A stretch of DNA of 64,000 nucleotides from Methyloferula stellata AR4 (GTDB lineage Bacteria > Pseudomonadota > Alphaproteobacteria > Rhizobiales > Beijerinckiaceae): the NCBI RefSeq assembly GCF_000385335.1, contig NZ_ARWA01000001.1, positions 1 to 64,000 of the forward strand, read 5' to 3'. Shown one piece after another: positions 1-64,000 of the stretch (position 1 is the first letter of the stretch; every line of letters starts with the position of its first letter). Under the pieces are notes generated by a model. That model had not been told where the DNA came from, did not search any database, and was given only the letters and a program-made list of their open reading frames with translations. A program made the position numbers and the translations under genes.

Positions 1-1
1 C

Positions 2-535
2 ATGATCGGAATGGGCGGTCACGGTTGGAGCGGCGGCTATGGCGGCCATTACGGAATGGGCGGCTATGGCGGTCATTACGCAAACGGCAATTGCCCAGCC
101 TATGTCTGCCGCCCCTATATTCGGCCCTATCCGCCGGTCGTGCAGCAGACGCCGGTCTATATTCCACGCCCGCAGGTGGTCGTCACTCCTCCGCCGCCGG
201 TTTACGTTCCGCGGCAGCAGGTGGTCGTCGCTCCGCCCCCGCCTGTCTATGTCCCGCGACAGCAAGTGGTTGTCGAGCAGCCTCCGGCACCGGTCTATGT
301 TCCGCGGCAGCAGGTGGTCGTCGAGCAGCCAGCTCCCGCGGCCGTTGTTGCCAGCGCGCCGGCACCGGCGATCGCGACACAAGCCGTTGCGACACAAGCG
401 GTCGCATCTGCTGCGCCCAACTGCAACTGCCTGACGAAAGAATATACCCAAGATGGCAATGTCGTGTTCAAGGACATATGCACGAATGAAGCTGCCGCCG
501 TGCCTGTGCAAAGGCCGGTTGCACAAGGATACTGA
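2..535 (+). CDS. Gly/Pro/Gln-rich secreted or surface protein, probably 5'-truncated by the window
   Basis: The frame is open from the first bases, so the true start and any signal peptide probably lie upstream. The visible part begins with Gly/Tyr/His repeats (GGYGGHYG-type) and continues into about four copies of a 14-16 residue repeat built around VYVPRQQVVV separated by proline runs (residues about 47-110). It ends in an Ala-rich linker and a Cys-containing tail (NCNCLTKEY, about residue 142). Composition and repeats suggest an exported, low-complexity envelope or matrix protein. No enzymatic domain is recognisable and no function is assigned. The repeat is also visible at DNA level, so copy number may vary between strains. 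Confidence 0.7.
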   Translation: MIGMGGHGWSGGYGGHYGMGGYGGHYANGNCPAYVCRPYIRPYPPVVQQTPVYIPRPQVVVTPPPPVYVPRQQVVVAPPPPVYVPRQQVVVEQPPAPVYVPRQQVVVEQPAPAAVVASAPAPAIATQAVATQAVASAAPNCNCLTKEYTQDGNVVFKDICTNEAAAVPVQRPVAQGY

Positions 536-734
536 TCGCAGGCACTGAATAAGACGAGACGTAAAGATAAAGACGGGCGTGATGCCCGCCTTTGTCATGT
601 CTGCGTGTGTGAATTCGCACGCATAGCCCAACCGAAAGAATACAGCGGGTGAACCTTGAACGCATGAGCGACGACCAAGAATTGAAGGCTCTTTCGTGCT
701 GATGCCGGAGCCGCAGTTTTTTGGGAGAACGACA

Positions 735-2216
735 ATGACCATGATGGATAAATTCTCTTCCGACTCCGACATCGCGATGTTCGAAGAGATCCAAACCGCC
801 GGAACCTCTTTCGAACACGCCGACGTCGTATCCAATGATGCCGCGATGAGTTTTGCCGACCCCTTGGAAATCTGGGAGTCCGAGCAGACACGCCCGGCCT
901 ATTTCTCCGTCTCCGGCGAGATGACGACGAGCCTTTCGGATTCGTTCGATCATTACATCGGGCCTTGCATGCAGCATCCGTTTCTGCCGCAGGCAGACAT
1001 TAAGGCCAAGCAATTCGCCCGCATCAAATATCTGGTCGAGATGGCCTATGCGGATATTCCCGTCTATCGCGACAAATATATCGCCGCCGGCTTTCATCCG
1101 TCCGACCTCACATGCGAGGCGGACATCGACCTCATCCCGATCATCACCAAACCCGAACTCGTCGCGGCTTTCCCGGGACGCTGCATCAATCCGCGCTATG
1201 CGATGGAAGATCTCTTCCCCACCCGTTCGTCGGGTTCCTCGGGACAGACGCTTCTCATCCGCGTCGATCCCGATGCGATCGTCACCGACACGATCCAGGG
1301 CGTGCGCCAATTCGCTTTGCAGAGCGGACTCAAATACGGGCCGGCCGACCTGCTGACGCATGTCTATACGGTCCCCTGGTGGTTCCCGTCGATCGGCGGC
1401 GCCTATCCCGGCGCCTTCATCTCCAGCGTCATTCCGCCGGAGCGCGTGGCCAAACATCTGAAGGATCTCGCGCCCAAGATTCTGTCCTGCTATCCGTCGA
1501 ACCTCGAGTCGCTTTTGCCTTATGCCGACGAATTCAAATCGTCGCTCATGCTGGCGGTAACGCATTCGGAATATTCGGCGCCGGCCGCCCGCAAGGCAGC
1601 CGCGAAAAAGCTCGGCGTCCCGGTGCTCGACGAATATAGCTCGGAAGAAGCGACGCGCATCGCGCTCGAATTGCCCTGCGGCCATTATCATGTCTGCGAG
1701 GATTCGGTCCGGCTCGACATCGTCGATCCGGTGACGCTTGCCCCGCAGGTCAAAGGCCAGTCCGGACTTGCGGTGATCACCAATCTCCTCAACGAGGCCA
1801 TGCCCTTCATCCGCTATATGCAGGGCGATTGCATCACGGAGCCGGCACGGCCCGATGCCTGCGGCATTAGCTGGAAGCAGCTTGAAAGCATCGACGGGCG
1901 CATGAACGACGCCTTTATCAATGCCTATGGGCGCATGATCCCGGCGGGCAGCGTGCTCGACATCACCTATCGCTGGATGTTCGATTGCGGCATCAACCTG
2001 GCGCAATTCGAAATCATCCAGAAGGCGCATGATGTGGTCGAAGCCCGCTTCATTCCGGGCGCAGGCGTCGATGAAAACGTCATCGTTGGCTCAGTCGGGC
2101 ATCTCGAAGATCTGCTCGGCCTCTGCCTCGAACACAAGGTGAAAGTGCAAGCCAAGGTCATGGCCTCTTTCCCGGCCAAGACCGGCAAGCGCCGCCCGAT
2201 CCGCCGCGAGATATAA
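735..2216 (+). CDS. Adenylate-forming enzyme, phenylacetate-CoA ligase (PaaK/CapK)-like
   Basis: A 493-residue protein of the ANL (acyl/aryl-activating) superfamily. It carries the P-loop-like motif SSGSSGQ near residues 163-170, a YSSEE segment corresponding to the adenine-binding YGxxE motif, RYMQGD near residues 360-365 (the YxTGD equivalent that contacts ribose), and a basic tail GKRRPIRR resembling the catalytic-Lys end of PaaK proteins. These enzymes activate a carboxylate as acyl-AMP and then usually transfer it to CoA. About 80 N-terminal residues precede the conserved core and look family-specific. The ATG at 735 is preferred over a GTG at 696 because GGGAGA lies 6 bases upstream. 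It is followed on the same strand by an ABC-2 permease and ATPase, which suggests that the activated product or its conjugate is exported. The substrate cannot be read from sequence. Confidence 0.75.
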   Translation: MTMMDKFSSDSDIAMFEEIQTAGTSFEHADVVSNDAAMSFADPLEIWESEQTRPAYFSVSGEMTTSLSDSFDHYIGPCMQHPFLPQADIKAKQFARIKYLVEMAYADIPVYRDKYIAAGFHPSDLTCEADIDLIPIITKPELVAAFPGRCINPRYAMEDLFPTRSSGSSGQTLLIRVDPDAIVTDTIQGVRQFALQSGLKYGPADLLTHVYTVPWWFPSIGGAYPGAFISSVIPPERVAKHLKDLAPKILSCYPSNLESLLPYADEFKSSLMLAVTHSEYSAPAARKAAAKKLGVPVLDEYSSEEATRIALELPCGHYHVCEDSVRLDIVDPVTLAPQVKGQSGLAVITNLLNEAMPFIRYMQGDCITEPARPDACGISWKQLESIDGRMNDAFINAYGRMIPAGSVLDITYRWMFDCGINLAQFEIIQKAHDVVEARFIPGAGVDENVIVGSVGHLEDLLGLCLEHKVKVQAKVMASFPAKTGKRRPIRREI

Positions 2217-2225
2217 AGCGGCGCC

Positions 2226-2343
2226 GTCATGCGCGGACTTGATCCGCGCATCCAGGCACAACAATCGGCGGTGCCTGGATGGCCGGGACATAGGGTGTTC
2301 GGAAGAACGCCCGTCCTTCGACGGGCTATGCCCGGCCATGACG
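2226..2343. repeat. Dispersed palindromic repeat (family D)
   Basis: Intergenic element bounded by GTCATGCGCGGACTTGATCC on the left and GGGCTATGCCCGGCCATGAC on the right. Internal inverted segments (GCGCGGACTTGATCCGCGC; CAGGCAC/GTGCCTG) can form stacked hairpins. Elements of this wording are common between genes in Rhizobiales chromosomes (family knowledge). It separates the adenylating enzyme from the permease and could fold in the shared transcript. Confidence 0.7.
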
Positions 2344-2427
2344 GCCAAGAATGAGACACTCAAAGAGCAATGATTCAAAGGCGGCGGAAGAATTCATCGC
2401 CCTGTTTGGTACAACGGGAGAAGGAAA

Positions 2428-3225
2428 ATGAGCGGCTCGCTCAATCGTATCGGCGCCATGACCTTGCGCTATTGCTATCTCTTGCGCTCGTCATGGCCGC
2501 GGCTTCTCGAACTCGTCTATTGGCCGGCGATGCAAATGCTGGTCTGGGGCTTTCTCCAGCTTTTTCTCAGCGAAGATCATTCCTCGCTCGCGATGATCTC
2601 CGGCACATTCGTCGGCGCGGTGCTTCTCTGGGACGTGCTGTTTCGCGGCCAGCTCGGCTTCTCGGTCTCCTTCATGGAAGAGATCTGGTCGCGCAATATC
2701 GCAAACCTCATGATGAGCCCACTGCGCCCGATCGAACTCGCCGCTTCCTTGATGCTCGTCTCGGTGCTGCGTCTGTTGATCGGCATGGTGCCCGTCTCGC
2801 TCTTTGCGCTCGTGCTCTTCCATTTCAATATTTACAGCCTCGGTCTGGCGCTCCTGATCTTCTTCGTCAATCTCGTGCTGACGGCCTGGGCGATCGGGCT
2901 CGCGGTCTGCGGTTTCGTCCTGCGCTACGGCATGGGCGCCGAAAGCCTCGCCTGGTCGCTCGTCATGCTGCTCCTGCCTTTCTGCTGCGTCTATTACCCG
3001 GTATGGATTCTGCCGGATTGGCTGCAGCCGATCTCTTGGGCACTTTCGCCGACCTATGTGTTCGAAGGGCTGCGCGCCGCGATCATCGATCAGACTTTTC
3101 GTGGCGATCTGATGCTGAAGGCCTTCGCTCTGAACATCATCTATCTCGGCGCCGGCCTCGCGACTTTTATCTTGATCTTGCGCAGTGCCCGCCGCAGAGG
3201 CGCGCTCGTCTCGATCGGAGAATAA
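2428..3225 (+). CDS. ABC-2 type exporter permease
   Basis: A 265-residue integral membrane protein with about six hydrophobic segments and the usual ABC-2 layout: a cytoplasmic N-terminus with an amphipathic start (RSSWPRLLELVYWP), paired N-terminal helices, a central block, and a final helix before a short basic tail. GGGAGAAGG lies directly upstream of the ATG. It would form the channel half of an exporter whose ATPase is encoded at 3378-4184. Such permeases export polysaccharides, lipids, drugs or small conjugates, and nothing in this sequence selects among these. A palindromic repeat separates it from the ATPase gene, so the two subunits may be made at different levels. Confidence 0.85.
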   Translation: MSGSLNRIGAMTLRYCYLLRSSWPRLLELVYWPAMQMLVWGFLQLFLSEDHSSLAMISGTFVGAVLLWDVLFRGQLGFSVSFMEEIWSRNIANLMMSPLRPIELAASLMLVSVLRLLIGMVPVSLFALVLFHFNIYSLGLALLIFFVNLVLTAWAIGLAVCGFVLRYGMGAESLAWSLVMLLLPFCCVYYPVWILPDWLQPISWALSPTYVFEGLRAAIIDQTFRGDLMLKAFALNIIYLGAGLATFILILRSARRRGALVSIGE

Positions 3226-3234
3226 GCGAATGAA

Positions 3235-3346
3235 CCCCTCGTCCTTCGAGACGGCTGCTTCGCAGCCTCCTCAGGATGAGGGGTCAAGACCCGAGAACCC
3301 TCACCCTGAGGAATGCGCGCAGCGCATGTCTCGAAGGGCGAGGGTG
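3235..3346. repeat. Dispersed palindromic repeat pair (family A, copy 1)
   Basis: Starts CCCCTCGTCCTTCGAGACG, then a variable self-complementary centre (GCTGCTTCGCAGC), then CTCCTCAGGATGAGGGG. A second, inverted unit follows (CCCTGAGGA ... TCTCGAAGGGCGAGGG). Related copies lie at 35641-35760 and 54100-54217. The outer arms are nearly constant while the inner stems differ, typical of REP/BIME-like elements. Confidence 0.85.
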
Positions 3347-3377
3347 ATGAAAAGTCAAACGTCGGAGGTACACGACA

Positions 3378-4184
3378 ATGCAAACCACGGTGAATACAGC
3401 CACGATCCTCGAAATGAGAGGCGCCTTCTGGCGCGTCGCGGAGGGCACCGCGTCCGAACATATCACATCGCGCGAACCGGCCGTCGTGCTCGAACATGTC
3501 GTGAAGGATTACAAGGCCTGCCGCGCGCTCGATGACATCAGCCTCGAAATTCCGCAAGGCGCGACGGTCGGCTTCGTCGGCTGCAACGGCGCCGGCAAGA
3601 CGACGACGATCTTCACCATCATGGGACTGATCGCGCCCACGTCCGGCCGCGTCATGGTCTTCGGCCATGACATGACGCGCGACCCCTATAGCGTCCTGAG
3701 CCGGATGAATTTCGCGAGCCCTTATATGAATATGCCGGCACGCCTCAGCGTGAAGCAAAACCTTCTGATCTTCGCCAAGCTCTATGGCGTGCCGAACGTC
3801 AAAGCCAAGCTGGCGCAGCTCGCGCATGAATTCGATCTCTGCGACATCATGGACCGCGTCACCGGCAGCCTGTCGGCCGGCCAGAAAACCCGCGTGTCGC
3901 TCGCCAAGGCTCTGTTGAACGAGCCGGACATTCTGCTGCTCGACGAGCCGACGGCCTCGCTCGATCCCGAGCGCGCCGGTTTCATCCATCAAAAGCTGGA
4001 AGCGCATCGCAAGAAACACAATGCGACGATCCTCATGACCTCGCACAACATGGCGGAGGTGGAACGGCTCTGCGATCTTGTCGTCGTGATGCGCTTCGGC
4101 GCAATCATCGAACAGGGATCGACGGCGGATCTCAAACACCGCTATGGCCGCGAGACGCTTTATGAGGCGCTGGCGAGGATTTAG
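3378..4184 (+). CDS. ABC transporter ATP-binding protein
   Basis: A 268-residue ABC ATPase with Walker A GCNGAGKT (residues 68-75), signature LSAGQ (165-169, a Gly-to-Ala variant of LSGGQ), Walker B ILLLDE (185-190) with the D-loop TASLD, and switch His223 in TSHN. GGAGG lies upstream of the ATG. About 35 residues precede the first beta strand, longer than usual. It should energise the ABC-2 permease encoded just upstream, and together with the adenylating enzyme it forms a three-gene cassette in one direction. Resemblance is to the general DrrA/CcmA-like exporter ATPases, so substrate prediction from this subunit is unreliable. Confidence 0.9.
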   Translation: MQTTVNTATILEMRGAFWRVAEGTASEHITSREPAVVLEHVVKDYKACRALDDISLEIPQGATVGFVGCNGAGKTTTIFTIMGLIAPTSGRVMVFGHDMTRDPYSVLSRMNFASPYMNMPARLSVKQNLLIFAKLYGVPNVKAKLAQLAHEFDLCDIMDRVTGSLSAGQKTRVSLAKALLNEPDILLLDEPTASLDPERAGFIHQKLEAHRKKHNATILMTSHNMAEVERLCDLVVVMRFGAIIEQGSTADLKHRYGRETLYEALARI

Positions 4185-4298
4185 CTCGCTCGATAATTTT
4201 GATACGGATTTAGGAGGTTTCGTTGGCGCTCCGCCCAGCGCGGCTGTCACCGTTGCTATGGCGTTAGGGCGATACCCTATGGCATAGTTAGATGCGCA

Positions 4299-5243
4299 AT
4301 GTTTGTTGGTGACCACAAAATGATTGAGCCTATCGAAACGGCCCCTGCAATAATACCGGAAGCGCCAAAGTTTACCGATGAAGAATGGAGTGAAGCACGC
4401 AGGAGTGGGGATTTTATGCCCATTCTTTTCGAATGGTATAAATTTGTCGGCTTGCTTGTCGTTCTTTGCGCCAACATCCAGCGCAACTCACCCGCCCTAC
4501 GCCCCATAGCGCCGAACCAATATCATGTATTGATAGGACTTTTGAGTCGGTGCGCGCGCCTGATGCTCGCGAATATTGCGCTGTCTCATGAGGGCCGTTT
4601 TGGAGAGACTACCGCTATCATTGATAGGTGCATATTTGAATCGGCTCTCAACGTGTCGTGGCTATGCACGAATTCCCGTGATGAGAAATTCAAACAATAT
4701 TTTGCGACTTCTTTGAAGGTTGACATTGAGTTCCGTGACCAGATCGAGAGCAATATCAAAACCCGCGGCGAGATTCTACCGATCGAAAGGCGAATGATCC
4801 ACTCAATAGAGGGCAAAATTGTCTCGTCAGAGCTTTCCGAAGAGCAGATTCGTCAATCCAAAAAGATGCCTCCCGTAGATGCTATAATGCGCGAACTCAA
4901 TCTAGATCGAATTCACTATGTCGTCTCACAAAAAATCGGATCTCATCATGTTCATGGAACTTGGTCGAGCCTGCTCTTTCACTATCTTGAGGAAGAAAAT
5001 GCCAACCCCTTGACCTTCCGGATAAGAGACCACGACTGTGCCACGCATATCAATCAATTTATGTACGTTTGTCAAAACGTACTTCAAGCGCTGCGTGCAT
5101 ACATTCAATACGCACTTGAGGACGGTGAAGAATCGTCAGCTTTCCTGCTACTCTTCGGGGCCACAGAGTCGGATATCATGAACATCTATCAGGAGGCCAT
5201 TGCCGTCGAAGATCTCAAGCGAAATGCCGAGGGATCGTCCTGA
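4299..5243 (+). CDS. Hypothetical protein resembling DUF5677 family
   Basis: A 314-residue, mostly helical protein without a signal peptide. The region around RCARLMLANIALSHEGRF and the conserved-looking SLLFHYLEEE and HGTWSSL segments recall DUF5677-type proteins of unknown function. The match is from memory and only moderate. Codon use is clearly more AT-rich than the neighbours (many ATA, AAT, TTT and CAA codons), which suggests recent acquisition. An in-frame ATG at 4320 (MIEPIE) is an alternative start, and neither has a strong ribosome-binding site. It stands alone between the ABC cassette and the oppositely oriented amidohydrolase gene. Confidence 0.6.
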   Translation: MFVGDHKMIEPIETAPAIIPEAPKFTDEEWSEARRSGDFMPILFEWYKFVGLLVVLCANIQRNSPALRPIAPNQYHVLIGLLSRCARLMLANIALSHEGRFGETTAIIDRCIFESALNVSWLCTNSRDEKFKQYFATSLKVDIEFRDQIESNIKTRGEILPIERRMIHSIEGKIVSSELSEEQIRQSKKMPPVDAIMRELNLDRIHYVVSQKIGSHHVHGTWSSLLFHYLEEENANPLTFRIRDHDCATHINQFMYVCQNVLQALRAYIQYALEDGEESSAFLLLFGATESDIMNIYQEAIAVEDLKRNAEGSS

Positions 5244-5359
5244 AGTGGAGTCCATTCGCAGCTAAACCAGTTAGGTTCTAGCGTGCGAACGAACCGAGAT
5301 TGGACCGAACGCGAAACCAACGGCGGGTAGAGGCTTAGCATCGACCGGGCTCCGTATTT

Positions 5360-6466
5360 TCAATAACTCCCCTTCTCTGACGCTGGCAGAAACTTGAACG
5401 GCTCGGCGGGTTTGAAGTCGGCCGAGACCTCGCCCGAAAAAACCTCGCCGTTCGCCAAAGTGAGTTTCTTCACCGGCGCGCCTTGTTTCAGATCGAGCTT
5501 CGCCATCTCGACCCAAAACGTGTTCGGCCGTGTCGCCGAGTCGAAATAATAGATCAGGTTCTTCTGATCCGACACTGTGCGCCACAGCGTCGACGCAATG
5601 TTCGGATGGCCGGGCGTGGTCGTGCCGAGCGGCACGCTGACGGCGCGTTGCAGGCTCATGACTTCCGCCACGGCTTGATAAGTGAAGGATCGGTCCGGCA
5701 CGCTTTTGATGAAATGCGGATCGGCCTGTTTGGGGATGGCGCCCAGAAAGTACGAGGCACGCACAAAGCGGTCGGCGGCGCGGCTGGTGCCCGGCAGGAA
5801 GACCTCGCCGCCAATATCTTTCCAATAGGCGTTCAGCGCCAATTGCTGATCATAGACCGGCGAATTCGTCATCACGGTAAATTCCTTGCCGTGATGGATG
5901 ACCAGCTTGCCCTTCACATATTCGAAAATGGCGGAATCGCCGGAGGAATCCGATAGAGCGAGATGCAACACGGCTTGCGCGCCATTGGGCATGCTCGGCG
6001 CCAATATGTTGAAGGGCTCTTTCGCAAGCGCCTCGACCGCCTCGTTCACATTGGCGTAATTGTCCAAGGCATATTGGCCCCAGGCGGCGATGGAGAGGAA
6101 GGGTTTGCTCTGGTCGGGTTTTCCATAATCCGATTCCGCAAGATAAAGCAGATTGGCGACGAGACCCTTTTCGTTCATGCCGTCGCCGGTACCGATCTCA
6201 TAGCTCGATGTGGTGATGCTTCCATATTTCGACGTCCAATGAATGGATTTGGCGCCGGCCGCGCCATCGCGTTTCATGCCGGCCGGAAAGGCCCAGAGAT
6301 TGGAAGACATATCCTCTTCCCAATCCATGTTGCGTCCGGTGAGAACGAGATTGTCGGCGCCGACGAACAGCGTGCGCGTGCAGGCGATGGCCGTATCGGC
6401 CACCGGAACTGCGATCAATGCGGTGGAGAGGAGCAAGGCGGTGAGCTTCGATACATGCGGCATCAT
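5360..6466 (-). CDS. Exported choloylglycine hydrolase/penicillin V acylase-type Ntn amidohydrolase
   Basis: A 368-residue protein. The first 28 residues form a signal peptide, and cleavage before Cys29 (IA|CTRTLF) would expose the N-terminal cysteine nucleophile of the Ntn-hydrolase fold, as in bile-salt hydrolases and penicillin V acylases. GRNMDW (about 44-49) and the NxxGL-like MNEKGLVANLL segment are typical of the family. Such enzymes cleave linear amide bonds, and in non-gut bacteria acyl-homoserine lactones are a known alternative substrate. AGGAG lies 7 bases before the first of two ATGs. Activity would be periplasmic. The physiological substrate is unknown. Confidence 0.88.
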   Translation of the reverse strand: MMPHVSKLTALLLSTALIAVPVADTAIACTRTLFVGADNLVLTGRNMDWEEDMSSNLWAFPAGMKRDGAAGAKSIHWTSKYGSITTSSYEIGTGDGMNEKGLVANLLYLAESDYGKPDQSKPFLSIAAWGQYALDNYANVNEAVEALAKEPFNILAPSMPNGAQAVLHLALSDSSGDSAIFEYVKGKLVIHHGKEFTVMTNSPVYDQQLALNAYWKDIGGEVFLPGTSRAADRFVRASYFLGAIPKQADPHFIKSVPDRSFTYQAVAEVMSLQRAVSVPLGTTTPGHPNIASTLWRTVSDQKNLIYYFDSATRPNTFWVEMAKLDLKQGAPVKKLTLANGEVFSGEVSADFKPAEPFKFLPASEKGSY

Positions 6467-6554
6467 GGCTTGGCTCCTGAGGATGGGAAAATATCGCGCG
6501 GGAGTATTGCCCCACAGCCTTCCAATCGCCTTTGCAATTCATGTCGGATTTGAG

Positions 6555-6593
6555 AAAGTTTTGTTGGCGCTGCAAAGTTTCGTTGGCGCTGCA
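6555..6593. repeat. Short tandem repeat in a promoter region
   Basis: Two consecutive 19-20 base units, AAAGTTTTGTTGGCGCTGCA and AAAGTTTCGTTGGCGCTGCA, lie between the amidohydrolase start and the end of fae. A 14-base piece of the same wording (GTTTCGTTGGCGCT) recurs near 4217-4230. The role is unknown and a protein-binding site is possible. Confidence 0.5.
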
Positions 6594-6650
6594 TGGCGAC
6601 GATGCGCGGGCAACGTCAGCTTATCTGCCGTCCCGCCGTGTAATATGCGT

Positions 6651-7169
6651 TTAAACGTGGGCTGCCAAGGGATGCTGCATCACATCCTCTTGCTTCATGA
6701 CATCCGCCACTTTAGGCTCATCCGCCACGGCGCGAACAATTGCCAATTTAGTGGCCGCGTAATTCCAATCCTGGATTTTCGCATCGTCCGTGGCGTCCCA
6801 ATGGATGAAGACCCCGACACAAACGAATATATTCGCGGCTTCCTTGGAAGGAATAATTCCGTCTTTGACGGAGTCCACCACCGCCTTTGCCACGCCGCGC
6901 TGCGCAGGACCGAACATCTGCGTCGCCTGCTTTGCATTCTTGATCTCGACTTTGTTGAACATCACCGTATTCGGTTTGGCCATCAAGTTGGGCGCGACCA
7001 GCGCAAGAAGCGCGTTATCGCCCCGCTTTTGATTGGTGAGCGTGTTGCAAAACGCGGTCTCGGCGGCGCTGCCTCTGGGACCCATGATCAGGTCGATATG
7101 GGCCACCTCGTTTCCGTCGCCTACGAGTGCTTCCCCGATGAGAACGCGATCGATCTTCAATGCACCCAT
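6651..7169 (-). CDS. fae: Formaldehyde-activating enzyme
   Basis: A 172-residue protein matching Fae along its full length. It contains the [16 protein letters not shown] block, whose His is the catalytic residue of the family, [12 protein letters not shown], the [16 protein letters not shown] block, QMFGPAQ and GVFIHWDA. Fae condenses free formaldehyde with tetrahydromethanopterin to methylene-H4MPT in the cytoplasm, linking methanol oxidation to energy generation and assimilation. The ATG at 7169 is chosen because GAGGAGAC lies just upstream; this gives the usual family length. It stands alone here, away from other H4MPT genes, so it may be either the main Fae or a paralogue. The nearby solitary xoxF supports a methylotrophic role. 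Confidence 0.93.
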
Positions 7170-7292
7170 TTCAGTCTCCTCTGTTGCTTTGGCGCTTGGC
7201 AACGGTTTGACCGATCCGGTTAGGCCAGCATTCCGCGCGGTCTTTGCTCTCGGACGTTCAAAGACGCTAAAAGATGTCCCGCACTCCTGCGT

Positions 7293-7484
7293 CTAAAGAA
7301 TTGCTCCCGCGAGCGCATGCGGCGGATGCCGCGCATCGCCGCGCCGGTTTTCCGGACGGACGTACATGATGACAACTTTCGGATGGTCCGTCTTCACCTT
7401 GAGCGCGGCGACAAGTGCATCCTCGGCGTCCACGACGATGTGGTCCGCCTTTCCTTCTAGCTTAAGTCCAACCATAAAATGCAC
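7293..7484 (-). CDS. Small uncharacterised protein (63 aa) downstream of a CBS-domain gene
   Basis: Translation from the GTG at 7484 gives 63 residues beginning MHFMVGLKLEG and ending in an Arg/His/Pro-rich tail (ENRRGDARHPPH). The start is supported by a perfect AGGAGG five bases upstream. The body (residues 5-45) reads as alternating beta and helix with good coding composition. It begins 16 bases after the stop of the CBS-domain gene and is probably co-transcribed with it. No family is recognised. A partner or regulator of the CBS protein is only a guess from position. Confidence 0.55.
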   Translation of the reverse strand: MHFMVGLKLEGKADHIVVDAEDALVAALKVKTDHPKVVIMYVRPENRRGDARHPPHALAGAIL

Positions 7485-7500
7485 TGGAACCTCCTGGGTT

Positions 7501-7929
7501 TTAGCGATGGATATAATATTCAAGCTGTTCGATCGTGAATTTCTGCTGGCTGATGATCGCTTGAACGAGATCCCCAATTGATATGATTCCGATCAAGCTA
7601 TCGTTTTCGATGACCGGAAGATGTCTCACTTTTTTATCGGTCATGATGGCCATGCAGTCTTCGACGGATTGCTCAGGCCCGGCATAGACGAGATCCGTTT
7701 CCATAATGGCTTGAACTGGAGTGGCCGGAGATGCCCGGCCCTTGAGCACGACGTTTCGGGCATAATGCCGCTCGGTTACGATGCCGACCAGCTCGCCATT
7801 GTCGATCACAACCAAGGATCCGACATTTTTTTCGGCCATCTTCTTGATCGCGTCATAGACGGTGGCATCGGGAGATATCGAGAAAACGTCACGTCCCTTG
7901 TGATCGAGCAACTGCTTTACGGTTGTCAT
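7501..7929 (-). CDS. Tandem CBS-domain protein
   Basis: A 142-residue protein made almost entirely of two CBS motifs (residues about 8-62 and 72-130). The motifs show VYDAIKKMAEKNVGSLVV and the second-repeat equivalent VEDCMAIMTDKKVRHLPVI, with GIVTERHYAR and GIISIGDLV at the motif ends. CBS pairs bind adenosyl ligands such as AMP, ATP or SAM, and stand-alone versions usually act as energy sensors. The ATG at 7929 is preceded by GGAGTG; an upstream in-frame start at 7944 lacks that support. The 63-residue gene follows closely downstream. Target unknown. Confidence 0.9.
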   Translation of the reverse strand: MTTVKQLLDHKGRDVFSISPDATVYDAIKKMAEKNVGSLVVIDNGELVGIVTERHYARNVVLKGRASPATPVQAIMETDLVYAGPEQSVEDCMAIMTDKKVRHLPVIENDSLIGIISIGDLVQAIISQQKFTIEQLEYYIHR

Positions 7930-8088
7930 TTGAAGACACTCCAAAAGCTAGCAAAAGAACAGCCCGCCTCCGGCTGGGTGCGATGCAACGCAAATGCTAC
8001 TCCTGAACTTCACCGCCCCAATTGAATCATCTGGTTCGCACGCACACATCTATCAAGGGCTCTTTCGTGTGACAGTGGAGCGAACATC

Positions 8089-8283
8089 ATGAAGTTCATC
8101 GTAACAGCCACGGGCGAAAATGGAGACGTCGTTAAAACATGCGACACGTCAGAAGCTGCTTTCGAGCAAGCTTCAGCCTTGCTCATGACCGACGCGACTG
8201 TCGTGACGATCACCGACGGTGATGGTGCCGAATATGTGCCCGATGAATTCCGCCTGCACTTCCTTGAACATGAGCAGCGGTGA
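8089..8283 (+). CDS. Small hypothetical protein (64 aa)
   Basis: A 64-residue acidic protein, MKFIVTATGENGDVV at the start, with a helix-rich middle (EAAFEQASALLM) and a C-terminal segment EYVPDEFRLHF. GTGGAGCG precedes the ATG at a usable distance. It is divergent from the CBS gene and upstream of the DUF2189 gene. No family is recognised. It may be a small cytoplasmic protein of conserved but unknown role. Confidence 0.55.
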   Translation: MKFIVTATGENGDVVKTCDTSEAAFEQASALLMTDATVVTITDGDGAEYVPDEFRLHFLEHEQR

Positions 8284-8454
8284 AGCTTTGGATGTGAGAT
8301 CAAAACAGCCGGCAAGCATCACATGACAGATGACACGACGGGTAATGAGCCTACATTATTATGATGCTGGTCGCGTCACGCTTTCGGTCGGCGATAATGC
8401 GTTGTCCCGTGGTGACGGCGACCTCTTTTAATTCAGAGCTTCGGAGGAATCGAC

Positions 8455-9315
8455 ATGACGATCCGAAATCCTATCGAATGGAGCGTTGATCACATTGAGC
8501 TGACGGCTCATGCCTTGAAATCGGTCGGCTATGCGCTTCATCCCACAGACGAGAGCTTCGACCGCGCGCAACCGCAAGTCCGGCGCATAGCGATATCCGA
8601 TGTCAAAGACGCCTTGCTCAGCGGTTTCCACGACTTTGCGAGTTATCGGACCGACGTCATTTTCATTTGCCTGATCTTTCCCTTGATCGGCCTCGTTCTC
8701 GCAAACCTGACGTTGAGCTTCGGCGCGTTGCCCCTGTTGCTGCCGCTCATATTCGGCTTCGCGCTCGTCGGTCCATTCGCGGCGGCCGGCCTCTATGAGA
8801 TGAGCCGGGGCCAGGAGCAAGGGAAACCCGTCTCGTGGACGGACGCGTTTGGCGTGTTCAGTTCCCCGTCCATCGCCTCGATCATCAAACTCGGTCTGCT
8901 CCTGAGCGGCATCTTCGTTCTCTGGCTGGCAGCGGCATTGGTGATCTACCAGGCGACTCTCGGTCCGGCCATACCGACCTCGATCCCGGCCTTTGCGACG
9001 GAGGTCTTTACGACAAGCGCTGGATGGACATTCATCGGCATAGGCGTTGGGATCGGCGCCGTGTTTGCCTTGGTCGTGCTCGCGATCGGCGCCGTGTCCT
9101 TTCCTCTGCTGCTTGATCGGCATGTGAGCATATCGACCGCGATCGAGACCTCGATTCGCGCGGTGCTCATCAATCCGGTGCCCATGCTCATCTGGGGACT
9201 CATCGTCATGAGCGCTTTGGTGCTGGGAACGATTCCGGCCTTGGTTGGGCTTATCGTGGTCATGCCCGTGCTTGGCCATGCCACATGGCATCTCTACCGC
9301 AAGATCGTTCGGTGA
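8455..9315 (+). CDS. DUF2189 family membrane protein
   Basis: A 286-residue protein with a soluble N-terminal stretch of about 60 residues (ending RRIAISDVKDALLSGFHDF) and about six membrane helices in three pairs, including GPFAAAGLYEMSRGQEQG, a hallmark of DUF2189 proteins. The family is widespread in alphaproteobacteria, has no established function and sits in the inner membrane. CGGAGG lies just before the ATG. It converges with the YkgJ gene across a long hairpin at 9341-9379. Confidence 0.85.
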   Translation: MTIRNPIEWSVDHIELTAHALKSVGYALHPTDESFDRAQPQVRRIAISDVKDALLSGFHDFASYRTDVIFICLIFPLIGLVLANLTLSFGALPLLLPLIFGFALVGPFAAAGLYEMSRGQEQGKPVSWTDAFGVFSSPSIASIIKLGLLLSGIFVLWLAAALVIYQATLGPAIPTSIPAFATEVFTTSAGWTFIGIGVGIGAVFALVVLAIGAVSFPLLLDRHVSISTAIETSIRAVLINPVPMLIWGLIVMSALVLGTIPALVGLIVVMPVLGHATWHLYRKIVR

Positions 9316-9340
9316 ATGGCGCTTAATCCGATTCCATCAA

Positions 9341-9379
9341 GCACAATCACATTACGCAGATTGCGTAACGTGATTGTGC
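9341..9379. terminator. Long hairpin between convergent genes, possible terminator
   Basis: GCACAATCACATTACGCA and its complement TGCGTAACGTGATTGTGC form an 18-base stem with one mismatch around a 3-base loop. It lies between the 3' ends of the DUF2189 (+) and YkgJ (-) genes. There is no run of T on either side, so classic intrinsic termination is not assured. Confidence 0.4.
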
Positions 9380-9389
9380 CTATCCCGCT

Positions 9390-10169
9390 CTAGGTGACGC
9401 CGCATTGCGCCGCCGCGCTCTCGGCCAAATCGCTGTTGGAGGGTCCGCTGCCCGTTTCGACATGACAGTCCGGGAAGGCTTCCCTTCCATCGATCCAGGT
9501 TTGAAACGCGGGCTCGAAATCCGCAAGCGCGATGAGCAAGGCGCGGCTCAGTTCGACCTTCTCTGTCGAAAGGCCTTTCAGTTTGATCAGGGCGTAATCG
9601 ATTCCCAATTGCATCAGGAATGAGATGACGACGGGCTCGGCGATAAAGGGTACTCTTTGCTCCTGGGAGGTCAGGCTTGTTTCGCAAGCGCTGCGCGAGG
9701 TCGAAAGCATCGTGCGGCAGAGCGAAGGGCGGTGCTCGTAAACCGAACAGCGATTGTCTTCGAGCAGCGGGCAAGGCTTGTCGGCTCCATGGCGGCTTTG
9801 CACGTCGAGAGGGAGCATTGCGCGCGTCGCAAGCCGCTCTTTAAGTCTCGCGATCTCGGTCTCTGACTTCGCATCGAGAATGTAGCGCGCGATGCCGAAA
9901 ATCTCCAATGGCGTAGAGAGAACCATTTGGTGGCAGCAAAAGCTGCATCCGGATGCGCATTCGGCCCCCTTCTCCGATGCGAAATCCGCCACGACTTCGT
10001 CGATCGCTTCGCTCCTGCCTTTGGTGATTTGGCTGAGCGTTGCGATGCCTCCGCCGCCGTCCAACTGCAGGCATGTTTGACGATAGGCCTGCTCGAAAAC
10101 GGCCTTTTGAAATGCGGGATCATCCAAGGATCCCGCTTGTTCCGCCTCACTGGGCTCCACTTCACCCAT
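9390..10169 (-). CDS. YkgJ-family cysteine-cluster protein
   Basis: A 259-residue protein with the cysteine pattern of the YkgJ (UPF0153-like) family: CASGCSFCC (Cys71, 75, 78, 79) followed by CPLLEDNRCSVYEHRPSLCR. Such clusters are believed to bind zinc or an Fe-S centre. The biochemical role is not established for this branch. It starts 4 bases after the stop of the DUF2165 gene, so the two are almost certainly co-transcribed. No signal peptide is visible. Confidence 0.85.
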   Translation of the reverse strand: MGEVEPSEAEQAGSLDDPAFQKAVFEQAYRQTCLQLDGGGGIATLSQITKGRSEAIDEVVADFASEKGAECASGCSFCCHQMVLSTPLEIFGIARYILDAKSETEIARLKERLATRAMLPLDVQSRHGADKPCPLLEDNRCSVYEHRPSLCRTMLSTSRSACETSLTSQEQRVPFIAEPVVISFLMQLGIDYALIKLKGLSTEKVELSRALLIALADFEPAFQTWIDGREAFPDCHVETGSGPSNSDLAESAAAQCGVT

Positions 10170-10173
10170 CTAT

Positions 10174-10656
10174 TTATCCCTCCGGCAGCAGCAGCACCAA
10201 GAGCACGAGGCCGTTGAGCAGCGTGAAGCGGGCACTGCTGTCGAGACTATTCCAGGTCGTCGACTGCCACATCATGAACCATTCGCCGCCGATCGTGGTG
10301 AAGCCGAGGCCGTAGAGCAAAAGCCCGAAGGTGAGGCCAAGGACGGCCAAGGGCTTGGCTTGCGCGAAACGCCCAGCGTCGCGGCAGGCGGCGAGCAGAA
10401 CCACGCTCGCCAGCGTAAGAGTCACAGCCGTCAAAATCTCCCAGCCGATGATCAGCCAATAGGCCGCAGCGGCGATCCGCTCATCCGTGATCGCGCGCCA
10501 TTTGAGCGTGTTGCCGGGAAAGACGGTGTCCATCGCGAGCACATGCTGCACGAAGACCCAGTTGGCCCCGTAATCGGTGACGTTCTCGATCGCAACGAGA
10601 CAGAAGAAGACGGCGACCGTAGCGACGAGAGCAATTTTGCAAAGGCGGATGAGCAT
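10174..10656 (-). CDS. DUF2165 family small membrane protein
   Basis: A 160-residue protein with four predicted membrane helices and the DUF2165 features NVTDYGANWVFVQHVLAMD after helix 1 and GEWFMMWQSTTWN before helix 4. Function is unknown. It is the first gene of a two-gene operon with the YkgJ-type gene. Upstream lies a palindromic repeat that separates it from the deaminase gene on the same strand. Confidence 0.85.
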   Translation of the reverse strand: MLIRLCKIALVATVAVFFCLVAIENVTDYGANWVFVQHVLAMDTVFPGNTLKWRAITDERIAAAAYWLIIGWEILTAVTLTLASVVLLAACRDAGRFAQAKPLAVLGLTFGLLLYGLGFTTIGGEWFMMWQSTTWNSLDSSARFTLLNGLVLLVLLLPEG

Positions 10657-10680
10657 AAGGTTTCAACGGTGCGAGCCAAT

Positions 10681-10850
10681 CCTCTCCCTGTGGGAGAGGG
10701 TGCCGCCGGAGGCGGCGGATAAGGGGTTACAATGTGCCAAAACGTAAGGGAAATCGTACCCCCCATCCGGCCGGCCATAGCCCGTTGCTTGCAACGGGCG
10801 TCGCTTCGCAGCGCCCTATGGCCGGCCACCTTCTCCCACAGGGAGAAGGG
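10681..10850. repeat. Dispersed palindromic repeat pair (family B, copy 1)
   Basis: Left unit CCTCTCCCTGTGGGAGAGGG with inner stem GCCGCCGGAGGCGGC and flank ATAAGGGGTTAC. The right unit is inverted, GTACCCCCCATCCGGCCGG ... GGCCGGCCACCTTCTCCCAC, with a longer inner stem containing CCCGTTGCTTGCAACGGG. Related copies are at 34000-34124 and 53529-53654. This is the largest copy in the window because of its expanded right-hand centre. Confidence 0.85.
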
Positions 10851-10857
10851 ATGCACA

Positions 10858-11418
10858 CTACGACTTGAACAGCTTCAACGCCTCCTCGGCGAGCACGCCG
10901 CCGGTGATCTCGACCTTTTCAAACGGCGTCTGCTGCGCGATCTCCGTGCAGGAAATGTCGATCTGCCCCAGATATTTTCCGATCTGCGGCACTGAGGCCG
11001 CGTAAACCACGCGCCCAATCCCGCACCAGACGATCGCGCCCATGCACATCACGCAAGGCTCGCCCGATGTGTAAAGCGTGGTGCCTTTCAGCGCCTCGGG
11101 CCCGCGCTCGGCGAGAAAGCGTCGGATCGCCACCATCTCGCCATGCGCCGTCGGATCATGCGTCCGCTTGCCCATATTCTCTCCACGCGCCAGGACCACA
11201 CCGTCGCGCGTAATCACCGCACCGAAAGGAAAATCGGCCTTCGCCGCGAGCGCGATCGCCTCGCGCATGAGCCTTTCGTCGTCGGGCATCACGGGCGTCT
11301 GGACCGCTTCAGCATCGGCCTCCGAAGCGGCCGAGGCGGCAACAGCCGCAAGACCTGCCATTGCCGCGCGGCGACTGATCGCGCTCTTTGGCTTTTCCGA
11401 TTCAGCGTCGAACGTCAT
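10858..11418 (-). CDS. Tat-exported cytidine/guanine deaminase-family protein
   Basis: A 186-residue protein with a deaminase core: zinc ligand His92 with proton-shuttle Glu94 in AHGE, and Cys122/Cys125 in EPCVMC. The IVWCGIGRVVYA segment resembles guanine deaminase/tRNA-deaminase-type enzymes. Unusually, the N-terminus carries a twin-arginine-like signal (SRRAAMAGLAAVAASAA, residues 15-31) followed by an Ala-rich cleavage region, implying export of the folded zinc enzyme. AGGAGA precedes the ATG. Substrate unknown; a nucleobase or nucleoside in the periplasm would fit the family. Confidence 0.85.
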   Translation of the reverse strand: MTFDAESEKPKSAISRRAAMAGLAAVAASAASEADAEAVQTPVMPDDERLMREAIALAAKADFPFGAVITRDGVVLARGENMGKRTHDPTAHGEMVAIRRFLAERGPEALKGTTLYTSGEPCVMCMGAIVWCGIGRVVYAASVPQIGKYLGQIDISCTEIAQQTPFEKVEITGGVLAEEALKLFKS

Positions 11419-11652
11419 GCTGTTTCTCCTGTGCTTGATGCATCATGACATGAGAGCAGAGATTCATATTCAAAGCCTTTAGTTTTGATGCACCATTTTC
11501 AACGGAATGTCCGTACTGCTGCGACAACGCTCTGGCAAAGAATGGGAGCGAGACTTAAAAAAATTGGCGTGGCGTCCCGGGTCCGACGAGAATGGCGGTT
11601 CTCCGGTTTCAATAGCGTTGCAAAGCGCCATCGGTGATTGGGGAGATTTCAA

Positions 11653-11955
11653 ATGTCTATATCACGGACCGCGATTGCCGCGGTCTTTCTGGCTTCGGCG
11701 CTGGTGGCGCCCATATCCGCCAATGCGCTTCCTTTTGATCCGGGCCTCGGTCTGCCAAGCGACATCGAGCATGTCGCGCAGGGCTGCGGTCCTGGCGGAT
11801 GGCGCGGCCCCTATGGCGGCTGCAATTACGCTCCAGGCGGACGCTGGGGCTGGGGATCGCATTGGGGCTGCCCGCCCGGCTGGTGGCGCGGTCCTTGGGG
11901 CCATTGCCGCCACACCACTTATCACGGCCGTCTGCCCGGCGGCGGTTGGAAATAA
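11653..11955 (+). CDS. Small exported Gly/Trp/Cys-rich protein (GCG_CRPN-like)
   Basis: A 100-residue protein with a clear signal peptide (about residues 1-26, ending SANA). The mature part has the pattern GCGPGGWRGPYGGC followed by a second WWRGPWGHC unit, resembling the small GCG_CRPN prefix-to-repeat proteins of Rhizobiales. GGGGAG lies 7-8 bases upstream of the ATG. Four cysteines, many glycines and tryptophans suggest an extracellular or envelope peptide. Function unknown. Confidence 0.75.
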   Translation: MSISRTAIAAVFLASALVAPISANALPFDPGLGLPSDIEHVAQGCGPGGWRGPYGGCNYAPGGRWGWGSHWGCPPGWWRGPWGHCRHTTYHGRLPGGGWK

Positions 11956-12024
11956 GCCCATAAGACGAGGCCAGTGTGGTTTCGCAAGAGCTATCGGCGC
12001 GCATTCGAGCGCGCCGATTTTGTT

Positions 12025-12732
12025 TTACCGCGCTGCCGCCTCCGGCAGGATAAAGCCGACCACTTTGGTCTCCGCCCGGAATGCAGCGAGCCTCGCATTC
12101 AACGCGTCGCCCGAGAGCTTTTCATCGGCGATCTTGATTCGATAAATGCCGCCGGGCTTTGGGCCTTCGACCAGACTCGCATGGTGCGCCTCCAGAAAGG
12201 CCGTCGCATCCTGCATCGAGACGGAGCCTGCAAAAGAGATCAAGGCATAAGTGCCGTTGCTCTCGGTCTTCTCTTCGAGAGAGGCGGTCGTGTAATGCGC
12301 ACCGGCATGCCGGTCGACGACAAGACCCGTGAGCAAACCAGCTTGCAAGCAGATCACGACGGCGGCCGCCATGGCCGACATGGCGAGAACGCGCGGCGAC
12401 AGCCCCGATAGAATGCGTGACACCCAGCTAAGCGCCCGTTCACCGATGGACACATGGCGCGGGTGCTCGGCCTCGTAGGCGTCGATCCGTGCCATGAGCC
12501 GGTCCATCGTGGCGCCCGACGGCAGCCCGAGGCTTTCGTTCACGGCAATCGTATCGGCTTCTTCGTCGCGGACAAGCGCAAGACGCCGGCGCAACTCACC
12601 ATCAGCCGCAAGCGCGCTTTCGACCTGCGCTTGATCTTCCGCCGAAAGACGCCCGGTCGCATACCAGGGCAGGAGAGCTTCGGGCGGCGAGAGCTCGGCA
12701 TCGTCCGGCTGCCCGTTTTTCGCGTCATTCAT
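12025..12732 (-). CDS. Anti-sigma factor, single membrane span
   Basis: A 235-residue protein. The N-terminal 100 residues (LLPWYATGRLSAEDQAQVE and later acidic helices) resemble the cytoplasmic domain of ECF anti-sigma factors but lack the HxxxCxxC zinc motif. One transmembrane helix lies at about residues 115-138, and the remaining 95 residues are periplasmic. The ATG at 12732 overlaps the TGA of the sigma factor (ATGA), so translation is coupled. It would sequester the partner sigma factor until an envelope signal is received. Confidence 0.8.
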   Translation of the reverse strand: MNDAKNGQPDDAELSPPEALLPWYATGRLSAEDQAQVESALAADGELRRRLALVRDEEADTIAVNESLGLPSGATMDRLMARIDAYEAEHPRHVSIGERALSWVSRILSGLSPRVLAMSAMAAAVVICLQAGLLTGLVVDRHAGAHYTTASLEEKTESNGTYALISFAGSVSMQDATAFLEAHHASLVEGPKPGGIYRIKIADEKLSGDALNARLAAFRAETKVVGFILPEAAAR

Positions 12733-13301
12733 GGCCAACCTCTATCAATGCCAGCTTGTTTCAAAAGTTCGGAAAGGCGTTTGCGGGCGTGAAACATTCG
12801 GGTCTTCACGGTGTTTTCCGGAATTCCTAAAATCACGCTTGCTTCTTCAACGGTGCGCTCGTGGTAATAGACAAGATCGATCACCTCACGATGCGCCGCG
12901 GAAAGCGCCGTGATGCAAAGTTTCAAGGCATCGGCCTTTGAAGCTTTTTGCAGCACGACTTCCGGATTATCTGCTGCATCCTCAAGCGCGTCCTCTGTCT
13001 CGGGTTCGAGCGCTTCATGCTGCTTTTGACGAAAGCTCGACAAAGCTTTGAAGCGTGCGATCGATAAGAGCCAGGTCGAGACCGACGAGCGTCCTTCAAA
13101 ACGGCCGGCTTGCTGCCAGACATCGAAGAAGACGTCGCTCATGAGATCCTCAGCCTTGGTCTCGTTGTGGACGAGCCTTTGGAGAAACCGAAAAACCCTT
13201 GTGCTGTGCCGCGTATACAGGACTTGCATCGCGCGGCGGTCGCCAGAGGCTATCCGCCTGATGAGCCCTTCATCCGAAGCATCGTCGCTGCCTTCAGCCA
13301 T
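12729..13301 (-). CDS. ECF-type RNA polymerase sigma-70 factor
   Basis: A 190-residue sigma factor. Region 2 (about residues 12-85) includes AEDLMSDVFFDVWQQAGRFEGRSSVSTWLLSIAR. Region 4 (about 125-180) includes HREVIDLVYYHERTVEEA and the helix-turn-helix IPENTVKTRM. It is the first gene of a sigma/anti-sigma pair with overlapping stop and start codons. The neighbouring exported Gly-rich protein and subtilase are attractive targets by position. No shared promoter motif was established by eye. Confidence 0.92.
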   Translation of the reverse strand: MAEGSDDASDEGLIRRIASGDRRAMQVLYTRHSTRVFRFLQRLVHNETKAEDLMSDVFFDVWQQAGRFEGRSSVSTWLLSIARFKALSSFRQKQHEALEPETEDALEDAADNPEVVLQKASKADALKLCITALSAAHREVIDLVYYHERTVEEASVILGIPENTVKTRMFHARKRLSELLKQAGIDRGWP

Positions 13302-13450
13302 CGTCTTCCCAAACCCCTTCCGTCAGCATGTCCACCGGCCAAGGCCATCATGATGCCGAAGCAAGGTTTTGGCGACTCGGCGCGGAGCAAGGACGGGCGA
13401 AGCCTGGGGGTCTGATGGCTTCGCCCGCCTCTCCCGGGCGTCACGTCATG

Positions 13451-13741
13451 TCAGTAGCAGGAAATGACGAGTTCGCCGTAGGAATTGAAGTGCTTCCAGC
13501 AGCCGCCATAGCCGGCGCCGTAATAGCCGCGACCCCAACCATGGCCCCAGCCGCCACCCCAGTGGCCCCAGTGGCCGAAGCCTCCACCCCAATGGCCACC
13601 GCCGAAGTGGCCGCCACCGAAATGGCCTCCGCCGAACCCGCCCATATGGGCCGAGGCCGATGTCGGCGCGAGAGCAGCACCGGCGGCCGTGGCGCTGAGA
13701 AGGACAGCAGCCGCGACATTGCGAAACGAACGATTGAACAT
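13451..13741 (-). CDS. Small exported glycine/histidine-rich protein
   Basis: A 96-residue protein with a signal peptide (residues 1-31, ending SASA) and a mature part made of GGGHFGGGHWGG-type repeats, ending in an isolated tail with two cysteines (GGCWKHFNSYGELVISCY). ACGGAG precedes the ATG. The Gly/His repeat resembles the N-terminal part of the subtilase encoded 220 bases away in the other direction, so the two may act in the same compartment. Metal binding by the His repeats is possible but untested. Confidence 0.75.
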   Translation of the reverse strand: MFNRSFRNVAAAVLLSATAAGAALAPTSASAHMGGFGGGHFGGGHFGGGHWGGGFGHWGHWGGGWGHGWGRGYYGAGYGGCWKHFNSYGELVISCY

Positions 13742-13959
13742 GGTAAATCTCCGTGGATTAATCGGGTCGGCATGATCGCGGCCCGGACATCCATGGGTCG
13801 CGGCTTCGCTTGATCCGGTTCAATCGCATTTGAGATTTTTTCGGGCCGTTGAAACCTTCCGCTTGTGCCGTTCGACACATCGTCAGACCTGCCGGCGCCG
13901 CATGATCCTCCTATCGGGAGACGGGCGAGACAGGCCCTATGATCGATGGGGAGCGCGTT

Positions 13960-15729
13960 ATGAGCCAAGACCCAATTCTGCCAAGTGTCCGGCCGGGAGA
14001 TGGCCGAACCGGCAAGCGCCACGCATCAGCCCGTACCGCCTTGGCCCTGGTCTGCGCGGCTCTGATGACCGCCGCGCCTTTTTCCGATGCTTCTGCGCGC
14101 GGCTTCGGCGGCGGCGGTTTCGGTGGCGGCGGCGGGTACGGTCATGGCGGAGGTTTTGGTCATGGCGGCAGCTACTATAGTCATGGTGGTGGTTTTGGCC
14201 ACGGTGGCTATGGCAATTCCAGCCGCAACGCCAACTATTCAGGTCATTCTTCGGGATGGGACCACCCATCTTCATCCTACCGTCCGGCAGAACGCGCGCC
14301 GGTTCACCAGCGGCCATCGCAGCCCGTGACCTGGGGCGGTCATCCTCCACGCGGCGAAGATCCGGGCCGTGGCACACATCGCCCACCGTGGCACCACCCG
14401 GTCTACGGCGGCGGTAATGATGCGCCCATCTATAGCCAGCCGCAGACGCCGATTTATACGCCGTCGCATCCAACCACTTACGCCGATGCGCAAACGGTGA
14501 ATCTGCCGCGCCAAAACGGCGGTCAGCAGCAGCCACAAAATCAGCCGCAACCCACCATCCTGCGGGCGCGAAGCGGCGTTCCGAACGCGAGCGAAAAGCG
14601 CTTCGTGCGGGATGAGGTCATGTTCACCGTCAGCGGATCTCCCGAACTCGCGGAAGCGATCGGGCGGCGGCACAATCTCGTTCCGCTATTCTCGAAACCG
14701 ACCGCCTTGATCGGCGGCGGTACCATGAACTGTTATCGGATTTCCGATCATCGCCCGGTCGCAGACGTGATCCACGATCTTGAAACCGAACAGCAGATCA
14801 CCTGGGCTCAGCCGAACTACGTCTTCAAGCTGGATGGCATGGAGACAGGTTCGCAGGGCCTTGCCAGCGCACAATATGCGCTGACGAAGATGCATCTGAC
14901 GGAAGCGCATCACGTGACCGAAGGCGATCAGGCGCTTGTCGCCGTCATCGACACCGGCATCGACGAAAATCACCCCGACCTTGCAGGCTCAGTTGTCGAT
15001 CAATACGACGCGATCGGCGGCGACATGCAAGCCAGTGCGCATGGAACCGCGATGGCAGGCGCGATCAGCGCCCATGGCGCGCTCGTCGGGGCGGCCCCTC
15101 AGGCCAAAATTCTCGCCATCCGCGCTTTCAGCGGCAATAGCAGCCCTGGCGGCACGACCGTAAATATCATCAATGGCCTGAACTGGGCCTATGAGCATCA
15201 TGCGCGAATCGTCAATATGAGCTTCGCGGGCGCTTACGATCCGCTGCTTGCGCTGGCGATCAGCTCGGCGCATCGCAAGGACATGATCCTCGTGGCCGCG
15301 GCCGGCAATGAAGGTCCGACGGCTGCGCCGGCCTATCCCGCGGCCGACCCGAATGTCATCGCAGTGACGGCGACGGATCGCGACGACAAATTGCTCAGCG
15401 CCGCGAACCATGGCTCCTACATCTCGGTCGCCGCCCCGGGTGTGGATATTATCTCGGTCGCTCCGTCTAACAGCTATCAATTCAGCTCGGGGACTTCGAT
15501 CGCGGCCGCTCACGTCAGCGGCATGATCGCGCTTCTCCTCGCCGAGAAACCCGACCTCGGAGCCGACACGATCCGCCGGGTGTTGAAGGACACGGCGCAT
15601 GAACTCGGCACGCCCGGTTCCAATCAGGACTTCGGCTCGGGCCTCGGCGATGCCGCGAGAGCCGTGGCCGTGGTCGCCATCCTGCGCGACAAGGACCACA
15701 CGGTCGCCGAAGCGAACGCACGGCAATAA
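13960..15729 (+). CDS. Exported S8 (subtilisin-family) serine protease
   Basis: A 589-residue protein. A hydrophobic export signal lies at about residues 25-46, then a Gly/His/Tyr-rich region (47-95), a Pro/Gln-rich linker, an I9-propeptide-like domain (about 200-290) and the catalytic domain. The triad is visible: Asp331 in AVIDTG, His361 in AHGTAMAG, and Ser513 in SGTSIAA. The ATG at 13960 is preferred over 13939 because GGGGAGCG lies before it. It is adjacent to the ECF sigma/anti-sigma operon, an arrangement that suggests envelope-stress-linked proteolysis. It could act on surface proteins such as the low-complexity neighbours. Confidence 0.9.
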   Translation: MSQDPILPSVRPGDGRTGKRHASARTALALVCAALMTAAPFSDASARGFGGGGFGGGGGYGHGGGFGHGGSYYSHGGGFGHGGYGNSSRNANYSGHSSGWDHPSSSYRPAERAPVHQRPSQPVTWGGHPPRGEDPGRGTHRPPWHHPVYGGGNDAPIYSQPQTPIYTPSHPTTYADAQTVNLPRQNGGQQQPQNQPQPTILRARSGVPNASEKRFVRDEVMFTVSGSPELAEAIGRRHNLVPLFSKPTALIGGGTMNCYRISDHRPVADVIHDLETEQQITWAQPNYVFKLDGMETGSQGLASAQYALTKMHLTEAHHVTEGDQALVAVIDTGIDENHPDLAGSVVDQYDAIGGDMQASAHGTAMAGAISAHGALVGAAPQAKILAIRAFSGNSSPGGTTVNIINGLNWAYEHHARIVNMSFAGAYDPLLALAISSAHRKDMILVAAAGNEGPTAAPAYPAADPNVIAVTATDRDDKLLSAANHGSYISVAAPGVDIISVAPSNSYQFSSGTSIAAAHVSGMIALLLAEKPDLGADTIRRVLKDTAHELGTPGSNQDFGSGLGDAARAVAVVAILRDKDHTVAEANARQ

Positions 15730-15755
15730 GAACGCAGGCCGATATCGAAAAAACA

Positions 15756-15783
15756 GATCCCGGAAAGCTGGCTTTCCGGGATC
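15756..15783. terminator. Bidirectional intrinsic terminator
   Basis: A 13-base perfect stem (GATCCCGGAAAGC / GCTTTCCGGGATC) lies between the convergent subtilase and xoxF genes, with an A-tract on the left (GAAAAAACA) and a T-rich tract on the right (GTATTTT). It can serve both transcripts. Confidence 0.85.
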
Positions 15784-15822
15784 GTATTTTCGCTTCAGAT
15801 CATTTCGTGTTGCTTCGGCTCA

Positions 15823-17628
15823 TCAATGCGGCAGAGCGAACACCGTGAGCGTGCCGCCGAGCGAGGTATAGCTCGACAAGGCCGCATAGCCGCCGACCGC
15901 GCCAAGGCCGTCGGTCGGCTTCGTCAGACCGGCCGCGAGGCCGATGCCGGCCCAGCCGCCGACACCAGAGAGCACGGCGATATATTCTTTGCCGTCATGC
16001 TCGTAAGCCGTGACATTGCCGATGATACCCGACGGAGTTTTGAACTTGTAAAGTTCCTTGCCCGTCTTCGCGTCGACAGCTTTGAGATAGCCCTCAAGCG
16101 TGCCGTAAAAGACGACATCTCCGGCCGTCGCAAGCGCACCGGACCAGACCGAGAACTGCTCCGGATCGGACCAGACGATCTTGCCCTTCTCATTGTTCCA
16201 GGCGATGAAATTGCCCATGTTGGATTGGCCCGCCGGCGGGAACATAGACAATGTCGCACCGACATAAGGCTGGCCGGCGGTGTAGGTTACGCGGAACGGT
16301 TCGTAATCCATGCAGACATGGTTCGTCGGCACATAGAAGAGCTGTGTCAGCGGCGAATAGGCCGCCGGCTGCTCGTCCTTCGAGCCAAGGGCCGCCGGGC
16401 AAACGCCCTTGTAGTTTACGTCTTCGCCGGCGGATCCAGGTGCGTATTTGGCGACGACTTCCGGCCGGCCGTAGGTCTTGGACGACTTGTCCATATCTAC
16501 CTTGGTCGCCCAATTCACCGCCGGATCGTATTTCTGTGCAACCAAAAGCTCGCCATTGGTCCGATCGAGAGTGTAGCCGAAGCCGTTACGGTCGAAGTGG
16601 GTGAGGAGCTTGCGGTCCTTGCCGTCGAACTTCTGATCCGAGAGGATCATTTCATTGACGCCGTCATAGTCCCATTGGTCGTGCGGCGTCATCTGATAGA
16701 CCCACTTGGCCATGCCGGTATCGGCGTCGCGCGCCCAAATGGTCATGGACCATTTATTGTCGCCAGGCCGTTGCACCGGATTCCAGGTCGAGGGATTGCC
16801 CGATCCGTAATAGATGAGATTCAATTCCGGATCATAGGAGAACCAACCCCAGGTGTCGCCGCCGCCGATCTTCCATTGATCGCCTTGCCAAGTCGCAAGG
16901 CTTGAGTCCTTGCCGACCGGCTTGCCCAGCGCAGTGGTTTTCTCGGGATCGATCAGCGTGTCGCTGTCCGGGCCCATCGAATAACCGCGCCATTTCTGTT
17001 TGCCCGTGGCGATATCATAAGCCGTCACATAGCCGCGCACGCCGAACTCGCCGCCCGAGACGCCGACCAGAACTTCGTTCTTCACGACGAGCGGCGCCGA
17101 GGTCCCGGTCGCACCCTTGGAAGGATCGCCATCCTTCGTCTGCCACTTGACCGCGCCCGTCTTGGCGTCGAGCGCGACAAGTGTCGTATCGGCCTGATGC
17201 AAGAAGATCATGCCATTGCCATAAGCCACGCCGCGATTGACCGTATCGCAACACATCACCGGAATGACATTCGGATCCTGCTTCGGCTCATATTTCCAGA
17301 TGATCTTGCCTTCATGATTGAGATCGAGGGCATAGACAATGTTTGGAAAAGGCGTGTGGACATACATGATGTCGCCGATGATGAGCGGGCCACCTTCATG
17401 TCCGCGCAATACACCGGTCGAGAATGTCCAGGCCGGCGTGAGGTTTTTGACGTTTTCCGCATTGATCTGCTTCAGCGCGCTATAGCGCTGCGACGCATAA
17501 TTGCCCGCGGGAATCACCCAGTCCTTCGGGTTTTGCGACATCTTTACGAGCTCGTCATTGGCGAAGACCGGACTGGCCGCCATGAGCGCAGCTACGCCGA
17601 CACAGGAGAATAGCAAGTGTCTACTCAT
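15823..17628 (-). CDS. xoxF: Lanthanide-dependent methanol dehydrogenase XoxF (PQQ enzyme)
   Basis: A 601-residue periplasmic quinoprotein. A signal peptide ends at Ala24. The vicinal disulfide Cys126-Cys127 that stacks on PQQ is present. Metal ligands Glu194 (SGGEFG) and Asn278 (GSGNPS), catalytic Asp320 and the extra Asp322 (DYDGVN) that distinguishes lanthanide-binding XoxF from calcium MxaF are all visible. Overall wording is that of the XoxF5 clade. It oxidises methanol (to formaldehyde or formate) and passes electrons to a cytochrome c. GGGAGGAG precedes the ATG at 17628. No xoxG cytochrome or xoxJ gene is adjacent, which is unusual. An AT-rich 200-base region upstream probably holds its promoter. 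Confidence 0.95.
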
Positions 17629-18264
17629 CAACTCCTCCCTTTAGAACGTCTTGCGCATGGCAGATTTCTGCCTGTAAGCGCTAGGCGTTAGTTGGAGTTG
17701 GAGAGGTATATTTCAAGTATTTTTTGGAAAAATAAATGTGTATTACAAAATACAGCAAACAACATGCGTAGCGAAAACGCTATAGCGTCGTCGCTTGATT
17801 TAAATCTATAAGTATTACGTCTATTTTATATTTGACATCTCACCATGCAGCACCATCTCCAAAAGGCATCAGTGATCCTCCCGCCATGGTCCGTTCTCCC
17901 GGGCTCTGGCGGGCCTTTTTCGCGACAGCGCTGATTGGGGAACCAACCGATAGCAAAGGGCGCAGAGCGCGAAGCTGGCGGCGGCCGTCATCCTGCCGTT
18001 GAAGAAGAAAAACTGGCGCCATGACACGACGCTCCCTCTTCCGGAACATGTTTGCACATTTCGATTTTCAAACGGCATTTCAATGGCGAATTTTGCGGCC
18101 GCGTTCACCGGCCGAACATGTTTCAACCAAACTGTTGCAGGCCCGTTGCAAAGGCTGCGAAATTTTTAAGATTGAATTCCATCAATGCGTGAGCTGAACA
18201 TCGATTTCATTGCCGACCGTTAGCCTGGCACTTCACGGGTAATAAGCTTCGGTTCAGGACCATC
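17629..18264. other. 636-base intergenic region, probable xoxF promoter region
   Basis: Bases 17690-17850 are strikingly AT-rich compared with the surroundings and lie directly upstream of xoxF, so its promoter is expected here. A small dyad TAGCG-AAAA-CGCTA lies at 17769-17782. The remainder up to the antiporter stop holds one candidate small gene (17869-18027) and otherwise nothing recognisable. Confidence 0.5.
17869..18027 (-). CDS. Possible small ORF resembling the start of a DUF805 protein
   Basis: From the GTG at 18027, preceded by AGGGAGCGTC, the frame encodes 52 residues beginning MSWRQFFFFNGRM, then a short hydrophobic helix and a basic tail. The opening resembles the first residues of DUF805 membrane proteins (W..FxFxGRxxR), but only one helix follows instead of three or four. 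It could be a decayed DUF805 gene, a small membrane peptide or chance. Confidence 0.25.
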   Translation of the reverse strand: MSWRQFFFFNGRMTAAASFALCALCYRLVPQSALSRKRPARARENGPWREDH

Positions 18265-19863
18265 TCAGGGTCCTTCCAGAAACTCGGCAGCATTCATCTC
18301 TTCAAGGTCGAGCTGGCGTTCAAGCGCGTGCAAAGCCGCATCGTCAATTTCTTGCGCACGATGCATTCTGATGATCTCGACGCGGCCTGCGGCGATGGCC
18401 GCCAAGACAGTCGAAAAATGTTCGTCCCGACGCGGACGCAATTCGTCTTCCGCCTTGCTGAAATGCAAAGAGGCCTTGGCACGATAGCCATATTGTTCAA
18501 CGAGACGCGGATGCAGCTCCGAGCCGTCTTTTTGTGAAGATATTTTTTTGACCGCCTGCAACTGCACAGTCGCCATCTGGGCGCGTGCCTGTTCAATCGT
18601 CAAAGCGCCGTTCGCCGAATTTGGCTTGAGCTTGATCACGCCCAGGCGGCGGATCAAAACACCAAGTGTAGATCCCTGGAGCAAGATGGTCACGAGTATG
18701 ACGACAAAGGTCATCGCCATGATGAAATCGCGGCCGGCAAAACCGACCGGCAATGAAAGCGCCGCCGCCAAGCTGACAACGCCGCGCATTCCAGCCCAGC
18801 TCATGATGATAGGCGCTGCGAAAGGCGGATAGGGACTGAGCCGGCGCAGCGGCGGGATAAGCGCCCGCGGTATATAGATCGACGCAAAAATCCAAACGAA
18901 ACGCGCGATGATCACGGTGACGACAATCGCCGCCGCGGCTGGAAGAAGCTCGAGCATGGCATGCCAGCCGAAGCGGGCGACAATGCTTCGCAACGACAGA
19001 CCGATGAGAATGAAAATCAATGACTCGAGAATAAAGACGACAAAGCCCCAGACCGCGACGGCCTCCCGGCGAATATTCGCGGAGAAAACCTCGTGCTGAC
19101 GCCATCCCAGAACAAGTCCGCAGGCGACCGTGGACAGGACCCCCGAGAAGCCCGCGGCCTCCGCGCCGATATAGGAAATCCACGCGGCCAGAAACGTCCC
19201 GATGATTGCCATATGCGCATCGGTCAAACGCCGCAGCATGAAGTCGGTGACGAATGCGAAGAAAAGTCCGGCTACGATGCCGCCGACGGACAGCAGGCCG
19301 AAACTTACGGCAGCCTGACCCACGCTGAACGTCCCGGTCAGCGCGGCAGCGACCGCCAGCCGAAAAAGAACGAGTCCGGACGCATCATTGACCAGGCTCT
19401 CGCCTTCCAAAAGCAAGACCATGCGCGGCGGCAATGATAGCCGCTGAAGGACGGCCTTCGCAGCGACCGCGTCGGGCGGCGAAACAATGGCGCCAAGCGC
19501 GAAACAGGCAGCCCACGGCAGGGACGGCTCAACCCAATGGGCAACCAGGCCAACAATCAAGGTGGTGAAGCCGACGGCGCCCACGGCGAGTTGAAGGATG
19601 ATCCAAAGATTTTTGCGAAACTCCCGCCATGGCGTGAAATAGGAACTCGAAAGAAGCAATGGCGGAAGGAAAAGGACGAGAACAAGGTCGGGATCGAGTT
19701 CGAAATCCGGCAGTCCCGGAATGAAGGCAAACCCGATGCCTCCCAAAATCAAAGCCGCCGCAGGCGGCATCTTCAACCGGCGCGCCGCGAGCTCCAGACC
19801 GACGACGGTCGCGAGAAGAATCACGAACAGATCGAAATGCGCGACATTTGTTGTGTGGCTCAC
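18265..19863 (-). CDS. Na+/H+ antiporter, CPA1 family
   Basis: A 532-residue protein with about 12 membrane helices over residues 10-415 and a 110-residue cytoplasmic tail with a charged helical end (ALERQLDLEEMNAAEF). It carries the CPA1 signatures FLPPLLLSSSY, ALGAIVSPPDAVA (the ion-site helix containing PPDAV), EGESLVNDASGLVLF and SWAGMRGVVSLAAAL. It should exchange cytoplasmic Na+ (or K+) for protons at the inner membrane, supporting pH and salt homeostasis. The start is a GTG at 19863. It is separated by only 57 bases from dapE downstream on the same strand. Confidence 0.92.
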   Translation of the reverse strand: MSHTTNVAHFDLFVILLATVVGLELAARRLKMPPAAALILGGIGFAFIPGLPDFELDPDLVLVLFLPPLLLSSSYFTPWREFRKNLWIILQLAVGAVGFTTLIVGLVAHWVEPSLPWAACFALGAIVSPPDAVAAKAVLQRLSLPPRMVLLLEGESLVNDASGLVLFRLAVAAALTGTFSVGQAAVSFGLLSVGGIVAGLFFAFVTDFMLRRLTDAHMAIIGTFLAAWISYIGAEAAGFSGVLSTVACGLVLGWRQHEVFSANIRREAVAVWGFVVFILESLIFILIGLSLRSIVARFGWHAMLELLPAAAAIVVTVIIARFVWIFASIYIPRALIPPLRRLSPYPPFAAPIIMSWAGMRGVVSLAAALSLPVGFAGRDFIMAMTFVVILVTILLQGSTLGVLIRRLGVIKLKPNSANGALTIEQARAQMATVQLQAVKKISSQKDGSELHPRLVEQYGYRAKASLHFSKAEDELRPRRDEHFSTVLAAIAAGRVEIIRMHRAQEIDDAALHALERQLDLEEMNAAEFLEGP

Positions 19864-19920
19864 GTCAAAGTCTCGTCATTATTTCGGCTTCGAGCCCTTG
19901 TCCGCGCAGGCCATAACCCC

Positions 19921-21090
19921 TCAGCCGAAATAGGCTTCAAGGATGGATTCGTAGATCTTCGTCAGCATCTCGACATCGGCCACGGCGACATGCTCGTTGA
20001 CGGCATGCATGGTCGCTCCCACCAGGCCAAATTCGAGCACGGGGCAAAAGGCGCGAATGAAACGCGCGTCCGACGTGCCGCCCGTCGTGGACAGTGCCGG
20101 CTTGCGGCCTGTATGCGTTTCGATGGCCTGCGCGACAAGCTCTGTGAAGCGATCGGGCATCGTGACGAAGGCCAGCGCATTGCAGGGCTCGAAGTGCAGA
20201 TCGAAGCGCAGAGGCGCCTGCAGGAGGCCGCATCGGCGCTGCAACTCTTCCGCCAAGGTCTCGGGCGTCCAAAGATCGTTGAAGCGGATATTGAAGCGCG
20301 CCTTGGCCTCGGCCGGAATCACATTCCAGGCCGGATTGCCAACGTCGACATTGACGATCTCGAGATTGGACGCATCGAAATGCGGCGTCCCGTCATCAAG
20401 CGGCATGCCGTTCAAAACTTCGATAAAGCGGGCGAGCCAGGGGATCGGATTTTCGGCGCGGTGCGGATAGGCGACATGGCCTTGCTTGCCATACACGCTC
20501 AAAGTCCCGTTGAGCGATCCGCGCCGGCCGATCTTGATCATATCGCCGAGCGCATCGGGATTGGTCGGCTCGCCGACGATACAATGATCGAAATGTTCGC
20601 CTTTGCTTGTGGCCCAATCGAGCAATTTCACGGTGCCGTTGATCGCTGGGCCTTCTTCATCGCCGGTGATCAAAAAGCCGATCGATCCTTTGGGGACACC
20701 GTGCTTGGCGACATAGGCAGAGGCCGCCATCGCGAAGGCCGCGACCGCGCCCTTCATGTCGCTGGCGCCGCGGCCCCAAATCGCACCTTCCGTGATCTCG
20801 CCGGAAAAGGGATCGAAGCGCCATTGCGTCCGATCGCCGATCGGCACGACATCCGTATGGCCGGCAAAAATCAGATAAGGCGCGGCCGTGCCGATGCGGG
20901 CGTAGAGATTTTCAATGTCAGGCTGACCGGGCTCGCTAAAGGTGATGCGCTCGGCCGTAAAGCCCGCGCCTTTCAAGACGCTTTCGAGCAAAGCCAGCGA
21001 ACCGCCATCCTGTGGCGTCACCGAAGGACAGCGGATGAGAGCCTGGCAAAGATCGGGAGATGTCGCGGGCGACGGCATGTCAGGGCTCAT
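19921..21090 (-). CDS. dapE: Succinyl-diaminopimelate desuccinylase
   Basis: A 389-residue M20-family zinc peptidase. FAGHTDVVP holds the first metal His, RGASDMKG the bridging Asp, and GDEEGPAINGT the catalytic Glu pair. VGEPTN and GRRGSLNGTLSVYGKQGHVAYPH are typical of DapE. It hydrolyses N-succinyl-L,L-diaminopimelate to L,L-DAP for lysine and peptidoglycan synthesis. It is last in the minus-strand series argB, HAD, dapD, DUF805, dapE, and starts 6 bases after the DUF805 stop. Confidence 0.96.
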   Translation of the reverse strand: MSPDMPSPATSPDLCQALIRCPSVTPQDGGSLALLESVLKGAGFTAERITFSEPGQPDIENLYARIGTAAPYLIFAGHTDVVPIGDRTQWRFDPFSGEITEGAIWGRGASDMKGAVAAFAMAASAYVAKHGVPKGSIGFLITGDEEGPAINGTVKLLDWATSKGEHFDHCIVGEPTNPDALGDMIKIGRRGSLNGTLSVYGKQGHVAYPHRAENPIPWLARFIEVLNGMPLDDGTPHFDASNLEIVNVDVGNPAWNVIPAEAKARFNIRFNDLWTPETLAEELQRRCGLLQAPLRFDLHFEPCNALAFVTMPDRFTELVAQAIETHTGRKPALSTTGGTSDARFIRAFCPVLEFGLVGATMHAVNEHVAVADVEMLTKIYESILEAYFG

Positions 21091-21096
21091 GAGGCA

Positions 21097-21567
21097 TCAA
21101 TCTCGCGCTGGCTTCGATGGCAAGACACCCAATTCGATAATGGTCCAGATCAGAAGCCCAACAAAGGCAATGTCGATGGCGGCAACCGACCAGCCGGGAA
21201 CCTCGCCATCCATCTGCGGATAGAGCCAATGCGCGGCGCCGGCCAGAAGCGCGAAAAACGGCACGAGGCCGGCAAAAGCGGCGGGCTTTGCCCGGTCGCG
21301 CCAGCGCTTGGCGCTGAGATTATAAAAGGAGATGGCGATAAGGATGAGCGCGAAAATATAGAGCGTCAAATAGACATAGGCCGCGATGACATGCCAATCG
21401 AGAAGCGGCGTTTTTGCGAGGTCGTGGCGCATATAAGGCACGAGCAAAAGGCCGACCGCCGTCAAGACCGCCAGAATCGCTCCGAGCCGGAGGCCGCCAT
21501 GCAACCACGTCTTCCGATCGATCCGTCCCTGATCGGTGCGAAAGAGAAAGCTTGTCGAGGCGGGCAT
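21097..21567 (-). CDS. DUF805 family membrane protein
   Basis: A 156-residue inner-membrane protein starting MPASTSFLFRTDQGRIDRKTW, the DUF805 signature (F.xxGRxxRxxW), followed by about four membrane helices with NLSAKRWRDRAKP between helices 2 and 3. Function is unknown. It sits between dapD and dapE with gaps of 16 and 6 bases, so it is translated from the lysine operon, an association seen in other Rhizobiales. Whether it contributes to lysine or peptidoglycan metabolism is unknown. Confidence 0.85.
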   Translation of the reverse strand: MPASTSFLFRTDQGRIDRKTWLHGGLRLGAILAVLTAVGLLLVPYMRHDLAKTPLLDWHVIAAYVYLTLYIFALILIAISFYNLSAKRWRDRAKPAAFAGLVPFFALLAGAAHWLYPQMDGEVPGWSVAAIDIAFVGLLIWTIIELGVLPSKPARD

Positions 21568-21583
21568 AGAGTCTGCCACGCGC

Positions 21584-22438
21584 CTAATCCCGCAGCAGGT
21601 CGTTGATCGCCGTCTTAGAGCGCGTTTGCGCATCCACGGTCTTGACGATTACCGCGCAATAAAGCGACGGGCCGGGCGTACCGTCGGGCAAAGGCTTGCC
21701 GGGCAGATTGCCGGAAACGACCACGGAGTAAGGCGGCACGTGGCCGATGTGGATCTGGCCCGTCGCCCTGTCGATAATCTTGGTCGAGGCTGAGATGAAC
21801 GTGCCCATGGATACGACAGCGCCTTGTCCCACAACCACGCCTTCGACGATCTCGGAGCGCGCGCCGATGAAGCAATCATCCTCAATGATCGTCGGATTGG
21901 CCTGCAAAGGTTCGAGCACGCCGCCTATGCCGACGCCGCCAGACAAATGCACATTCTTGCCGATCTGCGCGCAGGAGCCGACGGTCGCCCAGGTATCGAC
22001 CATGGTGCCCGTATCGACATAGGCGCCGAGATTGACGAAGGAGGGCATCAAGACCACGCCCGGCGCGATAAAGGCCGAGCGCCGCACCACGCAATTGGGT
22101 ACCGAGCGGAAGCCGGCCGCCGCATGCTCAGTCGCGGTCCAGCCATCGAATTTGGACGGCACCTTGTCCCACCATGTGGCACCGCCGGGACCGCCCGCGA
22201 TCGGCGCCATATCATTCAGCCGGAAGGACAAAAGCACGGCCTTCTTCAGCCATTGATTGACCTTCCAGGACTGCGGCCCGACTGCGCCCGCAATTTTTTC
22301 GGCGACGCGCAGCTTGCCGGAATCGAGCGCCAGAAGCGCCGCATTCACAGCCTCGCGAATATCGCCCTGGGTCGATGCGTTAATATTGGCGCGGTCTTCG
22401 AAGGCGGCCTCGATGATCTTTTCAAGATCGAGCGACAT
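21584..22438 (-). CDS. dapD: 2,3,4,5-tetrahydropyridine-2,6-dicarboxylate N-succinyltransferase
   Basis: A 284-residue protein of the left-handed beta-helix acyltransferase type. The hexapeptide-repeat region spans about residues 105-240 ([24 protein letters not shown] and following), with the DapD-specific [19 protein letters not shown] and [20 protein letters not shown]. It uses succinyl-CoA to succinylate tetrahydrodipicolinate. The ATG at 22438 (MSLDLEKII) matches family starts; more than 60 codons of upstream open frame are not expected to be translated. The operon continues into DUF805 and dapE. Confidence 0.96.
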
Positions 22439-22571
22439 GATGGAAAGCTCTCTGGTCTGATATTCGACCGGAGGTTTCGTCGCAGGCGGTCCATCTGTCA
22501 ATGAATTTTGACGCCAAACAAGGCTATTGGGCAAAAGGGCCCTCAGGATGAGGATGACCGATAGGCGACGC

Positions 22572-23327
22572 TCAGGCGCCTTTGAGGATGGTCTTGACAA
22601 GAAACTCAACGAGGTCGGTCGTAGCGAAATCGACATGATCCGGCACGGCTTCGCTGGTGATCTCGCAGGCCTCGCGATGATCCATAAGGCCCGGCTTCGG
22701 CATCACGAGCACGGTTTTCATGCCATGGGCATGCGGCACGAGCAGATTTTGCGGGAGATCCTCAAACATGCAGGCGGACGCCGGATCGACCGCATGTTTG
22801 TCGAAAAACCGCTCATAGGTCGCAGCCGCCGGCTTCGGCAGAAAATCGGCAGCGGCAATGTCGAATATATCATCCAGCATGAAGTCGAGGCCGAGCGCCA
22901 CCGTCGTCCGCATGGCATGATCGCGCGACCCATTGGTCAAAATCAATTTGCGGCCCGGCAGAGCCTGGATGGCCGCGGCAAGCGAGTGGTTCGGCTCGAG
23001 CGATGAACGGTCGATATCATGCACGAAGGCGAGGAACTGCTCGGCGCTCACATCGTGATCGACCATCAGTCCGCGCAAAGTCGTGCCATAGCGCAGATAA
23101 TAATATTTTTGCAGCGCGCGGGCCGAGATGCCGTCGAGCCCGAAGAGATGGCCGAGGAAAAGAGTGATGCGCTGATCGATCTTCGGCCAAAGATCGCAGT
23201 CCGGCGGGTAAAGCGTATTGTCGAGGTCGAAGATCCACGTGTCGGTCCGCGCAAAACTCTCCCGGATCAGCACAGCATCGCTGTCGGGCATTTCATCGTT
23301 TGGATTCGAGTCCGAAAAATCCAGCAT
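22572..23327 (-). CDS. HAD-family pyrimidine 5'-nucleotidase
   Basis: A 251-residue HAD hydrolase. Motif I is DLDNTLYP (Asp34 and Asp36), motif II ILTNGS, and motif IV near CMFEDLPQN; the cap is helical (class C1). The [13 protein letters not shown] stretch is typical of the Sdt1/Phm8-like pyrimidine 5'-nucleotidases that lie beside argB in many alphaproteobacteria. The start is uncertain: a TTG at 23375 overlaps the argB stop, but the ATG at 23327 is preferred. The dapD gene follows. The substrate is likely a nucleoside monophosphate. Confidence 0.85.
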
Positions 23328-23371
23328 GCGGTCTTCGTCACTCCGATTTTTGCCGCTCCAACCTTTATCGT

Positions 23372-24268
23372 TCAACGTGTGATCAGCGTACCCGCGCCAT
23401 GATCCGTCAAAAGCTCGACGAGCACCGCATGCGGTATCTTGCCGTCGAGGATGACGACGCCTTCTACCCCCTGCTCCAGCGCGTAGATGCAGGTCTCGAC
23501 CTTCGGAATCATGCCGCCGGTGATCGTACCGTCGGCGATGAGGCCGCGAATTTCCTCGACGCGCAAGGCCTTGATCAGGTTCTTATCCTTGTCGAGCACA
23601 CCCGGCACATCGGTCAAAAGCAAAAGCCGCTTGGCTTTCAAAGCGCCGGCTATCGCGCCAGCGAACGTATCCGCATTCACATTATAGGTCTCGCCGTCGA
23701 AGCCTTGCGCGACCGGCGCAAGCACCGGGATCAGATCGCGCCCCAGCACCTGATCGAGCACCGTCGTATCGACTTTCGCCGGTTCGCCGACAAAGCCGAA
23801 GTCGATCTTTTCTTCATGGCCCGGTGATGTCATCACCATGGCCGGCGGCATTTTGCTGGCGATGACCATATTGCCGTCCTTGCCGCACAATCCGATCGCA
23901 TGGCCGCCTTCGGCATTGATGGCGCCGACGATCTGCTTGTTGATCGATCCCGCCAGCACCATTTCGACGATTTCGATCGTCGCGCGGTCGGTGATGCGCA
24001 GGCCGCCGGCGAATTCGGTCTTGATGCCAAGCTTTTCGAGCATAAGGCCGATTTGTGGACCGCCGCCGTGGACGACCACCGGATTGACGCCCGATTGTTC
24101 GAGCAAAACCACATCGCGGGCGAAATCCCGTTCGGCGCCATTATCGCCCATGGCATGACCGCCATATTTCACCACGACGATCGCCTCGTCATAGCGCAGC
24201 ATATGCGGCAAAGCCTGCATCAGGATCTCGGCGGTTTCCTGCGGGCTTGCCTTGTGTGTTTCGTTCAT
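23372..24268 (-). CDS. argB: Acetylglutamate kinase
   Basis: A 298-residue amino-acid kinase. [10 protein letters not shown] and [11 protein letters not shown] form the nucleotide- and substrate-binding loops. [26 protein letters not shown] and [11 protein letters not shown] are signature segments. It phosphorylates N-acetyl-L-glutamate, the committed step of arginine synthesis, and is usually inhibited by arginine in this group. It is the first gene of the argB-HAD-dapD-DUF805-dapE series and its end abuts the HAD frame. Confidence 0.97.
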
Positions 24269-24425
24269 ACTCTCGGGTCCAGGTGAGACCTGCCCTTCCT
24301 ACATTTTTGTTGTGACAAGCTCAACGTGGCTTGGCCGCCGCCCGGCTGCGCCGGGGACGGGTGCATGAGATGGGCAGGAAGGCGCTTCTTTTCAACCGGC
24401 CGGCGGCAGGGAGCTGCCTGGCGGA

Positions 24426-24956
24426 TTATGCCGTCTCGAAGACTGTCCGAAGCAGTTGGAGCTGCGTTTCGAGGTGGCGCGGGGCGGCCACGACCGGCTC
24501 TTTCTTGTCCTGCGGCTGATAGAGCAAACGGTCGATGTGAATGATCCGGGCTTGCAGGCGGATGGACAATTCGACGAGCTCGAGGAGACGGGCGGGCAAT
24601 CTCGCCAAAACATCGGAGCCCGAGGCTATGTCCTGCTCGACGAGGCGGACCTTGCGCTTTTCGGTCATGGCCTCGTTTGTCGTCAGCTCGCCTTCATTGA
24701 CCGCGCGCTGCAGGAGGAGCCAGGAGGCAAGCTGCATGAGCCGCGTCGTCAGGCGCATGCTTTCGGCGGCATAGGCAAGAGCTGCCATGCGCGGCAGGCG
24801 CTTAGCCTCCTCGCGGCCTTCGCCGTCGAGGTAGGATGCGGCATCTTCGACAAGGACCATGCCTTCCCGAAACAGAGCCTTGAATGAATCCGACGACGCG
24901 AGTTTCGCGGCGAATGACACCGTGCCGTCTCCGACGGAATTCAATTCTCTCACCAT
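24426..24956 (-). CDS. rcdA: DUF1465 protein, RcdA-like regulator of CtrA degradation
   Basis: A 176-residue helical protein matching DUF1465, the family of Caulobacter RcdA. RcdA is an adaptor that helps ClpXP, with CpdR and PopA, degrade the master regulator CtrA at the cell pole. Visible family segments include FKALFREGMVLVEDAASYLDG and ESMRLTTRLMQLASWLLLQRA. The ATG at 24956 (MVRELNS) is preferred; MKVER at 24974 is an alternative. DUF1192 and trcR lie upstream, consistent with a cell-cycle neighbourhood. The orthology to rcdA is by family, not shown by experiment. Confidence 0.85.
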   Translation of the reverse strand: MVRELNSVGDGTVSFAAKLASSDSFKALFREGMVLVEDAASYLDGEGREEAKRLPRMAALAYAAESMRLTTRLMQLASWLLLQRAVNEGELTTNEAMTEKRKVRLVEQDIASGSDVLARLPARLLELVELSIRLQARIIHIDRLLYQPQDKKEPVVAAPRHLETQLQLLRTVFETA

Positions 24957-25454
24957 GATACGCTCTACCTTCATCAACACCCGGACGAGGGCGCCCTTCA
25001 ACCGCAGCAATAGTAGCGCCAAGTGAGTAACCCTGCTTGTTCAGTTTCTATTAGGGTTAACTTTTTTAATAAAATAGGCACGATTTCGGCCCGGTGCGCG
25101 CGCCGGAAAATGCAACCGGATGGGGTCGCACTTATGCGTCGGGGCATTGTCTAAATTGTGAATTTTTAGCGAAGCGCCTGATAGGCCCACAGCTATGAAC
25201 GCCTCGGAGGCGCGAGCGTGGCAGGCCTAAAAAAGGAGCCGCGAGAGCGGCTCCTGAAGTCTATGTCTGGGAGGTGTGAGACAGAGGAAAAAACCAATCC
25301 AAAATCTCGATGAGTTTTCAGAAGTAACCTGCAAAGATTAAGAATTCTTTATCATATTCTGCGGGCTCGAAGCGGCTTCGATTCGGCAGCGCTTCGTCCA
25401 TTGCGGCACAGGCCGCGTCCCGAAACGACCGCGACAGTGCCGGAAGAAGCCATC
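24957..25454. other. 498-base intergenic region with a minus-strand terminator
   Basis: No convincing coding region. It contains an AT-rich stretch at 25040-25080 just upstream of rcdA, probably its promoter, with TTAAC-type half sites. It also holds an intrinsic terminator at 25229-25255. The 200 bases between that terminator and the DUF1192 stop could be 3' UTR or a small RNA. Confidence 0.5.
25229..25255 (-). terminator. Intrinsic terminator, minus strand
   Basis: A 9-base perfect stem (AGGAGCCGC / GCGGCTCCT) with loop GAGA is followed on the minus strand by six T. It would end transcripts coming from DUF1192 or from a small RNA upstream. Confidence 0.85.
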
Positions 25455-25658
25455 TCACAATTTGAAGAGGGCGGCCGCGGCGGCCTGCGAGTCCTGCTTG
25501 AAACGCTTCGTCTCTTCGAGGCGGGTGATCTCGGCCTTAAGCAGCAAAATGCGCTCGTCGAGTTCGGCCACGGATAATGTATCGAGGACCTGGCCGATTT
25601 CGTGGGTCATGGGCCGTTTGGGCGGCGCCCCGAAGGTTTTTTCGTCATCCTCAATCAT
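25455..25658 (-). CDS. DUF1192 family small protein
   Basis: A 67-residue protein matching DUF1192. It has an acidic start, then ALSVAELDERI-like text (here LSVAELDERILLLKAEITRLEETK), a short coiled coil (residues about 28-52), and an Ala-rich end. GGGAGGG precedes the ATG by five bases. The family is commonly encoded beside DUF1465 in alphaproteobacteria, as here. Function is not established; an association with the RcdA-type protein is inferred from context. Confidence 0.85.
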   Translation of the reverse strand: MIEDDEKTFGAPPKRPMTHEIGQVLDTLSVAELDERILLLKAEITRLEETKRFKQDSQAAAAALFKL

Positions 25659-25916
25659 GAAATCCCTCCCGAAAGATCAGATCCGAGATTGCCACGCGCC
25701 AAGATCAAGAGACAGCATCGAGCGACAAGACACGATCTCGTCTCTTTTCAATGGTGAATTGGGTCAGAATATCATTGCATCCAACCCCTTCATGCCTATA
25801 TCTTAGGCTATTCCCGTCATGAATGTTGATTTGAGCCCTATTCCCAGCGGGGCACGCCGCGCTGGGCGGCGACGGTTGATGTTTCACAGCCTTTCATCGA
25901 ACCGAAGGAGAAGATC

Positions 25917-26639
25917 ATGAGCAACGCACCGCTGATGCCGAAAGCAACGGCCGTTTGGCTCGTCGAAAACACCTCCTTGACCTTCGATCAGATCGCGAAT
26001 TTCTGCAAACTTCATCCGCTCGAAGTTAAAGGCATCGCCGACGGCGAAGTCGCGGCAGGGATCAAGGGTCATGATCCGATCACGTCCGGCCAGCTCACCC
26101 GCGAGGAAATCGCGGCGGCGGAGAAAGACCCCGAGCACGAGCTTCACCTTGCGCCGACCAAGGTGAAATTGCCGGAGCTCGCCCGCAAGCGGGGCCCGCG
26201 CTATACGCCGCTGTCGCGCCGCCAGGACCGGCCAAACGCCATTTTATGGCTGGTGCGCAATCATCCGGAGCTGAAGGATGCGCAGATCATGCGCCTCGTC
26301 GGGACGACGAAAACGACGCTGCAGTCCATCCGCAACCGCACCCATTGGAATTCGGTGGCGCTGACGCCGATGGATCCTGTCACGCTCGGCCTCTGTTCGC
26401 AGATCGATCTCGATTTCGAAGTGAACCGCGCCGCCAAAGACCGGACGCATGTGCCGGAAGACCACGGCCAGACGCTTCTGCCCGCCGATGTCACGACCCG
26501 GCATCCCGATGCGCCGATCAACGACGCCGATGTGTTCAGCCCGTCGCCGGCACATGAACCCGAGGAAGGTGCCGATCTCACCGTCGATTCGGTCTTTGCC
26601 AAGCTGAAAGACCTCAAGGTGCATGAGTCGGACGAGTAA
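25917..26639 (+). CDS. trcR: DUF1013 protein, cell-cycle transcriptional regulator TrcR-like
   Basis: A 240-residue DUF1013 protein. The N-terminal part (PLMPKATAVWLVENTSLTF, then DQIANFCKLHPLEVKGIADG) forms a helix-turn-helix-like unit. A second one follows (AILWLVRNHPELKDAQIMRLVG, then TTKTTLQSIRNR). The acidic C-terminus ends in a short helix. DUF1013 proteins include TrcR, a nucleoid-associated regulator that interacts with transcription in alphaproteobacterial cell cycles. GGAG precedes the ATG. It is divergent from DUF1192 and rcdA. Confidence 0.85.
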   Translation: MSNAPLMPKATAVWLVENTSLTFDQIANFCKLHPLEVKGIADGEVAAGIKGHDPITSGQLTREEIAAAEKDPEHELHLAPTKVKLPELARKRGPRYTPLSRRQDRPNAILWLVRNHPELKDAQIMRLVGTTKTTLQSIRNRTHWNSVALTPMDPVTLGLCSQIDLDFEVNRAAKDRTHVPEDHGQTLLPADVTTRHPDAPINDADVFSPSPAHEPEEGADLTVDSVFAKLKDLKVHESDE

Positions 26640-26758
26640 GCTCGCGCAATCAAGTTTACGCAGATTGCGCAGGCTTATCTGCGTGTAAATCTTCGCTCAA
26701 GGCTCATCGCCTAGTCTTTGCCGAATCAGGCTGTCCCGCCTGCGGTTTGGAGATGACG

Positions 26759-27046
26759 ATGAGCCTGACCAGGAAAAGCGGTTTGAGCCTTGCGGCCATC
26801 GGTTTTCTGCTCGCCGCATGGCCTGTGCAGGCGGCCGATTACGACCAAACCTATGCCGCCCCGCCGCCGCGCCTGGCCGGACGGCCCTTCGTGCTCGATC
26901 CGCGCTGCCGGGTCATTCCACAGCCGGAGTTGGATTTCTACGGCAATACGGCGCGCTTCAGACCGACCATCGTCTGCATGTCGCGCGGACTTTTGGCGGA
27001 TTCCTTCGGGCCCTACCCGTTTCACTATCCCTATTACGATCGCTGA
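26759..27046 (+). CDS. Small exported hypothetical protein
   Basis: A 95-residue protein with a signal peptide (residues 1-25, ending VQAA) and a short Tyr/Pro-rich mature part containing two cysteines (RCRV, VCMS) that may pair. The ATG at 26759 is favoured because GGAG lies 6 bases before it; an ATG at 26753 overlaps that site. No domain is recognised. It would be periplasmic. Confidence 0.65.
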   Translation: MSLTRKSGLSLAAIGFLLAAWPVQAADYDQTYAAPPPRLAGRPFVLDPRCRVIPQPELDFYGNTARFRPTIVCMSRGLLADSFGPYPFHYPYYDR

Positions 27047-27068
27047 GACCAGCGCTCAATCAATAAGC

Positions 27069-27154
27069 CGTCATTGCGAGAAACAGAGTGACGAAGCAAT
27101 CCAGGCGAGGCTGAAACTATGTCTCTGGATTGCTTCGCTACGCTCGCAATGACG
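27069..27154. repeat. Dispersed palindromic repeat (family C)
   Basis: Bounded by CGTCATTGCGAG and its complement CTCGCAATGACG, with internal GAAGCAATCCAG / CTGGATTGCTTC. This long imperfect palindrome sits between convergent genes. The same wording is frequent in proteobacterial intergenic DNA. It may double as a terminator, although no T-tract follows. Confidence 0.8.
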
Positions 27155-27176
27155 ATTAAATAATTGAGGCCGTACC

Positions 27177-28274
27177 CTAAAACAGCGCGAGCACGCCGGT
27201 ATAGCCATAGATGCGATCGCCGGCGATCTCGCCATTGGCATAAAAGCCGATCATCGGAATATCGCCCAGGATAGACTGCACGAGTTCGACTTCCTCGGCC
27301 GCCGACTCGAACATGTTCGGCCCGCGCGCGCAGCAGGAAACGTAAAGCGCGCCGCGCGGCGTGCTTGTTCGTGCATGAAGCTTCTGCACCATGGCCGTCA
27401 GATCTTTCGTTGCCGCATCGCGATTGCGGCGGCAGAAGAAGAGCTTCTGCCCGACTTCGACATTATCGGCGACGGCGACATAGCCGCGCTCCGTATCGAT
27501 GCCCGCGATATTGCGCACGACATAATCGCCGGTGTCGCTTTGCGGCACCGGAAGCCCGACATGTAAGGCCTGCAAAAGCACGCGCAAATCGGCGTCCTGC
27601 GCGGCGGAAAGATCGTTGAGCAGCGCCTGCAAGGCCGGTTCGCCGTCGATCGTCGCGACCAGGCCTTCGTAAGTCTCGGTGATTGTGCGGATTGGTCCGA
27701 TCGCGCTGCAGCCTTGCGAAATGCCGATCGACACGGGAATCGCCGGGCTCAAGAGAAGCCCGGAAATACCGCCGGTCGTAATCTGGTCCGCGACCTGATC
27801 GTAGAGCTTCGTGCGCGAGGCCGTGAGGCCACCAAGCAGATAGGCCTGCGAGGCGGAGCCTAAGGATTTCAAGAGCTCGTCGAATTGGCGGTTGCGCGGA
27901 TCGACATGTACGATCGCCGTCGCCATCCCGAACACATCCTCAGCAAAAGGCTTCGACGGCACGCCGCTGTAAAGCTGATAGGCGGTTTCCGGCCACGTGG
28001 AGATCATCGCCGCGACAGCCGGCTCGTTATAGGTGGCGCTGCGTCCGGCGATCACGCCGAAGCCGACGGTGCCGACCCAATGTTCGACTCCGGTTTTGGC
28101 ACGCAACTTATCGACGACGCTGGCGAGATCGGACTTCAGCCGGTCGGTCACATAGACGAAACCGAGCGAGCCGCCGCTGCCCTGCGCCATCAGATCGTCG
28201 GCGACTTTATCGGTTGCCCGCAGCGCGTCATCGTCGATAGCAAGCGCCGTTCGAAAGGCTTCAGCCGATCCCAT
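27177..28274 (-). CDS. FIST-domain sensory protein
   Basis: A 365-residue protein with an N-terminal FIST domain (about residues 25-215) and a FIST C-terminal domain (about 225-355). The latter has the typical ALYVSCCARGPNMF and IPMIGFYANGEIAG segments. FIST domains sense small ligands, probably amino acids, and in other bacteria they are fused to or encoded near signalling proteins. This one is stand-alone and cytoplasmic. GGAG precedes the ATG at 28274. Confidence 0.88.
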   Translation of the reverse strand: MGSAEAFRTALAIDDDALRATDKVADDLMAQGSGGSLGFVYVTDRLKSDLASVVDKLRAKTGVEHWVGTVGFGVIAGRSATYNEPAVAAMISTWPETAYQLYSGVPSKPFAEDVFGMATAIVHVDPRNRQFDELLKSLGSASQAYLLGGLTASRTKLYDQVADQITTGGISGLLLSPAIPVSIGISQGCSAIGPIRTITETYEGLVATIDGEPALQALLNDLSAAQDADLRVLLQALHVGLPVPQSDTGDYVVRNIAGIDTERGYVAVADNVEVGQKLFFCRRNRDAATKDLTAMVQKLHARTSTPRGALYVSCCARGPNMFESAAEEVELVQSILGDIPMIGFYANGEIAGDRIYGYTGVLALF

Positions 28275-28383
28275 GATGCTTCTCCGCATTCGCCAGAGTG
28301 CTTATGATCGCACTCATACGAAAGAAGAGCAATGTAAATGCCAAGATGAGCGCATGAACCTTAGCCACGCGCTGCGCAAATTT

Positions 28384-30195
28384 TCAGCCTTCGATTTCTT
28401 CCCGCAAGATTTCAAGCGCAAGCCATTCCTCTTCAGCTTGCGCGAGATCGGCTTCGGCTTTGGCAAAAGCGGCGGAAGCTGCCGCAAACTTCGCCGGATC
28501 GCGATTATAAAGCTCATGATCTGCGAGAACTGTTTGCAGCCGTGCCTGCAATACGCGCAATTCCTCCATACGCTTCGGCAAGGTTTCGAGCGCGTGCTTT
28601 TCCTTGAACGACAATTTCTTCTTGGCTTCTGGCGCGCCAGCCGGCACCGCCGCGACCTCGCGCTTTTTCTTCTCAGTGGGCGCGGATGAACCTGCCGCCT
28701 CAACCCCGGCGCCGCGCTGGCGCACCATATCCGAATAGCCGCCGGCATATTCGACCCAGCGTCCCTGCCCTTCCGAGACAAGAACGGACGACGCCACGCG
28801 GTCGAGAAAATCGCGATCGTGACTGACGAGGATCAAAGTGCCGGGATAATCCGACAGCATTTCCTGCAAGAGATCCAGCGTCTCGAGATCGAGATCATTC
28901 GTCGGTTCGTCGAGCACCAGAAGATTGGAGGTGCGCGACAAGGCCCGCGCGAGCATCAACCGTCCGCGTTCGCCGCCGGACAGGCGCTCGATCGGCGTGC
29001 GCGCCTGCTCCGGCCCGAACAGAAAATCCTTCATATAGCCGATGACGTGCTTACGCTCGCCATTGACCTCGACATAATCGCTGCCGCCGCCGGTCAGCGC
29101 ATCCTTCAAGGTGGTCTGCGGCGAAAGAGACGTGCGCTTTTGATCGAGCGTCGCCATTTCGAGATTAGCGCCAAGCCGCAGAGATCCCGAATCGGGCGCG
29201 AGGCTTCCGGTCAAAAGCGAGATCAAGGTCGTCTTGCCGGTGCCATTGGCGCCGACAACGGCGAGGCGGTCGCCGCGCAGCACGCGCGTCGAAAAATCCT
29301 TGACGATGGCACGCTCGCCAAAACTCTTGCTCAAGCCCTTGGCTTCGATGACGAGCGTGCCCGACTGCTTGCCCTCGACTGCGACGAGTTTCACATCGCC
29401 CGCCGGACCCAGATGCTCGCGATGTTCCTTGCGCAAGGTGTGCAGCCGCGCGAGGCGTTTTTGATTGCGCTTGCGCCTTGCCGTAACGCCATAGCGCAGC
29501 CAATCCTCTTCCATGGCGATGCGGCGTTCAAGCTTATGCTGTTGCGCCTCTTCTTCTTCGAGAAGCATATCGCGCCAAGCCTCGAATTCGGCAAAGCCGC
29601 GATCGAGCTGGCGCGTCTGCCCGCGATCGAGCCACACGGTCTTGCGCGACAGATTTTGTAAAAAACGCCGGTCATGGCTGATGATGACAAGCGCCGAACG
29701 CAGGCCCTTCAGCTCGCCTTCGAGCCATTCGATCGCCGGCAGATCGAGATGGTTGGTCGGCTCGTCGAGCAGCAAGATGTCCGGTTCCGGTGCAAGAACC
29801 CGCGCGAGCGCGATGCGCCGCCCTTCGCCGCCCGACAGACGCGCCGGATCCTCATCGCCTGAAAGACCCAAATCGTTCAGAAGACGCAGCGCGCGATAAT
29901 GATCGTCATTGGGCCCAAGGCCGGCTTCGACATAGGCGAGCGCCGTGGAAAAGCCCGAAAAATCCGGCTCCTGCGGCAGATACCGCAAATGCGCATCGGG
30001 CTGCAAAAAACGCACGCCGCCATCGGCCTCGATTTGACCGGCCGCGATCTTCAAAAGTGTCGATTTGCCGGAGCCGTTGCGCCCGACAAGGCACAGGCGC
30101 TCGCCCGGGCCGACCGAAAGATCGGCGCCTTCGAGCAAAGGCTTTCCGCCGAGCGTGAGCGTAATGCCTTGAAGGGAAAGAAGCGGTGGGGCCAT
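28384..30195 (-). CDS. uup: ABC-F family ATPase, Uup-like
   Basis: A 603-residue soluble protein with two ABC ATPase cassettes. The first has Walker A GRNGSGKST near residue 40 and signature LSGGEGRR; the second has GANGTGKTT and LSGGERGR. They are joined by a charged linker containing RMAMEE-like helices, and a C-terminal coiled coil (about residues 520-600) is typical of Uup, which binds DNA or ribosomes. There are no membrane segments, so it is not a transporter. ABC-F proteins act on the ribosome or in genome stability. Confidence 0.9.
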   Translation of the reverse strand: MAPPLLSLQGITLTLGGKPLLEGADLSVGPGERLCLVGRNGSGKSTLLKIAAGQIEADGGVRFLQPDAHLRYLPQEPDFSGFSTALAYVEAGLGPNDDHYRALRLLNDLGLSGDEDPARLSGGEGRRIALARVLAPEPDILLLDEPTNHLDLPAIEWLEGELKGLRSALVIISHDRRFLQNLSRKTVWLDRGQTRQLDRGFAEFEAWRDMLLEEEEAQQHKLERRIAMEEDWLRYGVTARRKRNQKRLARLHTLRKEHREHLGPAGDVKLVAVEGKQSGTLVIEAKGLSKSFGERAIVKDFSTRVLRGDRLAVVGANGTGKTTLISLLTGSLAPDSGSLRLGANLEMATLDQKRTSLSPQTTLKDALTGGGSDYVEVNGERKHVIGYMKDFLFGPEQARTPIERLSGGERGRLMLARALSRTSNLLVLDEPTNDLDLETLDLLQEMLSDYPGTLILVSHDRDFLDRVASSVLVSEGQGRWVEYAGGYSDMVRQRGAGVEAAGSSAPTEKKKREVAAVPAGAPEAKKKLSFKEKHALETLPKRMEELRVLQARLQTVLADHELYNRDPAKFAAASAAFAKAEADLAQAEEEWLALEILREEIEG

Positions 30196-30429
30196 GGCCT
30201 TCGATATGGGTCATAATCGGGCAAATTCATAGCATTTCCGGCGGCGCCCCTCACGCCGCGATGTCGCGCCCTGAACTTGGCCTGGGGCTTTCCCGCAGAA
30301 GCAGGTCAACTTCATGTAATCTTCGTAATGGCGGTAACGAAACGGCACAGGCCTGCGTATGTCTTCATGCGGGAGTGACGTCGAGCCGGATCAATCCCAA
30401 GGACCGGGCCGACCCTAAGGAGACGACAT

Positions 30430-30927
30430 ATGCTAAATCGCAGACATCTTCTTCATGCCGGCCTTATTGGCGGATTTGCCACGATTATAATCGGCCGGCT
30501 AGGCCTTGCCCGTGCCGCCGAGGCGGCTAAGACCTATGAGGTCACGCACACCGATGCGGAGTGGCAGACGTTGCTCTCGCCCGATCAATATACGGTTCTC
30601 CGGCACGAGGGGACCGAACGGCCCTTCACAAGCCCGCTTCTGCATGAAAAACGCGCCGGGAACTTCGCCTGCGCCGGCTGCGACCTGCCGCTCTTTTCGT
30701 CGAAGACGAAATATGACAGCGGCACCGGCTGGCCGAGCTTTTGGACGCCTCTCGATAAGGCGGTAGACGAGACGCAGGACAATTCCTACGGCATGGCACG
30801 GACCGCCGTCTCATGCCGGCGTTGCGGCGGCCATCTTGGCCATGTTTTCAACGACGGACCGAAGCCGACCGGGCTTCGCTACTGCATGAATGGCGTCGCC
30901 ATGAAATTCGTCCCCGAGGCCGCCTAG
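30430..30927 (+). CDS. msrB: Exported peptide methionine-(R)-sulfoxide reductase
   Basis: A 165-residue MsrB with an N-terminal export signal carrying a twin arginine (NRRHLLHAG, residues 3-11; hydrophobic to residue 30). Structural zinc Cys81/84 (CAGC) and Cys129/132 (CRRC) and catalytic Cys152 (RYCMNG) are present, as is SGTGWPSFW. It reduces the R-epimer of methionine sulfoxide. It begins an operon with a DipZ-type electron carrier and an exported MsrA, so the enzyme is expected in the periplasm. Most MsrB proteins are cytoplasmic. Confidence 0.93.
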   Translation: MLNRRHLLHAGLIGGFATIIIGRLGLARAAEAAKTYEVTHTDAEWQTLLSPDQYTVLRHEGTERPFTSPLLHEKRAGNFACAGCDLPLFSSKTKYDSGTGWPSFWTPLDKAVDETQDNSYGMARTAVSCRRCGGHLGHVFNDGPKPTGLRYCMNGVAMKFVPEAA

Positions 30928-30948
30928 CGCGGGGATGAGGGGCACACG

Positions 30949-32778
30949 ATGATCCTGTTTATCATCTCCTATCTCGGCGGGGTGCTGACCATCCTCAGCC
31001 CCTGCATCCTGCCGGTGCTGCCCTTCATTTTCGCGCGCGCCGATCAGCCATTCGTGAAGAATGGTCTGCCGCTCCTCATCGGAATGGCCATCACTTTCGC
31101 GGGTGTCGCAACGCTCGCCGCCATCGGCGGCGGATGGGCGGTGCAAGCCAATCAATACGGACGCTTCGCAGCACTCGCGCTTCTGGCTTTTTTCGGCATC
31201 ACGCTGCTCTTTCCCGAACTTGCAGACCGGCTGACGCGCCCGCTGGTCGCGATCGGCGCAAAGCTCTCTCAATCCGCCGATGACCAGGCGCAGACGGGTT
31301 CGTCCTTCGCCTCGTCGTTTTTGCTCGGCATTGCGACGGGCCTGCTTTGGGCGCCTTGCGCCGGACCTATTCTCGGCCTCGTTCTGACCGGCGCGGCGCT
31401 CCAGGGCGCGAGCGTGCAGACGTCGCTTCTGCTTCTTGCTTATGCCGCCGGAGCGGCGACCTCCCTCGGCCTCGCGCTTCTCATCGGCGGACGGGTCTTC
31501 GCCGCGATGAAGCGATCGCTTGGCGCCGGCGAATGGATCAGGCGCGGTCTCGGGGCCGCCGTTCTTATCGGCGTCGCGGCCATAGCGCTCGGCTTCGACA
31601 CCGGCCTGCTGACCCGGATTTCGCAGACGCAAACAGCGTCGCTCGAACAGGCTTTGGTCGATAAAGCACAGCCGAAGACACCTGATGCACCATCCTCGTC
31701 TGTCGTGATGAGCGGCGATCACGATGGCAAGATGACCGGCGGCAATGTCATGACCGGCGGCCCCGGCATGATGATGGCCGCGAAGCCCGAAATGACGGCC
31801 GCATCGAGCCTTCCCGTCGAAGGGCAATTCCCTTCGCTCGCGGGCGCAGTCGAATGGCTGAATTCGCCGCCGCTCACGGTGGAAGGCTTGCGCGGCAAGG
31901 TCGTGCTGATCGATTTCTGGACTTATTCCTGCATCAATTGCCTGCGCGCGATTCCTTACGTCGAGGCCTGGGCCGAAAAATATAAGGATCAAGGTCTCGT
32001 CGTCATCGGCGTTCATGCGCCGGAATTCGCCTTCGAGAAGAATATCGACAATGTCCGGCACGCCGTGCAGGACCTGAAGATCACCTATCCGGTCGCAATC
32101 GACAATGATTATGCGATCTGGCGCGCCTTCCATAACCAATATTGGCCGGCGCATTATTTCATCGATGCGCAAGGCCGCATCCGCCATCATCATTTTGGCG
32201 AAGGCGACTATGACGAGTCGGAGAAGATCATTCAGCAGCTTCTCGCCGAGGCGGGCAGCGCCGCGGTGCCGAGCGGCATTGTAACGGTGCATGCAAGCGG
32301 CGCCGAAGCCGCCGCCGATATGGCCGATGTGAAATCGCCCGAAACCTATGTCGGCTACGAGCGCGCCGAGAATTTCGCATCGCCCGGCGGCGACGTGCGA
32401 GACGCGTCGCATGTCTATGCTCTGCCCGAAAAGCTCGCATTGAACCATTGGGGCCTCGCGGGCGACTGGACGATCGAAGGCGAGCGCGCCGTTCTCAACG
32501 CAGCGCCGGGATCGATCGCCTATGATTTCCACGCCCGCGATCTTCATCTCGTGCTGGGCCCGGCCGCCGATGGCAAGCCCGTACGGTTTCGCATCTCGAT
32601 CGATGGCCATGCACCCGACGGCGCGCAAGGCGTCGATGTCGATGCAGAGGGTAATGGCACGGTGACCGGGCAGCGTCTCTACCAATTGGTCAGACAGAGC
32701 GGGCCAATCGCGGATCACGTCTTCAAGATCGAGTTTCTCGATCCGGGCGTGCAGGCATTCGCATTTACGTTTGGATGA
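30949..32778 (+). CDS. DipZ-like CcdA-thioredoxin fusion, transmembrane electron carrier
   Basis: A 609-residue protein in three parts. A CcdA-type membrane domain (residues 1-225) has redox Cys19 (SPCILPV) and Cys137 (WAPCAGP). A Met/Gly-rich linker follows (about 230-285), then a periplasmic TlpA-like domain with Cys328-x-x-Cys331 (SCINC), then a beta-rich C-terminal domain (about 450-609). Proteins of this layout (DipZ) carry electrons from cytoplasmic thioredoxin to periplasmic partners. It lies 21 bases after msrB and 34 bases before the msrA start, so it probably reduces both enzymes. Confidence 0.92.
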   Translation: MILFIISYLGGVLTILSPCILPVLPFIFARADQPFVKNGLPLLIGMAITFAGVATLAAIGGGWAVQANQYGRFAALALLAFFGITLLFPELADRLTRPLVAIGAKLSQSADDQAQTGSSFASSFLLGIATGLLWAPCAGPILGLVLTGAALQGASVQTSLLLLAYAAGAATSLGLALLIGGRVFAAMKRSLGAGEWIRRGLGAAVLIGVAAIALGFDTGLLTRISQTQTASLEQALVDKAQPKTPDAPSSSVVMSGDHDGKMTGGNVMTGGPGMMMAAKPEMTAASSLPVEGQFPSLAGAVEWLNSPPLTVEGLRGKVVLIDFWTYSCINCLRAIPYVEAWAEKYKDQGLVVIGVHAPEFAFEKNIDNVRHAVQDLKITYPVAIDNDYAIWRAFHNQYWPAHYFIDAQGRIRHHHFGEGDYDESEKIIQQLLAEAGSAAVPSGIVTVHASGAEAAADMADVKSPETYVGYERAENFASPGGDVRDASHVYALPEKLALNHWGLAGDWTIEGERAVLNAAPGSIAYDFHARDLHLVLGPAADGKPVRFRISIDGHAPDGAQGVDVDAEGNGTVTGQRLYQLVRQSGPIADHVFKIEFLDPGVQAFAFTFG

Positions 32779-32812
32779 ATCCTCTTCAACGGCTGTCGCA
32801 AAGGAGATCCCC

Positions 32813-33544
32813 ATGAGCCTTCGTCAGATCATATCCACTCATCGTCTTGCCGGTTGGGTGAGCGGAAGCTTGCTTGCGCTCGGCGCAACCTTCGCGCTGG
32901 TGGCGCATGGCACCGCCGAGACGGCGGTTGCGATCCCTGCCCCCGCCATGGATGAGCCCGCGCCATCCGGCGCGACCTCTGAGACGGCTGTCTTGTCCGG
33001 CGGATGTTTCTGGGGCGTCCAGGCCGTATTCCAACACGTGAAGGGTGTCCACCGCGTCGTCTCCGGCTATTCGGGCGGCGCGAAGGATACGGCGTCCTAT
33101 CAGCAGGTCAGCACGGGCCGCACCGGTCATGCGGAATCGGTCGAAGTCACCTTCGACCCGCGCCTCGTCAGCTATGGCACGATCCTGCAGGTTTATTTTT
33201 CGGTGGCGCATAATCCGACCGAACTCAATCGACAGGGGCCGGATACCGGAACCCAATATCGCTCGGCAGTCTTCGCGGCGAATGACGCGCAGAAAGAGGT
33301 CGCCGAAGCCTATGTCGCGCAGCTCGATAAGGCAGGAGTCTTCGCGCATCCGATCGTGACGAAGATCAGTCCGCTCACAGCCTTCTATCCGGCCGAGGAT
33401 TATCATCAGGATTACGCCACGCGGCATCCCGAGAATCCCTATATCGCCTTTAATGATCTGCCGAAGGTCGATAATTTGAGCCGGCTGTTTCCGGCACTTT
33501 ACACGCCGAAAGCCAAATTGGTCTCAGCGGGAACGACGAACTAG
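32813..33544 (+). CDS. msrA: Exported peptide methionine-(S)-sulfoxide reductase
   Basis: A 243-residue MsrA with an N-terminal hydrophobic signal (about residues 11-35) and an Ala/Pro-rich spacer before the catalytic domain, where Cys65 lies in GGCFWG. The family segments SGYSGG, GHAESVEV, NPTELNRQGPD and TQYRS follow. It reduces the S-epimer of methionine sulfoxide. AGGAG precedes the ATG at 32813. Together with exported MsrB and DipZ it covers both epimers in the envelope. Confidence 0.93.
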   Translation: MSLRQIISTHRLAGWVSGSLLALGATFALVAHGTAETAVAIPAPAMDEPAPSGATSETAVLSGGCFWGVQAVFQHVKGVHRVVSGYSGGAKDTASYQQVSTGRTGHAESVEVTFDPRLVSYGTILQVYFSVAHNPTELNRQGPDTGTQYRSAVFAANDAQKEVAEAYVAQLDKAGVFAHPIVTKISPLTAFYPAEDYHQDYATRHPENPYIAFNDLPKVDNLSRLFPALYTPKAKLVSAGTTN

Positions 33545-33578
33545 AGCCTCGGAATAGAAGAGGCGGAAAGCGCGGCGC

Positions 33579-33980
33579 TTAGATGCCGAGCGCAGCCTTC
33601 AATTCGAGCAGATGATCGCGCTTCTCGACCGCGAGCCGGCGCGTCTCATCGGTTTGGGCCGCGGCGACTTCGCCTTCCGCCGCCTTGATATCGGCGCTGA
33701 ACTCCGCAGCGTCGAGTTCTTCGAGCGGCACTGCATATTCGGCAAGAATCGTGAGACCATGCGGAGCGACGTCGGCGAAGCCGCCGCGCACGAAAAGCTT
33801 CGTCTTCGACCCCGGCACGCCTTCAACCGAAACGACGCCGGGCTTCAAGGTCGACATCAAAGGCGCATGGCTCTTCAAGACCGTGAACTCGCCTTCGAGG
33901 CCGGGCACGGTGACGGCTTCGACGTCGCCCGCAAAAATCAATTTTTCAGGCGAGACGAGTTCGAAATGAAATGCCGGCAT
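33579..33980 (-). CDS. atpC: ATP synthase epsilon subunit
   Basis: A 133-residue protein with the N-terminal beta-sandwich ([43 protein letters not shown]) and a C-terminal two-helix hairpin. It is part of the F1 central stalk that couples proton flow to catalysis and can inhibit ATP hydrolysis. The ATG at 33980 has AGAGAG upstream. It is the last gene of atpHAGDC, separated from atpD by palindromic repeat B. Confidence 0.95.
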
Positions 33981-33999
33981 AATGCGCTCTCTGGAACAA

Positions 34000-34124
34000 C
34001 CCTCTCCCATAGGGAGAGGGTGGCTGGCAAAGCCAGCCGGGTGAGGGGTTACTCGGCCAATGAGAGATCGTAACCCCTCATCCGGCCCAACTACGTTGGG
34101 CCACCTTCTCCCACAGGGAGAAGG
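34000..34124. repeat. Dispersed palindromic repeat pair (family B, copy 2) inside the atp operon
   Basis: Left unit CCCTCTCCCATAGGGAGAGG with inner stem GGCTGGCAAAGCCAGCC and flank GGGTGAGGGGTTAC. Right unit inverted: GTAACCCCTCATCC with inner stem GGCCCAACTACGTTGGGCC and CTTCTCCCACAGGGAGAAGG. It fills almost the whole atpD-atpC gap. Confidence 0.88.
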
Positions 34125-34134
34125 TTAACCGCGA

Positions 34135-35760
<1,626 letters not shown>

Positions 35761-35767
35761 ACTTTAA

Positions 35768-36640
35768 TTACAGCGCTTCCGCGCCGGAGATGATTTCGAT
35801 CAGTTCCTTGGTAATCATCGCCTGACGGGAGCGGTTATATTTCAATGTCTGCTTCTTGATCATTTCGCCGGCATTGCGCGTCGCATTGTCCATCGCGGCC
35901 ATGCGGGCACCTTGCTCAGACGCGGCATTTTCAAGCAAGGCGCGAAACACCTGCACCGAAATATTGCGCGGCAGAAGCGTCGACAGGATCGCTTCTTCGT
36001 CGGGCTCATATTCATAGACGGCATGTGGTCCATGCGTGCCCTTGGCCGTCTCGAATTCCGCCGGAATGAGCTGCAACGCCGTCGGGATCTGCAATATCAC
36101 CGAACGGAAGCGTGAGAAGAACAGCGTGCAGACGTCGAATTCGCCCTCATTGAACATGGCGATAATCTTGCGCCCGATCACGTCCGCGTCGCTAAAGCCG
36201 AGATAGCGGACGCCGCGCAAGTCGATCAGGTCGATGATCTGCTTTTCGAATTGACGCTTGAGCTGATCGTGACCCTTCTTACCGACGCACAGGATCTTGA
36301 CCGTCTTGCCCTGCGCCATCAAAGCGAGAGCTTTGTCGCGCGCAAGCCGCACGATGGAGGAATTGAAGGCGCCGCACAGACCACGTTCGGCCGTGCAGAC
36401 CACGAGCAATTGAACATTGTCGCGGCCAGTGCCACCGAGCAGCAACGGCTTGCTGCCGCTGAGTCCGGAGGAAAGGCTCGCCAAAACCTTTTCCATGCGC
36501 TCCGCATAGGGCCGCGCGGCCTCGGCCGCGAGCTGCGCGCGGCGCAGTTTTGCCGCCGCGACCATTTGCATGGCCTTGGTGATTTTCTGCGTCGCCTTGA
36601 CGGAGGCGATGCGGTTTCGCAGGTCCTTTAGCGAGGGCAT
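35768..36640 (-). CDS. atpG: ATP synthase gamma subunit
   Basis: A 290-residue protein forming the rotating central shaft. The N-terminal helix ([28 protein letters not shown] in outline) and the C-terminal helix ([15 protein letters not shown] ... [16 protein letters not shown]) make the coiled coil inserted into the hexamer; [11 protein letters not shown] lies in the globular domain. It is encoded between atpA and atpD, as usual. Confidence 0.97.
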
Positions 36641-36681
36641 GGCTTATCCAATCGGATCGATCGTCGCTGCGGTTGAATGGC

Positions 36682-38210
<1,529 letters not shown>

Positions 38211-38211
<1 letters not shown>

Positions 38212-38774
38212 CAGCCGACCTCTTTCATACGTGTGCGGATCGAATTGAGTTTGGTTTTGAGCGAGCCATCGACCATCCGCGAGCCCAGTTTGACGACAAT
38301 GCCGCCGAGGATCGCAGGATCGACTTTGACTTCGATTTCAACGGTCTTGCCGCCGGAGGCCTGGCCCAAGGCTTCCTTGAGCGCGGCGACATACTCGTCC
38401 TTCAAGGGCTCAGCGACCGTCACCTCGGCACGGATCACGCCTTTCTTGGCGTCGGCGAGGATGTTGAAGTCGCGGATCATATCCTGGACGGCGAAGAGCC
38501 TGCGCTTTGCGGCGACAAGCTTCAAGAAATTCGCGGCAACCCCTGCGATGCCCGCCTGAAGCGCGATGGCACCCAGCGCCTTGACCTGTTCGTCGGCCGT
38601 AAAAGCCGGGCTTTTGATGAAGCGCTGCAGATCTTCGCTGGTATTGACCAGATAGGTGAAATTATGGAGGTCGGCTGCGACTTGATCGGTGAGCGAGGAC
38701 TCCTGCGCCAGCTCAAAGAGCGCCTGCGCATAACGTCCTGTCATGCCCGAAACGAGTGTTTGTTCTTGTGCCAA
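38211..38774 (-). CDS. atpH: ATP synthase delta subunit
   Basis: A 187-residue protein of the peripheral stalk linking F1 to the b subunits. The N-terminal helical domain starts [14 protein letters not shown], and the C-terminal domain includes the conserved [30 protein letters not shown] at 38774 is taken as start because it gives the usual family length and a GGGGG stretch lies 8 bases upstream. ATG at 38744 is an alternative. It is the first gene of the operon. Confidence 0.93.
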
Positions 38775-39679
38775 CGCGTGAACCCCCGACCTTGCGCCTT
38801 CACGCCCGGCTCAAAGGATCCAAATTCCTACGGCTTTTGCCGCAAAACCTCGAAGCCCAGGCTGTCGTGAAAACGGGAGAGACGTATCCAAACACATCCT
38901 CCCAAAGGCGAGGGTCCCCTAACATATGACATTTTCGTGCGCAACCCTAAGCTCAACCGGCGCGGCAGCATGGCGCGCATTTCGAACGCGGCGCGCGTCG
39001 CCTCTTTCATGCAAACCGATTCAATCGTGCCCGAAGCCGCGCCAGCCTCCACGAAAAAGGCATGGGATCGCCTAAAGCCCGTGCAGGAATAAGCCGAACT
39101 CAAAGACCGTTGCGCATGACTTCGGCAGCTTCGCATTGGCAGCCTGCAAAATGGCGCCACACGAAACAAATGTCGTGCGATCGACGATCGCGCAAATAAG
39201 CTACGTCTCGAGATTGCATTCTGCGCGGGACGCCGGCGGACACATCCTGCCGAATCCAGGCAATCCAGGCGCGCGAAACATCTCAGCCACAGGGACCCAG
39301 AAAAACGCGCCAGAAGTGGACTCTTCGACTTAGGCACGTTCCTGGAGCCCGCTTCGCCGTGATACGATTATTGCCTAACCCGGCTAACATGCACCGCACT
39401 TGGGTCGGGACCGAAAGCTGCCGGCTATTTAACAGAATAGCGACGTAAAATAGGACGTCTTGCAGCAGTGTCGCATTATGGGTCAGATAAAGCTTGAACA
39501 TGAGGGTAAAACGGGGACTCGCCGCATTCCCGCCATCAAGCAACGGTTAACCATGAGAGCGATTGCCTCAAATACAACGCTTGTTGTGAAGTTTCGATCA
39601 AGGTTGACGGAACCCTCGCTTAACCATCGGTCCCTTAGGACTAGGACACGTCCGCTGTCATGTGTGAAGGAGTAAGGGT
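38775..39679. other. 905-base intergenic region upstream of atpH and pal
   Basis: No convincing gene was found. The promoters for the atp operon (minus) and for pal (plus) must lie here. A 40-codon frame at 38970-39092 (MARISNAARVAS at the start) has coding-like third positions but no ribosome-binding site. The last 250 bases before pal are AT-richer. In other Rhizobiales tolB would be expected directly upstream of pal; no trace of it is visible. Confidence 0.5.
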
Positions 39680-40168
39680 ATGAGGCTTTCCAGCCAGACA
39701 GGTGGCTTCAAGCTTGTCGCCGCATTGGTTATTGCTCTGGCGATGGGCGCTTGCGCCAAGAATGCCGAAGATCCCAATGCCGCCTATGGCGCGGCCTCCC
39801 CCGGCAGCCCGCAGGATTTCGCCACCAATGTCGGTGACCGCGTCTTCTTCGAGAGCGATTCCACCGAGCTGAGCTCCACGGCTCAGGCCACGCTCGACAA
39901 GCAGGCCCGCTGGCTGACGCAATATGCCCGTTATAGCTTCACGATCGAAGGCCATGCCGACGAACGCGGCACGCGCGAATATAATTTCGCGCTGGGCGCC
40001 CGCCGCGCCGAGGCCACCAAGAGCTATCTGATCGCACGCGGCATCCCGGCCTCGCGCATCCGCACGATCAGCTACGGAAAAGAACGCCCGGTCGCGGTCT
40101 GCAACGATATTTCCTGCTGGTCGCAAAACCGCCGCGCCGTGACGGTGCTCGGCGGCAACCAATCCTGA
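39680..40168 (+). CDS. pal: Peptidoglycan-associated outer-membrane lipoprotein Pal
   Basis: A 162-residue lipoprotein. The signal peptide ends in the lipobox AMGAC (lipidated Cys25). The OmpA-like domain (about residues 50-160) binds peptidoglycan through FTIEGHADERGTREYN and LGARRAEATKSYL. Pal anchors the outer membrane and works with TolQRAB in envelope constriction. GAAGGAG lies before the ATG. It is followed by a strong terminator and is not next to tolB or cpoB, unlike the usual order. Confidence 0.96.
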   Translation: MRLSSQTGGFKLVAALVIALAMGACAKNAEDPNAAYGAASPGSPQDFATNVGDRVFFESDSTELSSTAQATLDKQARWLTQYARYSFTIEGHADERGTREYNFALGARRAEATKSYLIARGIPASRIRTISYGKERPVAVCNDISCWSQNRRAVTVLGGNQS

Positions 40169-40214
40169 CACAAGCGGGTAACGTCCCGCTTTCCTCCCAG
40201 GCCAGGATAGACCT

Positions 40215-40258
40215 GGAGCATGTCCCGGAAAGCTATTCGCCTTTTTCCGACATGCTCC
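40215..40258. repeat. Imperfect palindrome (family F)
   Basis: GGAGCATGTCCCGGAA and TTCCGACATGCTCC form a hairpin with a 2-base bulge. The wording is familiar from Rhizobiales intergenic DNA. It lies between the pal stop and its terminator. Confidence 0.6.
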
Positions 40259-40269
40259 CCCTTTGATTT

Positions 40270-40297
40270 GAGCGCCGCCCCAAAGCGGCGCTCTTTT
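40270..40297 (+). terminator. Intrinsic terminator of pal
   Basis: A 9-base perfect GC-rich stem (GAGCGCCGC / GCGGCGCTC, loop CCCAAA) is followed by TTTT. It ends pal transcription about 100 bases after its stop. Confidence 0.85.
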
Positions 40298-40319
40298 CGC
40301 TAGCGCTCCCTTTGCGCGC

Positions 40320-40408
40320 CATCTTTATCCAAAAAGTCTGCAACTTTTTGGGATGGCTCTCGGCCTGCGCATCATCTTTATCCAAAAAGTCTGCAACTTT
40401 TTGGGATG
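40320..40408. repeat. Two identical 36-base direct repeats, each containing a palindrome (family E)
   Basis: Identical units at 40320-40355 and 40373-40408, separated by 17 bases. Each contains CCAAAAAGT-CTGCA-ACTTTTTGG, a 9-base stem with a 5-base loop, flanked by CATCTTTAT and GATG. The second ends 18 bases before arsC. Two units only, so this is not a CRISPR array. Confidence 0.85.
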
Positions 40409-40426
40409 ATGCGCTAACATCCACGC

Positions 40427-40810
40427 ATGAGCGTCACGATCTATCACAATCCGAAATGCGTCACCTCGCGCAAGGCCTTGGGCCTTCTCCGCGATGCCGG
40501 GATCGAGCCGAAGATCATCGAATATCTGAAGGACCCGCCGTCCAAGACGAAGCTCACCGAGCTCGCGCGGTTGGCCGGCCTCAAACCCCGCGCGCTGCTG
40601 CGCAAAAAGGAAAAGCTCTACAAGGAACTCGGCCTCGATGCGCCGGATGTCACCGATGCGCAAGCAATCGAGGCGATGCTCGCCCATCCGGTTCTGATCG
40701 AGCGGCCGATCGTGGAGACCGACGGCAAGGCCGTGCTGGGCCGCCCGCCGGAACGCGTCGAAGACATCCTGCCCGCAGCGAAATCCTCGAAAAGCAGCAA
40801 GCAGAAATAA
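40427..40810 (+). CDS. arsC: Arsenate reductase, glutaredoxin-dependent ArsC family
   Basis: A 127-residue thioredoxin-fold protein with active-site Cys11 in HNPKCVTSRKAL and the arginines of the family in ALLRKKE, LIERPIV and LGRPPERV. ArsC reduces arsenate to arsenite using glutathione and glutaredoxin. No ars efflux pump or ArsR regulator is nearby, so a general Spx/ArsC-like reductase role is also possible. It lies directly downstream of the duplicated palindromes. Confidence 0.88.
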   Translation: MSVTIYHNPKCVTSRKALGLLRDAGIEPKIIEYLKDPPSKTKLTELARLAGLKPRALLRKKEKLYKELGLDAPDVTDAQAIEAMLAHPVLIERPIVETDGKAVLGRPPERVEDILPAAKSSKSSKQK

Positions 40811-40920
40811 CTCCGGCGCCGATTCATTTGAATGGCCGCGCCTTGGCGGGCCCGGTTGCGCCATAAAGCCGTTTAGAATAGCGGTGGCCCGCCGCGGCCT
40901 ATTCGTCTGGATCGTCCTTT

Positions 40921-42879
40921 ATGCGTTCACTTCAATTTCGACACGACATCAATGCGCTTCGCGCTGTTGCCGTTCTCGCGGTCGTTCTGTTTCACTACAA
41001 GGTCGGTATTTTCCGCGGCGGTTTTGTCGGCGTCGATATTTTCTTCGTCATCTCCGGCTATCTGATGACCGCGATCATCACCCGCAGATTGGAGAAAGGC
41101 GCCTTCAGCGTCTTCGGCTTCTACGGAGACCGCGCGAGACGCATCGTTCCACCGCTCGTCGGCCTGATTTTGGCTCTGCTGGTTTTCGGTTATTTTTTCA
41201 TCGACCCCTATAATTACGAAAAGCTCGCGTCTTCGGGGGTCTCGGCGCTTCTCTTCTATTCGAATATCCAGTTCTGGCAAGGCACGGGATATTTCTTGCC
41301 CTCGGCCTACACGAAATGGCTTCTGCACACATGGAGCCTTTCCGTCGAATGGCAGTTTTACATCATCTACCCCATCATCATGCTCGCCTTGTATCGCGTC
41401 GTGACGGCGCGGCGGTGGATGGTGCTTATGCTGTGGGGTCTCACGCTCGCATCATTCGCGGCCTCGGTCTGCTTTTCGAAAAGCTTCCCGACATCGACAT
41501 TCTATCTGCTGCCCTTTAGAGGCTGGGAACTGCTGGCCGGCGGCATTGTCGCCTTGCAATTCAACGACGAAGGCACCCGCGACAAGAGGCTGTCCTACGC
41601 GCTCTTGGCCGTCGGCCTGGCGATGATCCTTTATGCGATCTTCAGCTTCAACGAGGCCACGCCTTGGCCCTATTACTGGGCCGCGATTCCGGTTCTGGGA
41701 ACATGCCTCGTCATCGCCGCGCGGCAAACCGAAATAAGGCTCTTCAAGAATCCGGCCTGCAACCTCTTGGGAGAATGGTCCTACTCGATCTATCTCTGGC
41801 ATTGGCCGATCGCGGTCGCCGCCTATTATTCCGGCTACATCCATACGACGCCGCTCAAGGTCATTTGCGAACTTGTCATACTCGCGGGGCTCATCGGGTT
41901 CGGCGGCTATCTCGTGACGATGCTTCAAAATCTTTGGAAAAGCTGGGCAGCAGGTTGGCCCGCCCCGGCACGGGCGCTCACAGCTGTCGGCGTCTTCTTG
42001 CTCGCGCTTGGAGCCAATATCACGGTTTCCGCGGATGACGGATTGGTCAACCGGATGGCGGGAGGAAGCCGTTCCATCAATGCCTTTACGCAGGCTACAA
42101 CCGATTTCGTCTTTCCCGGCAATTGCGATGGGCCGGGTGGTGACGGAACGGTGAGACCGTGCCGCGTCGGTCAAGGCAATGGCGACGGCGGTGTTCTATT
42201 CATCGGCGACTCGCAAACCATGCAGATCTACGCGCATTTCACCGCAGCGATGGCGCAGAAATACAAGACCTCCTTCACATTCCTCGCCGCGCATGGATGC
42301 GCGCCAGTGCCGGGCATCGGACAAACTTTCGCCAGCGAATTGCCCTGCGGGGACTTCATGACGAAAGCGTTCAACTTCGCCGAGGCCGGCAATTATAGCC
42401 GCATCGTGCTGGTCTCGCGCTGGAGCTATATCCAGAACGTTTCAAATCTCGATTCGACTCTCGCTTCTTTAAGCGGCCGCCTGATTGCCTTGACGAAGCG
42501 CGGCGTGAAGGTCGTCATCCTTTCGTCGACGCCTGTGCCTGAACTTGACCTGCCTCAAGAGCTTCTGCGCCGGAAGTTTTTCGGGTATTCGACCGGGGAT
42601 ATCGAATATGAAGATCGCGCCACCTTCGAAAAGGAACTCCTCAGAATCAAACCCCGGCTGAAATGGCTGGCTGAGACGACCGGCGCCGACCTCGTCGACC
42701 CATTCGACTATCTTTGCGACGAACATCACTGCCCGTTGCTCGATGCAAACCAGGAGTCGCTCTATTCGGACCAATCGCATTACCGGGGCCGATCGGTAAA
42801 GGGGCCGCTCTTTAAATTTCTCGACGGTGTCGCAGGCCTGGAAGAGACCGCGCAGCGGCATGCGAGCGAGACACCATAA
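40921..42879 (+). CDS. Membrane acyltransferase fused to SGNH hydrolase (OafA/YrhL-like), copy 1
   Basis: A 652-residue protein. The N-terminal acyltransferase-3 domain (about residues 1-340, ten helices) has the motifs RHDINALRAVAV with catalytic-type His25 region (LFHYKVG), RARRIVPPL, LHTWSLSVEWQFY and YLWHWP. The C-terminal periplasmic SGNH domain (about 420-640) has Ser431 (GDSQ) and Asp617/His620 (DQSH). Such fusions O-acetylate surface polysaccharides or peptidoglycan. A paralogue follows 47 bases downstream. Confidence 0.92.
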   Translation: MRSLQFRHDINALRAVAVLAVVLFHYKVGIFRGGFVGVDIFFVISGYLMTAIITRRLEKGAFSVFGFYGDRARRIVPPLVGLILALLVFGYFFIDPYNYEKLASSGVSALLFYSNIQFWQGTGYFLPSAYTKWLLHTWSLSVEWQFYIIYPIIMLALYRVVTARRWMVLMLWGLTLASFAASVCFSKSFPTSTFYLLPFRGWELLAGGIVALQFNDEGTRDKRLSYALLAVGLAMILYAIFSFNEATPWPYYWAAIPVLGTCLVIAARQTEIRLFKNPACNLLGEWSYSIYLWHWPIAVAAYYSGYIHTTPLKVICELVILAGLIGFGGYLVTMLQNLWKSWAAGWPAPARALTAVGVFLLALGANITVSADDGLVNRMAGGSRSINAFTQATTDFVFPGNCDGPGGDGTVRPCRVGQGNGDGGVLFIGDSQTMQIYAHFTAAMAQKYKTSFTFLAAHGCAPVPGIGQTFASELPCGDFMTKAFNFAEAGNYSRIVLVSRWSYIQNVSNLDSTLASLSGRLIALTKRGVKVVILSSTPVPELDLPQELLRRKFFGYSTGDIEYEDRATFEKELLRIKPRLKWLAETTGADLVDPFDYLCDEHHCPLLDANQESLYSDQSHYRGRSVKGPLFKFLDGVAGLEETAQRHASETP

Positions 42880-42926
42880 AGTCATGCCAGAGACCGCAAT
42901 GAACTTGCCGCAGCAGGCCCCGCGCA

Positions 42927-44933
42927 ATGGCTGAAGTCCGATTTAGATCCGACATCAACGGGCTCCGCGCCCTTGCGGTAACGGCCGTCGTTCTCTTCCA
43001 TTTGAAGCTGGGCTTCGTTCACGGCGGGTTCGCCGGAGTCGATGTTTTCTTCGTCATCTCCGGCTATTTGATGACTCTCATCATCACCCGCAGAATGGCG
43101 AAGGGCAGCTTCAGCCTCATCGGTTTCTACCGCGACCGCGCCAGGCGCATCGTGCCGCCGCTCTACGGGATGATCTTCGGCCTGTTCGTCTTCGGCTATT
43201 TTTTCATCGATCTTTACGACTATCAAAAGCTCGGCTCGACAGGCATTTCGGCGCTTTTGTTTTTTTCAAATTTCCGCTTCTGGGAAGCGACCGGCTATTT
43301 CGACACGACGAGCGCCACCAAATGGCTTCTGCACACTTGGAGCCTTTCCGTCGAATGGCAATTCTATCTGATCTATCCAATCATACTCATGGCGCTCAAT
43401 CGCTTCGTGACCGCGCAACGATGGCGCTTGATCATCCTATGGTCGCTTACGATTTTGTCGCTTGCCGCATGCATCGCCTGTTCGACGGCGCACCCGGCAT
43501 CGACATTTTATCTGTTGCCGTTCCGGGCATGGGAGATGCTGGCCGGCGGCCTCGTCGCCCTGCAATTCGACAAGGCCCCAAACGATAAAAGACTGGGCCT
43601 CGTTCTTTTGATCGTGGGGCTCGCCCTCATTGTCATTGCATGTTTGACCCTCGATGCGCATAGGCCGTGGCCCTATTATTGGGCCATCATTCCCGTGACG
43701 GGCACCTGCCTCGTCATCGTCGCGCGGCAGACCGAGACGGTCTTATTTGCAAATCCAGTGTCCTCGTTTCTAGGCGCGTGGTCCTATTCGATCTATCTCT
43801 GGCATTGGCCTCTCATCGTCGCCTGGCATTACCTCGGCTTCGATGGAACTCCGCTTATCGATTTCGGAGCCCTTCCCGTTTTCAAAATCATTGGCGAGGC
43901 TTCAATCGTGGCCGCGCTGATCGGTCTTGGATATTATCTTTGGACACTCTACCCGAAATTATCCGCGAGCCTCCGGCGCAGGCTTGAAACCGGCAGCGCT
44001 ATCGGCGCATTCGCACTCACTCTTCTGTTCGCCGCCGTCATTACCGTCAGCCATGGTCTTGCCCAACGGCTCCCTGACGGCCTGCACGCGTTCGAAGCCT
44101 ATAACAAGGCCATATCCGATTGGACTTATCCGGCGCGTTGCGCGGGAGCGGGACCGGACGGGGCGCTAAGACCTTGCCACGCCGGCGCGGACAAACCTGA
44201 TGTTTTATTCATCGGCGATTCCTTCGCCATGCAATTATACCCGCGCTTCAAGGACGCGGCGGCTCTTCACGACGGCCGGTCATTTACGTTCCTGACGGCC
44301 GCCGGCTGTCCCGCGCTCCTCGGCGTCGAGCGCAATGACGGACCCTTCAATTGCGCTCCGTTTGTGGAAAAGGCCTTCGAGCTCGCTGAAAGCGGCGGCT
44401 ATCGCCGCGTCGTGCTGATATCGAACTGGTCCGAATATTTTTATCCCTTCGACAGCCCCTTTTGCTTCACCGCAGATGGAAGCTGCGTGATGAATTTAAC
44501 TCCATCCGCGAATTCGGAGCATCTCGCGGCGGCCTTTGCGCGCACGACCAGCCGTCTGGCCGCCTTGAAAAAACGCGGCCTGGATTTGGTCATCATCAGC
44601 TCGACGCCTTTCGGCCGTTTCGACGTGCCGATCGAACTCGCAAAGCGGCGGTTTTTCGGGCGCAAAACCGATGATGTGGAATTCGTCGACCGAAGCGCGT
44701 TCGAGGTTCGAATCGGGGTGATGAAGAGCCTCTTGAAAACGATGGCCGAGGCGGTGGGGGCGACCTTCGTGGATCCGCTGCCTTATCTCTGCGATGCCCG
44801 CCGCTGCGCGACGATCGACGGCGAAGGCGTCTCGCTCTTCGCCGATACGATCCATTACCGATCCGAGGCGGTAAAGAGTTCGCGCTTTGACTTTCTCAAC
44901 GGGGTCATAGGCCTGACGCAGGCCGCACGCTAG
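42927..44933 (+). CDS. Membrane acyltransferase fused to SGNH hydrolase (OafA/YrhL-like), copy 2
   Basis: A 668-residue paralogue of the upstream protein with the same architecture: RSDINGLRALAV, GGFAGVDVFFVISGYLM, RARRIVPPL and LHTWSLSVEWQFY in the membrane part, then an SGNH domain with Ser432 (GDSF) and Asp640/His643 (DTIH). Both catalytic sets look intact, so neither copy is decayed. Divergence is highest in the SGNH half, suggesting different acceptors. The pair arose by tandem duplication. Confidence 0.92.
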   Translation: MAEVRFRSDINGLRALAVTAVVLFHLKLGFVHGGFAGVDVFFVISGYLMTLIITRRMAKGSFSLIGFYRDRARRIVPPLYGMIFGLFVFGYFFIDLYDYQKLGSTGISALLFFSNFRFWEATGYFDTTSATKWLLHTWSLSVEWQFYLIYPIILMALNRFVTAQRWRLIILWSLTILSLAACIACSTAHPASTFYLLPFRAWEMLAGGLVALQFDKAPNDKRLGLVLLIVGLALIVIACLTLDAHRPWPYYWAIIPVTGTCLVIVARQTETVLFANPVSSFLGAWSYSIYLWHWPLIVAWHYLGFDGTPLIDFGALPVFKIIGEASIVAALIGLGYYLWTLYPKLSASLRRRLETGSAIGAFALTLLFAAVITVSHGLAQRLPDGLHAFEAYNKAISDWTYPARCAGAGPDGALRPCHAGADKPDVLFIGDSFAMQLYPRFKDAAALHDGRSFTFLTAAGCPALLGVERNDGPFNCAPFVEKAFELAESGGYRRVVLISNWSEYFYPFDSPFCFTADGSCVMNLTPSANSEHLAAAFARTTSRLAALKKRGLDLVIISSTPFGRFDVPIELAKRRFFGRKTDDVEFVDRSAFEVRIGVMKSLLKTMAEAVGATFVDPLPYLCDARRCATIDGEGVSLFADTIHYRSEAVKSSRFDFLNGVIGLTQAAR

Positions 44934-45077
44934 ATTCCGCAGTTTGCCGATTTGCATTTCTACCGCGACTCTGGTGCTTTCTGGTAGATTTCGAATCGGC
45001 ACGAAACATTTATCCCGTTCGGCGCGAAACCGTTTTGAGAGGATGCGCATTGCACCTCGCTGACGAGGGGGATCAGC

Positions 45078-46568
45078 ATGGACATGGAGCTGCCGTCACC
45101 CGAGCAGGTCGCGGCGATTTTGCCCAAATGGCGCGCCGAGCACCCACGGCTAGATGCCATGCTCGAGCGCTATGGCGAGCCGGTCAAAGCCCTGCGCCAT
45201 ATGGGGCTTCTACTCTGGCAGCAAGGCGATCTCGGCCCGGCGACGCAAATGCTGGCGGGCGCCGTCAGCCTTTCGCCGGCGGAAGCGCCTTTATGGAGCG
45301 GCCTCGGCGGCGTTCTCTTTGCCGCCGGTCACCGGGCGGAGGCAGCGAGCTGCATCAAAAGCGCGCTCAGCCGCGACCCGACACAGGCCACCGATTGGCT
45401 GATGCTCGGCACGATCCACAGCACGGAGCCCGACACGAGCGTTGCGGAAGAAGCGTTTCTGAACGCCTTGCAATGCGATCCGAATTCGCCCGACGCGGTG
45501 ATCAGCCTCGGTTTGCTCTATACACGGACCAAACGCTACGCCGAGGCCGCACGCTGTCTAAAAGATGCGGTCGCGGCCGGCGCCGAAAGTCCAGCCGTTC
45601 ACACATGTCTGGCGCAGACTTTGTTCAATCTCGGCGATTTTCCGGGCGCGGCACGGTCCTTCGGCGAGGCTGTGCGGCGGCAGCCCGACGATCCGCCACT
45701 GCGGCAGAAATTCGGACAGGCACGCTTTCTCGAAACCATACTTGACTGCACCCTTGAAGACGGGCTCGCAGCCTATCAAGAGGCCGCGGGCGGCGCTCCC
45801 GAAGACTTCGACAAGCTGACCCGCGACAGCTTTCATATTTTAAGCGGTTACGGCCATCTGGAGGCCGCGATCCGCCTCGGCGAAGCGCTGCAGGCCCGAA
45901 AGCCCGGCGATCCCATTCAGGCCTATCTTCTCGCGGCCTTAAAGCAAAAGCCGATGGATCGCGCGCCCGATGAATATGTGACCACCTATTTCGATAAATT
46001 CGCGGAGACATTCGATCAGCAGCTCGTCGAGGTGCTCGACTATCATGGGCCCGAAAAGCTTCATGCGCTCGTGGCGTCGCAAGGCAGGCCGCTCGCACGC
46101 ATGCTCGATCTCGGATGCGGGACCGGCCTCGCAGGGCCGCTGCTGAAGGCACCCGGCCGGGTTTTGACGGGCGTCGATCTCTCGCCGCGCATGCTCGAAA
46201 AGGCCGCCGCCCGGCAGGCCTATGACCATCTCATCGCATCCGAGGCCATAGCCTATCTTGCGCAGCAAGAGCATGGATTCGATCTCATCTTCGCGGCCGA
46301 TTTTCTGGTTTATGTCGGCGATCTTGCGCCTTTGTTGCGTCACGCCGCACGATTGCTGGCGCCGGGCGGCCTGCTTGCGCTTACCATCGAAACCACGACC
46401 GACGGGACCTACAGGCTGCTGCCCTCCGGCCGTTTCGCACATCGCCCCGCCTATATCGAGGATCTGGGACGCGGCAGTTTCGGACTGCTGCGCCAGGAAC
46501 CGACCATGATCCGCCTTGAAGCCAATCGCCCGGTCGATGGTGCGCTGATGCTGTTTGAGCGCGTTTAA
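45078..46568 (+). CDS. TPR-repeat protein fused to SAM-dependent methyltransferase
   Basis: A 496-residue cytoplasmic protein. Residues about 30-290 consist of tetratricopeptide repeats (LLLWQQGDLGPATQMLAGAV and similar). A class I methyltransferase domain (about 330-480) has motif I MLDLGCGTGLAG, motif II GVDLSPRMLEKA and LIFAADFLVYVGDL. The layout matches the putative TPR methyltransferases of alphaproteobacteria, whose substrates are unknown. GAGGGGG precedes the ATG. It overlaps the convergent vapC-like gene by 4 bases at its 3' end. Confidence 0.88.
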   Translation: MDMELPSPEQVAAILPKWRAEHPRLDAMLERYGEPVKALRHMGLLLWQQGDLGPATQMLAGAVSLSPAEAPLWSGLGGVLFAAGHRAEAASCIKSALSRDPTQATDWLMLGTIHSTEPDTSVAEEAFLNALQCDPNSPDAVISLGLLYTRTKRYAEAARCLKDAVAAGAESPAVHTCLAQTLFNLGDFPGAARSFGEAVRRQPDDPPLRQKFGQARFLETILDCTLEDGLAAYQEAAGGAPEDFDKLTRDSFHILSGYGHLEAAIRLGEALQARKPGDPIQAYLLAALKQKPMDRAPDEYVTTYFDKFAETFDQQLVEVLDYHGPEKLHALVASQGRPLARMLDLGCGTGLAGPLLKAPGRVLTGVDLSPRMLEKAAARQAYDHLIASEAIAYLAQQEHGFDLIFAADFLVYVGDLAPLLRHAARLLAPGGLLALTIETTTDGTYRLLPSGRFAHRPAYIEDLGRGSFGLLRQEPTMIRLEANRPVDGALMLFERV

Positions 46569-46948
46569 AGAACACGCTCGACATCGGTCTTCGCGAAGTC
46601 ATCGCCCACGAAAAGAAGCGGGCAAGCATATTCCTTGGCCACCGCATATGAGAAACAGTCGCCAAAATTCAGACGTGCTGGATGTATGCCTTTGCCCCAT
46701 GTCGCGTAGACTTGTGCGACGCGATGGGCTGCTTCTGGGGTGACGGGAACAATAACGAGATTGAGCCTCTCGATCAGGCTTGCCATCTCATCGGCCACGT
46801 TTCGGAATCCAGCGACGATAAGCGCTTCGGCAACTGTCGCGGCCGAGACGATCACCTCCGTTTCCGCTTCCAGAGCCTCCGCACAGGCCGAGGAGGCAGC
46901 TTCCCTCAAGACGATGGACACAAGCGCCGACGTATCGACCGCGATCAT
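46565..46948 (-). CDS. vapC: PIN-domain ribonuclease toxin, VapC-like
   Basis: A 127-residue PIN protein with the acidic metal-binding residues Asp5 (VDTSALV), Glu41, Asp97 (FGDCFSYAVA) and Asp116/117 (GDDF). VapC toxins cut tRNA or rRNA when their antitoxin is lost. Its start overlaps the antitoxin stop by 4 bases, indicating an operon with coupled translation. Its 3' end overlaps the convergent methyltransferase gene by 4 bases. Confidence 0.93.
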   Translation of the reverse strand: MIAVDTSALVSIVLREAASSACAEALEAETEVIVSAATVAEALIVAGFRNVADEMASLIERLNLVIVPVTPEAAHRVAQVYATWGKGIHPARLNFGDCFSYAVAKEYACPLLFVGDDFAKTDVERVL

Positions 46949-47202
46949 TCGGGCAGGCCGTCCTCGCCATAAAGAAAATCCTGGCTTTGCGCCGCATCTG
47001 GCCCCGGCGTCGCCTTTTTCGCGGCGGCGGCTTGAACCTCTGCGATAATCGCTCGGCGCGATGCACGGATCTGCTCGGAATTGACCGGCACGAGCCGCAC
47101 AGCCGGTTGGCCGTGGCGCGTAAGGACGATCTCATCGCCAGCTTCGGCGCGCCGCACCAATTCGGTCAATTGGCCTTTGGCGTCTGTTACGGAAATACGC
47201 AT
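46945..47202 (-). CDS. Antitoxin, Phd/YefM-type
   Basis: An 85-residue protein starting MRISVTDAKGQLTELVRRAEAGDEIVLTRHG, the Phd/YefM fold (N-terminal DNA-binding and dimerisation part), with an Ala-rich and acidic C-terminus that would neutralise the PIN toxin. It probably represses its own promoter. The pairing of a Phd-type antitoxin with a VapC-type toxin is common. Upstream lies the ftsH terminator. Confidence 0.9.
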   Translation of the reverse strand: MRISVTDAKGQLTELVRRAEAGDEIVLTRHGQPAVRLVPVNSEQIRASRRAIIAEVQAAAAKKATPGPDAAQSQDFLYGEDGLPE

Positions 47203-47250
47203 AAATGGAATTTAGACCATTGATTGGTCCATTTCAATTCTCAGGCATAA

Positions 47251-47277
47251 AAAAGCCCGGCAGCGAGCCGGGCTTTT
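47251..47277. terminator. Bidirectional intrinsic terminator after ftsH
   Basis: An 11-base stem (AAAAGCCCGGC / GCCGGGCTTTT), loop AGCGA, with A and T tracts on both sides. It lies 18 bases past the ftsH stop on the minus strand. Confidence 0.9.
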
Positions 47278-47294
47278 GATTGATCAGGGCGCTT

Positions 47295-49223
47295 TCACAC
47301 CTGCGGCTGCGGCTCCAAGCCGGGCTCGGGACCGGGCCGCGGCCGGCTCGTCCCGGTTGTCGGAACCGGCGAGGTCGGCGCACGTACAGGCGCGGGTTCT
47401 TCCGCGACTTCGCGAACCGGTCGGCGGCCTTGCAGAAGTCCGATGATTTCGTCGCCGGACAAGGTCTCATATTCGAGGAGGCCCTTGGCGAGCACTTCGA
47501 GATCGGCGCGCTTTTCGGTGATGATGCGCGTCGCCTCGGCGTGACCGGCCTCGACGAGACGGCGCACTTCGGCGTCGATCTTCTGCGAGGTGGCTTCCGA
47601 GATATTTTGCTGGCGGCCCATGGAATAGCCGAGGAAAACCTCTTCCTGGTTCTCGCCATACATCACGGTGCCGAGCTCTTCCGAAAAGCCCCAGCGCGTC
47701 ACCATCGCGCGGGCCAATTTCGTCGCCTGCTCGATGTCGGATTGCGCCCCGGACGTCACCTTCTCCCAGCCGAACACGATCTCTTCCGAGACACGGCCTG
47801 CCATCAAGACGGCGAGCCGCGAGGTCATCTGTTCGTAGCTCATCGAAAGCTTGTCGCGTTCGGGGAGCTGCATGACCATGCCCATCGCGCGGCCGCGCGG
47901 AATGATCGTCGCCTTATGCACCGGGTCCGTCGCGATCACATTGAGCGCGACGATGGCATGACCGCCTTCGTGATAGGCCGTCAGTTCCTTTTCCTTTTCG
48001 GTCATGACGAGTGTGCGCCGTTCGGCGCCCATCATGATCTTGTCCTTGGCGTCTTCGAACTCGACCATGGTCACGATGCGCTTGCCGCGCCGCGCCGCCA
48101 TCAAGGCCGCTTCATTGACGAGGTTCATCAAGTCGGCGCCCGAGAAGCCCGGCGTGCCGCGCGCAACGGTGCGCAGGTCGACGTCCGGCGCGAGAGGCAC
48201 CTTGCGGACATGGACCTTCAGGATGCGTTCGCGGCCGACGATATCGGGATTCGGCACAACGATCTGCCGGTCGAAACGGCCGGGACGCAGCAACGCGGGA
48301 TCGAGCACGTCCGGCCTGTTCGTCGCGGCGATCAGGATGATCCCCTCGTTCGCTTCGAAGCCGTCCATCTCGACGAGCAACTGGTTCAAGGTCTGCTCGC
48401 GTTCGTCATTGCCGCCGCCGAGGCCTGCGCCACGATGCCGGCCGACGGCATCGATTTCATCGATGAAGATGATGCACGGCGCATTCTTCTTGGCCTGCTC
48501 GAACATGTCGCGCACGCGGCTTGCACCGACGCCGACGAACATTTCGACGAAATCCGAACCCGAAATCGTGAAGAAGGGCACATTGGCTTCGCCAGCGATC
48601 GCGCGGGCGAGTAATGTCTTACCCGTACCGGGTGGTCCGACCAGCAGAACGCCGCGCGGTATGCGGCCGCCGAGCCTTTGGAATTTTTGCGGATCGCGCA
48701 GAAATTCGACGATCTCCTGCAGATCTTCCTTGGCCTCGTCGACACCCGCGACATCCTCGAATGTCACGCGGCCATGTGCCTCCGTCAAAAGCTTGGCCTT
48801 CGATTTGCCGAAGCCCATGGCTTTCCCGCCGGCCCCCTGCATTTGCCGGGACAGGAAGATCCAAACGCCGAGGAAGGCGATCAGCGGAAGGCCGTTGACG
48901 AGAAGCGTGACGAGCCAGCTATTGCCGTCGGACGGCGGCTTCGCCGAGATCGCGACGTTTTTCTTGTAGAGGGTCTGCACCAGCGTCGGATCGTTCGGCG
49001 CATAAGTGGCAAAGGCGCGATTGTCGGTGTAATGGCCATTGATCTCATTTCCAGAGATCGTGACCTCGCGCACCCTGCCTTGATCAACTTCGTTCAGGAG
49101 CTGGCTGAAGGTGATGTCAGTCGAGGCGACGCGCTGGCCAGGATTCTGGAACAGCATCACCAAGGCGACGACCAGCAGAAAAACGATGACCCAGAGGGCG
49201 AAATTCCTGAAATTCGGATTCAT
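47295..49223 (-). CDS. ftsH: ATP-dependent zinc metalloprotease FtsH
   Basis: A 642-residue inner-membrane AAA+ protease with membrane helices at about 7-25 and 104-125, Walker A GPPGTGKT (196-203), Walker B FIDE (253-256), the second region of homology ending RPGRFDRQ, and the zinc site HEGGH (418-422). It degrades misfolded membrane proteins and some cytosolic regulators. It follows tilS, as in most proteobacteria, and ends at the bidirectional terminator. Confidence 0.98.
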
Positions 49224-49419
49224 CTTGATCCCATAACAAGCCGGACCGATCCAAGGATTATCGAGGCTTGATGAAAGAAGCGCTTAAATCCGCGCATTTA
49301 ATCCAATGTAAGCTTCACAAGCCGCCTTGCCAAGGGACCTGGTTCCACGCCAAGGGGGAGATGCACAAATCGCGGATCAGCGTGAACGATTTATGCCATT
49401 TCTCGGTTGCTTCGAAAGC

Positions 49420-50490
49420 TCACAGGCTCTTTGTCCGGCCGCGCCGGCGCGGGCCTTCCGGACGAATGGAGAGGTAGGTCTTTAAATCGAGATGTAAAGA
49501 CGTACCGCCAAGAGTTGCTGAGAAGCACTCGCGCCGGTCGAGAGCGGCTTGCAGAGCGGCGCTCGCGGATTCGAGCCGGTCGAGCCGCAAAAGGACGTCT
49601 TTGCCGGCCACCGCCCGAATGACAATCTCCAAAATCCGCCCCAGAATCTCTTCCGATTCCGCGCGAAGCGGCGAAATATCGGCTTCGAAGCCGGGTTCGG
49701 CGGCGAGATTCTGCAATCCGGCGGCCAAAGCCACGGCCCGGGCTTGCAATGCAACATCAGCGCGCGCAGCGCGGGCACCGAGCCTCAGCAAGGCGTCGCG
49801 ATCGAGCCCATTTTCGGCGAGAACGCCGGAAAGGCGCCGCAATCGCGCGCGCGCATAGGCCTGATTGCGGTTCGACGGATCGTCGAAGAATGTATGTCCA
49901 CGGTCGCCGCATAAAGCGACAAGATCGTCCTTCGTCCAATCGAGCAGAGGCCGCACATGGGTGAGGCCGCCGCGCGGCGTCGCAAAGGCCATTCCGGCAA
50001 GACCTTTAAGTCCGCTGCCACGCAACAGGCGAAACAAAATCGTCTCCGCCTGATCATCGGCGTGATGCGCGGTGACGAGACAATCGGCGCCGATCTCGGC
50101 GGCATAGGCGCATAAGAGCCCATAGCGGGCGTCGCGGGCACGTTCCTGAACGCGGGTTTTCGGCTTCTCGCCGTCCCATGAAAGAACACGATGCGGCAAG
50201 CCGAGCGCCTTCGCCCAAAGGCCGACCTGCTCTGCTTCATGACGCGATTCGGGCCGCAATCCATGATCGACCGTCGCCACGAGGACGGGCGGCGTATCGC
50301 CCGATTTTGCCCAGTCCGCCGCCATGAGCATCAAGGCGACGGAATCCGGTCCGCCGGACACCGCGAGCACAACCGCTTTGGCCGGCCGCAAGCTTGAGAA
50401 GATCGTCTCCACCGCCGGACTTTGCCGCAAGGCCTCCCGTTCGGGAGCCTGCCGGCGCTCTTCGCCCGGCGTAAGGAGAGGCTCTAGCAT
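49420..50490 (-). CDS. tilS: tRNA(Ile)-lysidine synthase
   Basis: A 356-residue PP-loop ATPase with SGGPDS (residues 45-50), HHADDQAETILFRLLRGSG and DPSNRN. It attaches lysine to C34 of tRNA-Ile(CAU), an essential decoding step. The ATG lies within the 3' end of cpoB (7-base overlap), so it is coupled to cpoB. ftsH follows after a 196-base gap with no visible gene. Confidence 0.95.
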   Translation of the reverse strand: MLEPLLTPGEERRQAPEREALRQSPAVETIFSSLRPAKAVVLAVSGGPDSVALMLMAADWAKSGDTPPVLVATVDHGLRPESRHEAEQVGLWAKALGLPHRVLSWDGEKPKTRVQERARDARYGLLCAYAAEIGADCLVTAHHADDQAETILFRLLRGSGLKGLAGMAFATPRGGLTHVRPLLDWTKDDLVALCGDRGHTFFDDPSNRNQAYARARLRRLSGVLAENGLDRDALLRLGARAARADVALQARAVALAAGLQNLAAEPGFEADISPLRAESEEILGRILEIVIRAVAGKDVLLRLDRLESASAALQAALDRRECFSATLGGTSLHLDLKTYLSIRPEGPRRRGRTKSL

Positions 50491-51764
50491 TTGGCTTCTT
50501 GGGCGCCCTTCTCGGCGCTGTTTTTCACCCAGCTCGCGGCGTTTGGATATTTCTTCGTCACTTCGATGAAGGTCGCGCAGGCCTGCTCCTTGGCGCCGAG
50601 CGCCTTCAAGGATTGGCCAAGGCGCAGCATGGCCTCGGGCGCATGGCCGGACGTCGAATAATCGGTCGAGATCTTCAGATATTGCTCGGCAGCTTCGCGC
50701 TGACGGCCACGCTGATAATAGGTCTCACCGAGATAATAGATCGCATCGGGCGTCATCCGGCTTTTCGGATTTTTCTGCAGGAAAGCCGAAAAGCTCTTTT
50801 CGGCGTTTTCATATTCCTTCTGCTTGAAATAGCCGAGCGCCGAATCGAACTCGTCTTTCGGCGAGGCGGCGGCCGGGATGGTCGCCACTTGCGTCCCCGG
50901 CGTCGCGCTCGGCGCCTGAGGCGTCAAGGGAATTTGCCGCGGCGCCGCGGCTGTTCCGGCGCCCGGAGTGGTACTGGCCGGCGTAGACGAGGACATGGAC
51001 GACCGCCGGCCTGAGGAAAGATCGAGCGGCGCATTCGGATCACCTTCATCCTCGGCGATGATGCTCGGTGTCCCACTGCGGGAGGCGCTTCGCTGCGGTT
51101 CGGGAGGCGGCAAAGCCGTTGCGGTCGAGGCAATGCTGCCGAGCTGGCGCGGTGCGCCCGGCGCATTGGGATCGGAGGCCGGATCGAAAGCATCGCCGCG
51201 ATGGCCCCGCAGAGGACTGGGCGAAGAATTAGGCGAGAGATCCGCGCTTGCCGTAGCACTTGGGCTCGAGCTCGGCGGCAAAACGGCGTCGCTGTCCGAA
51301 GCATCGGTCCGTTTCTGCAGGTGCGACGCGCCGCCATGGCCGCCGATATCCTGAAAGCGGAAATCGACATCCTGCTGGAATTTCTTCAGCGCATCCTCAA
51401 GCTTACGCTCAGCGAATTGCATTTGCTCGATCTGCCCGTTGATCTGCCGGATCTCGTTTTCGAGATGGGTCACTCGCACGTCGAGGCCGGCGGCATCTTG
51501 GGCCGGCGGGCTGTTAGGGCTGTTATAAGATGGGCCGCCATAATCGTCTCCGCCGCCGACATTGCCGGGCGGACGCCCATAACCATAGCCCTGCGCGAAT
51601 TGGTTCTGGAGTTTCGATTTCAATCCCTCGATCTGGCTTTGAAGCTGATCGAGGCGACCCGAGGTAGGCAGGGGGTCTTCGGCTGCGGCCACCGTGCCAA
51701 GCAAGGCTAAACCGGCGAGCGGCGCGCCGATCACGGGCAAAAAGACTTTAATGGGAAAGAACAT
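50484..51764 (-). CDS. cpoB: Cell-division coordinator CpoB (YbgF), TPR protein
   Basis: A 426-residue exported protein: signal peptide (1-27, ending VAAA), an N-terminal coiled coil (about 75-130, VTHLENEIRQINGQIEQM), a long low-complexity Ser/Pro/Ala linker (about 150-300), and a C-terminal TPR domain (about 305-426) starting DEFDSALGYFKQKEYENAE. CpoB links PBP1B activity to the Tol-Pal system. The linker is longer than in E. coli, as in other Rhizobiales. The usual neighbour pal lies 10 kb away in the opposite orientation. Confidence 0.93.
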   Translation of the reverse strand: MFFPIKVFLPVIGAPLAGLALLGTVAAAEDPLPTSGRLDQLQSQIEGLKSKLQNQFAQGYGYGRPPGNVGGGDDYGGPSYNSPNSPPAQDAAGLDVRVTHLENEIRQINGQIEQMQFAERKLEDALKKFQQDVDFRFQDIGGHGGASHLQKRTDASDSDAVLPPSSSPSATASADLSPNSSPSPLRGHRGDAFDPASDPNAPGAPRQLGSIASTATALPPPEPQRSASRSGTPSIIAEDEGDPNAPLDLSSGRRSSMSSSTPASTTPGAGTAAAPRQIPLTPQAPSATPGTQVATIPAAASPKDEFDSALGYFKQKEYENAEKSFSAFLQKNPKSRMTPDAIYYLGETYYQRGRQREAAEQYLKISTDYSTSGHAPEAMLRLGQSLKALGAKEQACATFIEVTKKYPNAASWVKNSAEKGAQEAKC

Positions 51765-52170
51765 GCGGCAAGGTCCTATTGTGCCGGCGGGAGATTCGAA
51801 TCTAGACGCGTAGTTCGACCAAATTTAGGTTGCCCGGCGCATTTCGTTCGCTGTCACAAACTGCCTTAATGCAGCGTGAATTCCAGGCGATGATCACCTG
51901 CTCAGGTCTAGCGCAGGGCTTTCCTGTAGCCTATTCTAAGCAGTTGTTTCAACATGCGATCTATCCAAAAGCCTGCGGCATTTCCGAAGGTATGGCGTAG
52001 CGAATTCTTATCGTCTTTGGCTCTATTATGCCAATAAATGACGATTCGCATCGCATTTACCGTTTGGAACGGCGACCCGGCCCGACCTGCCGGCAGGGTG
52101 GTTTCCTTCACCTCGACCGTGTAAACATGAGCCGAGCCCGTTTCGAACTTACCGGAGAATGTTTCACCGC
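51765..52170. other. 406-base divergent intergenic region
   Basis: Lies between the starts of cpoB (minus) and glmM (plus) and should contain both promoters. A 67-codon minus-strand frame at 51908-52111 has poor coding composition and no good start. No repeat or RNA gene is recognised. Confidence 0.5.
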
Positions 52171-53517
52171 ATGAGCCGCAAATATTTCGGAACCGACGGC
52201 ATCAGGGGCCGCGCCAATGGCACGATCACCGCCGAACTCGCGATGAAAGTCGCGCAGGCGACCGGCGTCGTCTTCCAGCACGGCGACCACCGCCACAGAG
52301 CAGTGATCGGCAAGGACACCCGCCTCTCCGGCTATATGATCGAATATGCGATGGTCGCGGGTTTTACCTCCGTCGGCATGGACGTGCTGTTGCTGGGGCC
52401 GATGCCGACGCCGGCCGTCGCCATGCTGACGCGCTCGATGCGCGCCGATGTCGGCGTCATGATTTCGGCCTCGCACAATCTTTTCGAGGACAATGGGATC
52501 AAGCTCTTCGGGCCGGACGGCTATAAGCTCTCCGACGCGGTCGAAGCCAAGATCGAAGCCTTGATGGACGAGGATCTCAGCCGCAAATTGTCGAAGGCCC
52601 CCGATCTCGGCCGCGCCAAGCGCGTCGATGACGTCCGCGCCCGCTATATCGAATTCGCCAAACATACTTTGCCGCGCAACCTTTCGCTCGAAGGCCTCCG
52701 CATCGTCATCGATTGCGCCAACGGCGCCGCCTATAAGCTCGCGCCCGAAGCTCTATGGGAGCTTGGCGCCGAGGTATTTTCGATTGGCGTTCAGCCCGAC
52801 GGTTTGAACATCAATCTCGGCGTCGGCTCGACAGCGCCCGAAGCGCTCGCCAAAAAAGTCCGCGAGATGCGCGCCGATATCGGCATCGCGCTCGACGGTG
52901 ATGCCGATCGCGTGCTCATCGTCGACGAGACCGGCAAGATCGTCGATGGCGATCAGTTGATGGCAGCAATCGCCGAAAGCTGGCAGGAAGACGGACGTCT
53001 CTCCCAGCCGGGCATCGTCGCGACGCTCATGTCGAATCTCGGCCTCGAACGCTTCCTGTCGAGCATCCATTTGTCTTTGGCGCGGACGGCTGTCGGCGAC
53101 CGCTACGTGCTCGAACATATGCGCGAGCACGGCTATAATGTCGGCGGCGAGCAATCGGGCCATATCATCCTGTCCGATTACGGCACGACCGGAGACGGAC
53201 TCGTCGCAGCTCTGCAGGTTCTCGCCGTGGTCAAGCGCAAGATGAAACCGGTGAGCCAGGTCTGCCACCGCTTTGAGCCGCTGCCGCAGATTTTGAAGAA
53301 TGTCCGGTTCAAGGCCGGGCAGCCGCTTTCCGAGGAACGCGTCTTGCGCGTGATCGAAGACGGCAAGCAAAGGCTCGCCAATGCCGGCCGCCTCGTGATC
53401 CGGCTGTCGGGGACGGAGCCTGTCGTGCGCGTCATGGCGGAAGGCGACGATGCCGATCTCATCGAACGGGTCGTCGATGATATTTGCGATGCGCTGACGA
53501 CGGCCGCGGCGGCTTAA
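52171..53517 (+). CDS. glmM: Phosphoglucosamine mutase
   Basis: A 448-residue alpha-D-phosphohexomutase. The N-terminus [11 protein letters not shown], phosphoserine Ser101 in ISASHN, metal loop DGDADR and the C-terminal [12 protein letters not shown] phosphate loop are all present. It converts glucosamine-6-phosphate to glucosamine-1-phosphate for UDP-GlcNAc. The ATG at 52171 (MSRKYFG) matches family starts; the ATG at 52159 sits too close to the GGAGA. In many relatives it follows ftsH, but here ftsH is on the other strand 3 kb away. Confidence 0.96.
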
Positions 53518-53528
53518 GGGATCGCCAA

Positions 53529-53654
53529 CCCTCTCCCACAGGGAGAGGGTGGTCAGCGGAGCTGACCGGGTGAGGGGGTACAATCGCGACATTTCAGATC
53601 GTAACCCCTCATCCGCCTCGCATTCGCTCGGCACCTTCTCCCACAGGGAGAAGG
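53529..53654. repeat. Dispersed palindromic repeat pair (family B, copy 3)
   Basis: Left unit CCCTCTCCCACAGGGAGAGG with inner stem GGTCAGCGGAGCTGACC and GGGTGAGGGGG. Right unit GTAACCCCTCATCC with a weaker centre GCCTCGCATTCGCTCGGC and CTTCTCCCACAGGGAGAAGG. Located just after glmM. Confidence 0.88.
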
Positions 53655-53701
53655 TTCACGCGTTTGGAATTGTGTTCATCTTGGCAGATTGCTTAAACTT
53701 C

Positions 53702-54046
53702 ATGCCCCTCATCTATAAAATCGCCTCGGCGAAACTCTGGCGCGAGGCCGAAAGCCAGGGCCGCTTTGACGGCGCACCGATCGATCTCAAAGATGGCTAC
53801 ATCCATTTTTCGACGGCCGAACAAGCGCCCGAGACCGTGGCGCTGCATTTCAAAGGCCAGGACGATCTCGTCATCGCCGCCATCGACGCGGAAAAGCTCA
53901 AAGACAATCTGAAATGGGAGCCGTCGCGTGGCGGCTCTTTGTTTCCGCATCTCTATGGCGCTTTGCCGATCAAGGCCGTCATCTGGGTCAAGCCATTGCC
54001 GATGAATGCCGACGGCAGCCATGATTTTTCCGGCATCGATTTATGA
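53702..54046 (+). CDS. DUF952 family protein
   Basis: A 114-residue protein matching DUF952: IYKIASAKLWREAESQG at the start, DGYIHFSTAEQ in the middle, WEPSRGGSLFPHLYG towards the end. The family resembles ADP-ribosyltransferase-fold or glutathione-related proteins in some classifications, but function is unproven. It often lies directly upstream of pyrD in alphaproteobacteria, as here, although a palindromic repeat separates the two. The ATG at 53702 fits the family; earlier codons lie in repeat B. Confidence 0.85.
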   Translation: MPLIYKIASAKLWREAESQGRFDGAPIDLKDGYIHFSTAEQAPETVALHFKGQDDLVIAAIDAEKLKDNLKWEPSRGGSLFPHLYGALPIKAVIWVKPLPMNADGSHDFSGIDL

Positions 54047-54099
54047 TTGGTTCGTTTCGCGAGAGTCTGCGGCAGAGGAATAGACGGAGTTTCTTCGAT

Positions 54100-54217
54100 C
54101 CCTCGTCCTTCGAGACGCCGCTAACGCGGCTCCTCAGGATGAGGGGTTTGAAGACTTGGCCTCAATTAGCCCTCATCCTGAGGAGCGAGCGAAGCTCGCG
54201 TCTCGAAGGACGAGGGC
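54100..54217. repeat. Dispersed palindromic repeat pair (family A, copy 3)
   Basis: Left unit CCCTCGTCCTTCGAGACG with inner stem CCGCTAACGCGG and CTCCTCAGGATGAGGGG. Right unit inverted, CCCTCATCCTGAGGAG, with inner stem GCGAGCGAAGCTCGC and GTCTCGAAGGACGAGGG. The best-preserved copy in the window. Confidence 0.9.
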
Positions 54218-54245
54218 GCTCATTTAGCGGTGCGAACAGGGGCTC

Positions 54246-55349
54246 ATGATCAGCCGCTTAGCCAAATGGGCGAGGCCCCTGCTCTTCCGGCTCGATCCCG
54301 AGACGGCGCATCATCTGACGATCGCGGCGCTCCAGATCGCGCCCTTACCCAAGTCAGTACCCGAGGATCCGCGCCTTAGCGTGGAGGCATTCGGCCTTTC
54401 CTTCAGCAATCCGCTCGGGCTCGCGGCGGGCTTCGATAAGAATGCGCAGGTGCCGGACCGCATGGCGCGTCTCGGCTTCGGCTTCGTCGAAGTGGGCACG
54501 GTGACGCCGCGCCCGCAAGCCGGCAATCCGCGTCCGCGTCTGTTTCGCCTCGCCCAAGATGAAGCGGCGATCAATCGTTTCGGCTTCAACAACGAGGGCC
54601 ACGCGAGCGTCCATCAGCGGCTTCTCGCACATCCTTGCACCGCCGTGCCGCTCGGCATCAATCTTGGCGCCAATAAAGATACGGAAGATCGCGCCGGCGA
54701 CTATGTGCAAGGCATCGGGCGCTTTGCCGATGTCGCATCCTATTTCACGATCAATGTCTCGTCGCCGAATACGCCGGGCCTGCGCGATCTCCAGGGCGCG
54801 CAAGCGCTCGACGATCTTTTGGCCCGCGTGCTGGCCGCGCGAGACGTTGCGAGCGAACATCATGGCCGTAAGCCCGTGCTTTTGAAGATCGCGCCCGATC
54901 TGACCTTGAATGAATTGGATGCGATTGTTTCGACCGCGCGGCAAAAAAAGATCGATGGGCTGATCGTCTCGAACACGACGGTGACACGCCCGCCTTCACT
55001 TCGCGGCGCGGCGCAGAGCGAGACCGGCGGCCTCTCCGGCAAGCCTCTGTTCGACCTCTCGACGCGCATGCTCGCCGAGACCTATCTGAGAGTCGAAGAC
55101 CAATTTCCGCTGATCGGCGTCGGCGGGATCGACAGCGCGGAAACAGCCTTCGCCAAGATCGAGGCTGGGGCGACGCTGGTGCAGCTTTATACGGCGATGG
55201 TCTTTCACGGACCGGCGCTGATCGGCGACATCAAGCGCGGGCTTTTGCGCATCCTCGACGAAAAAAACTATCCGCTGCTCGCCGAGGCGATCGGCACGGG
55301 CGCGGCGGACTGGGCTGCCGGAAAGGCCTCTCTCACCAGGTGCCGATAG
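54246..55349 (+). CDS. pyrD: Dihydroorotate dehydrogenase (quinone), class 2
   Basis: A 367-residue FMN enzyme. Class 2 features are the N-terminal membrane-associating helices (residues 1-35), GLAAGFDKNAQ, GTVTPRPQAGNPRPR, NRFGFNNEG, and NVSSPNTPGLR with the catalytic Ser at about 172-173. It oxidises dihydroorotate to orotate and passes electrons to ubiquinone. Its 3' end overlaps the convergent MATE gene by 82 bases. Confidence 0.96.
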   Translation: MISRLAKWARPLLFRLDPETAHHLTIAALQIAPLPKSVPEDPRLSVEAFGLSFSNPLGLAAGFDKNAQVPDRMARLGFGFVEVGTVTPRPQAGNPRPRLFRLAQDEAAINRFGFNNEGHASVHQRLLAHPCTAVPLGINLGANKDTEDRAGDYVQGIGRFADVASYFTINVSSPNTPGLRDLQGAQALDDLLARVLAARDVASEHHGRKPVLLKIAPDLTLNELDAIVSTARQKKIDGLIVSNTTVTRPPSLRGAAQSETGGLSGKPLFDLSTRMLAETYLRVEDQFPLIGVGGIDSAETAFAKIEAGATLVQLYTAMVFHGPALIGDIKRGLLRILDEKNYPLLAEAIGTGAADWAAGKASLTRCR

Positions 55350-56644
55350 CGCCAATAGAGCGTCGCGCCGCGTGTGCTGAGAAAGACGAGAATCGCGAGC
55401 CAAAGGCCGGCATTGCCGAGTGGCTTCAGCAGAACGAAACTCAAGAGATAGAGCGCCATCGAGACGAGCATCATGTTGCGCATATCGCGCGTCCAGGCGG
55501 CGCCTATGAAAACCCCGTCGAAATCAAAGCAGGCAGCCCCGACAAAGGTCGCGGCCGCGGCATAGGGAATGTAGTTCCAGGCCGCTTCCCGGACGGCCTC
55601 GTTCGTCGTGACGAAACCGATGAAGGCATGGCCGCCCAAAAACTCGGCCACCGACAGGCAAGCTGAAAAACCAAGGCACCAGAGCATCGTGAGCCGCACC
55701 GCGGTGCGAAAGCGCGCGCCGTCGCCCGCACCAAAGGCCTGCCCGCAAAGCTGCTGCGCGGCAGTGGCGAATCCGTCGAGGAAAAAGGCGCCGATCAAAT
55801 AAAGGTTCATCAAAACGGCATTGGCCGCCAGCACGACATCGCCGCCGCGCGCGCCTTGCGCGGTGAAAAAGGCATAGCTGAACAAAAGCGCCGCCGTGCG
55901 GATCATCAGGTCGCGGTTGATCGCCATCATCTGGACGAGGCGGGCGCGGTCCTTGAGGATTTTAGCTTCGACCACGAACCAGTGACGGTCGAAGAAGGTG
56001 AGCGTGAAGAAGCCTCCGCAAACGCCGAGAATTTCGGCGAGCAATGTGCCGATCGCGGAGCCGCGCACTCCAAGCGACAGTCCATAGACCAGCACGATAT
56101 TGAAGACGATGTTGGAAAGGTTGATGAGAACCTGCAAGCCGAGCGCGACGCCGGTCTTGCCGCGGCCGATGAAGACGCCAAGCAGCACGTAATTGGCGAG
56201 CGCGATGGGCGCCGACCAGATCCTGATGTCGAAATAGGATCGTGCCGCCTCGGTGACGGCCGGGCTCGCAGAGAGCAGAGAAAAGCCGATCCAGGCGATG
56301 GGCCTTTGCAGAACGATCAGCAAAAGGCCAAGCCCGACAGCCATGATCATGGCGCGCATAAGAACGGCATGGCCTTCCATGGTGTCGCCGCGGCCAAGCG
56401 CTTGCGCGGCGAGGCTCGCTGTCCCCATTCGGAGAAAGCCGAAACCCCAGAAGGTGAAATCGAAGACGACCGCCGCGGCAGCGATGGCGCCAAGGAGATA
56501 GGCTTCGCCCAGCCGCCCGATCACCGCCGCATCGACAAAACCCAAAAGCGGCGTCGACAGATGCGCAAGCACCATCGGCAAAGCGAGACGCACCACTGCC
56601 GCGTGATCGATGGGCGGCGTGTCGGACCTGTTATGTTCGGACAT
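55268..56644 (-). CDS. MATE-family efflux transporter
   Basis: A 458-residue protein with 12 predicted helices in two similar halves: RLALPMVLAHLSTPLLGFVDAAVIGRLG in the first and AANAVLMNLYLIGAFFLDGFATAAQQLCGQAFGAG in the second. The wording resembles the DinF-like branch. It would export cationic compounds in exchange for H+ or Na+. The last 27 codons overlap pyrD on the other strand. A weak ribosome-binding site precedes the ATG. Substrate unknown. Confidence 0.9.
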   Translation of the reverse strand: MSEHNRSDTPPIDHAAVVRLALPMVLAHLSTPLLGFVDAAVIGRLGEAYLLGAIAAAAVVFDFTFWGFGFLRMGTASLAAQALGRGDTMEGHAVLMRAMIMAVGLGLLLIVLQRPIAWIGFSLLSASPAVTEAARSYFDIRIWSAPIALANYVLLGVFIGRGKTGVALGLQVLINLSNIVFNIVLVYGLSLGVRGSAIGTLLAEILGVCGGFFTLTFFDRHWFVVEAKILKDRARLVQMMAINRDLMIRTAALLFSYAFFTAQGARGGDVVLAANAVLMNLYLIGAFFLDGFATAAQQLCGQAFGAGDGARFRTAVRLTMLWCLGFSACLSVAEFLGGHAFIGFVTTNEAVREAAWNYIPYAAAATFVGAACFDFDGVFIGAAWTRDMRNMMLVSMALYLLSFVLLKPLGNAGLWLAILVFLSTRGATLYWRYRHLVREAFPAAQSAAPVPIASASSG

Positions 56645-56693
56645 GTTCTTGAAGGAACTCTTCGCAGCCCCCGTACTTCGACGAGGGCGGTTT

Positions 56694-57056
56694 TTACCGC
56701 GCGTGGCGCATATTCAGCAGCCGCAAGATGAGCCAGACCGGCAAGACGACCATGGCACCGGCCAGGATATAATCGCCGACTTCGCGAACGGCATCGAAAC
56801 CAAGCGACCAAATGCGGTTGGCGAAGCGCACGAGGCCGCGCCAAAGATCGACCGGATGGAGGTCGAGCCACATCATCAGGGCGCCGACGACCAATGACAC
56901 GAAAATGAGCTTCAAAACGACCGCTCCCGGCGAACCGCCGAGAAAACGGTCGATCGGCGAAGGCGGCGTCCATTGCGGCATTTTGGCCTCCGGCTGGGCG
57001 CCATTTTCGAGCCATCTGGGCGTCGCGCGTGAATAAAGATCCTGTTCGTTCGTCAT
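56694..57056 (-). CDS. Small membrane protein, DUF6460-like
   Basis: A 120-residue protein with about 40 soluble residues followed by two membrane helices (VVLKLIFVSLVVGALMMWL and YILAGAMVVLPVWLILRLL) and a basic end. The intervening LDLHPVDLWRGLVRFANRIWSLGFDAV resembles DUF6460 proteins of Rhizobiales. Function unknown. It lies 49 bases upstream of the MATE gene on the same strand, so co-transcription is possible. Confidence 0.7.
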   Translation of the reverse strand: MTNEQDLYSRATPRWLENGAQPEAKMPQWTPPSPIDRFLGGSPGAVVLKLIFVSLVVGALMMWLDLHPVDLWRGLVRFANRIWSLGFDAVREVGDYILAGAMVVLPVWLILRLLNMRHAR

Positions 57057-57184
57057 GGAAACCTCGAAAGCGGAGCAAAATCCGGCAAATCACCCCGGCA
57101 CAGCCGAAACAGACTTTATATATAGGCGAAATCGGTCCAAACCGAGAGGGGCCATCCGAACCGGACCAATAGTGGAGGATTAAA

Positions 57185-58957
57185 GTGGCGCCGCAGGCGA
57201 CGACGGAAGATCATCTCCATCGCATCGCGATCGACGGGCGCGTCGCCTTCGGCCTCGCGGTTTTGTTGTGCGGGATCGGCCTTCTCGCGCTGATGGACCG
57301 CATCGGCGTCCCCGAAGGCCTCGTGCGGGCGCTCGCCTCGATCTTTATACTCAGCGGTCTCGTGACCATCGCAGCGCTTTTGCGCACCATGCGCGTCTCG
57401 TGGTTTTACGCGGCGGGTCGCGCGGTTCCGGCACCCTATGCCGGCTTGGCCATGGCGAGCCTCGGAGCGGCGCTTTTTCTGCCTTTCATCCCGCCGGTGC
57501 CGCAGGGGACCTCGCTCACTGAGCTATTCGCGGGCTTTGCCTGCGGCATGGGCTGCGCCGCCCTCATCACCGGTCCTCTCCTGCGCAAGACGGGCGCCTT
57601 TTCGATACCGGACCTGATCGCCGCGCGTTTTCCCAACCTCGTGGCGCGGCTCGGCGCCATTCTGCTGACAGCCGCCGTCACAATCCTCATTGCGCTGGCA
57701 GGCCTTCAAGAATCGCTGTCTTCTCTCGTGGCCTTCAGCGGTTTCAGCAAGCCATTGGCCTCAGTCATCATCGCAAGCCTTCTCGTCTTCTTCATTCTGC
57801 CTGGCGGTCTTGCCAGCACGCTTTGGATTGCGACGGCGGCCACCATCATTGCCTTGACGGTCTTCGGTCTGCCTCTGTCGATCATGGCGCTGCATGGCAC
57901 ACCGATCGCGTTTCCGCTGATCGGCCATTCCAGTCTCTGGACCGACGCGCTCGTGCGCATCGAAGCCTGGACCGGCGCGGCGCAGGCCAAGGATCACATG
58001 GATCCCGTTCTGATCGCCGCCATCGCGCTCGGCATCGGCGTGCTTGCGCCATTGCTCGGACCCTCGATCGCCTGCCGCAACCGGCGCTCGGCGCAGCGCG
58101 CGGGCGTGTCCGCTTTGGGCTGGGGCGGCATTCTGATTCTGCTTGCGACCGCGACTTTGGCGCAAGCGAGCCTGTCGCTCGACCGCTTGATGGTCGGACA
58201 GGCGGCCGATGATCTGCCGCAGAGCCTTTACCAGGCCAGCGCCCAAGGCGATCTATCGATCTGCGGCGCCTCTGTCGCAGATCGCCTCGCGGCGCGGCGC
58301 GTTTGCGCGGGGCGCACGGGATTATCGAGCGCTCTGCGGCTCCAGGATATTAAAGCGAAAGGCACTTATCTCCTGACGGGCTTTGCCGAATTGGGCGGGT
58401 TCGGAAGCGCGTTTTCGGGGCTCGTGTCGGCTGCCATCATGGTCATCGGCCTGACGCTCGCAGCAATAGGCGTCCAATCCAGCGCGACCGTGCTCGGCAA
58501 CGACATGTTTTACCGGGTGCGCGACCATTCGGCTTTGACGAGCCGCAGGCTCGCCGTCACACGCGCCTTCGCCATCACGATCATTGTGCTCTGCGCCGTG
58601 GGCGTCAATCTTGTCTCGATCTATCCGCAGACATTGATTGCCCTTGCGATTCTCCTGTCGGCGTCAGGGATCGCACCTTTGCTGATGCTGACGCTCTGGC
58701 CGCGTGCGACAAGCGTCGATGCGACGGTCACTTTGCTGGTTGGGCTTGTCAGCGCCGAGATCCTGATCGGACCGAAGCCTCTGGCCTCCGGCCTCGATCG
58801 CTACGCGATCAGCGCTCTTCTGGCCAGCGTCGCCGGCCTTTTGGCCGGCATCCTGACAAGTTCGATACGGCGCCGGACTACGAGCGACGGCAGCACATTT
58901 ACGCGAGCCATTCTCCAAGAGAGCGGCGAATGGCTGCATCCGGATAAGGGCGTTTAG
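57185..58957 (+). CDS. Solute:sodium symporter (SSS) family protein, divergent
   Basis: A 590-residue membrane protein with 13-14 predicted helices. Features of SSS proteins include GRAVPAPYAGLAMAS (near the first conserved block), TGAFSIPDLIAARFP, and the late GVQSSATVLGNDMFYRV segment seen in ActP-like transporters. Start is GTG with GGAGG seven bases upstream. Family members take up acetate, proline or other solutes with Na+. It contains a less usual soluble loop (about residues 330-385) with three cysteines. Substrate not predictable. Confidence 0.85.
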   Translation: MAPQATTEDHLHRIAIDGRVAFGLAVLLCGIGLLALMDRIGVPEGLVRALASIFILSGLVTIAALLRTMRVSWFYAAGRAVPAPYAGLAMASLGAALFLPFIPPVPQGTSLTELFAGFACGMGCAALITGPLLRKTGAFSIPDLIAARFPNLVARLGAILLTAAVTILIALAGLQESLSSLVAFSGFSKPLASVIIASLLVFFILPGGLASTLWIATAATIIALTVFGLPLSIMALHGTPIAFPLIGHSSLWTDALVRIEAWTGAAQAKDHMDPVLIAAIALGIGVLAPLLGPSIACRNRRSAQRAGVSALGWGGILILLATATLAQASLSLDRLMVGQAADDLPQSLYQASAQGDLSICGASVADRLAARRVCAGRTGLSSALRLQDIKAKGTYLLTGFAELGGFGSAFSGLVSAAIMVIGLTLAAIGVQSSATVLGNDMFYRVRDHSALTSRRLAVTRAFAITIIVLCAVGVNLVSIYPQTLIALAILLSASGIAPLLMLTLWPRATSVDATVTLLVGLVSAEILIGPKPLASGLDRYAISALLASVAGLLAGILTSSIRRRTTSDGSTFTRAILQESGEWLHPDKGV

Positions 58958-59007
58958 GCTTTTAGGGTCAGAACTTGCGCAATCCGAGGGCCGTCATTGA
59001 TCTGCTC

Positions 59008-60795
59008 TCAGAACATGTCGGCGGATGGCGCCATCATGGTTTCGGCCCCGGCGCGAATGCGCGCGAGACGCGTGGCGGAATCGGGGATCATGCGCTCCAT
59101 GAAAAATCTGCCGGTGAGCAATTTGAAATCCATGGCCTGCACCGCATCGTTACGCGCCTTTCGCGCGAGTGCCGCCTTGGCGATCCGCACCCACATGTAA
59201 CCCAGCGCGACAAGACCGAAGAGGTGCATGTAATCATAAGCGCCCGCCGCCGCCTGTTCGGGCTTTGCGAGGGCGTTGTTCATGAACCATAGAGTAGCGT
59301 CGCGCAAATGTTCGGCTGCGCGTTCAAGCAGCGTGAGGAAAGGCTTGAGATCCGGCTCCGCCGCGTTCTCCTTGATGAAACCGCTAACCTCGGCGAAGAA
59401 AGCCGTGGTCGCGCGGCCGTTGTCCTTTGCCAATTTGCGGCCGACGAGATCGAGCGCCTGAATGCCGTTGGCGCCTTCATAGATCATAGCGATCCGCGCA
59501 TCGCGCACGAATTGCTCCATGCCCCATTCGCCGATATAGCCGTGACCGCCGAAGACCTGCTGCGCCAAAACCGTATTGTCAAAGCCGATGTCGGTGAGCA
59601 CGCCTTTCAAAACCGGCGTGAGCAGGCCAAGACGATCGGACGCCGCCTGCCGCGCAGCCGCATCTTCGGAGCGATGCGCCACGTCGGCGTCGAGCGCGAC
59701 CGAGAGAAGCAAGGCCCGCGCGGCTTCGTTGAAGCCGCGGATCGTCAGAAGAATGCGGCGAATGTCCGGGTGAACGATGATCGGTTCGGGCTCGGTCTGA
59801 TCTTTCGGCGCTGAAAACGATCGCCCCTGCTTGCGGTCCTTGGCATAGGCTGCGGCGTTCTGATAGGCGATTTCGGATTGGCCGAGCCCTTGGACCGCGA
59901 CGCCGAGGCGCGCCTCGTTCATCATGACGAACATGGCGTTCAATCCCTTGTTCGCCTCGCCGATCAGAAAGGCTTTCGCACCGTCATAATTCATGACGCA
60001 TGTCGCATTGCCGTGAATGCCCATCTTATGTTCGATCGAGCCGCAAGAGACGGCATTGCGGGAGCCGAGCGTCTGATCCGGCCCGACCAGCAACTTCGGT
60101 ACGATGAACAGAGAAATGCCTTTGACACCAGCCGGCGCGCCCTGGATGCGGGCGAGCACCAGATGGATGATATTTTCAGTCAGGTCATGCTCGCCGGCGG
60201 AGATAAAAATCTTTTGGCCGTGAATGGCATAGGACCCGTCGTCATTTGGAATGGCTTTCGTCTTCAGCAGACCAAGATCCGTGCCGCAATGCGGTTCGGT
60301 GAGGTTCATCGTGCCGGACCAGGCGCCGCTGACCATTTTCGGCAGATAGGTTTTCTTCTGCTCGTCCGAACCATGCGTGAGAATGGCCGCGAAGGCGCCT
60401 TGGGTGAGGCCCGAATACATCGCGAATGCGATATTCGCGGCGGAGGCGAATTCATTGACGATCACGGTGAAGAGATAAGGCAGCCCTTGGCCGCCGTACA
60501 TCTGATCGGCGGAAAGCCCAAGCCAGCCGGCCTCGACGAAGGCACGATAGGCGTCCTTGAAGCCCATTGGGCTCGTCACATCGCCATTTTGATGGCGCAC
60601 GCATCCTTCGCGGTCGCCGATCTGATTCAAAGGATTGAGAACATCCGCGCAAAAGCGCCCGGCTTCGGAAACGATGGCCGCCGCCAGATCTTCCGTCACC
60701 TCGCTGAAACCCGGCAGATTGTTGAAACGCTCGATGCACAAGACATCGGTCAGGAGAAACAGAACGTCCTCGACGGGTGCCCTATAGCTTGGCAT
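59008..60795 (-). CDS. Acyl-CoA dehydrogenase, DmdC-like long form
   Basis: A 595-residue flavoprotein. It has the longer N-terminus PSYRAPVEDVLFLL typical of the DmdC/FadE-like subgroup, FAD and substrate segments (TMNLTEPHCGTDLGLLKTKA, then the KIFISAGEHD loop), the catalytic-base region MIYEGANGIQALDL, and an extra C-terminal domain ending near RAGAETMM. It oxidises an acyl-CoA to the enoyl-CoA and passes electrons to ETF. The ATG at 60795 has GGAGACG upstream. A MerR regulator is encoded 330 bases upstream on the same strand. Confidence 0.92.
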   Translation of the reverse strand: MPSYRAPVEDVLFLLTDVLCIERFNNLPGFSEVTEDLAAAIVSEAGRFCADVLNPLNQIGDREGCVRHQNGDVTSPMGFKDAYRAFVEAGWLGLSADQMYGGQGLPYLFTVIVNEFASAANIAFAMYSGLTQGAFAAILTHGSDEQKKTYLPKMVSGAWSGTMNLTEPHCGTDLGLLKTKAIPNDDGSYAIHGQKIFISAGEHDLTENIIHLVLARIQGAPAGVKGISLFIVPKLLVGPDQTLGSRNAVSCGSIEHKMGIHGNATCVMNYDGAKAFLIGEANKGLNAMFVMMNEARLGVAVQGLGQSEIAYQNAAAYAKDRKQGRSFSAPKDQTEPEPIIVHPDIRRILLTIRGFNEAARALLLSVALDADVAHRSEDAAARQAASDRLGLLTPVLKGVLTDIGFDNTVLAQQVFGGHGYIGEWGMEQFVRDARIAMIYEGANGIQALDLVGRKLAKDNGRATTAFFAEVSGFIKENAAEPDLKPFLTLLERAAEHLRDATLWFMNNALAKPEQAAAGAYDYMHLFGLVALGYMWVRIAKAALARKARNDAVQAMDFKLLTGRFFMERMIPDSATRLARIRAGAETMMAPSADMF

Positions 60796-61124
60796 TTGGA
60801 CGTCTCCATCGCGGCGGCCGACCGCGCGCATCATGCTCCCGAATCAAGACATGGGAGCCTTTATTTCCATGAGATATTGCGCGGTTTAAGGCTGTGTGAA
60901 GAGCTTGGCCGAGATAAAGCCGCAGGCCGGATGCACGCTCAGGGAACAGCGCAAGCTTCACCTTGAGGAGCGGCGCCCGACGTCAAGGCGCGCTTCCCAC
61001 GCGTGCATCGTCCGCGCTGCTTCGAGCGCCGGCCAGGATGATCATGATTCATATGCGATAGCGGGTTTAAAATGAATTTGCTGAGTTCAAACCAAATAAA
61101 AAATCGATTGAAAGCTTGAAAACC
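60796..61124. other. 329-base intergenic region
   Basis: Between the MerR gene and the acyl-CoA dehydrogenase gene. The 100 bases nearest merR are AT-rich. No gene, terminator or repeat is recognised. A promoter for the dehydrogenase is likely here. Confidence 0.5.
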
Positions 61125-61625
61125 TTACGCCTCGAAAACCGACGCGCCGGAGGAAGAGCCATTTTCGAGAGGTGGCAATGGCCACCCTTCGGTCAATCTT
61201 TGCTGCGCATTGCGCAAAGCGCTGATGGCTTCGTCGATTTCTTCGCGCTGGCGTTCGAGATGATGGATTTGCGCGATGATCTGCTCGGGTTGCAGCGTCG
61301 ACTCCAAATCCCCCATCTTGTCCCGGCGCGCATCGATGATCTCGTGGATTTCCGCCAAGGTGAATCCCAATCGTTTGCCTCGGAGGATCAGTTCAAGGTG
61401 CTGCCGATCGGCTGCGGTATAGAGGCGCGTCGAGCCGCGCCGGATCGGATGGAGAAGCCCGCGATCTTCGTAAAATCGAAGCGCGCGCAGGCTGATACTG
61501 AAGTCCCGGGCCATCGCCCCTATGGTAAAAAGAAGCTCGTCATGCGGCGCCGAAGCGCGACTGCCTATTCCCCTTCCCCCCGAATTGTCTGATTTCTGAT
61601 CGCGATTCAGCCCCAACCGGCTCAT
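61125..61625 (-). CDS. MerR-family transcriptional regulator
   Basis: A 166-residue protein with a 30-residue N-terminal extension, a MerR helix-turn-helix (about residues 31-100: TIGAMARDFSISLRALRFYEDRGLL), and a coiled-coil dimerisation helix (about 115-150) without metal-binding cysteines. Similar MerR proteins control acyl-CoA dehydrogenase genes in fatty or branched-chain acid degradation, and this one sits directly upstream of such a gene. AGGAGG is five bases before the ATG at 61625. Confidence 0.9.
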   Translation of the reverse strand: MSRLGLNRDQKSDNSGGRGIGSRASAPHDELLFTIGAMARDFSISLRALRFYEDRGLLHPIRRGSTRLYTAADRQHLELILRGKRLGFTLAEIHEIIDARRDKMGDLESTLQPEQIIAQIHHLERQREEIDEAISALRNAQQRLTEGWPLPPLENGSSSGASVFEA

Positions 61626-62001
61626 CCGAACCTCCTTCAATCGTCGTTGCCGCTCGATAAAGCGCATCCCCTGCGCGACGACGCCTACAACCTAAGATTG
61701 AATCTAGACGGATATCTTAAGAGATTCAAACCTAATTCGATACCACTCACGCAAAAGTTGTACCTCCCAGCTCAAGCTTGTCAGTAGAAGATCTGTCCCA
61801 AAACCGGTCAGACTTAACCCGTTGTTTACCGTCTCCCCCGAAAGTTCGGGATCAGCAAGCCGAGGGACAATCTTCGGCGTTGATTCGCGAGCCGGCGGCT
61901 CATCAGAGCGCCTTCAGACCAAGTGGACCCGTTCCACTTAGCCGGAAGAGGTTTTGACGCAGGCTGCTTCGGGATCTCACGATCCCGCCATGGACGAGAT
62001 C
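61626..62001. promoter_or_regulatory. 376-base divergent control region with an inverted repeat
   Basis: Holds the promoters for the MerR gene (minus) and the podJ-like gene (plus). The perfect dyad TTGAATCT (61698-61705) and AGATTCAA (61722-61729), spaced 16 bases, could be an autoregulatory MerR operator. A second dyad AAGTGGA-CCCGT-TCCACTT lies at 61921-61939. Neither role is proven. Confidence 0.4.
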
Positions 62002-64000
62002 ATGAGAAAAGCTGCACCCTGGAGTATTGACGGCATCAAGCCTGATATTCGCGAAGCCGCCAGGGAAGCCGCCCGCCGTCAGGGGTTAAGCCTCAGCGCC
62101 TGGCTGAACGACATCATCATCACCCAAGCTGCCGAACTCGGGATCGACGCCGACGAGATGGATTCCGACGAGCGGCTGGAGGCTGTCGCCGCGCGTCTTC
62201 ATCAGCTCGATGAGCGCGACGAGCGCCAAACCCCATCCACGCGCACGCACTCCCGCGCTCCGCGCGACGACAGATGGCGCGGTCACGCTGATGAGGGCTA
62301 CGAGCCGGTCTCGTCGGAGCCCGCCCGCGAGCGGCCGATTCGCGAGCAGCTCATGCAAGAACGCCCCACGCAAGAACGGGCCAAAAATGAGCGGTCCTTG
62401 ATGGAGCGTCTGCGCGCCCAGGAGGCCGAAGCTCTGCTCGAGGCCGCCATCGGCGCTTTCGAACATAGTATCGCTAAAAGCCAGAAGCAGACGGCGCGAT
62501 CCTTCGAGGCTGTCGCCCAGCGATTGACGAATATCGAACAGCATCTGACGCAGCGCCCCCAGGATGACGGCACCAAGCCGATCAGGAGCGCCCTGGCGCG
62601 GCTCGAGGAACGGCTCGACTCATTCGCGCAAACGCCGCCGCCGGCCCCGCCGCGCGACGATGCCGGACTGAAAAGACTTGAAAGCAAGCTCGATGCGCTC
62701 CTCAGCGGCTCGGCGCTTTCGACGCAAAGACCGGTTGCAAAACAAGAGTGGCGAAACTCGCTTCAATCGGCCGTCGCCGAGATCGGCCGCAAACAACAGC
62801 TTTTGAACGGCGAAGCATCGGATCGCAGGCCTCTGGCGCGGCGCGCCGCCTTCGACAGGCAGCCGGCATCAACCCATGCAGCCGATCTACAGGCCCTGCA
62901 GCGCGACATCGCGGCGCTTGGCGTGAAGCTCGAAGAGATGCAGCTGCAGGATCTCGCAAAAGATCTGACACGGATGCGAACCGATATCGGCACCATGTCG
63001 GCCGGCATGGCCGATCTCGCGCCGCGCGACTCTGTGACGGCGATCGAATCGGCCATCCGCAATCTGACGACCCGCATCGAAACCTCGCGCGAAGACGGAA
63101 TGCGCGAGACTTTGCTGAAGCCCATCACAGAACTCGTCGATGGTCTGCGCAATTCGCTCGGGTCGATCGATCCGCATCCCTCGATCGATGGGCTCGGACG
63201 CGAAATCAAGACGATCAGCGACAGGCTCGAAGCCATGGCCGGCCAGCCGCATGAGCCGGCCCAGCTCGGTCGCGTCCAGGCGCAAATTCAGGAGATTCAC
63301 GGCCTGCTGACGGCTGCGGCCTCGCATCCTTTTTCCTTCGAAGAGATCGAAAGAAAAGTCGCGGCGCTCAGCGAGCAGATGGAGCGGCAAAAGGGTCTCG
63401 GACCCATGCCGTCCGATGAGGAGTTTCTGTCGCCAAGGCTGCAGCAAACGCAAGTCGACTCCCTGGCCAAGATCGAAGACCGGCTCGACGATCTTTCGCG
63501 CAAGATCGAGACGGCGGTCGTCGGACGTCCCGCCGCAGGCTCCAAGATGGACGCGGAGTCGCTCGAGGCGGTGGTCAAGGTGCTGGCCGATAAATTCACC
63601 GCCGCGCAAGACCCGCGTGCCGGACAAGCCGCCTTCGAATCCCTGCAAGGCCAGATCGCCGAATTGGCCCGGCGGCTGGAGCAAACCGATTCGGGCTTTT
63701 CGGCGCTCCCGGCCCTGCAACGCTCGGTGAACGAGCTTTTCACGCATCTCGACGAAACGCGCTTCGCAGCCCATGAGGCCGCGCAGAGCGCCGCGCGAAA
63801 TGCCGCGCATGAAGCCGTGCGCGAGGTGATGGAGCACAAGGACCTGATCGCCGGCAACGCCTCGGAGGAACCGGCGATCACGCGCGAAATCGCGGATCTG
63901 CGCGCCGTTCAGGACGAAGCCGGCAGGCGGACCCATTCGACCTTGAATGCCGTTCACGAGACGCTAGAAAAAATCGTCGACCGCCTTGCCATGCTCGAAG
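62002..64000 (+). CDS. PodJ-like polar localisation protein, 5' part (runs off the window)
   Basis: The frame is open from 62002 to the last base (666 codons) with no stop, so the C-terminus is missing. The N-terminus MRKAAPWSIDGIKPDIREAA, followed by a ribbon-helix-helix-like segment (REAARRQGLSLSAWLNDII), is typical of Rhizobiales PodJ/SEL1-type proteins. The rest is long coiled coil (LERRLE/EERLDS-type heptads, many RxDI and LxxKLExL units). Full-length family members end in a membrane span and Sel1 repeats or a peptidoglycan-binding domain. PodJ organises one cell pole. An in-frame ATG at 61990 is an alternative start. Confidence 0.75.
   Translation, partial: MRKAAPWSIDGIKPDIREAAREAARRQGLSLSAWLNDIIITQAAELGIDADEMDSDERLEAVAARLHQLDERDERQTPSTRTHSRAPRDDRWRGHADEGYEPVSSEPARERPIREQLMQERPTQERAKNERSLMERLRAQEAEALLEAAIGAFEHSIAKSQKQTARSFEAVAQRLTNIEQHLTQRPQDDGTKPIRSALARLEERLDSFAQTPPPAPPRDDAGLKRLESKLDALLSGSALSTQRPVAKQEWRNSLQSAVAEIGRKQQLLNGEASDRRPLARRAAFDRQPASTHAADLQALQRDIAALGVKLEEMQLQDLAKDLTRMRTDIGTMSAGMADLAPRDSVTAIESAIRNLTTRIETSREDGMRETLLKPITELVDGLRNSLGSIDPHPSIDGLGREIKTISDRLEAMAGQPHEPAQLGRVQAQIQEIHGLLTAAASHPFSFEEIERKVAALSEQMERQKGLGPMPSDEEFLSPRLQQTQVDSLAKIEDRLDDLSRKIETAVVGRPAAGSKMDAESLEAVVKVLADKFTAAQDPRAGQAAFESLQGQIAELARRLEQTDSGFSALPALQRSVNELFTHLDETRFAAHEAAQSAARNAAHEAVREVMEHKDLIAGNASEEPAITREIADLRAVQDEAGRRTHSTLNAVHETLEKIVDRLAMLE

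Follow-up and report, generated by a model that had tools for sequence, protein, structure and literature searches.

Near the start of the analysed stretch of the Methyloferula stellata AR4 genome (64,000 nucleotides, in the following referred to as the window), three genes encode a carboxylate ligase, an ABC-2 type permease and an ABC ATPase (Table 1). Ligase, permease and ATPase very probably form a functional unit, and the product of this cassette is likely to be exported by the ABC pair itself. That the three genes constitute one make-and-export unit is the best explanation of the locus as a whole and is proposed here with modest confidence. No description of this cassette was recognised in the published literature covered, which consisted mainly of listings and the opening lines of abstracts and included few subscription papers.

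Table 1. Features of the three-gene locus (positions in the window).
Feature	Position	Strand	Basis
PaaK-fold carboxylate ligase (ANL superfamily), DEYSSEE clade, 493 aa from ATG 735	735..2216	+	ORF, motifs, fold
Clade motif codons D299-E-Y-S-S-E-E305 (A5 motif region)	1629..1649	+	
Dispersed palindromic repeat, ligase-permease gap; not cassette-specific	2223..2345	.	
ABC-2 type permease, 265 aa	2428..3225	+	PF01061 above cut-off; cassette permeases branch apart from paralogues
Dispersed palindromic repeat, permease-ATPase gap; not cassette-specific	3236..3344	.	
ABC ATPase, 268 aa; Walker A GCNGAGKTT, signature LSAGQ, Walker B LLLDEP	3378..4184	+	PF00005 above cut-off; motifs from translation
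Terminator-like stem and T-rich tail, end of ATPase gene	4172..4190	+	consensus match only

The open reading frames confirm that the three genes share one strand, as stated in the initial annotation. The palindromes described there in both gaps are real, but they do not belong to the cassette: similar copies occur elsewhere in the 104 kb of the M. stellata genome that were examined, and the palindromes were rejected as cassette elements and classed as dispersed repeats. In the nearest relative, L032, the first gap spans 136 nt and contains repeat sequence, and the second spans 28 nt; the first gap measures 23 to 29 nt in 16 of 20 Bradyrhizobium-type loci and 52 to 135 nt in the other four. Six terminator-like sites were observed between positions 500 and 4,400, where 3.1 are expected (sd 1.7). 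The window begins where the ends of the circular chromosome were joined (883/883 bases are identical to the contig end), so the upstream region was taken from L058. The absence of further biosynthetic genes beside the cassette is borne out by gene lists reaching 12 kb downstream and 20 kb upstream, some of whose genes were covered by a Pfam scan; genes of primary metabolism, proB/proA-like to judge by their translations, are located at a greater distance upstream, on the opposite strand.

Judged from its motifs and its modelled fold, the predicted ligase is a member of the ANL adenylate-forming superfamily with a PaaK fold. A search against Pfam gave no match at 1e-3; NCBIfam matches are confined to PaaK-type families, all below cut-off, and the best PDB matches are PaaK-type enzymes both by sequence and by fold. 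Foldseek rows 1-37 for the ligase model (best E value 7e-22) comprise PaaK, PaaK-family AMP-ligases, AjiA1, ClxA, BT_0428 and 2-hydroxyisobutyryl-CoA ligase, with a TM score of about 0.5 and an rmsd of about 22 Å to PaaK. A first structure model (pLDDT 51.8) was discarded, and the second (pLDDT 64.7) was used for fold assignment only; because this model is poor, the argument about the substrate pocket rests on sequence motifs. The ANL motif residues S166-G170, E279, Y301, E305, D365, R389 and K485, which we take to represent A3 (SGSSG), A4 (Glu), A5 (Tyr and Glu), A7 (Asp), A8 (Arg) and A10 (Lys, in the C-terminal domain), are present and conserved with PaaK-like rows; the truncated orthologue L055 deviates in A3 and ends before the C-terminal part.

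The initial assignment to PaaK/CapK-like enzymes stands with respect to the fold and the ANL motif residues, but the protein is not PaaK proper and belongs to a rare clade bearing the motif DEYSSEE. This motif occurs in 31/31 clade rows, among them the ligase of L086, and in 0/28 outgroup rows, a count that leaves out 18 clade loci (L003, L004, L060, L061 and L070-L083), mostly second copies from the same genomes. With duplicate loci kept, and L086 and the window excluded, it is found in 47/47 clade loci and in none of 27 outgroup rows. Residue 300 of the A5 motif is Glu in all 31 clade rows and acidic in none of the 28 outgroup enzymes; Glu304 is present in two of these 28 as well. In the long family-specific N-terminus that had been described, residues 1 to about 46 are variable and residues 47-86 are conserved within the clade.

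The permease matches PF01061 with 33.5 bits (cut-off 26.9) and the ATPase matches PF00005 with 101.7 bits (cut-off 25); an ABC_tran ATPase and an ABC2_membrane permease above their Pfam cut-offs identify the pair as an ABC-2 exporter. The permease profile gave no match in the PDB at 0.01. In phylogenetic trees, cassette permeases form their own branch apart from paralogous permeases, and the ATPases of the window and L032 group with paralogues, not with those of other cassettes. The closest relatives found for the pair form a second ABC pair, which is present in the four cassette genomes examined for it and adjoins RegB/RegA-like genes (names judged from sequence) and a PHA depolymerase gene. 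ATPase matches span more than one frame in 2 of the 20 Bradyrhizobium-type loci. A role in anti-phage defence was rejected, since matches were limited to the ATPase against ATPase-containing families.

Evidence for a common function comes from linkage. Permease and ATPase genes lie directly downstream of the ligase gene in 23/23 close orthologous loci examined (at least 62% identity): the window, L032, G078 and 20 loci of the Bradyrhizobium type. The co-occurrence check suggested earlier was carried out: among 146 Bradyrhizobium genomes, ligase and cassette-type permease are found in the same 13 and are adjacent by coordinates in 13/13. The probability of this by chance is about 8e-19 if genomes were independent, which they are not; all 13 belong to one genus, and 10 of them, recognised by equal scores, are already among the 20 loci. 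The profiles include rows from several of those 20 loci, and the threshold for a cassette-type permease (1e-120) was chosen after the score of the paralogue was known; permeases without ligase were looked for in the genus Bradyrhizobium and a few chosen genomes elsewhere. In a comparison of 12 loci from seven groups, ligase, permease and ATPase are the only genes common to all groups. Purifying selection acts on the eight cassette-gene pairs compared (dN/dS 0.06-0.22), and similarly on the neighbouring CBAH gene (dN/dS 0.09). The linkage in 23/23 loci and the joint presence of ligase and cassette-type permease in 13/146 genomes support the biosynthesis-and-export cassette proposed in the initial annotation.

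The same data bear on another reading, namely that the ligase is a catabolic CoA ligase beside an unrelated transporter and that their adjacency is an accident of ancestry. The sampled genomes are indeed related, and PaaK itself is catabolic (PMC4498308). However, this reading is largely refuted by the co-occurrence in the same 13/146 genomes and is very improbable: the cassette has two kinds of surroundings within Bradyrhizobium and unrelated ones in two other lineages, and no ring-degradation genes were recognised in the neighbour lists.

Beyond the close orthologues, the association is looser. Whether the enzyme usually occurs without the transporter depends on the distance considered, since all 23 close orthologues have it but none of six distant ones does. 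In the stretches examined around L052, L053, L055, L056 and L057, the window ATPase has no match at 1e-5; the sixth distant orthologue (L086, genome G1513) is followed after 12 nt by the gene of a different kind of ABC exporter. Four Patescibacteria orthologues adjoin a cytidine-deaminase-like gene and lack a matching ABC gene; L055, whose ligase is broken, also lacks a matching ABC gene, so export is not universal to this ligase. Other genes accompany the cassette in single lineages: a GNAT acetyltransferase gene is coupled to it in Bradyrhizobium, and an M20 deacylase gene is found with it in G078. An unannotated relative on an Embleya plasmid belongs to another clade.

The distribution is also sporadic. 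In a single-sequence search, 87 of 149 relatives have a match at 1e-3, but only G000, G001 and G078 exceed 90 bits. The ligase was found in 3/298 genomes of a family draw at 1e-60, in 2/398 of a phylum draw and 2/317 of an order draw (both at 1e-40, one of the two being in each case the sister-clade enzyme of G721), in 1/4 genomes of the genus of G078 at 1e-30, in 1/379 Patescibacteria and in 2/144 relatives of G740; absences in these draws and in that of Bradyrhizobium are provisional because a limited number of candidates was scored per genome. Scans of viral contigs with the clade profile and with a PaaK protein gave 54 and 3 pattern matches, none of them a relative. The sporadic occurrence (13/146 genomes) and the GNAT gene of Bradyrhizobium would fit a role in resistance, and the lack of upstream biosynthetic genes in the cassette would also agree with detoxification, in which toxic carboxylates that enter the cell are tagged by the ligase and the conjugates expelled through the ABC pair. 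ABC-2 systems, however, do not usually rely on a tag added ahead of export, the groups compared have no additional gene in common, not even a regulator, and the sister-clade ligases lie among several biosynthetic-type enzymes; detoxification is considered improbable.

Hints at the chemistry come from this sister clade, which the tree joins to the window clade with a support of only 83/83 and over long branches. In both sister-clade clusters the ligase gene is accompanied by genes for an MppP/RohP-type arginine oxidase, a D-2-hydroxyacid dehydrogenase and an MFS or MATE pump; the PLP protein in question matches only four PDB sequences at 1e-10, two of which are named MppP L-arginine hydroxylase. 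In G1513, the distant orthologue has argR-argG-argH upstream, with argH at a distance of 121 nt, and argH may simply happen to be its neighbour. The arginine links are limited to the two sister-clade clusters and this one distant orthologue; when the 23 cassette loci, covered by 24 stretches totalling 431 kb, were searched at 1e-8 with argG, argH, argR, both MppP-like proteins and a DDAH-like protein, none of these was matched. Arginine-type chemistry for the cassette product is a tentative suggestion from sequence context. Since a Glu precedes the A5 tyrosine throughout the clade and the sister clade lies beside arginine-oxidase-type enzymes, one of the two molecules joined, either the acid or the compound it is linked to, is probably polar and may carry a guanidino group. 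The signal, lipid or cell-surface acyl group envisaged initially found no support, and the wider context points to small, polar, possibly arginine-related chemistry.

A lipid-related role nevertheless has some points in its favour: the NCBIfam matches of the ATPase include DrrA (the best) and NodI, both below cut-off, and some ABC-2 exporters transport lipids and glycolipids. The ligase would then activate a fatty or hydroxy acid, and a NodJ/DrrB-like exporter would flip an acylated lipid or glycan carrier. We regard this as unlikely, as no glycosyltransferase or lipid gene is common to cassettes across the groups compared, the invariant Glu300 of the clade, at a position never acidic in the outgroup, argues against a greasy acid, and arginine-oxidase-type enzymes are present in both sister-clade clusters.

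For the favoured make-and-export unit, the following sequence of events is proposed. Primary metabolism would supply a small carboxylic acid, which the ligase would adenylate. No carrier protein would take part in the transfer of the activated acid, which would reach an amine or hydroxyl group either directly, as with the condensing PaaK-type ligases of natural-product pathways, or by way of CoA. Arginine or a derivative might serve as the acid or as its partner, and the conjugate would be exported by the ABC-2 pair; in Bradyrhizobium, the coupled GNAT acetyltransferase may have been added for tailoring or self-protection. A more specific version, which is speculative and on balance rather doubtful, is a minimal carrier-free arginine-conjugating pathway: the DEYSSEE ligase condenses an amino-acid-like (guanidino) acid with another compound of primary metabolism, the dedicated exporter secretes the product, and lineage-specific fourth genes (GNAT in Bradyrhizobium, the M20 deacylase in G078 and the cytidine-deaminase-like enzyme in Patescibacteria) serve tailoring or producer protection. 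In this version, nodule bacteria and methylotrophs would share a class of exported small molecules that cluster-finding software could overlook, as neither a synthetase nor a carrier protein is there to be detected. If the make-and-export reading is right, one adenylating enzyme and an exporter suffice for making and secreting a metabolite. A minority of Bradyrhizobium genomes carry the cassette, and the partnership of this genus with legumes is shaped by small molecules that are exported. The DEYSSEE motif sets the clade apart from many similar PaaK-type enzymes, and arginine and guanidino acids offer a concrete first substrate class.

Among known systems, PaaK (TIGR02155; PDB 2Y27, 2Y4N, 2Y4O) is the best profile and fold match of the window ligase and resembles it in fold, motif order and catalytic residues. 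However, the window ligase scores 75.7 bits against a family cut-off of 646.3, its clade shows DEYSSEE in place of the D-x-YGLSE of most PaaK-type rows and H277 in place of their usual Gly, and the conserved stretch 47-86 precedes the PaaK core. No paa catabolic operon or phenylacetate genes were recognised beside the window, L032, L063 and six Bradyrhizobium-type loci; a catabolic PaaK identity was rejected by family score and gene context. BagE/FevW, NatL2 and AjiA1 use the PaaK fold for biosynthesis and condense two partners. The window ligase lies outside the BagE/FevW family (NF041217; 46.4 bits, cut-off 800), and, in contrast to these systems, the ligase gene is the only biosynthetic one in the cassette. 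In indolmycin biosynthesis, the arginine oxidase Ind4 provides a dehydroarginine on which the PaaK-like Ind3 acts. The two sister-clade clusters suggest this logic; an MppP/RohP/Ind4-type oxidase is present in both of them but was not detected at 1e-8 in the 23 cassette loci. DrrAB and NodIJ resemble the exporter in having separate genes for the ATPase and an ABC-2 permease of about 265 aa. The cassette ATPase stays below the cut-offs for DrrA (202.5 bits, cut-off 312.45) and NodI (140.1 bits, cut-off 521), which places it outside NodIJ, no nod genes were recognised among the cassette neighbours listed, and the partner gene of the exporter is a ligase. A similar arrangement, which like the ligase-exporter pairing of G1513 speaks for the make-and-export unit, is found in a plasmid cluster of Streptomyces cadmiisoli (L088), in which a PaaK-like ligase gene is directly followed by ABC_tran and ABC2_membrane genes; its ligase, however, belongs to another clade (DAYGMRE) and lies among radical SAM, AsnB and oxidoreductase genes.

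The cassette of Methyloferula stellata is a real, rare two-function unit built from known parts; its genes occur jointly and in a fixed order, are under purifying selection and have intact motifs. It consists of a ligase, an ABC-2 permease and an ABC ATPase, and the positions and common strand that the initial annotation had assigned to the three genes were confirmed. No Pfam family matched the ligase at 1e-3; in NCBIfam, PaaK-type families were matched, with all scores below the cut-offs. PaaK enzymes were also the best matches in PDB sequence searches (2y4o, E 2.2e-20 with the single sequence and 1.1e-24 with a profile). A second AlphaFold model of the ligase (pLDDT 64.7, pTM 0.53) retrieved PaaK, PaaK-family AMP-ligases, AjiA1, ClxA, BT_0428 and 2-hydroxyisobutyryl-CoA ligase among the first 37 Foldseek matches, with a TM of about 0.5 and an rmsd of about 22 A; the predicted model is sufficient for naming the fold, but insufficient for reading the pocket. 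The gene upstream of the ligase encodes a secreted-looking glycine-rich protein and lies outside the cassette. The final 883 bases of the contig (4,235,448 bases) are identical to positions 1-883 of the window. The chromosome is thus circular, its contig end was left untrimmed, and the window opens at the join.

Locations of the cassette genes, their surroundings and related clusters
Feature	Location	Strand	Remark
Ligase, PaaK-fold	window 735-2216	+	
Permease	window 2428-3225	+	passes Pfam ABC2_membrane cut-off
ATPase	window 3378-4184	+	passes Pfam ABC_tran cut-off
ATPase to choloylglycine-hydrolase-family gene	window 4184-5360		DUF5677 gene
Equivalent interval, nearest relative	L032 4175-7586		subtilase autotransporter
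Fae (formaldehyde-activating enzyme)	window 6651-7169		
PQQ methanol/ethanol-family dehydrogenase	window 15823-17583		
Deaminase-fold protein (PF00383)	window 10858-11418	opposite to cassette	6.7 kb from cassette
Second ABC-2 exporter pair	L069 (G000:C1 1618030-1618833) and L064-L066		four genomes examined
Bartonella cluster	L059 (Bartonella kosoyi pTLV-1) 4204-14243		plasmid
G721 cluster	L062 6434-14883		
argR-argG-argH, DEYSSEE ligase, fused ABC exporter gene	L086 (G1513) 402-6932	one direction	
Streptomyces cadmiisoli plasmid cluster	L088 6513-13570		radical SAM, AsnB, Gfo/Idh oxidoreductase genes nearby

Of the 26 related loci returned by a GTDB genome scan, 20 are of Bradyrhizobium type (19 carry that genus in their title and the other reads 'Proteobacteria bacterium'), four come from Patescibacteria MAGs, and the remaining two are L032, from a Hyphomicrobiales MAG, and L055, from a proteobacterial MAG. 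The L055 ligase is broken, through assembly error or decay. The proposal of a biosynthesis-and-export cassette is supported by the close orthologues, as permease and ATPase directly follow the ligase in 23/23 (L032, 20/20 Bradyrhizobium-type loci, the further cassette genome G078 and the window). In two of the 20 loci (L033 and L036), the ATPase match is spread over several frames, through assembly error or decay. Permeases were searched in 146 genomes of the genus Bradyrhizobium, the host genome and seven chosen genomes (four outside the genus). Ligase profile matches at 1e-40 occurred in 13 of the 146 genomes, and the permease profile at 1e-120, a threshold chosen to leave out a paralogous permease after it had been seen, matched the identical 13; by coordinates, both genes are adjacent in 13/13. 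If the genomes were independent, which they are not, identical sets would arise by chance with a probability of about 8e-19; leaving out G735-G737, named before the draw, gives 1e-15. By equal scores, ten of the 13 were already among the 20 loci, and several of these supplied profile rows. When the neighbours of 12 loci of seven groups and the stretch upstream of the window were compared, with genes called by our own codon-usage script, only ligase, permease and ATPase were present in all seven groups. The dN/dS of eight cassette gene pairs is 0.06-0.22, compared with 0.16 for a GNAT gene and 0.09 for the CBAH gene near the cassette; the cassette is therefore maintained like an ordinary gene.

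The palindromes noted in both gaps are real inverted repeats, but they are insertions and not cassette parts: similar copies occur elsewhere in the window and in two other stretches read from the host genome, and L032 carries the repeat sequence in its first gap and none in its second, which is 28 nt long. The ligase-permease gap measures 23-29 nt in 16 of the 20 Bradyrhizobium-type loci and 52-135 nt in the other four.

A second permease, scoring about 375 bits, is present in the host genome and in each of three Bradyrhizobium genomes examined. It adjoins an ATPase gene, genes whose translations read as RegB/RegA-like and a PHA depolymerase gene, the last confirmed separately in the host. Cassette permeases form their own branch (support 100/99), and the window permease shares 63-66% identity with eight other cassette permeases, L032 left out, and 56-57% with the four paralogues. 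The ATPases of the window and L032, in contrast, group with the paralogues, apart from other cassette ATPases (99/98, long branches), and the ATPase may therefore have been exchanged in this lineage.

In a tree of 27 sequences, one clade (96/98) unites the window ligase with those of Bradyrhizobium, G078, Patescibacteria and L055. The ligases of the Bartonella kosoyi plasmid and of genome G721 form a sister pair (98/99), which joins this clade with support of only 83/83 and long branches; both are separate from PaaK-type enzymes. A larger alignment shows the motif DEYSSEE (residues 299-305, A5 region) in 31/31 clade rows, including Bartonella, G721 and G1513, and in 0/28 outgroup rows (27 PaaK-like sequences from related genomes plus a Streptomyces enzyme). 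Glu occupies position 300, which immediately precedes the A5 tyrosine, in 31/31 clade rows, and 0/28 outgroup rows are acidic there; position 304 is Glu in 31/31 and 2/28. Position 300 corresponds to specificity-code residue 322 of NRPS enzymes and would therefore be expected in the pocket that binds the acid. General catalytic residues are retained among the sequences of the tree and the larger alignment.

Fourth genes differ between lineages. All 20 Bradyrhizobium-type loci have a GNAT acetyltransferase gene after the ATPase (partly on the contig in L034, matched in two pieces in L036); its start overlaps the ATPase stop in 6/6 loci inspected, and its position is kept across two different surroundings. 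G078 has a same-strand M20 ArgE/DapE-type deacylase gene instead, above the family cut-off, and neither gene adjoins the cassette in the window or L032. Directly 3' of the ligase, all four Patescibacteria loci carry a cytidine-deaminase-like gene (Pfam support 3/4, PDB support 1/4), and the window ATPase and permease found no match in these loci. Patescibacteria and Rhizobiales ligases are about 50% identical, a similarity that suggests horizontal transfer or misbinned contigs. Downstream of the cassette, the interval between the ATPase and the choloylglycine-hydrolase-family gene is a variable site. The window's deaminase-fold protein, with a twin-arginine-like N-terminus by eye, is probably unrelated to the cassette. 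The host is probably a methylotroph, since the window encodes Fae and a PQQ dehydrogenase.

We infer that the ligase would adenylate a small polar acid, that the activated acid would be coupled without a carrier protein and that the ABC-2 pair would export the product. The cassette contains no other genes, which fits primary metabolites as substrates. A literature search for the cassette returned no recognised description.

Arginine was considered as one such metabolite. Besides its DEYSSEE ligase, each of the Bartonella plasmid and G721 clusters has a D-2-hydroxyacid dehydrogenase, a MATE or MFS efflux pump and a PLP protein. These PLP proteins are 40% identical to each other and matched only four PDB sequences at 1e-10: two named MppP L-arginine hydroxylase, 6c3a, which is RohP, and 7n79, which is listed without a name. 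Against the NCBIfam MppP family they score 128.5 and 162.2, where the cut-off is 450. L-arginine is named as the substrate of MppP, RohP and Ind4 in a review (PMC7497351). G721 also carries a dimethylargininase-like gene. To our knowledge, neither cluster has been described. In G1513, the orthologous ligase comes after argR, argG and argH, 121 nt from the last of these, and the next gene, 12 nt further downstream, encodes an ABC exporter in which membrane and ATPase domains are fused (MsbA is its best NCBIfam label, at a score under the cut-off); this is a single case of arg genes beside an orthologous ligase. The indolmycin enzyme Ind3 is reportedly a PaaK-like ligase joining an acid to dehydroarginine supplied by Ind4. 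Searching all 23 loci with the cassette, which amount to 431 kb in 24 stretches, with argG, argH, argR, MppP-like and DDAH-like proteins gave no match at 1e-8, and our estimate is kept low for this reason: an arginine-type chemistry of the cassette is conceivable, with the balance somewhat against it.

On the Streptomyces cadmiisoli plasmid, a PaaK-like ligase gene lies directly before ABC-2 exporter genes, as in the cassette; however, this ligase belongs to a different clade. Together with the ABC exporter of another type in G1513, this pairing suggests that PaaK-like ligases repeatedly gain an exporter.
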